Virus record (IMG/VR): IMGVR_UViG_3300018421_000096
Coordinates: 1 to 34,071 of that record
DNA from: a virus
Length of the DNA: 34,071 nt
Strand: one strand, 5' to 3'
How positions within the stretch are numbered: position 1 is the first letter of the stretch; the number at the start of each line of letters is the position of its first letter. The position numbers were made by a program, and so were the translations under genes. The notes below the pieces were generated by a model. The model saw only the letters and a program-made list of their open reading frames with translations, did no database searches and was not told the DNA's origin. Shown here one piece after another: positions 1 to 34,071 of this stretch.

Positions 1-78
1 GTCGGCACACATGAAAACCTCAAAGAGAGTTCTCTCCTGATTTAGGTAGTCCTGATTATTTTTATTCCACTGAGCCAT
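1..78 (-). CDS. N-terminus of an unidentified phage protein (cut by window edge)
   Basis: The first 26 codons of a gene that runs off the left edge. The readable start is MAQWNKNNQDYLNQERTLFE followed by VFMCAD. The ATG follows the stop codon of the preceding gene after one base, with AGGA about six bases upstream, so it looks translationally linked to that gene. T4 synteny would put the large terminase (gp17) close by, but the visible residues do not let me identify it as a terminase. The 'NQERTLFEVFMCAD' opening could equally be a virion structural protein. The function is left open. Confidence 0.7.
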   Translation of the reverse strand, partial: MAQWNKNNQDYLNQERTLFEVFMCAD

Positions 79-79
79 A

Positions 80-409
80 TTATTCCTGTGTCCAAGTTAG
101 TTTTTCTGGTTGGTATCTTTTTACCCCTGTTATTCTAAGAGTACTATTTGATGATACATTCGCTGGATAAATGTTATGAACAACTGCTCCAGGATATTCT
201 CCTTGTATTTGTTCCCCAAGGTGTTCTCTAGTTGGTAAATCTTTACAATTTATGTCCATACGATAAAGACTACCTTGCCACATTACGTCTGCAACATAAC
301 TTTCACCAAAGTTTTGTGAGTTTGGTTGTGATCCACTCACATTTAAAGTTCCATTGAAATCACCATTGATAGTAATACTCTCGGATAAAAATTTTTTAAA
401 ATCTTTCAT
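80..409 (-). CDS. Hypothetical small phage protein, 109 aa
   Basis: A soluble protein beginning MKDFKKFLSESITINGDFNG, with no membrane segment or recognised domain. The middle (GESYVADVMWQGSLYRMD) looks like beta structure, and the end is rich in charged residues (KRYQPEKLTWTQE). I chose the ATG at 409 rather than the in-frame start five codons upstream for two reasons. It overlaps the stop of the preceding gene as TAATG, and a strong GGAGGT Shine-Dalgarno lies seven bases before it. It sits between the cysteine-module protein and the gene at the left edge, inside the late structural operon, so a virion or packaging role is plausible. That is inference from position only. Confidence 0.8.
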   Translation of the reverse strand: MKDFKKFLSESITINGDFNGTLNVSGSQPNSQNFGESYVADVMWQGSLYRMDINCKDLPTREHLGEQIQGEYPGAVVHNIYPANVSSNSTLRITGVKRYQPEKLTWTQE

Positions 410-1854
410 TAGTTGCACCTCCAACGACGCAGTGCTTTGTTAATTCTTGAATCTGGATCTCTTGCTGTTTTTGATGATGTTAGTTTTGATTTCATTCCTT
501 TCATACGACGACAGAAGTTAGCACGACGTTCTGCTCTCTTCCCCTTTGGTTTCTTTTCAGTTACTGCAGTTTGAAGTTTTGATCCAGGATTTTCACGACG
601 ATAAGCATCAACTGCTGCTTGACTTAATCCATCAGTCTTGTCTTGGCGATTTACTTTTTGCCAATCCTCATCAAGTTCTGCTCTCCAATCATAGTGAGCA
701 TTGAGTGCCTGTTTAGTTGCAGTTGCATACATTACGCTCTTTGCATCATCACCATATCTTTTTCTGAAACCTGCAAAGTTTTTCTTCATGCTTTTTACGA
801 TTCGCTCTCGTTTATCCATTTGAGCGTCAGTCATTTTTTCTTGGATGACTTCATCTGCGGTGATTAAGTCGGTTGTCTCAATCTCAATTGGTTGGTAATC
901 ATCTCTCCAGTTTGAGAACTCATATCCTTCATTAGTGCTATTTCCCCAGTTAGCAGCACCAACTTTACGGCACTTGACTAATGCACCAGAAGCATACGCA
1001 CTTGGCCAAATCTTATAACGTGACTTGACTTTATGGTAACAAGCGTCTTTCTTCTCATTGAGTTGATCTAATTCATCTCTCCAATTTGAATACGATGCAG
1101 ACACTATTTTTGCTTCACCACTTCTATTTGCATTTGGATCTTCTCTACGCTTTTTCTTTGCCCTTCTTTCTCTTTCATCCTTACTCATTGCTGCGCGATC
1201 ATCTGGATCTCTACAAAATGGTTTTGTTGTCTGTCCTGGTTGCTTGGCACAAGGTTTTCCATCATATTTACCACCTGTTTGAACCCAACCACCATCGTCA
1301 AACCATTTATCTAATCTACCTTTATAATCTTTAGATTTGATTCCATCAGTTGCTTCATCCATATAACCTGCCGCAGCATCCATATTATGCTCGGTGTCCG
1401 TAATTTTTGCTTGGACCCAAGCTGGAATATTCTTTTCTTTCTTACCAAGTGCTTTGCGAAGTAACTTAATATTTCTCTCAGTTTTTTTCAACTGAGAATG
1501 TGCCATCGATACTTCGTGGTCTCCCTTTTCTTTTGCTTCGTTCACTTTTCTTCCTTGACAGTGTGCTCTTTGAGAGAATCCTTTTGGATTATCGCAATCG
1601 ATTGATCTTTTATATTTTTCGCTCCATCTTCTTCCTTCACTAACGGAGGAACCATTACTACCATTAGAAGGAGTACTGCTACCATTGCTAGTACCATTTC
1701 CATTCTTCTTGGTTTCAGTTTCCTCTTCACTGTGCTCACTGTCCTTCATAAGACGCCCAGTAGATGGCATGACGTGCCATCCCATAGGAATCTTCTTACA
1801 CTTCTTTGAAGTGAAACAGTAGTAGTATCCTTTTTTACAAGAATTACCTTTCAT
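409..1854 (-). CDS. Basic cysteine-module protein (DUF5872-like), probable structural or DNA-associated protein
   Basis: A strongly basic 481-residue protein built of short modules. Residues 1-35 form a Cys-rich start (Cys 6, 13, 19). Residues 43-72 are a Gly/Ser/Asn linker. Residues 84-103 (CDNPKGFSQRAHCQGRK) are a second Cys pair. Residues 177-247 resemble the DUF5872 region, with GGKYDGKPCAKQPGQ and FCRDPDDRAAM. Residues 271-297 (ACYHKVK...VKCRK) form a third Cys pair, and residues 435-480 a basic tail with FCRRMKGMK and RDPDSRINKALRRW. Three Trp-Arg motifs recur: SNWRDE near 256, SNWRDD near 314 and YDWRAE near 388. Such modules occur in phage structural proteins; an internal virion or DNA-binding role is my inference. 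It lies just after gp16, and its stop overlaps the next start. Confidence 0.8.
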   Translation of the reverse strand: MKGNSCKKGYYYCFTSKKCKKIPMGWHVMPSTGRLMKDSEHSEEETETKKNGNGTSNGSSTPSNGSNGSSVSEGRRWSEKYKRSIDCDNPKGFSQRAHCQGRKVNEAKEKGDHEVSMAHSQLKKTERNIKLLRKALGKKEKNIPAWVQAKITDTEHNMDAAAGYMDEATDGIKSKDYKGRLDKWFDDGGWVQTGGKYDGKPCAKQPGQTTKPFCRDPDDRAAMSKDERERRAKKKRREDPNANRSGEAKIVSASYSNWRDELDQLNEKKDACYHKVKSRYKIWPSAYASGALVKCRKVGAANWGNSTNEGYEFSNWRDDYQPIEIETTDLITADEVIQEKMTDAQMDKRERIVKSMKKNFAGFRKRYGDDAKSVMYATATKQALNAHYDWRAELDEDWQKVNRQDKTDGLSQAAVDAYRRENPGSKLQTAVTEKKPKGKRAERRANFCRRMKGMKSKLTSSKTARDPDSRINKALRRWRCN

Positions 1855-1860
1855 TATCAG

Positions 1861-2280
1861 TTATTCTTTATCATTACTATTTAGAAAACCTTGTTTAAGT
1901 AACTTAGACAAGTCTGAAGTTGAACCAACAAATACAGCATTGTTTGTCACATTATTTGTTGTCTTAACAGTCTCTTCTTCAACGTCCTTAAGTTTTTTCT
2001 GCAGATCAATTAATTTATCTGTGGTATCTGCAACACTTTTAATTAACTGACCTGCAACTTCATAAGCTCTTGGACTTCCACCCTCACCTGCCAATTCCAT
2101 AATTCCATTGATTGCCTCTTGCCCCTTTTCAATCAAAGAATATAAGTTAGCACGAGTGTACTCATAGTCTTTCTTAATATCATTCTTTTCCTCTGGTTTC
2201 TGTATCGCTCCAGGTTTCTCAACCTCAACAATACTACTCTCTACATTGAGGGCTTGGTCAATAGCATCAAAATCTGACAT
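1861..2280 (-). CDS. 16: Small terminase subunit, gp16-like
   Basis: A 139-residue match to the T4 gp16 family (T4 gp16 is 164 residues). This is the small terminase subunit that forms a ring, recognises the phage DNA and stimulates the large subunit gp17 during packaging. The alignable core is a helical segment (DYEYTRANLYSLIEKGQEAI, then SPRAYEVAGQLI, then TDKLIDLQKKLKDVEE), corresponding to the SPRHMEV and LKLHKDMKD segments of T4. A C-terminal NNAVFVGSTSDLSKLL corresponds to T4 NATVFMGSPTELMDEI. The acidic N-terminus (residues 1-35) is variable. It follows gp15 by six bases, the same order as in T4. Confidence 0.9.
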   Translation of the reverse strand: MSDFDAIDQALNVESSIVEVEKPGAIQKPEEKNDIKKDYEYTRANLYSLIEKGQEAINGIMELAGEGGSPRAYEVAGQLIKSVADTTDKLIDLQKKLKDVEEETVKTTNNVTNNAVFVGSTSDLSKLLKQGFLNSNDKE

Positions 2281-2286
2281 AAGTTA

Positions 2287-3333
2287 TTAAATATCAATTT
2301 GGCGTGTTGGACTATAGTCTTTTCCGTCACTAAAGTATGTGAAGGACTCATTGAAACCAAAGTCATCATCTGGTTCAATCAGTGCATCATCCGCAGTAGT
2401 TAGCAGATTAATGTTTGCATCTTTAAGATGCTCTACTGCAGTTGTAGATTCATATCCTCTCTGAACATAAAGTTGAGTTCCAGATGGGATAGCTTCAATA
2501 TACATGATTTCATTGTCAATAATAATTCTATTCCCAATGGCGAATCCGGAACTATCAACAACTGGTAGTAAAGTATCTGTTGCTGTAACAGTTGATGTCA
2601 AGTCTCCAGTGTTATCATTATTATAGTCAACCTTTGCTCTTGGAGTAACTACATATCTCATTTCTCTCTTTGCAGTAGTTCTATTGGTTGAAGCATATGT
2701 ATCAACCTGAACTTTCTTAATGAGACCTTCTGGACTATCAGCAATTGGACCAAACAGATAAGTTTTTGCTGTGAATTTTAGTGTGTAAATTAATGCTCTT
2801 CTGCTAGAAAAATCACCCTCATAATCATCTTGGAACGATATATTATTCAATATGATTGGAACGTCTCTCTTTTCTCCAATCGAATCAACTAAATTGATTG
2901 TGAGATTAAATGATGGTTGAAAATATGGCAAAATTTGTTCGATGATTTGCAGGGCATCATCGTTCAATTTGCACATAATAGATAACTCAAATCCAATATT
3001 ATATGGCACTGGCATGTAAACTTTTTTCATTGTTGTGCCAGTTACTGCTTTGAATGTTTGGGTTATACCAGACTTTCTAGTGGCATCATATTCTAAAGAT
3101 GTCATCTCAAATGACATTCTTGGTAAAGTTATTTGTACTGCCTTATTTAAATTTGCCTGCTGATCTAGACGTGCAAGAAACTTTTGCTTTGGTCCATATG
3201 CTAAACTAACTCTTTGATCATTTATGATCTTTCCATCAGCATCTTTATGCTTGATACTAATTTGATTAAAAAGAGTTCCAAAACCAATAATGGTTTTTCT
3301 AATGATCTCGTGGTAAAAGTAAGTTCCTAACAT
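2287..3333 (-). CDS. 15: Tail sheath stabiliser / tail completion protein gp15
   Basis: A 348-residue homologue of T4 gp15 (272 residues), the hexameric terminator that caps the sheath and tube and joins the tail to the neck. The N-terminus (YFYHEIIRKTIIGFGTLFNQ) and the central signature (ELSIMCKLNDDALQIIEQIL followed by PYFQPSFN) match T4 gp15 (ELSIFTRYEDDMFQIVEQIL, PYFQPHFN). SSRRALIYTLKF matches T4 LSRRRIEWSLTF. Roughly residues 215-320 are additional and contain a module IGNRIIIDNEIMYIEAIP...VQRGYESTTAVEH, seen again in two other proteins of this window. The start overlaps the gp14 stop as TAATG. Confidence 0.92.
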   Translation of the reverse strand: MLGTYFYHEIIRKTIIGFGTLFNQISIKHKDADGKIINDQRVSLAYGPKQKFLARLDQQANLNKAVQITLPRMSFEMTSLEYDATRKSGITQTFKAVTGTTMKKVYMPVPYNIGFELSIMCKLNDDALQIIEQILPYFQPSFNLTINLVDSIGEKRDVPIILNNISFQDDYEGDFSSRRALIYTLKFTAKTYLFGPIADSPEGLIKKVQVDTYASTNRTTAKREMRYVVTPRAKVDYNNDNTGDLTSTVTATDTLLPVVDSSGFAIGNRIIIDNEIMYIEAIPSGTQLYVQRGYESTTAVEHLKDANINLLTTADDALIEPDDDFGFNESFTYFSDGKDYSPTRQIDI

Positions 3334-4742
3334 TAATATGTACCAAATGGGTTGGATTCAGTAAAATCTAAGATGAGATCTGAAGAATCCTCTATCTCGT
3401 CGTTTTGTTCATATTTATTATCGGTTGTACTAGCTGTTCCTACAGTCTTAATTGCATACTCTGCAGAAGACTTGCCACCAGTGATAACTTCTCCGGGAGT
3501 AAATCTGCCAGTTACAATACCAACTTTCAATATACTGGTATCAGAATCCCAATTCTTGACTCTGGCAGTAGTACTGGTTGCAGATCCAGTGACAACCTCA
3601 TTAAACCAGAAAGTTCCAACTCCCACTGTCGATGCGGCACCAATTGTGACGGTTGGGGCGGATGCCAAGTATCCAGAACCAGCGTCTACTATTCTAAGAG
3701 CACTGATTGTTCCGGCAGCACTAACAACTGCCTTTGCTGTTGCATTTAGATTTGGTGATAGTGATGCTACGGATATACTAACCGTTGGAACTGTACTATA
3801 ACCAACTCCACCATCAGTAACGGTTAACTTAACAACACCTCTCTTATCTGTAACGATTCCACAAGTTGCTGCAGCACCAGCACCACCGCCACCAGTAATA
3901 GTGATTGTTGGTGCTGCACCGGTATATCCAATACCCGCGTGTGTCAACAATATTTCAGATATTGAAGTTACATTATTTCTGGTGGTAGTAATTGCAACAG
4001 CGGTTGCAGTTGTACCAGTACTTACAGAATTTCCATTTGGATCTGTTGGACCAGAAATAGTTACGATTGGTGTGCTAGTGTATCCAGATCCATCATTATT
4101 TAAGAAAATCTGCCGTATATATCCTTGACCAACTGTTGAAGTCGCTGTAGCGCGAGATGTCGTAGTGAACATTGTAAGATCAATAATATATCCTTGATCT
4201 TCTATTGTCTTATCAATATCTTCTACTGATGTATCAATAACTTCATCTTCATATTCAAAGAGTTCACATTGAAGTTCATAGACATAATTTTTACCCAACT
4301 GGTAAAATGGACTTTCATGTTCTACAAATTTAACTTCAAATAATCTTTGTCCTAGTGGAAAATAAATTAAATCTCCTTCTCTTGGTCTTGATGAGACTGT
4401 AATTTCATCATCATCTTCTCCTTCGAGAAAAACTGCAATAAAATCTTCAAACCTCTCTTTGGATATAACTAAACTAACTTCATCTCTGATGCTTACGCCA
4501 AATTTAGTCATGATGTCGCCAGCACCACTGTAACCATCGTAATTATTAAGGTATGCTTCTATGAGGAAGTTGTCATCAAATTTTGATGATTGCACTTCTT
4601 CAAGGATAGTTTGTTTTCTAACAAACTTTCTTGGTATATAAGTTACCTCAACACCATATATTTTAAGTTGCTCGTTAATAAGATCCTGTATGAGATTTTG
4701 TTCTCCACGAGAACCTTGAAGAAAAAAGGGATTTAGTGCCAT
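3333..4742 (-). CDS. 14: Neck protein gp14 with an inserted glycine-rich repeat region
   Basis: A homologue of T4 gp14, a neck protein that with gp13 completes the head and makes the tail docking site. The first ~190 residues carry the family signal: MALNPFFLQGSRGEQNLIQD, EVTYIPRKFVRKQTILEEV, then DEVSLVISKERFEDF and EGDLIYFPLGQRLFEVKFVE. The extreme C-terminus LILDFTESNPFGTY is also typical. At 469 residues it is far longer than T4 gp14 (256). The extra part, about residues 195-440, contains four Gly-x-Gly-Tyr repeats (see the repeat entry) and a GEVITGGKSSAEYAI segment. It is coupled by one-base TAATG overlaps to gp13 before it and gp15 after it. Confidence 0.92.
   Translation of the reverse strand: MALNPFFLQGSRGEQNLIQDLINEQLKIYGVEVTYIPRKFVRKQTILEEVQSSKFDDNFLIEAYLNNYDGYSGAGDIMTKFGVSIRDEVSLVISKERFEDFIAVFLEGEDDDEITVSSRPREGDLIYFPLGQRLFEVKFVEHESPFYQLGKNYVYELQCELFEYEDEVIDTSVEDIDKTIEDQGYIIDLTMFTTTSRATATSTVGQGYIRQIFLNNDGSGYTSTPIVTISGPTDPNGNSVSTGTTATAVAITTTRNNVTSISEILLTHAGIGYTGAAPTITITGGGGAGAAATCGIVTDKRGVVKLTVTDGGVGYSTVPTVSISVASLSPNLNATAKAVVSAAGTISALRIVDAGSGYLASAPTVTIGAASTVGVGTFWFNEVVTGSATSTTARVKNWDSDTSILKVGIVTGRFTPGEVITGGKSSAEYAIKTVGTASTTDNKYEQNDEIEDSSDLILDFTESNPFGTY
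3660..4115 (-). repeat. Four glycine-rich GxGY beta-repeats inside gp14
   Basis: Within the gp14 coding sequence four degenerate units recur. Their cores are NNDGSGYTSTPIVTI (around 4075-4100), THAGIGYTGAAPTITI (around 3910-3950), TDGGVGYSTVPTVSI (around 3793-3820) and VDAGSGYLASAPTVTI (around 3666-3690). Each is followed by a Gly/Ala-rich stretch ending in A-x-A-x-V. The spacing is about 40-55 residues. The same unit occurs in the gp8, DUF4815 and giant proteins of this window. Confidence 0.8.
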
Positions 4743-5587
4743 TATCCAATAAAGTCGTAAGGTGGAAGTTCATAATCAAGTGCCATTCTTGATTGAAGCT
4801 CTGCTAATTCTTTTTCTGCATCATCGTATAATTGACGCCCGTTGAGTTCAATTCCTCCAGGAAGTTTAACTCCACCAAACTTAATTAAGTTTTGTCCCCA
4901 CTGCCTCTTGATTAAAGAGGTTAAATATTTTTTGAGGAAACTATCATTATAAACACCTGTAAATGTTGTTGGATCTAAAATTCTATAACAATCTATAATT
5001 ATAAAGTCATCTACAGTTTGTGATCCCCAATCTATATCAAGATATAATCTATCCTGCCTTTTATTAAATCTTACTTGCTTATCAGTTGTTAAAAGAAAAT
5101 CAATATCTTCCAAATAAGTTTTGGTCATTGCATATTGTAAGAGTTCAACTGAGTTGAAATAGTACAAATCATTTAAGAACAATTGATATTTGATACTGAA
5201 CATTCCACCTGAAATGGAACTAGTATCAAATTTGAATATCTTTTCTACACCTATGACAGAATCTGGAACTTGAATGAAGTTTGAAGTTTCATAGAAATTG
5301 GATGTGGTAGTTCCATATCCACTAATAGTTGTTGATGTTGCACTTGTTGTAACAATCCCAACACCTGTGGTATTCTTCGCCTGTCCTCTGTTTATATCTT
5401 CTTGAGTAATCTTATACTTCAAATACATTCTTTCAACACCATCAAAGTGTCTTTCTTGAAAGTATTGTAAAGCATCATCAACCAAATCATCGATTTGGTC
5501 ATCATCGACGTTAATTTCTAATACTGGTGCACCCAAACGCCTCAAACAATAATCAATCAATTGTTGGCGTGTTGCTGGTTTTGCCAT
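4742..5587 (-). CDS. 13: Neck protein gp13
   Basis: A 281-residue homologue of T4 gp13 (309 residues), the head-completion neck protein that acts with gp14 after DNA packaging. The recognisable N-terminal block at residues 8-45 reads QLIDYCLRRLGAPVLEINVD followed by DDQIDDLVDDALQYF. Later conserved parts are IQVPDSVIGVEKIFKF, a beta-rich DRLYLDIDWG, and a C-terminal helical block, KKYLTSLIKRQWGQNLIKFG then LPGGIELNGRQLYDDAEKEL. The start ATG overlaps the stop of the upstream coiled-coil gene (TAATG) and its own stop overlaps the gp14 start, so gp13-14-15 look translationally coupled. Confidence 0.93.
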   Translation of the reverse strand: MAKPATRQQLIDYCLRRLGAPVLEINVDDDQIDDLVDDALQYFQERHFDGVERMYLKYKITQEDINRGQAKNTTGVGIVTTSATSTTISGYGTTTSNFYETSNFIQVPDSVIGVEKIFKFDTSSISGGMFSIKYQLFLNDLYYFNSVELLQYAMTKTYLEDIDFLLTTDKQVRFNKRQDRLYLDIDWGSQTVDDFIIIDCYRILDPTTFTGVYNDSFLKKYLTSLIKRQWGQNLIKFGGVKLPGGIELNGRQLYDDAEKELAELQSRMALDYELPPYDFIG

Positions 5588-5808
5588 TAGAATCCCTCAG
5601 CGTCTATAACAGTCTTTGGTTGTGTTTTTTTACTTTTTGTTTTTAAACTTTCCACCTCTTTTTTTAGTTCAACTACTTCTCTAGATTGCTCTTCAAATCT
5701 TTGGTTTAGAACCATCAACTTCGCTTCAAAAGCTACAACCTGAGAAAGTAAATCTGCCGATTTTTGCTGATAAACTAAAATTAAAGACCTATAATCAGTT
5801 TCATTCAT
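5587..5808 (-). CDS. Small coiled-coil protein upstream of gp13
   Basis: A 73-residue protein starting MNETDYRSLILVYQQKSADL. Nearly the whole sequence is predicted helix with heptad-like spacing (LLSQVVAFEAKLMVLNQRFE, then VVELKKEVESLKTK), ending in a Lys/Gln tail and DAEGF. I placed the start at the ATG at 5808 rather than the in-frame TTG at 5820, because the TTG falls in the T-tract of the terminator. It is the first gene behind the late promoter at 5845-5852 and is coupled to gp13. I do not recognise a T4 counterpart. A small virion-assembly or fibritin-like role is only a positional guess. Confidence 0.8.
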   Translation of the reverse strand: MNETDYRSLILVYQQKSADLLSQVVAFEAKLMVLNQRFEEQSREVVELKKEVESLKTKSKKTQPKTVIDAEGF

Positions 5809-5818
5809 AATTGCATAC

Positions 5819-5843
5819 AAAAAAAGGTGGGATTATCCCACCT
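5819..5843 (-). terminator. Factor-independent terminator after the fibre gene
   Basis: On the minus strand AGGTGGGA-TAA-TCCCACCT forms an 8-bp stem with a 3-base loop. Its 3' end runs into a T-tract of seven (5825-5819). It lies 25 bases beyond the stop of the fibre-like gene. Confidence 0.88.
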
Positions 5844-5844
5844 G

Positions 5845-5852
5845 TATTTATA
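5845..5852 (-). promoter_or_regulatory. T4-type late promoter TATAAATA
   Basis: A perfect TATAAATA lies between the stop of the fibre gene and the terminator hairpin, upstream of the coiled-coil/gp13-gp16 operon. With T4 late spacing, transcription would start near 5839, inside the 5' arm of the terminator stem. Confidence 0.75.
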
Positions 5853-5868
5853 AGTTGTTTAAAAGTTA

Positions 5869-7926
5869 TCAGACGAATGTTCCACCATCTACGGTGATAT
5901 CATTTAAAAATCTTTCCGATCCTGTGCATGAAATTACTTGCTGAGTACCAGCACAATCACTAATCCAAAGACCCTTGATTTGGAGGTCTGCATAGTGTGC
6001 GACTGTCAACACGCTTGTCAATTCTGATACATCAGAACCAATACCGATTCTCTGCTCAGAGTCATCCCAGAACACTGCTGCTTTCTTGGCAGCACTATTT
6101 ACAAAGTAGTGGAAAATTGTACCAACATCAATGTCTGCATCTGTGGTAGGTGCAACCAGATCACCACCACTATTGACAAGTCCAATTTCAATCAGGGAGT
6201 CCTCAACCTTTAAGGTTTCGGTGTTAACAACGGTCTGAGATCCCAGAATCGTCAGATTTCCGTTAAGTGTAACATCTCCAGTGCTGTCAGCAATTGTAAT
6301 TGCTGCAGTTCCGTCTTTTGCTTTAATATTAGAAGCTTCAAGAGTTGTAACATCAATAGTGTTAACAACTGTGAGTGTTTGACCGGAGAACGTTAAATCG
6401 CCATCGTCTGTGAGAGCGCCAGAAGAACCAGCAAGAACAACACGACCAGAGGTCAGATCGCTAACAGTAGCGGATGAAAGAATAGTCTCAGCACCAGAGA
6501 CATTTAAACCGCCATTGAAATCAACAGCACCAGTTACAGTGAGAGCACCACCAACATTAACATCGGTAAACGTACCAATGCCTACATTTAATGCATCTAT
6601 CTCTGCTGTGCCGTCAATAAACAGGTTTCTCCACTGATTACCAGAGGTTCCAAGATCAACAGCATCATCACTAAGAGGAATCAGGCTGCTATCAAAACGT
6701 CCAGTGGCAGTAATGGTGTCAGTAACTTCATTTCCAAGATCAACAGCACCATTTGCCGTAAGAGTTCCAGTAACAGTTAATCCTGCGTTTGCAGTTACAC
6801 CCTGTGATCCATCAAATGTTAAGGCAGCATTTCCACCACTATCTCTAACATCATTTCCGTTAACACGAATGTCTCCACCAACAACTACATCTGTAGAGAA
6901 TGTTGAAACTCCTGTAACATTAATTCCACTATTGGCAACAGTAAGACCATCTGCATCAGTATAAGTTAAACTTGCATCATCTTCAAGAGCACCTGAAGTT
7001 CCGGCAAGAACAACACGACCAGCAGTAAGGTCAGAAACGGTAGCAGATGAAAGTGTGGTTTCTCCACCAGAGATATCAGCACCACCGTTAACATCTAAAG
7101 CACCAGTAACTGTGGTTGCACCACTGACGTTGATGTCAACAAAAGTACCAATGCCTACATTTAATGCGTCAATGTCTGCCGTACCATCAATAAACAGGTC
7201 TCTCCATTGTTTAGAAGACGAACCTAAATCAAATGTATCGTCAGTATTTGGAATTACATTTGAATTAATTTCGCCACCAAGTACGATATTATCGGTGTCA
7301 GAATCACCGAGGTTAATTGTTCCACCTCTGAATTCTACAGCACCTTCAAAGGTTGAAAGACCAACAACATAGAAATCGGCAGTGATCGACGCTGCGGCAC
7401 CAACTGTCAGATTCTTGGCAATACCTACGCCACCATCAATCTGAACTGCACCACTATCAACATTACCTAAAGTATTATCCTGCGTACTTTCAAAGGTGGT
7501 AATACCAGAGACAGTTACTGTGCTGTTGACATCTACCTGAGATGTATTGAATGTTGCAATACCAGTAAATACTGGGTTTGCTGATCCACTAGCCCAACTT
7601 AAATTTCCAGATCCATCGTTAGTCAGTACCGAAGATACTGCACCTTGGGCAGATGGGAAAATAAGTTCTACATCTGAAGCAATGCTTGTTGGTGCTTTCA
7701 GAGAAATTTTATTTGTTCCGTTGGCAGTAGCTTCGAAGATATTTACGGCGCTACCTGCCGATGCAGTTTCTGTGGACCAGAATCTACCACTTCCAACAAA
7801 TTGGTTTCCCGAACTGCTGCCGAGATAAAGATCAAACTTATCAATTGTAAAACCAGGTTCACCAACAGCCAGAGCGGGCAAATCAGTTAGATTTCCCCTT
7901 TTAAACTTTAAAACAGGTGCGGCCAT
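5869..7926 (-). CDS. Tail-fibre-like structural protein with internal duplication
   Basis: A 685-residue protein. The N-terminus (MAAPVLKFKRGNLTDLPALA, then GEPGFTIDKFDLYLGSS and GSGRFWSTET) is the kind of anchor domain seen in marine phage fibre proteins. The remainder is low-complexity beta repeat rich in Val, Thr, Asp and Gly, as in trimeric fibres, with runs such as 'TVSGITTF' and 'LTVTGTLTANGAV'. A segment of roughly 115 residues occurs twice (see the repeat entry). The C-terminal ~130 residues (SLIEIGLVNSGGDLVAPTTD, FHYFVNSAAKKAAVFWDDSE, QRIGIGSDVSE) are non-repetitive and could be the tip. It occupies the place of T4 genes 12/wac. Host adhesion is inferred, not shown. Confidence 0.82.
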   Translation of the reverse strand: MAAPVLKFKRGNLTDLPALAVGEPGFTIDKFDLYLGSSSGNQFVGSGRFWSTETASAGSAVNIFEATANGTNKISLKAPTSIASDVELIFPSAQGAVSSVLTNDGSGNLSWASGSANPVFTGIATFNTSQVDVNSTVTVSGITTFESTQDNTLGNVDSGAVQIDGGVGIAKNLTVGAAASITADFYVVGLSTFEGAVEFRGGTINLGDSDTDNIVLGGEINSNVIPNTDDTFDLGSSSKQWRDLFIDGTADIDALNVGIGTFVDINVSGATTVTGALDVNGGADISGGETTLSSATVSDLTAGRVVLAGTSGALEDDASLTYTDADGLTVANSGINVTGVSTFSTDVVVGGDIRVNGNDVRDSGGNAALTFDGSQGVTANAGLTVTGTLTANGAVDLGNEVTDTITATGRFDSSLIPLSDDAVDLGTSGNQWRNLFIDGTAEIDALNVGIGTFTDVNVGGALTVTGAVDFNGGLNVSGAETILSSATVSDLTSGRVVLAGSSGALTDDGDLTFSGQTLTVVNTIDVTTLEASNIKAKDGTAAITIADSTGDVTLNGNLTILGSQTVVNTETLKVEDSLIEIGLVNSGGDLVAPTTDADIDVGTIFHYFVNSAAKKAAVFWDDSEQRIGIGSDVSELTSVLTVAHYADLQIKGLWISDCAGTQQVISCTGSERFLNDITVDGGTFV
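6387..7317 (-). repeat. Duplicated ~115-residue segment in the fibre-like gene
   Basis: Two copies, about 6960-7317 and 6387-6740, are separated by a unique stretch. Each contains DLG-S--QWR-LFIDGTA-I followed by DALNVGIGTF, then SSATVSDLT-GRVVLAG-SG and AL-DD. Both DNA copies keep near-identical blocks, such as the bases encoding DALNVGIGTF. This indicates an intragenic duplication. Confidence 0.8.
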
Positions 7927-7948
7927 TTTTCAGTATTACCTTTTTATG

Positions 7949-7955
7949 TATTTAG
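7949..7955 (-). promoter_or_regulatory. Late-promoter variant CTAAATA before the fibre-like gene
   Basis: CTAAATA lies in the 41-base gap upstream of the ATG at 7926. It differs from the T4 late core in its second base and resembles motifs found before cyanophage late genes. An AGGT about a dozen bases before the ATG is a weak ribosome site. Confidence 0.5.
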
Positions 7956-7967
7956 TTAAAAAATTAC

Positions 7968-8201
7968 TTAAAAACTTCCATAATCAATAGAACTATCATC
8001 AACGGTGTCTGCTAAATCTAAGATTTCTGATGCAGGAACATGAATATATTCAGTCCCATCATACATTAGGAAGGTATTGGCAGCTCTTGCACCCGTATCA
8101 ACATCACTTGCACTACCAACTGCTGATGTAGAAACTGATGTATTTGATGCTACAACTTTAACACCGTTCTTCTGACCTACCCTAACTTTAATGGTTGCCA
8201 T
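7968..8201 (-). CDS. Small acidic virion-region protein, 77 aa
   Basis: The N-terminal beta segment MATIKVRVGQKNGVKVVASN is followed by a Ser/Thr/Ala-rich linker. A TGARAANTFLMYDGTEYIHV segment then leads to an acidic C-terminus (ADTVDDSSIDYGSF). No enzymatic motif is seen. The ATG overlaps the preceding gene's stop as TAATG. The position between the BppU-like gene and the fibre gene suggests a small adaptor or spike-associated protein. That is inference only. Confidence 0.82.
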   Translation of the reverse strand: MATIKVRVGQKNGVKVVASNTSVSTSAVGSASDVDTGARAANTFLMYDGTEYIHVPASEILDLADTVDDSSIDYGSF

Positions 8202-8539
8202 TAGCGAGTAACTCCCTTGCTTACCAGTGCAGTGCCTTCAACAACTCTTGTCATTACGGAAGAAGTATCTGTAATGACAACATCATACAAATATCTACCC
8301 TCTTTAAGATCTGCTGTTTGTGATGTGGACAATCCAATTTGAATTTGTCCAGCAGCAGCACTAAGAATTGATGAGGTAAATGTTGTAACACCGCTAGAAC
8401 TGGGGTGTTTTCTCATCTGTGCTTTTACATCATATCCAGTCAAATTGAGTGCAGAATTAGTATCAGCATTTTCTAAAGTAAACACCTGAGTAAAATCAGT
8501 ATCAGTATTTACTAAGATATTAGAGGTATAGACTGCCAT
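8201..8539 (-). CDS. BppU-N-like baseplate/fibre-adaptor protein
   Basis: A 112-residue all-beta protein: MAVYTSNILVNTDTDFTQVF, LNLTGYDVKAQMRKHP, AAGQIQIGLSTSQTADLKEG, RYLYDVVITD, and a final VVEGTALVSKGVTR. The order 'LTGY-vkaqmR', 'G-i-i-Ls--qTa-L--GrY-YDv' is the pattern of the N-terminal domain of phage baseplate upper proteins (BppU/DUF2479-like), an immunoglobulin-like fold that anchors receptor-binding proteins. It is the first gene after the late promoter at 8560-8567 and is coupled to the next gene by TAATG. Family membership is by pattern and was not searched. Confidence 0.75.
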   Translation of the reverse strand: MAVYTSNILVNTDTDFTQVFTLENADTNSALNLTGYDVKAQMRKHPSSSGVTTFTSSILSAAAGQIQIGLSTSQTADLKEGRYLYDVVITDTSSVMTRVVEGTALVSKGVTR

Positions 8540-8559
8540 TTTATAATGAGGGTTTTAAA

Positions 8560-8567
8560 TATTTATA
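8560..8567 (-). promoter_or_regulatory. T4-type late promoter TATAAATA
   Basis: A perfect TATAAATA upstream of the BppU-like gene (ATG at 8539). It overlaps the stop codon of the preceding 59-residue gene. Confidence 0.75.
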
Positions 8568-8742
8568 GTCCGGATAAACCCATAGCAGAAACAACCTCTT
8601 GTTGTTTCATGTATAATTTTATATAAGATTTTGCAAGATTTCTAAGTCTTTCAATAGACTCACATTCGTCAATTTCTGCAGCAAGTTTAAAGTACTCAAA
8701 ACTCTTGCTTAAATTTTCTAGTTCAATTTTACTTGGATCCAT
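8563..8742 (-). CDS. Small helical hypothetical protein, 59 aa
   Basis: Read directly from the minus strand: MDPSKIELENLSKSFEYFKL, then AAEIDECESIERLRNLAKSY and a tail ending VVSAMGLSGL. It is mostly amphipathic helix with no cysteine motif or membrane segment. Its ATG lies inside the last codons of the preceding gene (14-base overlap), and its stop overlaps the late promoter of the next operon. Clean coding character and tight packing support it as real. Function is unknown. Confidence 0.75.
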   Translation of the reverse strand: MDPSKIELENLSKSFEYFKLAAEIDECESIERLRNLAKSYIKLYMKQQEVVSAMGLSGL

Positions 8743-8926
8743 TTAAAAACTCCTTAAGTAGGGATTTGATTTCATCAATATCTTTTCTCATTTCTACCAA
8801 TTCATCCCTTTGATGTTTTCTCTGAGATCTCAATTTAACATATTGTGAATATTCATCTGTATCAATACTAACAATTGCTCCCGAGTCATCGCGGTATAAG
8901 TTTTTATAACCATCAACTCTAATCAT
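8729..8926 (-). CDS. Small coiled-coil hypothetical protein, 65 aa
   Basis: MIRVDGYKNLYRDDSGAIVS is followed by IDTDEYSQYVKLRSQRKHQR and a C-terminal helix (DELVEMRKDIDEIKSLLKEF) with heptad spacing. The N-terminal half, with 'DGYKNLYRDDSGAIVSID', is a short beta segment common in small T4-like phage proteins of unknown function. It starts two bases after the DUF4815 gene ends and overlaps the next small gene, so it is part of the same late transcript. Confidence 0.78.
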   Translation of the reverse strand: MIRVDGYKNLYRDDSGAIVSIDTDEYSQYVKLRSQRKHQRDELVEMRKDIDEIKSLLKEFLNGSK

Positions 8927-8928
8927 AA

Positions 8929-11900
8929 TTATGCAAGAGCGATGACTCTGAGATCCTTAAACTTGGGTGAGCGTGCCTCATTAGTTCCACTCATTACAAT
9001 CTTAATTCTGAATCCATTAAACTGTTCCAGATTATCAATACTAAACTGATATTCGGAGAATTGTCCATCAGCACTAGGAACAACATAAGCATCTGCTCTA
9101 CCGCTATTTCTGGTACTATCAATTATAGTGTCACCGAAACCATCATTATTAGTATCTCTCAAGTTATCGTATCCAGGGAATAGTTCAAATGCTTGTTCAA
9201 CTTCATTTGAGTCTGTCCTATAGAGTTGATAGAGAACTCTAAAGTCTGCAGATGAATGCCTATATGATCCAACCAATACTTTAAGTGACGTTGCTGGTTG
9301 TTTGAGTGAGACTTTGTTAGTCACATAAACTGATGTGTGTGGATCTTCAGAATTGAGATTTACACGACCATCAAAGGCATAGTCGGAAACTGGATTATTC
9401 AAACGATTTCTGCCATAAATCATTGTGATGTTGGCAGTATCGATAACTGGTGAAAGGTTTGAATCATTGGAATTCATTGTAATTCCAAGAGTGAATGATC
9501 TATTCTTTGGAAGATTTGTCAATCTATTAGTTTCATTTACTTCAGATGCAACAATTCTTGTAGATGAAAGATCATTTTGCTCATTGATCTCAATTGATTC
9601 AAATCCTTGATCAATAAATGATACCTCAGATCCACCAGCACTTGTTCCAGAAACTGTTCTGATTTGTGCTGAAACATTTGTTCCATCTCCAGGAGTTATA
9701 AAATTAACTCTTGGGAGAAGAGTATTGTATTGAATATTCTTTGTGGCGATTACATCTTTTCCACCAACATAATTTTCATCGGTGAAACTGAGTTGTGTAT
9801 TGCCAGTTGCTCTATCTTGACGATCAATTTGAATGTAGTACTTATCAAGATCTTGAGAACTACTCAGTAGAGCATTTGCTGACATATTATGTTGCTTATT
9901 GATCTTAGTAAGTGATACTCCATTCAGTTCATATGGGAAGATCTGCGAATTTGTTGGATGTGATCTAACTAAAGATCCATCAATTCCTCTAGTTCCAATT
10001 CCAAGAGTTCCAGATCCACCACTTCCTGCAGTAATTGAATCATAGTATACAATTTCATTATTGATTTTTGCAAATCCTTTAGAAGTGGTTATACCTTCGA
10101 ATGTTTCGAAGATCGAAGTATTTGCAACAGAAATACTTGCAGATCCAATGGTCAATTCCGCAGACAATGTGGACGGAACGGTATTTGGCTCAATATCTGA
10201 TAAGGTGACAATATTATTTGTCGCGTGCATACCGTGCCCATATTGATTAACCTCAATAACATTTCCTTCATAAAGGGAATTGACAACAGATGAACTTAAA
10301 ATGTCTGTATTTGCAAAGGAAACCGCAGTTGATCCATTATAAACAACAAGATCATCATTGGTAGTAAATTCTTCACCTTGAACATTTGTAAGATACAATG
10401 TGTCTTTACCATCTAAGGTCTTGACCGTTACACGACCATCAGTTCCTTTAGCCACGCTGCTAGTTGTAACTCCAACAACATCACCAATTACGTATCCATT
10501 ACCTTTTGTCGTAATTGAAACTGATGAAAGTTTGTTTGCAGAGACAACTACTGTTCCTCTAGCACCACTTCCAGATCCAGTGATAGTATAAAGTGGAACA
10601 TCTGAGAATGAACCATTGCTGTATCCAGCACCAACATTAGATACTTCTGTAGTTTGTAGTCTTCCACCAACTTGTTCAATGTACCCATATGGTCTTGTAT
10701 CAGTTCCATCGCTTACCTTTCTACCAACTTGTAAGATGGCATCCATAGTTGAAGTTGTGGTAATTCCAACTTTTAACTTTCTAGGTAAAGTCTTGATTGG
10801 GTCGAGGGTTAACTTTGGAAGGTTAGCATCAATGGTTGTTAATGGTGTATTGTAGAAATATGCAGTTCCTTGGGATGTTGCAAAGTTTGCTTTATAAAGT
10901 TTGAACTTGAGATCTTCAAATTGGCTTGCTGTCCAGATTGTGCCGTTTTGCGACTTGAACAAACTTCCACCAACATACTGTTTGGTTACAATTACGCTTT
11001 CAGCATTCGGTAAGGTAGTTGTATTTACCGTCTTCTCACCCATTCTAGCAATCCACGCTTCATAGTTGTTTGTGGTTGGTGCAAGAATTACGATTGCATA
11101 TTCTTTAGATGGTTCAAGATAAATTGGAGATGGGAAAGTAACTTTAGTTGCAACAGTTCCATCTGAAGAAGTATTGACCTGTGATGGTTCCAGAGTTACT
11201 CTTGAGAAATCATCGACCAATTGATCGGTAGGAGTACCGAGTTCAACTGTGCGTACTTCAATCGTAACCTTTTCATTCTCATCTTTGTTTGCAAAGAAAA
11301 GATCAACAGCGGTTAAGAACGCACCAGTTTCATCAACAGTGAATGACTGTGCCAGTGGATCTTTTCCACCGCCTCTGTTCTGTGGAGGTGCTGGTGGTGG
11401 TGGGGGTGGTCTTCTTACAATCACCCTCGTTTGCCTAAATGTATCAACAATTCCACTAGTAGTGTAAGTTGTTTCGCCACTACTAATCAGGAGACTTCCA
11501 GGGAGAGGTTGAGCATTTGTGCTGCTAGAAGTGATCTTAAAGGTTCTTGTACCAGTTTCAAAGCGTAATGGTGGCGGAGGGGACGCCAGAGGGTCCCTGA
11601 AGAAGAATGAACCACCAACATCACCAAAAGTATCAGTGACAAGTCTAACGTCGCTTACAACCGCTTGTGCGCCACTGGTTTCACCAACCAGAACCATACC
11701 TTTAGTTACATATCCAAAATATCTACCCTGAACTTCATCGGATAAAGATTCGGAATCAACATTAAGGACAGTGGAAGATGCTGAATATGTAGTTGGTAAT
11801 GTTAAAGATCTATCGTAAGGATTGAGACTAATTGTTGTTGTGGGATTATTGTATGGTCCAGTTTTATGGTTTGGTTGAATCGCTCTTGCTCTGAAGATTC

Positions 11901-14900
11901 TTGTTCCACCACTAGATCTATTACCATTAATAAATCCTTGGACATTTTCACCAACGCTGAACACGCCAGATGACATTGTAATTTCAATAAGTTTTGGTGC
12001 AATATCAATACCACTAGCACTATCAAAGAACTGATAGTGTCTTGCTAATGGTCTTAATCCACCAGCAGTAAATGAAACATTCCTAGATCTAATGTGAGTA
12101 TCTGGTGTTGAAGAAATTTTGATAGTTTCGATGTATGAACCATCAAAGTCTCCAACAATTGATCTTTCACCACCATCAATAAAGACGTTTCTTACCCAGT
12201 TATCGGAAGCAGGTGAAAGTTCAATTCTGCCAGTAAAGTCAATCATATTAAATGGATTGACATTTTCAACTCTTGATGCTAAAGGTTGTTCAATCCAAGT
12301 TTTTTCGGTATACTTGAGAGTAATTAAGTCTCCAGTTTTTTGTACATTTGAGTCAAGAAGTTGCAGATTCTGTGTGAAGTCTGCAGTATCAAGATTAATT
12401 GATGGTTCTAAAGCTACTTGTGGTTTCAGTGAGTAGAAATCAATTGGTGTTGTGAGTTCATTATTTGAACTATCAACATTGACTTCAGAATCATTTTTAT
12501 CTAATCTTCCAACATCTTTAAAGTCATCTACAAAGAACCCAGATTTAAATCTATCAAATCCATCAGCATCTCTAACCTGGAGTGATTTTGTATCGAGTTC
12601 AAGTAATGAGAGAGATGTGAGAGTTTCTAAAGTTTCTACACGATCTTCAATCTTTCCAATGTCACGCATTGTATATCTTCTATTATCAGTAATAGTGATC
12701 TTTGCGTCTTTTACATTGTAGAGATATGCTGGTAACTCAATTGTTGCAATTTCCATTGCACTATCAACATTTGACGGTGCTTTTGGATTTACTGCAGATA
12801 CGCCTTTTGTTACACTAAAGTTTCCTTCTTTATCAAGAGAAACTTTATCTATTCTTGGCAGGTAATGCGAATAATCTACAACAGATCCTTCTAAAGGTGC
12901 AACAACCAATGTTGGATTAGTTCCTGCTGTTGCAAAAGTTCTGCTAGAGAAAGCAAATGGTGAAGAAGTGGTTGATGTAAATTGTGCTACTCTTGGTCTA
13001 AAATCGAGAACATTAGATACTCTAATTCCACTTGGTAAAACTGGAATATCGTACTTATATCTTTCAGGGTCGTAAGAATTTACAGTGTAGACATCACCGA
13101 GATCATTTGATGGGACACGGTAATAATCAAAAACAACTAAGAGGCGACGAGATGGGATATATCCATCATTTTTTCTAACTATCCTAGAGTAGTCATAATA
13201 TTGTTCTCTTTGTGCTGTGTCTAATCTATAATGTGAGGTAACATTTTGATAGTTGCCTTTGTTGATTGTTGCAATAGCTGACTGAATATTTGACTCTTGG
13301 AAAGTGACTGTCTCCCCAACAGCAAACTCTGCGTCATTTAATCTTACAATTTCAACTTTTGTAGCAGAAGATCTAGTTACAACTTGTGCTAAAGCTCCAC
13401 TATCTTTTCCTAAGATTTTCTCACCTAAGATGGAATTTGTATCCAAGGAAAGACCTGAAGGGAACTCTAAAGAATCTAAAACTGGTGCGGATGTGTTCAG
13501 GGATTCAAATACACCAATCAATTTAACAACATCTGGCAAATTCAAACATATTTCTCTATCTTCAATTCTAGTTCCATAAAATGGACTTGTTGACAGTCCA
13601 GCAAGTGATGTTGAAATTCCTGAGGATGTATTTGTTATATTAACTTTTTCACTTCTAACATATTCTTTTTGCTTTTCCTTTATTCCAATCTTTTTAAGAG
13701 TGGTATTTACAGTAACATCGCTTGTTTGTGATGCAAGCAATCCTTGAATTGTAACGCTTCCATCAGTTGCCAATGTAAATTGATCTGAAGTCAGTTGCTC
13801 ATATCCATTGGATCCGGAATAGACAATAGAATATCTGTCAGCATCAAAAGTTTCATATCTGGAACTTGTAATACCAGTTTCACTTGGAGTTAGAGTTAAC
13901 TGTCCAGAAGAGTTTGTACTTTTTTCTCTTATCTGCTTTACAACTGTCAGATTTGATCCTGACAACCCAACGGAAGAAATATTATCCTCTTCCAGATGTG
14001 CATACAAACCACCTTTTTCCTGTACAACAGGAACACCAATGCTAAAGTTTACTGTTTGTGTTGATGATGGTAAATTTCCATCACATACATTAGAAACGTC
14101 TGTAGCAGCTTCCAATGTCAATACTAGTCCATCAGAAGAAACACTCTGAACCCTATTGAATGTTTCTACAGAAAGATCACTAGTTTGATATCTAATGATT
14201 GCATCACTCTTAATTCCAACAAAATTCTTTCCAGGAACTGTAGCAATACCTGCAGTACTAATTGTAATAGTATCAGTTATGCTGAAATTAGTTGCAGTTT
14301 TCTTTTGTAAAACAAGGTCTGCAGAGAAATCTACTTTTAGTTCTCCACCACTAACAGTTCCGGTCGAATCTTGATAAACTGATTTTACATCTTGAATACC
14401 GAATGTTTTTACAGTTTTAACTGATCTTGAAACCTCAGTAGTTCCATTGATTCTTAACTGCTCACCAGCAATAAAAGTTCCTGACGTTTGAGTCAGCATA
14501 ATTGTTGCGCTGGATGCTGCAGTGACAACAAATCCAGATGCTCCGCTACTTACACCTTCAACAAAAGATGTTGCTGGACATTGTGTTGAGTTGAGATCTT
14601 CATTAACAACAATTTCAGTATATGTTTGAACATCAAACAAATACAAATCAAATTCCGATGCATTATTTGAGTATGGTGCATCACTTAAGTTATATGCATA
14701 TATTCTTGCTTCACCAATTTTTGTGCTATTTGTAGGTATAGCAGTTGCAAATTGTGTTGTTTTTCTTCTGTTGTGAAGTTCTACAGTATTACTATTATTA
14801 TTAATCCCTATAAAAGGAAGACCCGCCGCAAAATTAACTTTGAATAGAGTTCCGAACTCAAAAGGTACTAATGCATTGGTGACTGTTCTAGTATCTCTTG

Positions 14901-16035
14901 GTTTCTCTACATCTAATACTGTGGTTGATACAGTTTCAATATCAAATCCTCTAACGTATGCTTTTCCTGGTGAAACTTTTACAGCAAGTAAATCTTCTGA
15001 TGGGGTATTGAGTTGATCTGTTACCTGCCCATCAAAGTAAACGCCATCATTGGATAATCTATCATTTAAAGATTCTGCTATTTGGACACCAAAATTTCCT
15101 AAGGAATAATCGCCAGATTCTTCATAGGTTCTTTTAGCAAAATAGTCTCTAATTATACTGTATACTGAAGTATTTTGAAGTTTCTTAATTTCTCCGTTTT
15201 CAATCCTAATTAACTCGACAAAATTTTTGTCGTCAAAATCTGTTAATAATTTTTTAGTAAGAGTTGTGGATATTTTTAATCTATCTGCACCTGGAGCAGC
15301 ATAGTTTGAAAATCCTTTAGCATTATCGTATAATGCAGAATCATCCTTAGCAGTTATAATTTCTTCAGATATGCTAAGACCAACTCTATATGATGGTGTG
15401 TTGCTATATGGATCAAGAATTACCTTGTCTTCGCTAACATCTACAAAGGTTCCTCTGATAAAATATACACCATTACCAATAGATACGTTACTTCCTATTG
15501 CAGAAGAATTTTCTGAAACTACAGAAGCTACAGTATCTCCAGCATTGATATTGGTATTGCCATATGTAAAACTTTCTTCAGTAATTAAAACCTCACCATC
15601 AGAGAAAGTTGCTACTTCTTCAGTAGTTCCTGCTTGGTGATACCTTACAAACAGTGTAAAATCTGTGATCCCTTCTGTTGGTGAGATATTTTCATATTTG
15701 TCAACAGACGCAACTACACCAGAAGACTGACCTCTGAGTCTCTTACCTACAAGTTTATCTGCATAATTAATAATATCTATTCCCAAATGATCTGAATTTA
15801 CTTTAATGCAAGTATATTCACCATCATAATTAATATTTCCAGGGATCACCATAGATCCCTCTTTGAATATATGACTTCCGAAAGACTCGATTTGATTTTG
15901 CAGCATTGACTGCAAAGTCGTCAATTCTCTTGCTTGAACAGGAAATCCTGGTTTAAATAAGACCCTATAAAAATTATCGTCCTTATCAAAATCGTCAAAA
16001 TAAGGGCTTATATTGAGGTTCGTTTTCTGTGGCAT
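8929..16035 (-). CDS. Very large DUF4815-type virion structural protein, 2368 aa
   Basis: The N-terminus (NISPYFDDFDKDDNFYRVLF, KPGFPVQARELTTLQSMLQN, IFKEGSMVIPGNINYD) is the DUF4815 signature of large tail/baseplate proteins of T4-like cyanophages. Around residues 1538-1554 there is a proline run (RRPPPPPPAPPQNR). It is followed by DPLAQSFTVDETGAFLTAVD and VTIEVRTVELGTP, a beta domain with the conserved 'DPLAQSF' start. Later parts carry GxGY repeats (near 10.50 and 10.62 kb) and a NNEIVYYDS...TRGIDGSLVRSHPT module. The C-terminal domain ends FRIKIVMSGTNEARSPKFKD. It sits where T4 has gp9-gp11, so a baseplate-periphery role is likely. It starts three bases after gp8 ends. Confidence 0.88.
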   Translation of the reverse strand: MPQKTNLNISPYFDDFDKDDNFYRVLFKPGFPVQARELTTLQSMLQNQIESFGSHIFKEGSMVIPGNINYDGEYTCIKVNSDHLGIDIINYADKLVGKRLRGQSSGVVASVDKYENISPTEGITDFTLFVRYHQAGTTEEVATFSDGEVLITEESFTYGNTNINAGDTVASVVSENSSAIGSNVSIGNGVYFIRGTFVDVSEDKVILDPYSNTPSYRVGLSISEEIITAKDDSALYDNAKGFSNYAAPGADRLKISTTLTKKLLTDFDDKNFVELIRIENGEIKKLQNTSVYSIIRDYFAKRTYEESGDYSLGNFGVQIAESLNDRLSNDGVYFDGQVTDQLNTPSEDLLAVKVSPGKAYVRGFDIETVSTTVLDVEKPRDTRTVTNALVPFEFGTLFKVNFAAGLPFIGINNNSNTVELHNRRKTTQFATAIPTNSTKIGEARIYAYNLSDAPYSNNASEFDLYLFDVQTYTEIVVNEDLNSTQCPATSFVEGVSSGASGFVVTAASSATIMLTQTSGTFIAGEQLRINGTTEVSRSVKTVKTFGIQDVKSVYQDSTGTVSGGELKVDFSADLVLQKKTATNFSITDTITISTAGIATVPGKNFVGIKSDAIIRYQTSDLSVETFNRVQSVSSDGLVLTLEAATDVSNVCDGNLPSSTQTVNFSIGVPVVQEKGGLYAHLEEDNISSVGLSGSNLTVVKQIREKSTNSSGQLTLTPSETGITSSRYETFDADRYSIVYSGSNGYEQLTSDQFTLATDGSVTIQGLLASQTSDVTVNTTLKKIGIKEKQKEYVRSEKVNITNTSSGISTSLAGLSTSPFYGTRIEDREICLNLPDVVKLIGVFESLNTSAPVLDSLEFPSGLSLDTNSILGEKILGKDSGALAQVVTRSSATKVEIVRLNDAEFAVGETVTFQESNIQSAIATINKGNYQNVTSHYRLDTAQREQYYDYSRIVRKNDGYIPSRRLLVVFDYYRVPSNDLGDVYTVNSYDPERYKYDIPVLPSGIRVSNVLDFRPRVAQFTSTTSSPFAFSSRTFATAGTNPTLVVAPLEGSVVDYSHYLPRIDKVSLDKEGNFSVTKGVSAVNPKAPSNVDSAMEIATIELPAYLYNVKDAKITITDNRRYTMRDIGKIEDRVETLETLTSLSLLELDTKSLQVRDADGFDRFKSGFFVDDFKDVGRLDKNDSEVNVDSSNNELTTPIDFYSLKPQVALEPSINLDTADFTQNLQLLDSNVQKTGDLITLKYTEKTWIEQPLASRVENVNPFNMIDFTGRIELSPASDNWVRNVFIDGGERSIVGDFDGSYIETIKISSTPDTHIRSRNVSFTAGGLRPLARHYQFFDSASGIDIAPKLIEITMSSGVFSVGENVQGFINGNRSSGGTRIFRARAIQPNHKTGPYNNPTTTISLNPYDRSLTLPTTYSASSTVLNVDSESLSDEVQGRYFGYVTKGMVLVGETSGAQAVVSDVRLVTDTFGDVGGSFFFRDPLASPPPPLRFETGTRTFKITSSSTNAQPLPGSLLISSGETTYTTSGIVDTFRQTRVIVRRPPPPPPAPPQNRGGGKDPLAQSFTVDETGAFLTAVDLFFANKDENEKVTIEVRTVELGTPTDQLVDDFSRVTLEPSQVNTSSDGTVATKVTFPSPIYLEPSKEYAIVILAPTTNNYEAWIARMGEKTVNTTTLPNAESVIVTKQYVGGSLFKSQNGTIWTASQFEDLKFKLYKANFATSQGTAYFYNTPLTTIDANLPKLTLDPIKTLPRKLKVGITTTSTMDAILQVGRKVSDGTDTRPYGYIEQVGGRLQTTEVSNVGAGYSNGSFSDVPLYTITGSGSGARGTVVVSANKLSSVSITTKGNGYVIGDVVGVTTSSVAKGTDGRVTVKTLDGKDTLYLTNVQGEEFTTNDDLVVYNGSTAVSFANTDILSSSVVNSLYEGNVIEVNQYGHGMHATNNIVTLSDIEPNTVPSTLSAELTIGSASISVANTSIFETFEGITTSKGFAKINNEIVYYDSITAGSGGSGTLGIGTRGIDGSLVRSHPTNSQIFPYELNGVSLTKINKQHNMSANALLSSSQDLDKYYIQIDRQDRATGNTQLSFTDENYVGGKDVIATKNIQYNTLLPRVNFITPGDGTNVSAQIRTVSGTSAGGSEVSFIDQGFESIEINEQNDLSSTRIVASEVNETNRLTNLPKNRSFTLGITMNSNDSNLSPVIDTANITMIYGRNRLNNPVSDYAFDGRVNLNSEDPHTSVYVTNKVSLKQPATSLKVLVGSYRHSSADFRVLYQLYRTDSNEVEQAFELFPGYDNLRDTNNDGFGDTIIDSTRNSGRADAYVVPSADGQFSEYQFSIDNLEQFNGFRIKIVMSGTNEARSPKFKDLRVIALA

Positions 16036-16038
16036 TTT

Positions 16039-17586
16039 TTAGAATTCCAGGATAATTTTAACGTCTTCTTTTTGTCTAGAATTTCTTGAAATAGCGGGTC
16101 TATTATCAATGTAGATAATGTCCCCTGATCCTTTATTTATCTCAGGAGTAGCAACTCCATTTGTAAACTGGACACCGAGTGAAATAACTTTTGATCCAGT
16201 TGGATTTGTTGAAACTCCAGTAAATCCAGTATCAATTGAACCGGAAAATCCACCAGTGCTAGTAATAGCATTTGCATTTGATGCAAACTCATAAACTTTT
16301 GCCGAAGTTGAAACTCCAACATAGTCAGTTTGATCAAAAGTAGTCTGATTTAAGAATGATGAGCGATCTTGAACATACTTCAAAATCTTTGTTTCGGTAT
16401 CATATGAGAACACATATCCTTTAGCAGTTCCCCCAGTAACAGACTGCTTAATTGCATCTCCAATGGAAAGGGTGCCAGTTACTGATGAAAATTTAATTGC
16501 TCCCAATGATGAGAACTGATTTTCAGTAAACACTGAAGTTGAACCAACAGATGTTGGATTTTTTACAACACCAATTTGAGAAATTGTAGTGTCTATTGGG
16601 AAATCCTTTGTAGAATCATCAAATCTTGCATAAAGTAAAACACGCTCAGCACCAAGTTCTCTATAAATGTCAAATCCATGTCCCTTTGATGGGGGTATAA
16701 TTGGAATTAACTTTGCTTTGGTTGTTGAATTGGAGTTAATTGATCCGAGATCAACGATTCCAAAACTATAATTTTTTCCACCAGAAGATACAGATGCACT
16801 GGTTATTCTTCCACTGCTATCAACATCAAGAACTGCTTTTCCACCTGTACCATCTCCAAGAATATCAACCTCATGAGTTCCCTGAGAATATCCAGCTCCT
16901 CTATTATCAATGTATATTTTCTTTATTTGATTTTCATTTACAGTAGAATCTCCATTATCTCTAACTGCTACAATTTGAGCATTGGTTGATGAAGACCAAT
17001 CGTTTGGAAGAGTAATATACTCTGTGGAATCAAACTTTATAATATCACTTGGAGTTACAGTAAACAAATATTTCCAAACATATCCATCACCACTTACACC
17101 AGCACTTGATGGTTCCAAATCAGTAAAAGTTGGTTCATCCAGTGATGCATTTCCAGTTGTGGAAATCCCAGATGATCCATTATCAATACAAATATAAACC
17201 TTATACTCACTATTCATTACATAATAGTTTGAGTCATAAAGTCTTGCTGACTTTGTAATTGGTGAAAGGTTATCAACACTATAGTCCTGCCTATACATTT
17301 CATAACGAGTTCCCCTTGTCCAGTCAACCCTTCTAACAACTCTTCTAACATTAGAAGATGTTATTTTTTTACCAAAGGACATGTTGTCACCAACAAAACT
17401 TTGATAATCAAAATTATCAACTGGACTTGGTGTATCAGTGTCCCAGGTAGAGGACTTACCAAATCCACTGGCAGTTGGGTTTGCTAGTCCTACAAAAACA
17501 TAATATGAATTAGAAGTATTGGTGACGGAATCTACAAAATTTCCCGCATTTAATATTCTAAACTGATCTGTTACAATTGCCGCCAT
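16039..17586 (-). CDS. 8: Baseplate wedge subunit gp8
   Basis: A homologue of T4 gp8 (334 residues), a dimeric baseplate wedge component. The matches are spread along the protein: an N-terminal YYVFVGLANPTA, then RRVDWTRGTRYEMYR (T4 RRDWGDTRYPDPY), GDGYVWKYLFTVTPSDIIKF (T4 GDGYVWEYLFEIPPD), EYITLPNDW (T4 EYIVVPWP), and a C-terminal GDIIYIDNRPAISRNSRQKE with VKIILEF (T4 GEMIYMENRPPIIMAMDQTE, INILFTF). At 515 residues it is enlarged by an insertion between about residues 220 and 480, which includes two Gly-Tyr repeats (RGAGY, SGGKNY) and a TGGTAKGYVFSYD segment. A late promoter lies just upstream. Confidence 0.93.
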   Translation of the reverse strand: MAAIVTDQFRILNAGNFVDSVTNTSNSYYVFVGLANPTASGFGKSSTWDTDTPSPVDNFDYQSFVGDNMSFGKKITSSNVRRVVRRVDWTRGTRYEMYRQDYSVDNLSPITKSARLYDSNYYVMNSEYKVYICIDNGSSGISTTGNASLDEPTFTDLEPSSAGVSGDGYVWKYLFTVTPSDIIKFDSTEYITLPNDWSSSTNAQIVAVRDNGDSTVNENQIKKIYIDNRGAGYSQGTHEVDILGDGTGGKAVLDVDSSGRITSASVSSGGKNYSFGIVDLGSINSNSTTKAKLIPIIPPSKGHGFDIYRELGAERVLLYARFDDSTKDFPIDTTISQIGVVKNPTSVGSTSVFTENQFSSLGAIKFSSVTGTLSIGDAIKQSVTGGTAKGYVFSYDTETKILKYVQDRSSFLNQTTFDQTDYVGVSTSAKVYEFASNANAITSTGGFSGSIDTGFTGVSTNPTGSKVISLGVQFTNGVATPEINKGSGDIIYIDNRPAISRNSRQKEDVKIILEF

Positions 17587-17604
17587 CGTGCTAGCTTTTT
17601 TCTA

Positions 17605-17612
17605 TATTTATA
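17605..17612 (-). promoter_or_regulatory. T4-type late promoter TATAAATA before gp8
   Basis: A perfect TATAAATA in the 28-base gap between the end of the giant gene and the gp8 ATG at 17586. It gives gp8 and the DUF4815 gene their own late start, independent of read-through across the 12-kb gene. Confidence 0.75.
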
Positions 17613-17614
17613 AC

Positions 17615-20600
17615 TTATCCTAGATCGTTTCTGAGAGCACCTGTGTCTCTATGACCAAATGTTCTTCTTTGAATTGTTGGATAAGTGCTAAGTCCTGAGA
17701 AAGTCAATCCAGTTACACCAATTGATATTGGTGAAGAAGATCTTGAAATTCCAGCAAGACGACCCCAAGAGAATCTACCACAAGTAACAAATCCTGTTGC
17801 AGATATTTCTGATGTGGTTGTTGTTGAAAGAATGTCAGCGACAAACTCAGCATTCGCCGCTGCAGATGAGAATGATCTAACTATGTAAACATTATCTGCA
17901 AATGTTGTTCCAACACCAACTATAGCGGCATCTTGAGCATTATTGATTGAAGTTACACCAGAACCAACTATTGTATCTACAATCAAAATTGGATATCCAT
18001 TGTTAAGGTCGGTATATTGTGATGAAGATGAAGCATTCAAGAAGAACTTAAGACCCAGAGTTCCATTTCCACCACTACCTGTTGTTGTAGTAATTCCAGT
18101 AACAATTCCACTTCCACCCTGAACAATATCAATTGAGGTTACATTTTCATAAGAAATATTTGTTGTTGGTGCCAATACTTTAGGAGCATTTGTATGCGTA
18201 TATCCAAATCCAGGATTTGTAATATTTGCAGTTCCGCTTAAAGATCCATTAGATACTGGAATTGTTGCAGAAGCTGTAGTTCCAATGCCAACTCCAATTA
18301 TTTTTGGTGCTGCGATAGAAACTGTAATTGCACTACCCACATATCCAGATCCACCATTACTGATGGTCAGAGCACTAATGGTTCCAGCAGCAGATACGGT
18401 AGCAGTTATTGCTGCAGAAACTGGATCACTAGATCCTTGATTTATGATTAGTGCATCTACACTACTAATGACAATTGAAGATTCATTTTCTTCATAGTTG
18501 AAGAATTGGGCATCATCTACAAATATTTCAGTTGATGCATCTGTAACATCTCCAATAATTCTTGCTGTTGGATAAACCAATGATTCAATGGATGGTCTTG
18601 ACTTATAAACATAATCGTTGTTTATAAATCTATCAACTTTCTGTTTGATCCAATTAAATGGTCTTGCGGTGTTTTCACTAATTCCAATACCAGTATACAA
18701 ATTAGTTTCAAGTAAATCCGAAGTAACAATACCAACAACTGTTCTTGGCTGTTGTGAATTTACACCACCATGTTTGATGAGTTGAATCTCATCACCTTCT
18801 TTGATAGTCTCAATAACTTCTACTGAGAAACTATCAGTTCCACGTGTACCTCTATAGAAGAAGATTGAAACTTTATCTTCTGGTCTTGGTGCTTCACTAA
18901 ACTCAAATGATGTTCCACCCGAGAAATTATAATGTGATCCAGGTTCCTGAACAACTCCGTTTATGAAGATTAAGAGAACAGCATTTAAATCTATGTCTGG
19001 ATCTCCATCCCCAACTTCGAAACTTAAAAGTTCACCCTGATAATACAGTGGGAATCTAGTTCTAACTCCATTTTGTAAAGTTGTAACTGGATCGATGAAA
19101 TCGAGTTCACCAAAAGTCCATGAAGAGAATGAATCTGAGAAAGTATCAAGAACTTCAAGTTCAAAATCTGCAAGTGGTGAAGCAAGACCTTTTGCTGTAA
19201 CTAGTCCAACTGGTTTAAATTTATCTCCAGGTTTGAATCCATAACCAGGTCTAGAAATCCTAAAGGATGATACTTCAAATAAAGTGGATCCAATACCAGT
19301 TGTTGATACTGCACCAACATCTACTGTTAAGAGTAATCCCTCACCAGTATCTGTAGTAGGTCCTATTCCACGACGCGATACTCCAACAATTGGAAGATTC
19401 TCATATGATGGTGCTGGAATACTAATGATTGGGTCTGTATATCCAGATCCACCAGAATTAACTGTAAAGATCAAAGTTCCACCAACACCAACTGTTGCGG
19501 ATACATCAGCACCACTTCCAGGCGATGCTCCATATTCGGTAACAGCAATCGATACAGAACCTCTATATCCAGATCCGTGAATATCTGTAGATCCTAAACC
19601 AACAGATTGAATGACTCCACCCGATACAACTACAGTTACTGCAGCGCCAACTAAAGGTGCAAATCCAAGACCTGGTGTTGATCCAAGAGAAACAATAACT
19701 CCACCTCTTGGTAATTGATTTTTGTTTACATCCTCAGGTGAAAGTACTAACTGACCATTCGACGATGTGATTCCAGTGAATACAACACTTGAAACTCCAA
19801 CAGAACCTTCTTCGAAGTTGTAGTTATTTCCAACGTTATTTGATGTTATTGGGGTTTGGAATATATCATTAATAAACAGAACTCCACTTCCAGTTTCAAT
19901 CCCAGTTGTATTAGCACCACCAACAGTTACTGTATAGGTTTTTCCTATACCAGTAAATGATTTTGAAATACTGTCAAATACTTGGTTTGTAGCATAATCT
20001 TGTCTCAGATAAACTCTTCCACCAAAGGATGATTTTACCTTAGTTAGATTATCTAATCCAATTAATTGTCCAAGATCTCCTCTTGGGGGTTCGGTAAAGT
20101 GAATTTTATTCTTGACAATATTAAAGGATCCAACATAAACCCTAGCATTATCACCATCACTATGACTTGTTGCAGAAGATCCAACAAATCCTCTTTCAAC
20201 TTTAACCAGGTTGAAACTACCAGTACCACTAATTGGACCTACAGCAGTTGTTCCAATACCAACACCCTCGACTTTGACATATTCATCATTAACTTTCATT
20301 ATATCTCCAGGAAGAATGGAGGAAATACCAGTCAGTGAGAAGAATGTAGATCCTACCGATATCGTTCCACCATTGTCAGTTAAATCGTAATTAATTGGTG
20401 TGAATGCAATTGGACTTTGTACAACACCATTGATAGAAATAAGAGACTTGCTAAGTTTCTTATACATTTCAAGTGTATGTGCATTTCCACCACCAGCATC
20501 AGTGAACGTTACTGCAGTGCCAGCATTTGCATTTGCTTCACTGGTTGCTAGTTTGAATTGATTTGAATTTACACGTATCGCATATACTTCCGTAGACAAT

Positions 20601-23600
20601 CCAACGGAAGATCCTGCAATATTCATTACAGTCCCAGCAACTCCAGTAAATGTCGAGCCAGCATCATAGATCAATCTTTCTCCAGTATTGAAGAAGTGGT
20701 CGTCAATTGTAAATATTCCTGTTCCCTGATCAAGAACGGATGAAGATGCAGGATTGAATGTTTTGGCAAAAACTGGGATGGTATCGTGTGTTAAATCAAA
20801 TGCTGTTTTATTGCTTCTATCTCCATTTCTAGAATTATATGCAGAAACAATTAGTTCTTCATTTACTGGACCATATGTCAAGATGTCGGCAACATTATTC
20901 AAATCACTTTCTGATTGAATAATCTCACTGTATGTTTGAACAACAATTGATTGGTCGCTAGAGATTTCAGGATCTGGATAGAATTTCAATATAAAATCTG
21001 ATCCTGATAACTCTGATCCAAAAGTACCAATTCCACTTGTACTTCCAATAGACAAGAATGGATACTGCATTGTGTATGCGGATGTATCATCATGTGTTAC
21101 AAGTAACTGGTGGAGTGCAGTAGTGTTTCCATAACTTACTCGTGCAACAGACTTAATTGTTGTTACATCAGTCTTAGAAACACTAATTGGGGTAGAAATT
21201 CCTGTAGTTGTTTCAAAATTAGTCTGAAGTCTTGCTGAATTTTCTGTTCCTTCTGGTTGTGAACCAGAAAGGAATCTATATGTCCCAACACCAACAGATG
21301 TTGTGCCAAATCCAACTGCTATAGTTCTAACTAACACTGCATCCGACTCAGTGCTGTTAGTATAATCTAATGTAATAACACCAGAATTAATACTTCCTTT
21401 AAAGGTTCCTATAAAATTATCGGACAATTGTGTAGATTCATCATTGTCAAAATAATATTCCGATATAAATGTGTCAGATCCATCATGATCTAAGTAAAGT
21501 TCGACGATAGTTCTATCTTTTGAAGTGGTATTGAAAATTTCAACATTGGCAAAAATACCTTCAGTTTTATCAACTTCTCTAGAAACCAGAGAAACAGTTG
21601 TGCCAACTCCAACAGTAGTTGTTACTCCAACAAGATCAACAAATCCAATTGTTCTAGTATTAATTCCAGTTAGGGTGGTGTTGAATTGATTTTTCAATAT
21701 TTTGATATCATAATCAGTATTAAAAGACTCTAGTGGCACAAATCTCAATGCAAGGTCGTTTGTATTTGCATCAACATCCCCCAACTTTAAAGTAGTATCA
21801 ACAGTATTATTACTTGTTCTTCCACTAGTAATAGATGCTTTTTCTACAGTTAGTAAATTATTATTCTGTGATGGAACAGTAATAACTTCCAACACTTGAG
21901 TTTCTAATCCATCAGTGCTCTTAATTTGGATAAGATATCTACCATATCCATCAGTGATAGAAATGGAATCGAGATCTACATATAAATCGGTTTCACCATC
22001 ATTGTTTGAGAATAAATCTTTGATGTCATCTAAAATTAAAACTCTATTTGTGGAGCATTTGATATAATCTGCTAATTTTTTATTTTCAAGTTTAACAAAT
22101 TTTGATGATCCATTTTGAGTATCTACATCAAGTCCAAAGTCAAAATATTTTACAACATCAACTCTGTTATCGCTAATAATATCGATAAGTGCAATACTTG
22201 TAGCGGCAGCAGTAGTACCGACTCCTACTCTAGTTGTACTTGTAATTCCAGTATCTGAGAAATTTTTGAGTCCTGAAGTATGTAAAAGTCTATTTACAGG
22301 ATCAATCATCTCATCATATGTTATTGGACTCTTGATAGTGTAGGAAAGATTTTGATAATAATCATTATCTGGGGTTACTTGCAAATCAGAGTTTAAGGTT
22401 CCAATATCATTTACCCAACCCCTATTTGTATCAAGAGAATAATTGATGTTGAAGAATCCTTTATTGTTTTCAATAGATTCTACAGTTGCCTCTGTTCCTG
22501 ATTTCTTACCAATTAACTTTTCACCAACAGAGAGTTCATAAGATCCATATACTTTAAGAAGATCATTTCTATTGTCAGTGACTATGAGGTCTCTTTCTAC
22601 ATAATTTGAATTTTCCAATGTTAAAATCTTTTCAGAATCATGGAACTCTAAAGAAGACTGGATAACATCAAATGTGGGATAATTTGACTGCTTAATCAAA
22701 TTGGCATAAGCATTTTGATTGGTGGCTGCAACTCCAGCATTAGTTGCAATGCCGGACATGTCAAATTCAACTGTTGCGGGATTTGTATTTGTATATTTTG
22801 TTATTGGGAAGAATTTATATTGATAATTTGCAGAATTGAAACCATCACCATCCGTTCCAATTTTCTGTATTCCCTCAACAAATACACTATCTCCAACAGC
22901 AAATGGAGCAGTACTGAACCCTAAAATAGGAGTTTGTAGTGTACATGTAACTATTCCAGCTGGAGAAGATACGCAACTTTGAATTCCAACACCATTAGTG
23001 TTGTTTATCGCATATACAACGTTTTCTATTTCATTCAGTCCTTTTGGTGATTCTAAAATATTTACGGCAACAATAGAAGTTCCCTGAAGAACTGCCTCAA
23101 GTGTGCCAGACTCAACAGAAAGTCCAGTAGTTGGATCTACGATTATCAGATCTGGTGCAGAAATATAATTTTGTCCACCAGAAGTTACATTGATTGACGA
23201 TATTGTATTTCTATTACTTAAACGAACATTTGGTGATATGTATGCCTCAGGACTTAATGTCTTATCAGCAGAAAAATCAAATCCTTGATCATCAATAATA
23301 ACTTCTTTAATTTTACCAATCGTCTGTGATTTTGGAACAATATCAGCATTTACACCATCTGTAGATGCAATACTAACAAATTCTGGTAATTTTTTATAGT
23401 TAGATCCACCAGAAGTAATCCTTAGTGAATTTACACCGCCTTTTGCTGTTACTGATGTAGTTGAATATTTTGCCTGGGCAAATTCAGTAGAAGCATAAGA
23501 AAGTTTTTCTGGAACTTCATTCAGTGCTATTTGGAAAGTGGTTGATCCAATACCAGAAATTGAGTAAGTTCCAGTATAAGAACTATCATCAAATAATATC

Positions 23601-26600
23601 TCTGAATAATTTTTTACAGTTGTATCAGAACTACTAATATATCCAGATTTTTCTAAAGTATAATATAGTTTTGCTGGCAATTTGTCGCTGTAGTTTAAGG
23701 TGACAGTTCCAACACCAGTGGTTCCTATACCAATTGTTCCAACGCCAATTACACTTGCTGTTGTAATTGTTCCGCCAACAGAAACTAATTCATTTCTAAA
23801 TTCTCTATCATAGAAGATTTTAAAATTATATCCACTCAATGAAGTATCTGTTACATTGAATACTAAATTATTATTTCTAATAACTGGTATTTGTGGATTA
23901 ACTTTTGATAATTCATGCCCAGCACCACCAGTAGAAGCGAAACTTACGATAGTTGGTGGGATTGAAATAGAATCATTATATGTTTCAGATAACTGAATCT
24001 TATCATCGTCTACTCTATAGACATAATATGATCCTGTTTCAAGACCAGAAATAATCAAATCCGAAGAATTATAGAAAACTTTTTCTCCAGTTTCAAATCC
24101 GTGTGATGTAATTGTTAATTCACTTGTTGCTGTTCCAACAGAAGTTGAAGTGAATCCCACGGGGTTGACTAACAGTTTACCCTCATCTGCATTATATTTT
24201 ACAAAAATACCAGTAGATGTTCCAATCCCAACGGAAAGATTTGGTTTAAGTGTCAGTGAGATTAAATCACCATCACTCAATCCATGATCTGTTGAAACAG
24301 AAACTGTAGATGCAATTTTTTGTACTTTTGCAGTAACCTGATTGAAGGTAGATTCTAATGAATATTTGAAGTCGTCACTATCACCATTTGCAGTAAATGA
24401 TCTAAAGTATAATCCGTTTGTCGTTACTCCAACTTGTGTTGAAAGACCAATGTAATCTCTACCCTTATTAACTACGTATAAAGTCTCAGAAGTTGTAGAT
24501 GGAATATTGAATGTAGTGCTAGTTTCAGTGTTTGAAACTGAAATTTTCGAAGCTCCACTTACTGTTCTCAGTATAACTTGTTGATTTGTCTTAAATGGAT
24601 GATCTGGAAGATATATGCTTTGAGTTGGGACTGATATAATTTTTGCATTCAATCCAACAGTATATACATTAGATATTCCAATTCCAGTGGTAGATCCTAT
24701 ACCGACTTGTTGTTGAGGATTAAAGTATACTTTTTGATTTAAATTTGAATCAAAATCAGTAGTATTAATCTTCAATATCAGATTGTTAGTAACTTCTGTA
24801 ATTTTAGTTGATACTGTGTGTCCAGCACCAGATAGTCCTCTAGCAACTCTTAATACTTTGGTATCTTGGAATACATTTAAAACAGAAAGTCTTTCTGTTC
24901 CTATTGCTACTGTAGATCCAACCGAAATAATTTTAGGAGTATTGGAAACATAGATATCAGTTACAAATCCAGAGACTGAATTGCTGGAAACTGGTCCAGA
25001 TAGATATAAAATTTCAGAAGAAACCCCAACAGTATGTTTGTTCGTCAAACCTTTAATATAAGTTGAAACTCCCGATACAGAAACTTTGTTTCCATCCTGA
25101 ATTGTATGTGGTTCTGTTGTTTGAATTAGTACTTCAGTATCACTAGATCTTAATACTACAGAATCAGAAAATGTTTCAACACTTGTAGATACATTTACAA
25201 TATCTTTTCCAGTAATGGATTGAACATAAGCACCAAGACCACCACCATTAGTATCTGTATTATCAAACGATGCTAGATCATACACCGAATAACCAGATCC
25301 AGGTTCTCTAATATAAAAATCATCAACAGAACCTTTTGTTATTGATTGTACCGTAGCTCTTTGAATGAGAATTTTATTTGGTTCTGAAATAAAATCATTT
25401 GATGAATATGAATCATCAGTTCTATATGGGAAGGTATTTCTTCTTAATTTTGAATCATTAAAGTTGAAAGTTTGATCGACATTTTGGGATACTGGTAATG
25501 ATCTGTACGTATCTCCAACAAAATATGGGAATTGTGGAATTAGTGAACTTGATACTGGATCAGTAGTTATTCCTGCAAAATATGCATAAACTCCATTGGG
25601 AAACTCTGGGGTTTTTGCAAATCTTCCATTATGCTCATCTAAACTTCCAGAATTATCAAACTTATAATCATCAGTAAAGAATCCATCAGAAAATCCAGAT
25701 GGTCTATCAACTACACTAGATGTAGATCTAATATAACCAGATTGTAACTGTACAATAGTTGAATTACTATCAAGTGGATCTAAATGTCCATATGGACCAT
25801 AGATTGGATTTCCATCATGTGCCCATCCAATAATTGGTGAGTGGGATGCTCCATTATCCGAGAAAACAGAATTTCCAATTTCTGTACTATATCCAACAAA
25901 ACTATATTTTAATCCCTGGGAATTTTCAGATACTAGTTCTTGTCCAAATCTACTATAATTGTCTACGGTTAAGTCTCTTACAGATGCTCTAGCATTTGCA
26001 TTTGAACCGACAGATTTTGCGCTGACTGTGGTATTTGATGCTCCGTACCCAACTCCACCATTTAAGACAACTACTGAGCTTACTTTTTGGTTTGAAATAA
26101 CTGCTCTTAGTTTTGCACCAACTCCAGATCCAGAAACAATAAGATCTGGTGCACTAGTATATTCTGAACCGCCGTTTGTAATTTGAACACTTGCTATTTT
26201 TCCATCAATGACGTTTGGTTTTAATTCAACATCTTTTCCAGTTTTGAAGGAAACATTAGGTCTCTTATGGAAGTTAAGAATGGTTGATCCATATCCAGTT
26301 CCAGTTTCATAAAGGTAGAGATCTACAATTTCACCTCTAATCTGTGGAGTTGCAGTTATAACTCCAGTAACACCATCAAATTCTGCATTAATCGTTATAG
26401 TAATATCTTTGTATGCAAAATTTTGATATCCAGATCCAGTTGAAGTTAACTTAACAAATTTTCTTCTACTGTAGTTTTCACTAAATTGGGTGGTTCCTAC
26501 ACCAGGATCACTCAATCTAAACGTATTATCATCAAGTTTTAAAACATAGTGCTCATCTCCACTAGTCAATCCTCCAATTTCAGTTCCATCCGTAGTATAA

Positions 26601-29518
26601 GTGATAATATCACCATCATTGAATCCATGGTTTTCAAAGATAACGGTATTATAAACCGTAGAGATTCCTGTAGGTTTTACAATCAGTTTTCTGTTTTCAT
26701 AACCACTACCAGGACTAATAACTTTGATTTCCTTTAAAGTATTTTTTCCATCAAATAATCTAAATTTATGAATCCCTTGTGTTGTAGATGTTGTAAATCC
26801 AACCGTGTTAATACCACTAGTATAATCATTAAAAGTTTGATACAACTTGATTGTGGATGTATTAACTATTTCTGCAAAATATGCCGACCCACTGTGTAGA
26901 GTTGAAGTTTGATCTACATTACTTCCATTAAAAGTACCTATGCCAATTTCAGAATTTCCATTTTTATTGTATACAATTTTATCACCATTTCTTAAATTGT
27001 GATTTTTTAAGAAGGTAATTGTGTCATCATTAATATCAATTCCTCCACCACCTGTCGATTCTCTTGCATCAAATTCTACCTCACGGTATCTTGTTTCTAA
27101 AATAGGTTCTAAAATAGCACCGTTACCATTACCACCACTAATAGTAATTGACTGAACACGTCTAATATCAAAATCTTGTGGGTCTACATGTACAGACTTT
27201 ACAGAACCCCTCACAACTGGTCTAATTAATGCGGTAGTTCCACCACTAACTACTGAATTTCCTAAAGTTACAGTTGGTGGATTTATGACATCATAGTCAG
27301 ATCCAGCATTTAACAGATCAACCTTTCCTACAGGACCATAATAAATTTTATCAAATGATTTATAGTTTGAAATTTCAACACCATTAATCAATAATCCAAC
27401 GCTTCCGGGCAGAGTTTTTACGCCTGTTCCGTTTTTAATATTTTGTCCTGATGGGAATTTACTTAAAAGTGCTTGGGGATATATTAAACCTGTTTTTTGT
27501 CTTGCTAATGTAAAAGTGTGAGATCCACTTGAATTTGTTGATGAAAACTCAATTGGAGTATCACTTTCTATAAATGAGGGTGATTCATATAGTTTAATTT
27601 TATTATTTTGAGAAAGAACCTTAACGTAATAAGTTCTTTCAGATAATCCATCAAGGGTATCAATTTCAGCAGTGTACTGTACTTCATCACCAGTTACAAA
27701 TGGTACACTTGAACTAAAAGATAATACTGAGTATTTTAATGTTGATGTGTTATATCCTTCAAGGGCACTTCCACTAGCAGAACTAATCGTTGCTTTCTTT
27801 ACATCTTTTGTGATTTGATATGATGGTAAAGAGTTTGACGCTACATAAAAATTCTCATCATCCTCATTATACAGATTTTGAACATCACTAGTCAAACCAT
27901 CATAAGCAACTGGAATCGAAGAACTTGATGCTGTTTTTAATTTTCTTCTAATTGTATAATCTACATCAGCAGATGGGGAAAATCCTCCAAGATTGCCAAG
28001 TGTTATTTGGCTATTAGATACGTTAATAGATAAAACAGTAACGTTCTCTCTAGAAATTGTCTGAGTAGATCCTTGAAGAATATCTACAGTATCTCCAACT
28101 CTAAGACTGGACTTATCAATAGATGATTTTAATGTGAAAGTCGAACCAGATATAGAGTCAACTTCAAATCTTACTGTAGTATTATAAATCCAAGAATTTG
28201 CAAAAATTTGCTTATACTTCTTATCAGTCTCTGGATTTTTGATTATTTCTCCAACGTTCTTAACATATAACGTCTGACCCTCAGATACTAAGGATGGATC
28301 ACCAACTTTTTCAAATTCTGAGAGTACTCCACCTACTCTAATTTCTACTTTCTTGGTAGTATCTCCATTTTCATATCCAAAGAAAACTTCACTAGTTCTA
28401 ATCTCTGAAGATACACCAATCTCTTCATCAATTCCAGTACAGTTTAAAAACTGATTTACAGTTTTTTCTCCATAGGAAATTATATTATTTCCAGACACTA
28501 AAGTTCCAGTTGTTCCAAATCCAACCGTAGAATCTACAGTAATAACTGAAGAACCAACAGATACCTTAGTGATCGACTTTACTTTTGGTTGAACTGCAAA
28601 AGTACCTTCAACAGTGCTTCTATCGGTATATCCAACAAATAAGTTTAACTTATAATATGTACTAATTCCAGATCTCGTAAAGATTTCTACTTCAGAAACA
28701 GACGCTCTAGTATTTGCATCAGCAGAATTTATAATGGTTTGTCCAACTAATTTGTTTGGATCTCCAGAAATTCTTTCAGCAACTACAACTTCCCTCTTTA
28801 AAAACTCTGCACTTGATGGTTTAATTAGGTATCTTTCAAGATCTACTACAGTTGGAGTAACTCCATAAAGAACATTAAAGAGAATTTTGAAAGATTCTTT
28901 TGTTCCTTTTGCTTTATATAAAGATCCAGATTCTTTAATAAAATTATTTACATCAAGATTTGATACAAAATCAGTATCTTCTAAACCTGGAGTGAAAGTA
29001 TACTTTAATTTCTTATAAAATTCTTTTAAAAATAAAGCACTTAAATTCTGTACAGTATCTCCTGCAGTGTGTGCTTCTTGAGATGTTTTATTAAATACTA
29101 ATTCTTCAGAATTTAAATCAGTTCTATATGTTTGAATTCCACTAAAACCTCTAATACATCCAGTAAAGGTGTTTGTGGTGATCCCAGTGTAGGTAATGAT
29201 TTCATCACCAATCCTGAACAAACCATACTCTTTAGGAAATCCCTTAGTTGAGTAGACCTGTACAGTATCGGTAGTTGAAGAAATACTAGAATATAAAGTA
29301 GTCTGACCAGAAATTACTTCCTGTGTCAGATTATCTAACTGTAAATACTGATCTAAGTTTTCAGCAACGTCCGATGGACCGCCTTGGTACTCTTGAGAAA
29401 TATAATATTGCTTTAAAAAATCAACAGACTTTGGACTTTCAGAACGTAAAAATTCGGGAAGTTGGCTGTCAATGATTTGCTGAACCTTTACCCTCTGCTC
29501 AAACCCAGTTTGTATCAT
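17615..29518 (-). CDS. Giant repeat-rich structural protein in the gp7 position, 3967 aa, with YHYH-like region
   Basis: An uninterrupted 3,967-codon gene between gp6 and gp8, the place of T4 gene 7 (1,032 residues, baseplate wedge initiator). Residues 1-250 form a distinctive head (QRVKVQQIIDSQLPEFLRSE, KSVDFLKQYYISQEYQGG, ALFLKEFYKKLKYTF, KGTKESFKILFNVLYGVTPT). The rest is beta-repeat: more than ten GxGY units, several 'HGF--GD-v-Y' units, three 'INGVVQ-P' units (near 18.95, 19.87 and 20.43 kb), and a YHYH-like segment near 25.8 kb (IIGWAHDGNPIYGPYGHLDP). The C-terminus is RRTFGHRDTGALRNDLG. It begins one base after gp6 ends, with AGAGG upstream. Identity as a gp7 equivalent rests on position; similarity to T4 gp7 was not tested. 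Confidence 0.85.
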   Translation of the reverse strand: MIQTGFEQRVKVQQIIDSQLPEFLRSESPKSVDFLKQYYISQEYQGGPSDVAENLDQYLQLDNLTQEVISGQTTLYSSISSTTDTVQVYSTKGFPKEYGLFRIGDEIITYTGITTNTFTGCIRGFSGIQTYRTDLNSEELVFNKTSQEAHTAGDTVQNLSALFLKEFYKKLKYTFTPGLEDTDFVSNLDVNNFIKESGSLYKAKGTKESFKILFNVLYGVTPTVVDLERYLIKPSSAEFLKREVVVAERISGDPNKLVGQTIINSADANTRASVSEVEIFTRSGISTYYKLNLFVGYTDRSTVEGTFAVQPKVKSITKVSVGSSVITVDSTVGFGTTGTLVSGNNIISYGEKTVNQFLNCTGIDEEIGVSSEIRTSEVFFGYENGDTTKKVEIRVGGVLSEFEKVGDPSLVSEGQTLYVKNVGEIIKNPETDKKYKQIFANSWIYNTTVRFEVDSISGSTFTLKSSIDKSSLRVGDTVDILQGSTQTISRENVTVLSINVSNSQITLGNLGGFSPSADVDYTIRRKLKTASSSSIPVAYDGLTSDVQNLYNEDDENFYVASNSLPSYQITKDVKKATISSASGSALEGYNTSTLKYSVLSFSSSVPFVTGDEVQYTAEIDTLDGLSERTYYVKVLSQNNKIKLYESPSFIESDTPIEFSSTNSSGSHTFTLARQKTGLIYPQALLSKFPSGQNIKNGTGVKTLPGSVGLLINGVEISNYKSFDKIYYGPVGKVDLLNAGSDYDVINPPTVTLGNSVVSGGTTALIRPVVRGSVKSVHVDPQDFDIRRVQSITISGGNGNGAILEPILETRYREVEFDARESTGGGGIDINDDTITFLKNHNLRNGDKIVYNKNGNSEIGIGTFNGSNVDQTSTLHSGSAYFAEIVNTSTIKLYQTFNDYTSGINTVGFTTSTTQGIHKFRLFDGKNTLKEIKVISPGSGYENRKLIVKPTGISTVYNTVIFENHGFNDGDIITYTTDGTEIGGLTSGDEHYVLKLDDNTFRLSDPGVGTTQFSENYSRRKFVKLTSTGSGYQNFAYKDITITINAEFDGVTGVITATPQIRGEIVDLYLYETGTGYGSTILNFHKRPNVSFKTGKDVELKPNVIDGKIASVQITNGGSEYTSAPDLIVSGSGVGAKLRAVISNQKVSSVVVLNGGVGYGASNTTVSAKSVGSNANARASVRDLTVDNYSRFGQELVSENSQGLKYSFVGYSTEIGNSVFSDNGASHSPIIGWAHDGNPIYGPYGHLDPLDSNSTIVQLQSGYIRSTSSVVDRPSGFSDGFFTDDYKFDNSGSLDEHNGRFAKTPEFPNGVYAYFAGITTDPVSSSLIPQFPYFVGDTYRSLPVSQNVDQTFNFNDSKLRRNTFPYRTDDSYSSNDFISEPNKILIQRATVQSITKGSVDDFYIREPGSGYSVYDLASFDNTDTNGGGLGAYVQSITGKDIVNVSTSVETFSDSVVLRSSDTEVLIQTTEPHTIQDGNKVSVSGVSTYIKGLTNKHTVGVSSEILYLSGPVSSNSVSGFVTDIYVSNTPKIISVGSTVAIGTERLSVLNVFQDTKVLRVARGLSGAGHTVSTKITEVTNNLILKINTTDFDSNLNQKVYFNPQQQVGIGSTTGIGISNVYTVGLNAKIISVPTQSIYLPDHPFKTNQQVILRTVSGASKISVSNTETSTTFNIPSTTSETLYVVNKGRDYIGLSTQVGVTTNGLYFRSFTANGDSDDFKYSLESTFNQVTAKVQKIASTVSVSTDHGLSDGDLISLTLKPNLSVGIGTSTGIFVKYNADEGKLLVNPVGFTSTSVGTATSELTITSHGFETGEKVFYNSSDLIISGLETGSYYVYRVDDDKIQLSETYNDSISIPPTIVSFASTGGAGHELSKVNPQIPVIRNNNLVFNVTDTSLSGYNFKIFYDREFRNELVSVGGTITTASVIGVGTIGIGTTGVGTVTLNYSDKLPAKLYYTLEKSGYISSSDTTVKNYSEILFDDSSYTGTYSISGIGSTTFQIALNEVPEKLSYASTEFAQAKYSTTSVTAKGGVNSLRITSGGSNYKKLPEFVSIASTDGVNADIVPKSQTIGKIKEVIIDDQGFDFSADKTLSPEAYISPNVRLSNRNTISSINVTSGGQNYISAPDLIIVDPTTGLSVESGTLEAVLQGTSIVAVNILESPKGLNEIENVVYAINNTNGVGIQSCVSSPAGIVTCTLQTPILGFSTAPFAVGDSVFVEGIQKIGTDGDGFNSANYQYKFFPITKYTNTNPATVEFDMSGIATNAGVAATNQNAYANLIKQSNYPTFDVIQSSLEFHDSEKILTLENSNYVERDLIVTDNRNDLLKVYGSYELSVGEKLIGKKSGTEATVESIENNKGFFNINYSLDTNRGWVNDIGTLNSDLQVTPDNDYYQNLSYTIKSPITYDEMIDPVNRLLHTSGLKNFSDTGITSTTRVGVGTTAAATSIALIDIISDNRVDVVKYFDFGLDVDTQNGSSKFVKLENKKLADYIKCSTNRVLILDDIKDLFSNNDGETDLYVDLDSISITDGYGRYLIQIKSTDGLETQVLEVITVPSQNNNLLTVEKASITSGRTSNNTVDTTLKLGDVDANTNDLALRFVPLESFNTDYDIKILKNQFNTTLTGINTRTIGFVDLVGVTTTVGVGTTVSLVSREVDKTEGIFANVEIFNTTSKDRTIVELYLDHDGSDTFISEYYFDNDESTQLSDNFIGTFKGSINSGVITLDYTNSTESDAVLVRTIAVGFGTTSVGVGTYRFLSGSQPEGTENSARLQTNFETTTGISTPISVSKTDVTTIKSVARVSYGNTTALHQLLVTHDDTSAYTMQYPFLSIGSTSGIGTFGSELSGSDFILKFYPDPEISSDQSIVVQTYSEIIQSESDLNNVADILTYGPVNEELIVSAYNSRNGDRSNKTAFDLTHDTIPVFAKTFNPASSSVLDQGTGIFTIDDHFFNTGERLIYDAGSTFTGVAGTVMNIAGSSVGLSTEVYAIRVNSNQFKLATSEANANAGTAVTFTDAGGGNAHTLEMYKKLSKSLISINGVVQSPIAFTPINYDLTDNGGTISVGSTFFSLTGISSILPGDIMKVNDEYVKVEGVGIGTTAVGPISGTGSFNLVKVERGFVGSSATSHSDGDNARVYVGSFNIVKNKIHFTEPPRGDLGQLIGLDNLTKVKSSFGGRVYLRQDYATNQVFDSISKSFTGIGKTYTVTVGGANTTGIETGSGVLFINDIFQTPITSNNVGNNYNFEEGSVGVSSVVFTGITSSNGQLVLSPEDVNKNQLPRGGVIVSLGSTPGLGFAPLVGAAVTVVVSGGVIQSVGLGSTDIHGSGYRGSVSIAVTEYGASPGSGADVSATVGVGGTLIFTVNSGGSGYTDPIISIPAPSYENLPIVGVSRRGIGPTTDTGEGLLLTVDVGAVSTTGIGSTLFEVSSFRISRPGYGFKPGDKFKPVGLVTAKGLASPLADFELEVLDTFSDSFSSWTFGELDFIDPVTTLQNGVRTRFPLYYQGELLSFEVGDGDPDIDLNAVLLIFINGVVQEPGSHYNFSGGTSFEFSEAPRPEDKVSIFFYRGTRGTDSFSVEVIETIKEGDEIQLIKHGGVNSQQPRTVVGIVTSDLLETNLYTGIGISENTARPFNWIKQKVDRFINNDYVYKSRPSIESLVYPTARIIGDVTDASTEIFVDDAQFFNYEENESSIVISSVDALIINQGSSDPVSAAITATVSAAGTISALTISNGGSGYVGSAITVSIAAPKIIGVGIGTTASATIPVSNGSLSGTANITNPGFGYTHTNAPKVLAPTTNISYENVTSIDIVQGGSGIVTGITTTTGSGGNGTLGLKFFLNASSSSQYTDLNNGYPILIVDTIVGSGVTSINNAQDAAIVGVGTTFADNVYIVRSFSSAAANAEFVADILSTTTTSEISATGFVTCGRFSWGRLAGISRSSSPISIGVTGLTFSGLSTYPTIQRRTFGHRDTGALRNDLG
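25780..25870 (-). other. YHYH-like domain segment within the giant protein
   Basis: Encodes SPIIGWAHDGNPIYGPYGHL around residues 1215-1245, preceded by FVGYSTEIGN and followed by an SGYIRSTSSVVDRPSGFSDG stretch. The 'G-a-DG-PIYGPYG' core is typical of YHYH proteins. The domain's biochemical role is not settled. Confidence 0.6.
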
Positions 29519-29519
29519 C

Positions 29520-31433
29520 TTATACCCTCTTTAGCTCTCCGTTTAAGTAACTAGAAGTCGATTTATAACCTACACCGGATGTTTGCTCTCCAGATGTAAT
29601 TGTATCTCTCACCATATTTATGGCGCTATTTGAAACATCAAAGGACAAATACAAGTCCTTCAATCCTATTACATCATTTGATTCTGGTATTGCTTGAATT
29701 TCAACAACATTATTATTTTCTACGGTAGATGTAAATGTAATCGTATTAATAATTATCTCACCCTTGACGTAATCAACGGTTCCAATTGGATTTAAAGTTC
29801 TATCAATCATATAATTTCCAGTGGAATCCTTAAGATCTTTTGTGACTACCAGGATTCCTTTTCCACTTCCATCAAGTGTTCCGTCAGATTTTTTGTTTGG
29901 AACGTCTGTAAAGTAATATAATTCAGAACTACCAGCAATTGTAAACCCAGTGCTCTTAATGTTAAAACCTTCAACATTAATATGGAATCTATTTCCATAG
30001 CACAACTCATATTGTCCTGGTGCTTCTATCAAAGCATTCAGATTTCTTCTAATTCTAACGCGGGTGATGTTTGAAGAAATAGCATCATCGACGTTATCAA
30101 TTGTCTGACAAAGTTTACTGTACTTAAATCTTCCACCAAACTGATTGATGTTTGATGATGAGAATGTATTTAAAACTGATATAACGTTTGTCTTCAGATC
30201 ATTTACGCTTGAAACACGAGAACTATTGTAGTAAACTGCCGTGTCGATTTCAACGTAAAGAATTTTGAGATCAACAATCTGTTGATTTATACCAGAAATG
30301 CTATATTCTTTCAGTTTTGTGAGAATATTGTTCTTATCAAAGTCTGATACAAAGCTTCCATTCTTAGGTTTGATGCTAATAAAGACGTTTCCATACTGTG
30401 GTGGGTCCAATTCTTCACCACCAACGACAGAAACAGATTCTGTGTTTGGATAAATTGATTGAATAATTGCCTCATAGTCACGGTTAGTTACCGCTCTATA
30501 CTGAGATGCATATATTCTTGGTGCAAAGTACTTAATTGATTCTACAGACTCAATGTCTCCACCATTTGCAGCAGAACTTACTGTTGAAACAGTAACAGAT
30601 CCACTTGGAACAATGATGTTATCATCAGAGTCAGTTACTCTTCCAGAGAAAGAGAAGTTTGATGCACCGTTTCCAGTCTTACCATCTGTAATAATATAAG
30701 AAACTGTGATGATTGCTCCCGTCTCAAGTTTCTTTCCAAAGTATCCATCACCAAAAAGTAACTCATATTTTTCATCCTGAACTTCTTGAATCAAGTAGAT
30801 TTCAGAAGTTGAGTTTAAATTTAAAATATTATTTGCTAAACTATATTCTCTACCATCACCAGTATCTGATAAACCCTTTACCTTAACTACAATTGTAGAA
30901 CTATCGATGAAAGAATTATCTAAAATAAATCTTTGATCAATGGATCCATCAACAACAAATGTCTTTCTAAGGAATGTTCCTTGATAGATCTTTAGATCTG
31001 TAAATGATCCAACCCCAGAACTGATTGTCGTTGTGACATCTTCTGGAATTGAGAAGATATAATTGCTATCATTCGTTGCACCAACGCATACTAGACCCGC
31101 CTGTAAGGTCATCGTAGCGGAAGAGCTAGTAGTTGGTACGTTAAAGTTTACAGTCGCCTGTGCGGCGCTTCTAGAGCGTGGTACGTATCCAATGTTTCTT
31201 GCCAAAGATACCACATTTTCTCTCAAAGTCGCAGAATCCAAGAAGGATTCATTGACGATCATGTTGGAATTAAACGCAGTAATATATGTGTTATACGCTA
31301 AAGTATCAATTAAGACCGAAAAATTAGACCCCTCAAAGTCAAAGTCCGTGAAATTGGAATTTGCACGCAAATAGTCCTTTATAGAGGTCTTTATCTGGTC
31401 AAAATCGAGATTTGTAAATTTAGTAAAAGGCAT
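29520..31433 (-). CDS. 6: Baseplate wedge subunit gp6
   Basis: A 637-residue homologue of T4 gp6 (660 residues), which forms the continuous ring joining the baseplate wedges around the hub. The N-terminus is characteristic: FTNLDFDQIKTSIKDYLRAN, then FEGSNFSVLIDTLAYNTYIT, NESFLDSATLRENVVSLARN and IGYVPRSRSAAQATVNF. The middle carries a Baseplate_J-like region with APRIYASQYRAVTNRDYEAI, then IQSIYPNTESVSVVGGEELD and PPQYGNVFISIKP. The C-terminal part (RVRIRRNLNALIEAPGQYEL, FHINVEGFNIKSTGF, GTVDYVKGEIIIN) also fits the family. It starts one base after gp25 ends, so gp25 and gp6 share a transcript. Confidence 0.95.
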   Translation of the reverse strand: MPFTKFTNLDFDQIKTSIKDYLRANSNFTDFDFEGSNFSVLIDTLAYNTYITAFNSNMIVNESFLDSATLRENVVSLARNIGYVPRSRSAAQATVNFNVPTTSSSATMTLQAGLVCVGATNDSNYIFSIPEDVTTTISSGVGSFTDLKIYQGTFLRKTFVVDGSIDQRFILDNSFIDSSTIVVKVKGLSDTGDGREYSLANNILNLNSTSEIYLIQEVQDEKYELLFGDGYFGKKLETGAIITVSYIITDGKTGNGASNFSFSGRVTDSDDNIIVPSGSVTVSTVSSAANGGDIESVESIKYFAPRIYASQYRAVTNRDYEAIIQSIYPNTESVSVVGGEELDPPQYGNVFISIKPKNGSFVSDFDKNNILTKLKEYSISGINQQIVDLKILYVEIDTAVYYNSSRVSSVNDLKTNVISVLNTFSSSNINQFGGRFKYSKLCQTIDNVDDAISSNITRVRIRRNLNALIEAPGQYELCYGNRFHINVEGFNIKSTGFTIAGSSELYYFTDVPNKKSDGTLDGSGKGILVVTKDLKDSTGNYMIDRTLNPIGTVDYVKGEIIINTITFTSTVENNNVVEIQAIPESNDVIGLKDLYLSFDVSNSAINMVRDTITSGEQTSGVGYKSTSSYLNGELKRV

Positions 31434-31434
31434 T

Positions 31435-31836
31435 TTATCTTGTTGCCTCTAGTAAAAATGAGAATTCTTGAGTTGGAAACTCTTGTCCGACAATATCAAA
31501 GATTACATTGACTTCAAAACTGTTTTCATCTGGTCTTGGATCGACTTCTACAACAACATTTGCAACTCTTGGCTCAAAATTTTCAATAGTATCTAAAATT
31601 TGCTCTTGAATTACCGACGCGGTTGCATAATCTACGAATTCAAACAGACTTGAACGTACATCTGAACCTATAAGAGAGTTAAAAAACCTCTCTGTTGGTA
31701 TCGTTTGTACCAAATTTCTTACAGATCTGCGAATTGCAGACTCATTTGTTAGAACAGGGAGGTCTTTTGTCACGGGATGTGGCTCAAAAGACAAACTAAT
31801 GTCCTTAAATGCTCTAGAAACCCGTGGAAGTGCCAT
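31435..31836 (-). CDS. 25: Baseplate wedge subunit gp25 (lysozyme-like fold)
   Basis: A 133-residue protein matching T4 gp25 (132 residues), the small wedge protein at the base of the sheath that helps start sheath assembly. Features are AFKDISLSFEPHPVTKDLPV, LTNESAIRRSVRNLVQTIPT, ERFFNSLIGSDVRSSLFEFV and the EPR-N-V-V-VDP segment, followed by a beta pair ending PTQEFSFLLEATR. The Glu-Pro-Arg (EPR) that contacts the gp48/sheath side in this family is present. A perfect late promoter sits 24 bases upstream, and gp6 follows after one base. Confidence 0.95.
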   Translation of the reverse strand: MALPRVSRAFKDISLSFEPHPVTKDLPVLTNESAIRRSVRNLVQTIPTERFFNSLIGSDVRSSLFEFVDYATASVIQEQILDTIENFEPRVANVVVEVDPRPDENSFEVNVIFDIVGQEFPTQEFSFLLEATR

Positions 31837-31859
31837 TTGGTCGAAAGTTTTCTTGATTT

Positions 31860-31867
31860 TATTTATA
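31860..31867 (-). promoter_or_regulatory. T4-type late promoter TATAAATA before gp25
   Basis: A perfect TATAAATA in the 38-base gap upstream of the gp25 ATG (31836). It should drive gp25, gp6 and the giant gene. Confidence 0.78.
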
Positions 31868-31874
31868 CTTAATG

Positions 31875-32120
31875 TCAGAGTTTGCCGTAAGTTGGCTCAG
31901 TTCCATAGCTCCAATCATCATAATCTTCGTCATTGCGGATTTTTTCATGCAACTCAGTCTGTTTTTTAAGATTATGACGTGGTGCAAGGTCATGCATAAC
32001 CTCTGTAAGCACTCTTTTCTCTGAAATATTCTGCATTGAACCATAATCTGAGACGAGTTTTGTGGTTCCCCACATCTCTCTCATGTACTCTTTGTTTCTA
32101 TCGACAGGTGATTGTCCCAT
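31875..32120 (-). CDS. Hypothetical phage protein upstream of gp25, 81 aa
   Basis: A charged soluble protein: MGQSPVDRNKEYMREMWGTT, KLVSDYGSMQNISEKRVLTE, VMHDLAPRHNLKKQTELHEK, and an acidic, tyrosine-rich tail (DDWSYGTEPTYGKL). The start is well supported: AGGAG lies five bases before the ATG, and a late promoter and terminator bound the leader. A second open frame overlaps the same bases at 31859-32044 but lacks a ribosome site. I do not recognise a T4 homologue. Its fixed place next to gp25 hints at a tail-assembly or structural accessory role. Confidence 0.82.
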   Translation of the reverse strand: MGQSPVDRNKEYMREMWGTTKLVSDYGSMQNISEKRVLTEVMHDLAPRHNLKKQTELHEKIRNDEDYDDWSYGTEPTYGKL

Positions 32121-32125
32121 TTTAG

Positions 32126-32146
32126 CTCCTGATTCGTGAAAATCAG
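32126..32146 (-). promoter_or_regulatory. Leader hairpin overlapping the Shine-Dalgarno of the 81-aa gene
   Basis: On the minus strand CTGATT-TTCACG-AATCAG forms a 6-bp stem with a 6-base loop. The last two bases of its 3' arm are the first two of AGGAG, the ribosome site for the ATG at 32120. It may modulate initiation or protect the 5' end. This is inferred from sequence only. Confidence 0.45.
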
Positions 32147-32177
32147 AACTTTTAGAGGGGTTGCTATCCCTTAGTAG

Positions 32178-32185
32178 TATTTATT
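32178..32185 (-). promoter_or_regulatory. Late promoter AATAAATA
   Basis: An NATAAATA-type late element directly after the terminator T-tract and 57 bases upstream of the 81-residue gene's ATG. Confidence 0.65.
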
Positions 32186-32190
32186 TTCAT

Positions 32191-32213
32191 AAAAAAAGGG
32201 GCATGATGCCCCC
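32191..32213 (-). terminator. Factor-independent terminator after the 51-aa gene
   Basis: On the minus strand GGGGC-ATCAT-GCCCC, with extra G at the 5' side, is followed by seven T residues (32197-32191). It lies four bases beyond the TGA of the small basic protein and separates the right-hand genes from the baseplate operon. Confidence 0.85.
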
Positions 32214-32217
32214 ATTA

Positions 32218-32373
32218 TCATCCTTTGCCTTGTCCGCGATACTTCTTACGCGCTTTATTGCGAGAAGAGGCGGCATATTTGGTTCCCATGCCGTCGCCTT
32301 GACGAGACTTCTTCGGAGGTCCGGGGCTATAAGACGTTTTGCTACCAGAGACACCTACTTTTGATTTTGCCAT
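32218..32373 (-). CDS. Small basic Lys/Gly/Ser-rich protein, 51 aa
   Basis: Read from the minus strand: MAKSKVGVSGSKTSYSPGPP, then KKSRQGDGMGTKYAASSRNK and ARKKYRGQGKG. It is highly basic and lacks hydrophobic core residues, so it is probably disordered and may bind nucleic acid or be an internal/structural peptide. The start follows the restored-frame stop of the upstream gene by two bases, and a strong terminator follows the TGA, so it is the last gene of its transcript. It resembles small conserved proteins of T4-like cyanophages by my recollection. Function is unknown. Confidence 0.8.
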   Translation of the reverse strand: MAKSKVGVSGSKTSYSPGPPKKSRQGDGMGTKYAASSRNKARKKYRGQGKG

Positions 32374-32539
32374 GTTTATGTAGAACTAGAGATTGTTGTT
32401 TTAATTTCATGAGGTTGTGGAGAACCTGTCTGGTAAAATTCGATTGACAGATTCTCCATGAGGCCAAGTATTCTTCCTCTGTGAGATTACTATGAACCTC
32501 AGAGTCTTTTATGAATACTGTGTACCGATCGTTAGACAT
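32342..32539 (-). CDS. Small protein with an apparent -1 frameshift (1-nt deletion)
   Basis: The ATG at 32539 overlaps the glycosyltransferase stop as TGATG. The frame reads MSNDRYTVFIKDSEVHSNLT EEEY and then continues into an odd Trp/Gln/His-rich tail that overruns the start of the next gene. Shifting -1 near 32461-32467 (bases TTGGCCT) gives a natural continuation, LMENLSIEFYQTGSPQPHEI then KTTISSST. That frame stops at 32376, two bases before the next ATG. The intended product is probably about 54 residues. No slippery heptamer is visible, so a real 1-nt deletion or a sequencing/assembly error is likelier than programmed shifting. Function is unknown. Confidence 0.72.
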   Translation of the reverse strand: MSNDRYTVFIKDSEVHSNLTEEEYLASWRICQSNFTRQVLHNLMKLKQQSLVLHKHGKIKSRCLW

Positions 32540-33294
32540 CAAATAATCCTTGTCTTTTCGTGACCAACGCGGATGCGAGGATCACACCAAATTTCAAAGC
32601 CTGCTTCCTTTGCATCCAAACAGAAACTCACATCTTCTCCACACATGTCTTGAACCTCACCAGATTCAAAGATTTGCATTTTGGGAGCAAACCATGGATA
32701 CTTCATCTCAGGATGCTCAAAGACGCCATGCTTGATCATCAACCATCCAAAACCTGCATAGTCAACAGTGAATGGCTTTTTACGCTTCGACATGGTTTCC
32801 AGCGTTTCATGATTCATGACTCCACCATTATTGCGGAAATCATCCTCATCCATCCAGTGTGCAACAGAGGACGTTTGCCCGTCTTCCGTACAATACCAAC
32901 CAGAAGAAATATCTTGGTCAAGAAGAATCAGTTGATAGAACTTCTCAGTGTTGAATACGATGTCACTATCAATCCACAATTGATAGTCGTATTTCAGCTT
33001 GCCGTCCCAGGGGATTTGATCAGGTCCTCTGAGTACGTTTGCTCCAAGACACTTACAACGGGCAAAGTTGACCATTGAAGAATAATCTTGAGAAATTTGA
33101 ATACTTGCACCATTCTGCACGAGATCAAAGCAGAGTTGTACAAAGTTCTTCAGAAATGTATATGAAACTCCCCGACCAGGCAAGCAGAACACGATTGCTT
33201 TACCACGAATCATTTCGCGTGCTTTAGCGTAATCGAATTCTGCCTCCTTGGTAACTTCAGGAGCTTTTGCTTTAACAGTAAATCCTTTAGCCAT
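32539..33294 (-). CDS. Glycosyltransferase-like protein (GT-A type, DxD motif)
   Basis: A 251-residue protein with the layout of a small nucleotide-sugar glycosyltransferase. After a Lys-rich leader (residues 1-30) comes a first beta strand (AIVFCLPGRGVSYTF, 33-47). The metal-binding Asp-Ser-Asp follows at 109-111 in YDYQLWIDSDIVF. Further on are an acceptor-side YAGFGWLMIKHG (179-190) and the late acidic/His block CGEDVSFCLDAKEAGFEIW (218-236) with DPRIRVGH (238-245), typical of GT-A folds. No signal peptide or membrane helix is seen. It may modify phage DNA, capsid or host glycans; substrate is unknown. A sigma70-type promoter precedes it, and the frameshifted gene overlaps its stop. Confidence 0.82.
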   Translation of the reverse strand: MAKGFTVKAKAPEVTKEAEFDYAKAREMIRGKAIVFCLPGRGVSYTFLKNFVQLCFDLVQNGASIQISQDYSSMVNFARCKCLGANVLRGPDQIPWDGKLKYDYQLWIDSDIVFNTEKFYQLILLDQDISSGWYCTEDGQTSSVAHWMDEDDFRNNGGVMNHETLETMSKRKKPFTVDYAGFGWLMIKHGVFEHPEMKYPWFAPKMQIFESGEVQDMCGEDVSFCLDAKEAGFEIWCDPRIRVGHEKTRII

Positions 33295-33317
33295 GAGATA
33301 GTGTAATTACATCAGTT

Positions 33318-33346
33318 ATCATACAGTATTATGTAGAGGTTGTCAA
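33318..33346 (-). promoter_or_regulatory. Sigma70-type promoter TTGACA-N17-TATGAT
   Basis: On the minus strand the -35 is TTGACA (33346-33341), the spacer is exactly 17 bases, and the -10 is TATGAT (33323-33318), one mismatch from consensus. Transcription would start near 33311, about 17 bases before the glycosyltransferase ATG. The -35 overlaps the stop codon of the AbrB-like gene. It resembles a host-polymerase early promoter rather than a late one. Confidence 0.72.
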
Positions 33347-33522
33347 TCGGCGTCCTTTACTTCGGTTACTACGATACAATCGCCTTCAACTTCCATATTT
33401 ACTACGGTCCCCTCATACCACCCAAAGTCGTTCAGTATCCACTCAGGAATATTCACATAATACTCCCCAGTAATTGGATCGACCTCTACAGTCGTAAAAT
33501 TTTTATCCGGATTTTTTTGCAT
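33343..33522 (-). CDS. AbrB/MazE-like small protein, 59 aa
   Basis: Read from the minus strand: MQKNPDKNFTTVEVDPITGE, then YYVNIPEWILNDFGWYEGTV and VNMEVEGDCIVVTEVKDAD. The order 'V-pitGe-yv-IPewil---gwyeGt-v--eveGd-ivv' is the swapped-hairpin pattern of AbrB/MazE/SpoVT domains, which bind DNA as dimers and often act as transition regulators or antitoxins. Only the single ~45-residue domain is present. Upstream spacing to ATG is CCTGAG, a poor ribosome site. A regulator or antitoxin role is inferred from fold pattern, not demonstrated. Confidence 0.75.
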   Translation of the reverse strand: MQKNPDKNFTTVEVDPITGEYYVNIPEWILNDFGWYEGTVVNMEVEGDCIVVTEVKDAD

Positions 33523-33634
33523 CTCAGGTAAAACAGTTTTTCATTTTTGTTTTATATAGAACATTTGCGCTTTATAAAGAGCTGGCGAAAGCAAGACTTT
33601 ATAGCTTACAGGGACCCATGGATTTTATATACAC

Positions 33635-33667
33635 GCCCCCAGGCGGCGGACCCCCACGACGGGGGGC
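33635..33667 (-). repeat. G/C-only hairpins in the spacer after the HicA-like gene
   Basis: CCCCC (33651-33655) pairs with GGGGG (33661-33665) across a 5-base loop. GCCCCC (33635-33640) can alternatively pair with the same G-run (33662-33667). The two structures are mutually exclusive. There is no T-tract, so a classical terminator is uncertain. Confidence 0.55.
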
Positions 33668-33721
33668 ACTGCCAAATCACGAACCAATGGACTGCCAAGG
33701 GCGCACGGGTCGTTGGTTCGT
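33668..33721. repeat. Inverted and direct repeats just downstream of the HicA-like gene
   Basis: ACGAACCAA (33679-33687) and TTGGTTCGT (33713-33721) are perfect 9-base inverted arms with a 25-base loop. The right arm touches the stop codon of the HicA-like gene. ACTGCCAA occurs twice in direct orientation (33668-33675 and 33691-33698), 23 bases apart. This could be a terminator stem or a protein-binding site. Confidence 0.6.
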
Positions 33722-33945
33722 TATGCTGCCGCCTTCGCTGCCATCATGAGAGCGTAGAACTTACGGAACTCCGACGACATACCAGGGGAGAGGGTTGAGC
33801 GTCCTTTGCTGCCATGGGAGGGAAGGTGGAAGGTTTGGGGAAGGTCAGGGTGGGTCACCTTGTCGTGACTGCCACCCGACCGAATGACGCCGCCTGCCTT
33901 GTGAATCAAGCGGCGGGCGTCACGAACTTTGATCGGGGATGCCAT
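33721..33945 (-). CDS. HicA-like mRNA-interferase-family protein, 74 aa
   Basis: The sequence has the HicA layout. An N-terminal helix (VRDARRLIHKAGG, residues 7-19) is followed by VIRSGGSHDKVTHP, whose Gly-Ser-His (25-27) holds the family's catalytic His. Next is a beta strand with HLPSHGSKGRS, matching the 'vP-H---el--G' segment, and a C-terminal helix (SSEFRKFYALMMAAKAAA). HicA toxins bind RNA with a dsRBD-like fold and cleave mRNA; length is usual. The ATG lies nine bases after the stop of the preceding partial gene, so both are probably co-transcribed. No HicB-type antitoxin is visible within the window. Codon use is GC-rich, unlike the phage genes. It might be a toxin, a decoy or a repurposed RNA-binding protein. 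Confidence 0.75.
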   Translation of the reverse strand: MASPIKVRDARRLIHKAGGVIRSGGSHDKVTHPDLPQTFHLPSHGSKGRSTLSPGMSSEFRKFYALMMAAKAAA

Positions 33946-33954
33946 GGAAGAATC

Positions 33955-34071
33955 CTACCAGAGGATGGGCGTACCGTCAAAGTCGGTCGCGGTGCCCTGC
34001 TGCTCATCGGCGGCGATGCTCTCCAGGATCTCCAGGAGTTGGGCACCGTCAGCGGCACGGTTGAGAAGGGA
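33955..34071 (-). CDS. C-terminus of an unidentified gene (cut by right edge)
   Basis: The last 38 codons of a minus-strand gene entering from the right edge: SLLNRAADGAQLLEILESIA, then ADEQQGTATDFDGTPILW and a TAG. The visible part is an amphipathic helix followed by an acidic tail ending in a hydrophobic ILW. It is GC-rich, like the HicA-like gene it immediately precedes. The fragment does not look like a HicB C-terminus (no HTH or ribbon-helix-helix), but too little is present to name it. Confidence 0.7.
   Translation of the reverse strand, partial: SLLNRAADGAQLLEILESIAADEQQGTATDFDGTPILW

Follow-up and report, generated by a model that had tools for sequence, protein, structure and literature searches.

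A probable late promoter overlapping a terminator-like hairpin at a conserved late-gene boundary of T4-like cyanophage-type viruses

Can one short piece of DNA end one transcript and let the next one pass, because the next one begins inside the terminator? This question is raised by a locus in a 34-kb IMG/VR record (IMGVR_UViG_3300018421_000096; the whole stretch of 34,071 nucleotides is called the window here). The window belongs to a T4-like cyanophage-type virus. Its long open reading frames (ORFs) were nearly all found on the minus strand, and its closest named DNA matches were Synechococcus and Prochlorococcus phages, mostly at the neck genes. Between a fibre-like gene and the 73-aa ORF that precedes gp13, the minus strand contained an element of about 35 bases, composed of a late promoter box and a hairpin. 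The positions given in the initial annotation for TATAAATA, for the one base after it and for the hairpin were correct to the base on this strand. C5844 is the sole base that separates the box (T5852-A5845) from the hairpin. The box is an exact copy of the T4-type (gp55-dependent) late promoter box, and the hairpin has the sequence features of an intrinsic (Rho-independent) terminator, with a G-C-rich stem that covaries, a short loop and T6 directly after it. Only two terminator-like sites with at least five G-C pairs and an unbroken T-run on the coding strand were found in the window (5843-5825 and 32213-32197). The features of the locus are listed in Table 1.

Table 1. Features at and around the element in the window.
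Feature	Position	Strand	Remarks
Fibre-like virion protein gene, 685 aa	5869..7926 (stop 5871-5869)	minus	phrog_697 structural protein, E 4e-11; weak Mtd_N, below cut-off
Next upstream TATAAATA	8560..8567	minus	likely promoter of the transcript expected to end at the hairpin, judged by position only
T4-type late promoter box TATAAATA (-13 to -6)	5845..5852	minus	exact 8-mer match
Terminator-like hairpin AGGTGGGA-TAA-TCCCACCT	5825..5843	minus	8 pairs, 5 of them G-C; loop of 3; -12.9 kcal/mol with tail
Predicted late RNA start, 5839 +/- 1, within the 5' arm	5838..5840	minus	spacing taken from T4
T-run 3' of the hairpin	5819..5824	minus	six T; seven counting the last stem base
Small ORF, 73 aa, ATG at 5808	5587..5808	minus	conserved small protein, probably coiled-coil; 31-nt leader from 5839
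gp13-like head-tail adaptor (neck)	4742..5587	minus	PHROG match
gp14-like head closure (neck)	3333..4742	minus	PHROG match
Tail sheath stabilizer	2287..3333	minus	PHROG match
Terminase small subunit	1861..2280	minus	PHROG match

The small ORF was found to belong to a family of 61-75 aa with the pattern M[ND]E.[DE]Y...YQ[QK]K...Q..ALEA[KR], present in the interval between the fibre gene and gp13 of many uncultured T4-like contigs. The 73-aa ORF had no PHROG match, and tblastn gave no match in the named phages (50,697 phage records); the profile of the family was without any stretch conserved enough for use as a search query. In some related contigs devoid of the small ORF, an ORF ending in ..GGEF adjoins gp13 instead. 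The tail region of the window, also on the minus strand, contained two huge ORFs at 8929-16035 (2368 aa, with a DUF4815 domain) and 17615-29518 (3967 aa).

The conservation of the element was examined in a set of loci collected from IMG/VR with a DNA pattern at the border of the small ORF and gp13, which is blind to the element. This search gave 85 stretches, of which 53 contained the small-ORF family with enough upstream sequence, 22 contained no such ORF, 7 contained another ORF and 3 were cut off. The exact TATAAATA was present in all 53 loci with the small ORF, and the stem followed the box directly in 51 of them. The geometry that the initial annotation had proposed to look for in related phages was thus present there. 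These 53 loci represent one homologous junction and not 53 independent events. Since box and stem were kept in loci chosen without regard to the element, their combination is more than chance. In the 34 distinct contexts obtained from the 53 loci, all eight positions of the box were 100% conserved, and the 30 nt upstream of the box had a mean consensus of 60% and a median pairwise identity of 43%. Thirty distinct elements were found including that of the window, 29 of them with a stem. Among these 29, the spacing between box and stem was 1 nt in 26 and 0 nt in 3, and every one contained at least five T among the eight bases after the stem. Two-sided changes were found at pairs 1, 3, 5 and 6 (four of the first seven pairs) and no pairing was broken, on the modest base of six arm combinations from related sequences. 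The arrangement of promoter and terminator is thus real and conserved at the level of sequence.

A few loci departed from the common form. L400 and L401, at the junction upstream of gp13, kept the box and a sequence like the 5' arm (GGATGGG), without a 3' arm or a T-run. Their start codon follows directly, and this form may be derived or ancestral. In L415 and L425 the stem was kept and the T-run was broken. The late sigma factor gp55 (phrog_234) was encoded in 6 of the 14 element-bearing sister contigs, all of which are fragments (the window itself was outside this search). For gp33 (phrog_254) no match was found in 15 contigs, in a search whose control matched nowhere either.

A T4-type late promoter is defined by TATAAATA one helical turn or so ahead of the start, with no -35 element. 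In T4 the late box spans -13 to -6 (PMC1524935; PMC2988020), and therefore +1 would fall at 5839, inside the 5' arm of the hairpin. The start near 5839 that had been proposed is the one given by T4 spacing, with +1 six nt past the last A, and the predicted RNA begins with GGGAUAAUCCC. The read-through RNA of the 685-aa fibre-like gene would carry the whole hairpin. When folded, this RNA of the window gave an 8-bp hairpin of -12.9 kcal/mol ahead of U6, in line with the claim that the read-through RNA has the complete terminator, the full hairpin keeping its T-run. RNA started at 5840, 5839, 5838 and 5837 gave -5.2, -4.8, -1.1 and 0.0 kcal/mol, respectively. The loss of part of the stem from the late RNA is predicted for all 29 distinct elements with a stem, where a T4-spaced start would always take away 4-5 of the 7-9 pairs and leave 3-5. 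The median folding energy of these elements changed from -12.3 kcal/mol for the full hairpin to -3.6 kcal/mol from +1, and the strongest remnant reached -7.8 kcal/mol; a remnant of this kind could still give pausing. In the same 29 elements the -1 base was always T and the +1 base always a purine (G in 17, A in 12).

The order of promoter and terminator was counted in six phage records totalling 1.16 Mb, of which P-SSM2, Syn9, T4 and S-PM2 were covered in full and S-SKS1 and S-SRM01 partly. At 11 of 119 TATAAATA sites a terminator ended 0-12 nt upstream of the box, and at 1 of 119 a stem began 0-8 nt downstream of it; the corresponding counts for the 55 other eight-mers with this composition were 60/9953 before and 55/9953 after. 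In 80 gp13 loci, 13 of 63 TATAAATA sites had a terminator stem 0-8 nt after the box and none had a terminator before it, against 24 of 7954 sites with such a stem for the other 55 same-composition eight-mers; 11 of these 24 cases were ATAAATAT or TAAATATA, overlapping the same elements. Of the 34 TATAAATA sites in the window and four sister contigs, 5 overlapped a terminator; each contig had a single such site, at the junction of the fibre gene and the small ORF. The other sites in these five contigs were mostly free-standing, and many of them had an ATG within about 50 nt downstream (read by eye). The usual order was also present in the window at 32213-32185 on the minus strand, where the strong terminator GGGGGCATCATGCCCC and its T-run are followed by AATAAATA. 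The window thus contains one pair of each order, terminator first at 32213-32185 and promoter first, overlapped, at 5852-5819.

A wider association was sought in IMG/VR. The first scan, for TATAAATA with GGG..CCC and T5, yielded at least 120 stretches and looked striking. Another pattern, for the box plus the stem, likewise matched at least 120 stretches, the majority at the gp13 junction; this second set was selected for the element and so was not counted as conservation. In a matched scan for a GGGG..CCCC T5 stem at offset 0-4, TATAAATA gave 17 of 99 distinct cases and the permuted control TAATAATA gave 31 of 103. A general association of late promoters and terminators across viruses was removed by this permuted 8-mer, which was at least as frequent, and our claim is therefore limited to the junctions examined by homology. 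Among the named phage records, a general terminator scan covered 6 of 19, two of them in part. A strict pattern ending in CCCNNTTT cannot match the stem of the window, which ends in CCCACCTTT, and its 0/20 says nothing on the element. A pattern of the family found 0 of 19 named records and recovered one of two element-bearing control contigs (L076, with a different spacing, was missed), and a looser pattern found 1 of 19 (P-SSM4) and neither control. Both patterns are insensitive, as these controls show. The match in P-SSM4 is probably a coincidence and was not accepted as an example of the element. It lies at the 3' end of psbD (L764, P-SSM4 171300-174300), where the stop codon supplies part of TATAAATA, followed by a terminator, a second TATAAATA and the next gene.

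We consider it fairly probable (about 0.7) that the element does two jobs, an intrinsic terminator and a gp55-dependent late promoter sharing bases at a late-gene boundary. The RNA of the fibre gene would include the two arms of the hairpin with U6-7 behind them and would be terminated. The late RNA would begin about six bases past TATAAATA, within the 5' arm, would keep only 3-5 of the 7-9 pairs and so would pass the U-run. It would cover the small ORF and the operon of gp13, gp14, sheath stabilizer and terminase, and the purpose may be to insulate this neck and terminase unit from the variable fibre unit. With the terminator downstream of the promoter, it cannot shield the promoter from an incoming polymerase, unlike in the usual order. 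A polymerase finishing the fibre transcript would stop on the promoter, which may hinder or feed initiation. The start site, the termination at the hairpin and the escape of the late RNA are what we infer from the DNA. The sequence, the geometry, the conservation, the covariation, the folding energies and the presence of gp55 in sister contigs support the interpretation offered in the initial annotation.

The nearest known system is found in T4, where a late promoter lies inside a hairpin that hides the ribosome binding site at gene e, soc, I-TevI, I-TevII, I-TevIII and segB, and also at mobE of Aeh1 (PMC2988022; PMC3014915). In both systems TATAAATA and the 5' part of the hairpin overlap; in T4 the upstream RNA folds fully and the late RNA is without the 5' part (PMC2988022; PMC3014915), as would be the case here. 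The placement of the late promoter in a hairpin was seen in the T4 DNA, with the ribosome site in the 3' arm. At T4 spacing, the late start would take away the 5' part of the hairpin in all 29 distinct elements with a stem. The T4 hairpin hides a ribosome site and acts on translation, whereas here a T-run follows, the hairpin is terminator-like and the switch would therefore act on transcription. The 3' arm here is CCCACC, and about 16 nt, the T-run among them, separate the stem from the start codon. Because the defining sequestration of a ribosome site was not found, the element is similar to the T4 switch without being a member of it. The logic of a start inside a hairpin is thus known from T4, and its version with a terminator-like hairpin appears to be a new variant.

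The pairs of terminator and late promoter in T4 and cultured cyanophages contain the same two parts adjacent at a late-unit boundary; their usual order is hairpin, T-run and TATAAATA, whereas here the promoter precedes the stem and overlaps it. The NATAAATA late promoters of the cyanomyoviruses S-PM2 and Syn9 have the same box (PMC2984593); the words "hairpin", "stem-loop" and "terminator" do not occur in that paper. No description of a late promoter overlapping a terminator was found in the literature searched (open-licence PMC papers). If the proposed reading is true, T4-like phages use a start inside a hairpin also to separate transcription units and not only, as known from T4, to control translation. 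The element would also be a natural part whose DNA should act as a terminator for one polymerase but not for the following one, and with it the minimal stem for termination would become directly testable. It belongs to a group of T4-like marine phages and has been found so far only in uncultured ones, which may explain why it is missing from annotation.

Other readings of the element were weighed. The terminator of the fibre gene and the promoter of the neck genes might simply be packed to save space, without further regulatory effect; the genome is compact, and the two parts are often neighbours in T4-like phages, as the 11 of 119 TATAAATA sites in the six records and the pair at 32213-32185 show. 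We regard this as rather unlikely, since packing would not explain why the order and the 0-1 nt spacing are fixed where the upstream 30 nt share 43% identity. Some escape of the late RNA is needed even with packing, because a complete terminator in the late RNA would stop it. In a bolder reading, the polymerase that ends the fibre transcript would restart in place. When it stops, its active site would stand near +16 to +21 relative to the late start, with the promoter covered. It would then slide back by about 25-30 bp, take gp55 and the sliding clamp and begin again there, so that one polymerase makes both messages as separate RNAs, and the sliding distance would be given by the conserved 0-1 nt spacing. 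A polymerase that has released its RNA can remain on the DNA and start again at a promoter close by, although this was shown for E. coli polymerase with sigma70 in vitro and not for an overlapping promoter (PMC6978380). Such a terminate-and-restart device seems unlikely to us.

The hairpin might also be an element of RNA stability, with termination being incidental. Hairpins at the ends of mRNAs protect them, and here the fibre mRNA might be protected at its 3' end or the neck mRNA at its 5' end; a hairpin of 3-5 bp is left at the very 5' end of the late RNA. This is very unlikely, as the remnant, with a median of -3.6 kcal/mol, is weak and the T-rich stretch past the stem (at least five T of eight in 29/29) is needless for a 5' protector. 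It is still more improbable that TATAAATA is not a promoter but an A-rich flank of the sort common at terminators. The control 8-mer was equally often found beside terminators in IMG/VR, and the box can pair with the region of the U-run in the read-through RNA; against this, the box was invariant (53/53, hairpin 51/53) and was kept in L400 and L401 without a hairpin, gp55 is encoded in sister contigs, and many other TATAAATA sites are followed by an ATG within about 50 nt. A mere A-tract was rejected on the invariance of the box even where the stem is lost. A translational switch as in T4, in which the hairpin of the read-through RNA would mask the ribosome site of the small ORF and the late RNA would expose it, has the merit of an established mechanism with the same promoter placement. 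We give it hardly any probability, since the 3' arm contains no Shine-Dalgarno sequence and the start codon lies beyond the T-run, whereas the ribosome site of T4 sits in the 3' arm; sequestration of a ribosome site by a stem without a Shine-Dalgarno sequence was rejected.

Similar arrangements were found at other junctions. In L100-type contigs, the element was present after a major head gene and ahead of a tail-tube-like gene, with UvsY, a DNA helicase and gp55 further downstream; L100 and others came from the biased pattern of TATAAATA with GGG..CCC and T5. The shortened stems at the head-gene junction keep five pairs. Among the 80 gp32-like loci taken, 4 were duplicates and 1 was cut, which left 75 distinct readable 3' flanks. 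In four of these flanks of gp32-like SSB genes (L667, L669, L674 and L675), TATAAATA lay at the stop codon or one base past it and a stem began 1-2 nt further on; no such box was found in the other 71. In four elements folded from the gp32 and head-gene junctions, the remnant was -5.3 to -8.3 kcal/mol, and since it is stronger there, escape is less clear at these junctions. A small ORF was next after the element of the gp32 junction in the contigs with listed ORFs (L103, L101 and L674). The hairpin sequences of L667, L669, L674 and L675 were found to differ, and in each an early/middle-type gene ends where the late promoter box begins.

Follow-up and report, generated by a model that had tools for sequence, protein, structure and literature searches.

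The gene that occupies positions 17615-29518 (minus strand) of the window, that is of the whole 34,071-nucleotide stretch of viral DNA analysed here, very probably (at about 0.85) encodes the baseplate wedge subunit gp7 of a T4-like cyanophage of the Kyanoviridae type. This equivalence follows from the position of the gene and from the homology of the N-terminal head of its product to T4 gp7. From the alignments described below, we conclude that residues ~1-300 represent the conserved gp7/gpI core of the wedge protein of contractile phages. The parts of the gene described below, and the neighbouring gp25, gp6, gp8 and VrlC-type genes, also lie on the minus strand.

As anticipated in the original prediction, the gene is a single uninterrupted open reading frame. 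It starts with ATG and contains 3,967 codons and no internal stop; a single base-shuffled version of the window had no stop-free run longer than 113 codons. Comparison with a relative (L009) over 3,591 codons gives differences of 0.21, 0.14 and 0.50 at codon positions 1, 2 and 3, respectively. Because this is the codon-position pattern of coding DNA, the gene can be regarded as protein-coding. Its start and the stop of gp6 are one base apart, and a ribosome-binding-like AGAGGG stretch is found upstream of the start. The gene order gp25-gp6-ORF-gp8, established with Pfam and PHROG, can be compared with the 6-7-8 order of T4. The gp25 homolog (sheath initiator; 31435-31836; Pfam GPW_gp25, E 8e-12; PHROG 261) is followed by a 637-residue gp6 homolog, the expected wedge partner (29520-31433; Pfam Gp6-like_1st, E 8e-18; PHROG 219), and, on the other side of the ORF, by a 515-residue gp8 homolog (16039-17586; Pfam Phage-Gp8, E 3e-14; PHROG 438). 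The proposed location at the T4 gene 7 position is thus confirmed by the flanking gp6 and gp8 homologs. Downstream of gp8, the series continues with a 2,368-residue VrlC-type/DUF4815 structural protein (8929-16035), a putative L-shaped-fibre assembly protein, a structural protein, gp13, gp14, gp15 and gp16. At the opposite end, the phage matches of the best rows do not extend into the last ~550 bases of the window (33526-34071), which contain no long minus-strand ORF; the GC content of the window peaks at 32-34 kb (0.45).

The head of the protein is its most conserved part. Residues 1-300 share 71-76% identity with relatives, as compared to 37-70% elsewhere in the protein, and the distinctive head noticed originally is therefore real. 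Since a direct phmmer search of the PDB with a single head sequence gave nothing useful, a profile was required. The head profile, made of cyanophage and pelagiphage heads, was compared using hhalign with a T4-side profile, built from nine Straboviridae-type phages and restricted to the C-terminal half of gp7. The two profiles matched with an E-value of 4.9e-7 (9.4e-9 in a second alignment), the aligned stretch running from about 190 to 295 in the head and from about 724 to 814 in T4 gp7. With the T4 gp7 sequence alone, the E-value was 4e-5. In control comparisons with the head profile, each of 11 further T4 proteins (from the tail, the neck and the terminase) gave E>=0.048, and the best of 60 column shuffles scored 27, as against 56.9 for the real alignment. 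A six-frame search of 12 whole records with the T4 gp7 profile returned, in eight of them, a single match corresponding to the ORF at the gene 7 position; the remaining four gave no match, and VrlC was never matched. Conversely, gene 7 was the sole match of the head profile in the whole genomes of T4, CC31, Aeh1 and D482, and the top two matches among all PDB sequences were gp7 (E 1.8e-4 and 1.3e-3). The T4 gp7 sequence also matches PHROG 2885 at the same site (T4 residues 730-758). In complete relatives, a gp7 match is found once at most and always in this ORF, so that the head does not behave as part of a fibre or other non-wedge protein accompanied by a separate gp7 elsewhere in the genome.

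The direct alignment between the head and T4 gp7 is limited to ~90-100 residues. For the first half of the core, the link to T4 goes solely through gp7 of the Sinorhizobium phage phiM12 (1,007 residues), in which residues 9-210 align with residues 643-835 of T4 gp7 and residues 65-167 with the cyanophage heads. The tail domain TIGR02242 was matched in phiM12 gp7, with a score under the cut-off of that model. The structural comparison with T4 gp7 proposed along with the original prediction was run on the head, and its outcome is mixed. In a Foldseek search against 350,542 chains, the first match was 5iv5_BJ (E 9.5e-4), a 1,004-residue chain of the T4 baseplate entry which we read as T4 gp7 from its length. 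However, the head model has a mean pLDDT of 58.8, with the core helices largely below 60, and as the model is weak, the alignment is poor as a superposition (TM 0.13). VIA-align applied to the same model aligned the inserted barrel described below and nothing else, T4 gp7 being absent from the list, and is thus uninformative as to the helical core.

Two other readings of the gene have to be considered. That it is an assembly or sequencing artefact, a chimera or the result of joined genes has a negligible probability. In a near-identical contig (L004, IMGVR_UViG_3300023180_000282; 99.9% identity over 10.8 kb), the frame is indeed broken by a 1-base gap at codon 2661. However, this gap falls within an AAATTTT stretch of that contig, and colinear, unbroken homologs of similar length (~3,600-3,970 residues) are found in many independent contigs and in isolates such as S-SRM01. 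The frame break is likely a sequencing or assembly error in L004, not in the window. It is also very improbable that the phage has no gp7, its 2,368-residue VrlC neighbour acting as a substitute and the long ORF encoding an unrelated structural or receptor-binding protein. Such a view has been published: pelagi- and cyanomyophages were said to be devoid of gp7, with VrlC taking its place (PMC7029224), and gp7 was placed, as highly divergent, in the non-cyanophage core (Sullivan et al., 2010). The absence stated in PMC7029224 conflicts with several deposited records, in which the ORF is named gp7. Moreover, profile comparison of VrlC with T4 gp7 gave no signal (E 0.33-0.36), and no match was found between the VrlC/DUF4815 protein and T4 gp6-gp14, whereas the match between the head of the ORF and T4 gp7 holds in both directions at the genome scale. 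The view expressed in PMC7029224 is thus contradicted, as far as sequence comparison can tell, and identification of the ORF as gp7 is retained.

The core of the window protein is made of two halves separated by a beta-barrel module. The first half (residues 1-65; 29324-29518) contains helices and a conserved QLPEF..KQYY signature. It is followed by the inserted barrel (residues 66-158; 29045-29323; module profile match at 71-142) and by the second half (residues 159-300; 28619-29044), which carries the motif YKAKGTKESFKILFNVLYG and within which residues 190-293 correspond to T4 gp7 724-813. A second copy of the barrel module is found immediately after the core (residues 317-380; 28379-28570; i-E 3e-20). 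In the inserted barrel, strands are modelled with block pLDDT values mostly of 76-87, falling to about 41-67 near residues 121-150, and VIA-align relates it to phage tail and virion proteins with Z 9-10. The barrel is missing from phiM12 gp7, where the core is uninterrupted at ~9-210. Accordingly, the two core motifs, Q-x-P (near residue 18) and YxxKG or YxxRG, are separated by 81 residues in phiM12 and by 182 in the window protein. In P-SSM4 gp7 (L087; 57144-79082), found at the same position and with the core motifs kept, the core is split by a far larger insertion (~600 residues), as indicated by a spacing of 686. The barrel module recurs in gp15 (residues 242-309; window 2287-3333) and, in part, in the VrlC-type protein (residues 1954-2004), which suggests module sharing among tail proteins. 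With reversed sequences as a control, the barrel profile gave one marginal match (i-E 0.017).

With 3,967 residues against 1,032 for T4 gp7, the protein is 3.8 times as long, in keeping with the almost fourfold ratio first put forward. The extra length lies nearly all after the core, plus the in-core barrel. The idea of a T4 gp7 made larger is not supported, however. In T4 gp7, also flanked by gp6 and gp8, ~640 residues precede the core (~643-835), whereas in the window protein the core comes first and the extension after. As this ~640-residue N-terminal part of T4 gp7 has no counterpart detected by sequence in the window protein, the latter would not be an enlarged version of the former. Profile windows covering residues 331-3967 matched neither residues 1-640 nor residues 836-1032 of T4 gp7, an absence which, being one of sequence, does not amount to proof.

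The ~3,650 residues that follow the core are conserved and colinear across cyanophage relatives. They contain eight clear GGxGY-type repeats and a weak one (1394-1411), scattered between residues 924 and 3742 without forming a single tandem array. The clear copies, identified with a repeat profile that gave zero matches in reversed sequences, are found at residues 924-955 (26654-26749), 1060-1174 (three in succession; 25997-26341; modelled as beta, with block pLDDT about 82-91 from ~1100), 2024-2134 (two; 23117-23449), 3343-3374 (19397-19492) and 3709-3742 (18293-18394). Therefore, of the long series of beta-repeat modules originally described, the modules themselves stand, as two barrel copies (71-142 and 317-380) and eight clear GGxGY repeats, but they are irregular and scattered. 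Four copies of the gp7-type GGxGY repeat also occur in the neck protein gp14 (window 3333-4742). Pfam recognises in the extension a YHYH domain and a weak Fn3-like stretch only, and no host-binding domain other than the YHYH family was recognised in the protein; binding of the host or of glycans by the extension would be a guess.

The YHYH-family domain (residues 1148-1318; 25565-26077) matches Pfam PF14240 with an E-value of 5.8e-26 (92.1 bits, for a cut-off of 25). The YHYH-like segment of the original prediction is thus upheld as a domain homology, but the YHYH motif itself is missing. None of 53 phage copies aligned with bacterial YHYH proteins has the motif, which is present in the bacterial L111 and L112. 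The phage residues aligned to it read, for example, KYSFVGY, while the remaining domain is conserved, including, in most rows shown of the alignment, the histidine of HSPIIG and the aspartate of DG. A conserved GVYAYF was considered as a degenerate YHYH and dropped, the bacterial alignment placing the true YHYH motif upstream of HSPIIG. The model of this region is poor (pLDDT 46.6), and Foldseek found no match for it at E 0.001.

The size of the protein, which the original prediction stressed, is not exceptional. It belongs to an annotated family, the PHROG 2885 'baseplate wedge subunit' profile spanning residues 2-3306 with 3763 bits. At E 1e-3, a tblastn search with the head retrieves 460 records of phages, each of them a cyanophage or of marine origin. 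Cyanophage orthologs at the same position contain 1,937 (S-CREM2), 3,048 (S-PM2), 3,895 (S-SRM01), 4,314 (S-CAM7), 5,195 (P-SSM2) and 7,312 (P-SSM4) residues. Given this range, 3,967 residues is a mid-range length; such a size is ordinary for cyanophages, and longer versions are already in databases. The P-SSM2 and S-SRM01 proteins are colinear with the window protein over nearly the full length (43-50% identity). That of P-SSM2, which already bears the gp7 annotation, differs by insertions totalling ~1,060 residues between window residues 3310 and 3343, and otherwise by ordinary divergence. In pelagiphages and in a methylophage, the proteins at the gene 7 position are about a quarter of this length or less (874-1,016 residues; Mosig 874, Melnitz 896, HTVC008M 1,016), and those of Mosig and HTVC008M have no YHYH domain. 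Their heads are nevertheless homologous to those of cyanophages, with tblastn E-values down to about 1e-19 and E <=1e-50 against the head profile, which itself includes them. It should be noted that the pelagiphage protein at this position (L098, PHROG 3465, NC_020484) carries the label 'head closure Hc2', probably a mislabel due to the repeats in common with gp14. Finally, the S-CREM2 protein, whose orthology to the window protein was established here, was detected in virions with 91 unique peptides (PMC10665884).

How such a protein is arranged in the baseplate can be proposed by analogy, no published structure of a marine cyanomyovirus baseplate having been found in the literature searched. 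In T4 and in the Vibrio phage XM1, the core binds two copies of gp6 and holds the wedge (PMC10457771, PMC6300606). By homology, the core of the cyanophage protein would pair with two gp6 copies, as in the (gp6)2-gp7 complex of T4 and the (gp16)2-gp17 complex of XM1, and would connect each of the six wedges with gp25 and with the sheath. XM1 gp17 (242 residues), a reported T4 gp7 ortholog far smaller than the window protein, has a core (1-79 and 107-133) interrupted by a loop (80-106), and this loop and the C-terminus bind tail spikes (PMC10457771). In a comparison of layouts, which is not a sequence alignment, these two spike-binding places match, by position along the chain, the two enlarged sites of the cyanophage protein. 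On this ground, a role of the gp7 extensions as a rim or docking platform is somewhat favoured. The inserted barrel and the long C-terminal part would project outward and form the periphery of the baseplate, on which gp8, the VrlC-type protein and the fibres would dock, and the pull of the fibres may then reach gp6 and gp25 and trigger contraction.

A more extensive role can be envisaged, in which the extension of a gp7 core would replace the separate peripheral proteins gp9, gp10 and gp11 of T4. The large extension is colinear across cyanophages, gp8 is followed in order by VrlC, and no gp9-gp12 homolog was recognised in the window; a comparison of VrlC with T4 gp9-gp12 gave no match either. 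On the other hand, no segment of residues 331-3967 matches the T4 gp7 regions outside the core, and the Pfam content of the extension is limited to the two elements cited above. It is accordingly with reserve that we mention this rather doubtful scheme, with two permissive growth sites, in and after the core, and a giant gp7 that would form most of the rim and do the work of the T4 gp7 N-terminal part, gp9, gp10 and gp11. The YHYH-family domain offers another alternative. For the YHYH domains of jumbo-phage tail proteins, Iyer et al. predicted a Zn-dependent hydrolase function involving a His triad plus an Asp (PMC7824862), and the strong Pfam match could lead one to see here a virion metal-dependent hydrolase helping to breach the cell envelope. 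Loss of the YHYH motif of the bacterial proteins in all 53 phage copies makes this improbable. Host binding by the domain is possible, albeit hypothetical.

Identification of the ORF as gp7 answers a small published disagreement, in that cyanophages and their relatives very probably carry gp7 and that VrlC, judging from its sequence, is not a substitute for it. Moreover, the two sites at which the core has expanded, one within it and one after it, indicate where the fibre-docking surfaces of cyanophage baseplates may be sought.

What the first reader, a model, noticed from the sequence alone, without database searches (positions are those of the whole stretch)
33721..34071. GC-rich HicA-like gene with an unidentified upstream partner in a phage genome
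The HicA pattern (GGSHDKVTHP, HLPSHGSKGRS) is clear and has a co-directional partner nine bases upstream, yet the visible C-terminus of the partner is not HicB-like. Base composition differs sharply from the rest of the window. This may be a horizontally acquired toxin with a non-canonical antitoxin, or a phage effector acting on host mRNA.
Basis: partly seen in the sequence, partly recalled or inferred. Interest (0 to 1): 0.62.

Follow-up and report, generated by a model that had tools for sequence, protein, structure and literature searches.

The report
Lone HicA-like gene in cyanophage island
A virus of picocyanobacteria carries, in a small GC-rich cluster of swappable mini-genes, a protein with the shape and active-site histidine of the bacterial RNA-cutting toxin HicA but without any recognisable antitoxin, which suggests a weapon against the host cell rather than a toxin-antitoxin pair.

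Summary
ORF 33721-33945 (-), 74 aa, is a real, strongly conserved gene. It matches PHROG_18430 "toxin" (1e-15) and, below cut-off, Pfam HicA (23.4 of 27 bits). Its AlphaFold model is alpha-beta-beta-beta-alpha, and Foldseek's best matches are solved HicAs. The HicA-critical histidine (His27) is kept in all family members examined, and dN/dS is about 0.09.

It is not a chimeric join: a second IMG/VR contig is 99.94% identical across the junction, and dozens of other viral contigs carry the gene.

The "partner" is now readable in full: a 45-aa, probably two-helix protein. It is not HicB-like and not a dedicated antitoxin. It occurs without hicA in 11 contigs, hicA occurs without it in others, and other genes take its place. 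No HicB (PF15919, PF05534) was found in the complete S-RIM8 and S-RIM50 genomes or in a 236-kb relative, while the same PF15919 search finds the small HicB of phage PaV-LD.

The GC shift marks an island of small promoter-bearing genes next to the baseplate genes, not one recent import.

Best reading: an antitoxin-less HicA-fold protein of T4-like cyanophages, probably a host-directed RNase. Catalysis is inferred, not shown.

The parts
33721..33945 (-). hicA-like gene, 74 aa, pI 11.0, net charge about +8; HicA-fold protein
33865..33867 (-). codon of His27, aligned with the active-site histidine of HicA; Gly25 two residues before it
   Evidence: role of H24/G22 in B. pseudomallei HicA from PMC3969222
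33952..33960 (-). TGGTAGGAT, extended -10-like element overlapping the stop codon of the upstream gene, 6 nt before the hicA ATG (in L010 and L011 the same element sits 22 nt before it)
   Evidence: consensus match only
33955..34071 (-). C-terminal 38 codons of the upstream gene; full gene in L002:2155-2292 (45 aa, MTRDLATSLLNRAADGAQLLEILESIAADEQQGTATDFDGTPILW), predicted two helices, not HicB-like, not obligatorily linked to hicA
33635..33667 (.). inverted repeat GCCCCC...GGGGGGC after hicA, terminator-like end of the GC-rich island
   Evidence: read directly
33343..33522 (-). phrog_661 protein, weakly AbrB/SymE-like (E about 0.05-0.1), next gene downstream; present in most relatives without hicA, so not a dedicated antitoxin
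32539..33294 (-). phrog_1574 glycosyltransferase-like gene, conserved AT-rich flank of the island

Best explanation
The gene encodes a HicA-fold, strongly basic protein that keeps the HicA active-site histidine and glycine. It belongs to a cyanophage-specific clade (PHROG_18430) that travels without HicB. It sits in a GC-rich island of small, same-strand, mostly separately promoted genes whose membership changes from phage to phage, next to the baseplate genes of T4-like cyanophages. The most likely action is expression early in infection, from its own or a neighbour's promoter, and cleavage or binding of host RNA to help shut off host gene expression; a lytic phage needs no antitoxin for that. 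Shown here: fold, conservation, purifying selection, absence of recognisable HicB and of any constant neighbour, island context. Inferred: nuclease activity, host-RNA target, timing.
For: Fold and family. His27, Gly25 and Pro42 kept across the aligned family. Purifying selection. No HicB by PF15919 or PF05534 in S-RIM8, S-RIM50 and the 236-kb relative G001, nor by the PaV-LD HicB sequence; positive control: PF15919 detects PaV-LD HicB. Upstream and downstream neighbours vary, and no other family lies near hicA in all 23 groups compared. Island: GC 0.59-0.62 for about 3 kb against 0.30-0.36 beside it in G001. 12 of 27 hicA copies have their own -10-like element at 18-40 nt (1.3 expected). A phage HicA with the matching histidine is the most toxic protein tested of mycobacteriophage Adephagia (PMC11373665).
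Against: No experiment. The Pfam score is below cut-off and covers only positions 2-42; the C-terminal loop and helix (GSKGRPTLSPGM...) differ from canonical HicA. Adephagia HicA without its antitoxin harms the phage itself (PMC11373665), so a lone active HicA needs timing or target choice to be tolerated. An antitoxin outside the HicB families, or an RNA antitoxin, cannot be excluded.
Confidence: 0.55

Rival explanations
1. Toxin-antitoxin pair with an unrecognised antitoxin, the upstream two-helix gene (MTRDLA family) or another small island gene.
For: The upstream gene is 9 bp away and co-directional; the MTRDLA family is the nearest recognised upstream gene in about half of the hicA loci.
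Against: MTRDLA genes occur without hicA in 11 of 14 island contigs, and hicA occurs without them in L005/L006/L009, L076 and S-RIM8. The predicted structure is two helices, not the HicB partial RNase H fold (modest confidence). No family is constant near hicA.
Confidence: 0.12
2. Decoy or counter-defence protein: the HicA-like protein occupies host HicB antitoxins or otherwise interferes with host toxin-antitoxin defence, without needing RNase activity.
For: Freshwater and coastal Synechococcus are reported to carry more toxin-antitoxin systems than open-ocean strains, and cyanophage S-CREM1 encodes lone antitoxins (PMC9964418).
Against: Binding HicB would free the host's own toxin, an odd aim for a phage; the catalytic histidine is kept, which a decoy would not require. 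Host HicAB content was not tested.
Confidence: 0.15
3. RNA-binding protein of HicA/dsRBD fold without nuclease activity, regulating phage or host RNA.
For: Strongly basic (pI 11.0), dsRBD-like fold; the C-terminal motif GSKGRPTLSPGM is conserved and not canonical.
Against: His27 and the Gly before it are the residues needed for HicA toxicity (PMC3969222) and are kept.
Confidence: 0.15
4. Chimeric assembly or bacterial DNA joined to a phage contig.
For: Sharp GC change at the contig end.
Against: Independent contig L002 is 99.94% identical across the junction; the same junction recurs in dozens of viral contigs.
Confidence: 0.01

Closest known systems
PHROG_18430 'toxin' / Synechococcus phage S-RIM8 toxin (YP_007518140.1), also S-RIM50 (unannotated ORF L023:3983-4213)
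   Same: Same protein family, 50% identity over residues 4-63; same active-site pattern GGxHxKVTHP and TLSPGM motif; also no HicB in the genome
   Different: In the marine phages the gene lies near a helicase and a DNA methyltransferase and is not GC-rich (GC3 0.38-0.39); here it lies in the GC-rich island beside gp25
HicA of HicAB toxin-antitoxin systems (E. coli, B. pseudomallei, Y. pestis HicA3; PF07927)
   Same: a-b-b-b-a fold, active-site histidine, size, basic charge
   Different: No HicB; sub-threshold Pfam score; different loop and second helix
Planktothrix phage PaV-LD HicAB (class 1 of Gerdes 2024, PMC10865869)
   Same: Cyanophage HicA of 75 aa, alignable with E=2.9e-5
   Different: PaV-LD has a 72-aa HicB overlapping hicA; the phages here have none that could be found
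Mycobacteriophage Adephagia gp91/gp90 HicAB (PMC11373665)
   Same: Phage HicA with corresponding Gly/His; toxic when expressed
   Different: Temperate phage, needs its HicB antitoxin for normal growth
Hyperplastic region and ORFanage of marine cyanomyoviruses (Millard 2009 as cited in PMC2984593; S-PM2 ORFanage, PMC4503421)
   Same: Variable block of genes next to structural genes; loosely conserved content and order
   Different: PMC2984593 places the published region between g15 and g18; this island lies between phrog_455 (DUF6267) and phrog_661/phrog_1574, upstream of gp25

Membership tests
HicA fold/superfamily | alpha-beta-beta-beta-alpha dsRBD-like fold | tested here: met
   AlphaFold mean pLDDT 85; Foldseek matches 6g26, 4p78, 4c26, 6hpb; E-values weak (0.015-0.39), as expected for so small a protein
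HicA fold/superfamily | Active-site histidine with Gly two residues before | tested here: met
   G25-x-H27 in the window; His in every family member listed; aligned with E. coli HicA and PaV-LD HicA. L078 and L079 vary at one glycine of the motif
HicA fold/superfamily | Pfam PF07927 above gathering score | tested here: not met
   23.4 bits against 27; relatives 13.9-24.8
HicA fold/superfamily | mRNA cleavage and growth inhibition | not testable with these tools
   needs expression
HicAB type II toxin-antitoxin system | HicB antitoxin gene beside hicA | tested here: not met
   PF15919 and PF05534 absent in complete S-RIM8 and S-RIM50 and in G001; positive control found
HicAB type II toxin-antitoxin system | Stable two-gene operon | tested here: not met
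   neighbours vary
PHROG_18430 'toxin' | Profile match over most of the protein | tested here: met
   E=1.4e-15, residues 3-64, profile 6-67 of 76

The most novel reading that the evidence does not exclude
A clade of lytic cyanophages uses a lone HicA as a host-takeover ribonuclease, carried as one exchangeable cassette in a rotating island of small promoter-bearing genes. In the window's phage it lies directly behind a gene whose leader resembles a conserved pseudoknot RNA, so its dose may be gated by that RNA.
Probability: 0.25. Interest if true: 0.6.

Novelty: new variant of a known kind. Interest (0 to 1): 0.38.

Why it matters
Lone toxins of toxin-antitoxin families in lytic phages are candidates for host shut-off proteins, and most small genes in cyanophage variable regions have no function assigned. 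Here one has a clear fold, a testable catalytic residue and cultured relatives (S-RIM8, S-RIM50) in which it could be deleted. It would also show that HicA can be used offensively by a virus rather than only in defence or addiction modules.

Tried and rejected
Chimeric join: rejected. Upstream gene as HicB or dedicated antitoxin: rejected. phrog_661 (weakly AbrB-like) as antitoxin: rejected, present in most relatives without hicA and not near S-RIM8 hicA. HicB elsewhere in the genome: not found. Bacterial source: two scans of genome contigs and one of plasmids gave no relative. The leader of the upstream gene as a known glutamine-riboswitch-type RNA (a 'downstream-peptide' motif recalled from memory): no Rfam match. 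Sequence search against PDB: nothing meaningful. A first broad pseudoknot scan was too permissive and was replaced by a stricter one. A2 held a wrongly framed row and was also dropped; only A3 and later alignments are used. (no hicA in L159 and four other records) had no positive control in the same call and is given little weight.

Full report
WHAT IS THERE. The window is a 34-kb linear IMG/VR virus record from a T4-like cyanophage. On the - strand it carries baseplate wedge genes gp25 and gp6, a phrog_1574 glycosyltransferase-like gene and a phrog_661 gene. At its right end, in a stretch of about 54-60% GC, is a complete 74-aa ORF (33721-33945) and the last 38 codons of a second one, 9 bp upstream.

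IS IT A GENE. Yes. 20 IMG/VR relatives at 73-100% identity were found with the protein alone, 56 loci with a profile, and 18 phage records (S-RIM8 group, KBS-M-1A, S-RIM50) at 50%. Over a 60-codon core the median dN/dS is 0.086 in 349 pairs, and third codon positions carry most variation.

IS IT A JOIN ARTEFACT. No. L002, another assembly, is 99.94% identical over 5,348 bases up to the window's last base and extends 2.2 kb beyond. The same junction between the GC-rich island and phrog_661/phrog_1574 recurs in most relatives long enough to show it.

WHAT PROTEIN. Pfam HicA matches at 23.4 bits (cut-off 27), positions 2-42 only. PHROG_18430, labelled toxin, matches at 1.4e-15. The AlphaFold model from 13 homologues has mean pLDDT 85 and the HicA order of elements. 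Foldseek's first four matches are HicAs (6g26 twice, 4p78, 4c26), and E. coli HicA (6hpb) is sixth. Profile alignments put GGSHDK on GSNHLK of E. coli HicA and on GKGSHER of PaV-LD HicA (E=2.9e-5). In B. pseudomallei HicA the histidine and the glycine two residues before it are needed for toxicity (PMC3969222). Lys, Gly, His27, Pro42 and a second Lys are invariant in an alignment running from the window to E. coli HicA. The protein has pI 11.0 and charge about +8. The part that departs from canonical HicA is the beta3-alpha2 loop and second helix, with the clade's own motif GSKGRPTLSPGM.

THE PARTNER. L002 gives it in full: MTRDLATSLLNRAADGAQLLEILESIAADEQQGTATDFDGTPILW. It has no Pfam or PHROG match. 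The model is two helices at modest confidence (mean pLDDT 71), not the HicB fold. In 80 loci centred on phrog_1574, 14 have this family and 3 have hicA, all three with it. Conversely hicA occurs without it in the L005/L006/L009 lineage, in L076 and in the marine phages. Directly upstream of hicA lie, in different phages, this family, a DUF7249 gene, the MTRYDV family (phrog_17176) or others. No family other than hicA is near hicA in all 23 groups compared. So there is no dedicated partner in cis.

IS THERE A HICB ANYWHERE. PF15919 and PF05534 find nothing in the complete genomes of S-RIM8 and S-RIM50 or in the 236-kb record G001 and smaller relatives. The PaV-LD HicB sequence finds nothing in these either. 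The same PF15919 search does find the 72-aa HicB of PaV-LD, so small HicBs of that kind would have been seen. A more divergent or unrelated antitoxin would not.

THE ISLAND. In G001 about 3 kb has GC 0.59-0.62 beside regions of 0.30-0.36. It consists of recurring small families (DUF7249, MTRDLA, MTRYDV, MRYN, EVRYQ, MTYAQI, SDL, hicA) in a loosely conserved order with members missing or present. 68 of 106 island gene starts have a -10-like hexamer 18-40 nt upstream, against 5.6 expected from shuffles, and few have a Shine-Dalgarno-like sequence. 12 of 27 hicA copies have such an element at that distance; others, including the window's, follow an upstream gene by 2-9 bp. In the window a TGGTAGGAT element overlaps the upstream stop codon only 6 nt before the hicA ATG; in L010 and L011 the same element sits 22 nt before it. 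hicA GC3 is 0.60-0.76 in the freshwater-type relatives while phrog_1574 is 0.26-0.42; the marine S-RIM8 copy is not GC-rich. The GC signature is therefore a shared, long-kept trait of the island and not evidence of a recent import of this gene. Why it stays GC-rich is not explained here.

MECHANISM. The kept active site, charge, selection and absence of an antitoxin point to an RNA-directed effector used during lytic infection. A phage HicA is strongly toxic in Mycobacterium when its HicB is missing, and also harms that temperate phage (PMC11373665), so timing or target choice must matter. Catalysis, target and timing are inferred.

KNOWN OR NEW. The protein family is known as PHROG_18430, and S-RIM8's copy is annotated 'toxin'. 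I found no paper on it in the searches made. The absence of HicB, the shuffled island and the clade's own C-terminal motif are the additions made here.

Noticed in passing
L040:810, L064:1794, L016:3993 and 4519, L017:4309, L063:2331, L122:1042, L151:3323 and others; leader of the window's upstream gene lies just outside the window (L002 about 2090-2155): Compact H-type pseudoknot RNA leader before MTRDLA and MRYN island genes, e.g. (GGG)aac[GGCAG]cg(CCC)taaaga[CTGCC] and (AGTC)[CTGAGTTA]t(GACT)ctaaac[TAACTCAG]; both stems change with pairing kept; about 17 distinct + strand sites, 3 on the - strand, 1.8 per shuffled set; no Rfam match. The copy before the window's upstream gene fits less well (its second stem needs a bulge). 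Possible riboswitch, translational operator or protein-binding leader.
   Followed up: partly
islands in L002-L021 and L038-L075: Most small island genes carry their own -10-like element and a 20-28 nt C/A-rich leader, mostly without Shine-Dalgarno, often after a GC hairpin and a CTGGCACA-like stretch.
   Followed up: partly
window 32463-32464: One-base deletion relative to L002 that changes the frame of the small ORF 32342-32542; natural variant or assembly error.
   Followed up: no
window 33595-33620: Conserved border sequence (GACTTTATAGCTTACAGGGACCCATGG) between the island and phrog_661, seen also in several relatives.
   Followed up: no
S-RIM50 NC_031242 41050-41280 (L023:3983-4213): hicA-like ORF identical in protein to the S-RIM8 'toxin' is not annotated; an overlapping frame is annotated instead.
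   Followed up: yes
window 17615-29518: Single 3967-aa ORF next to gp6; the syntenic relative in G001 is 2787 aa.
   Followed up: no
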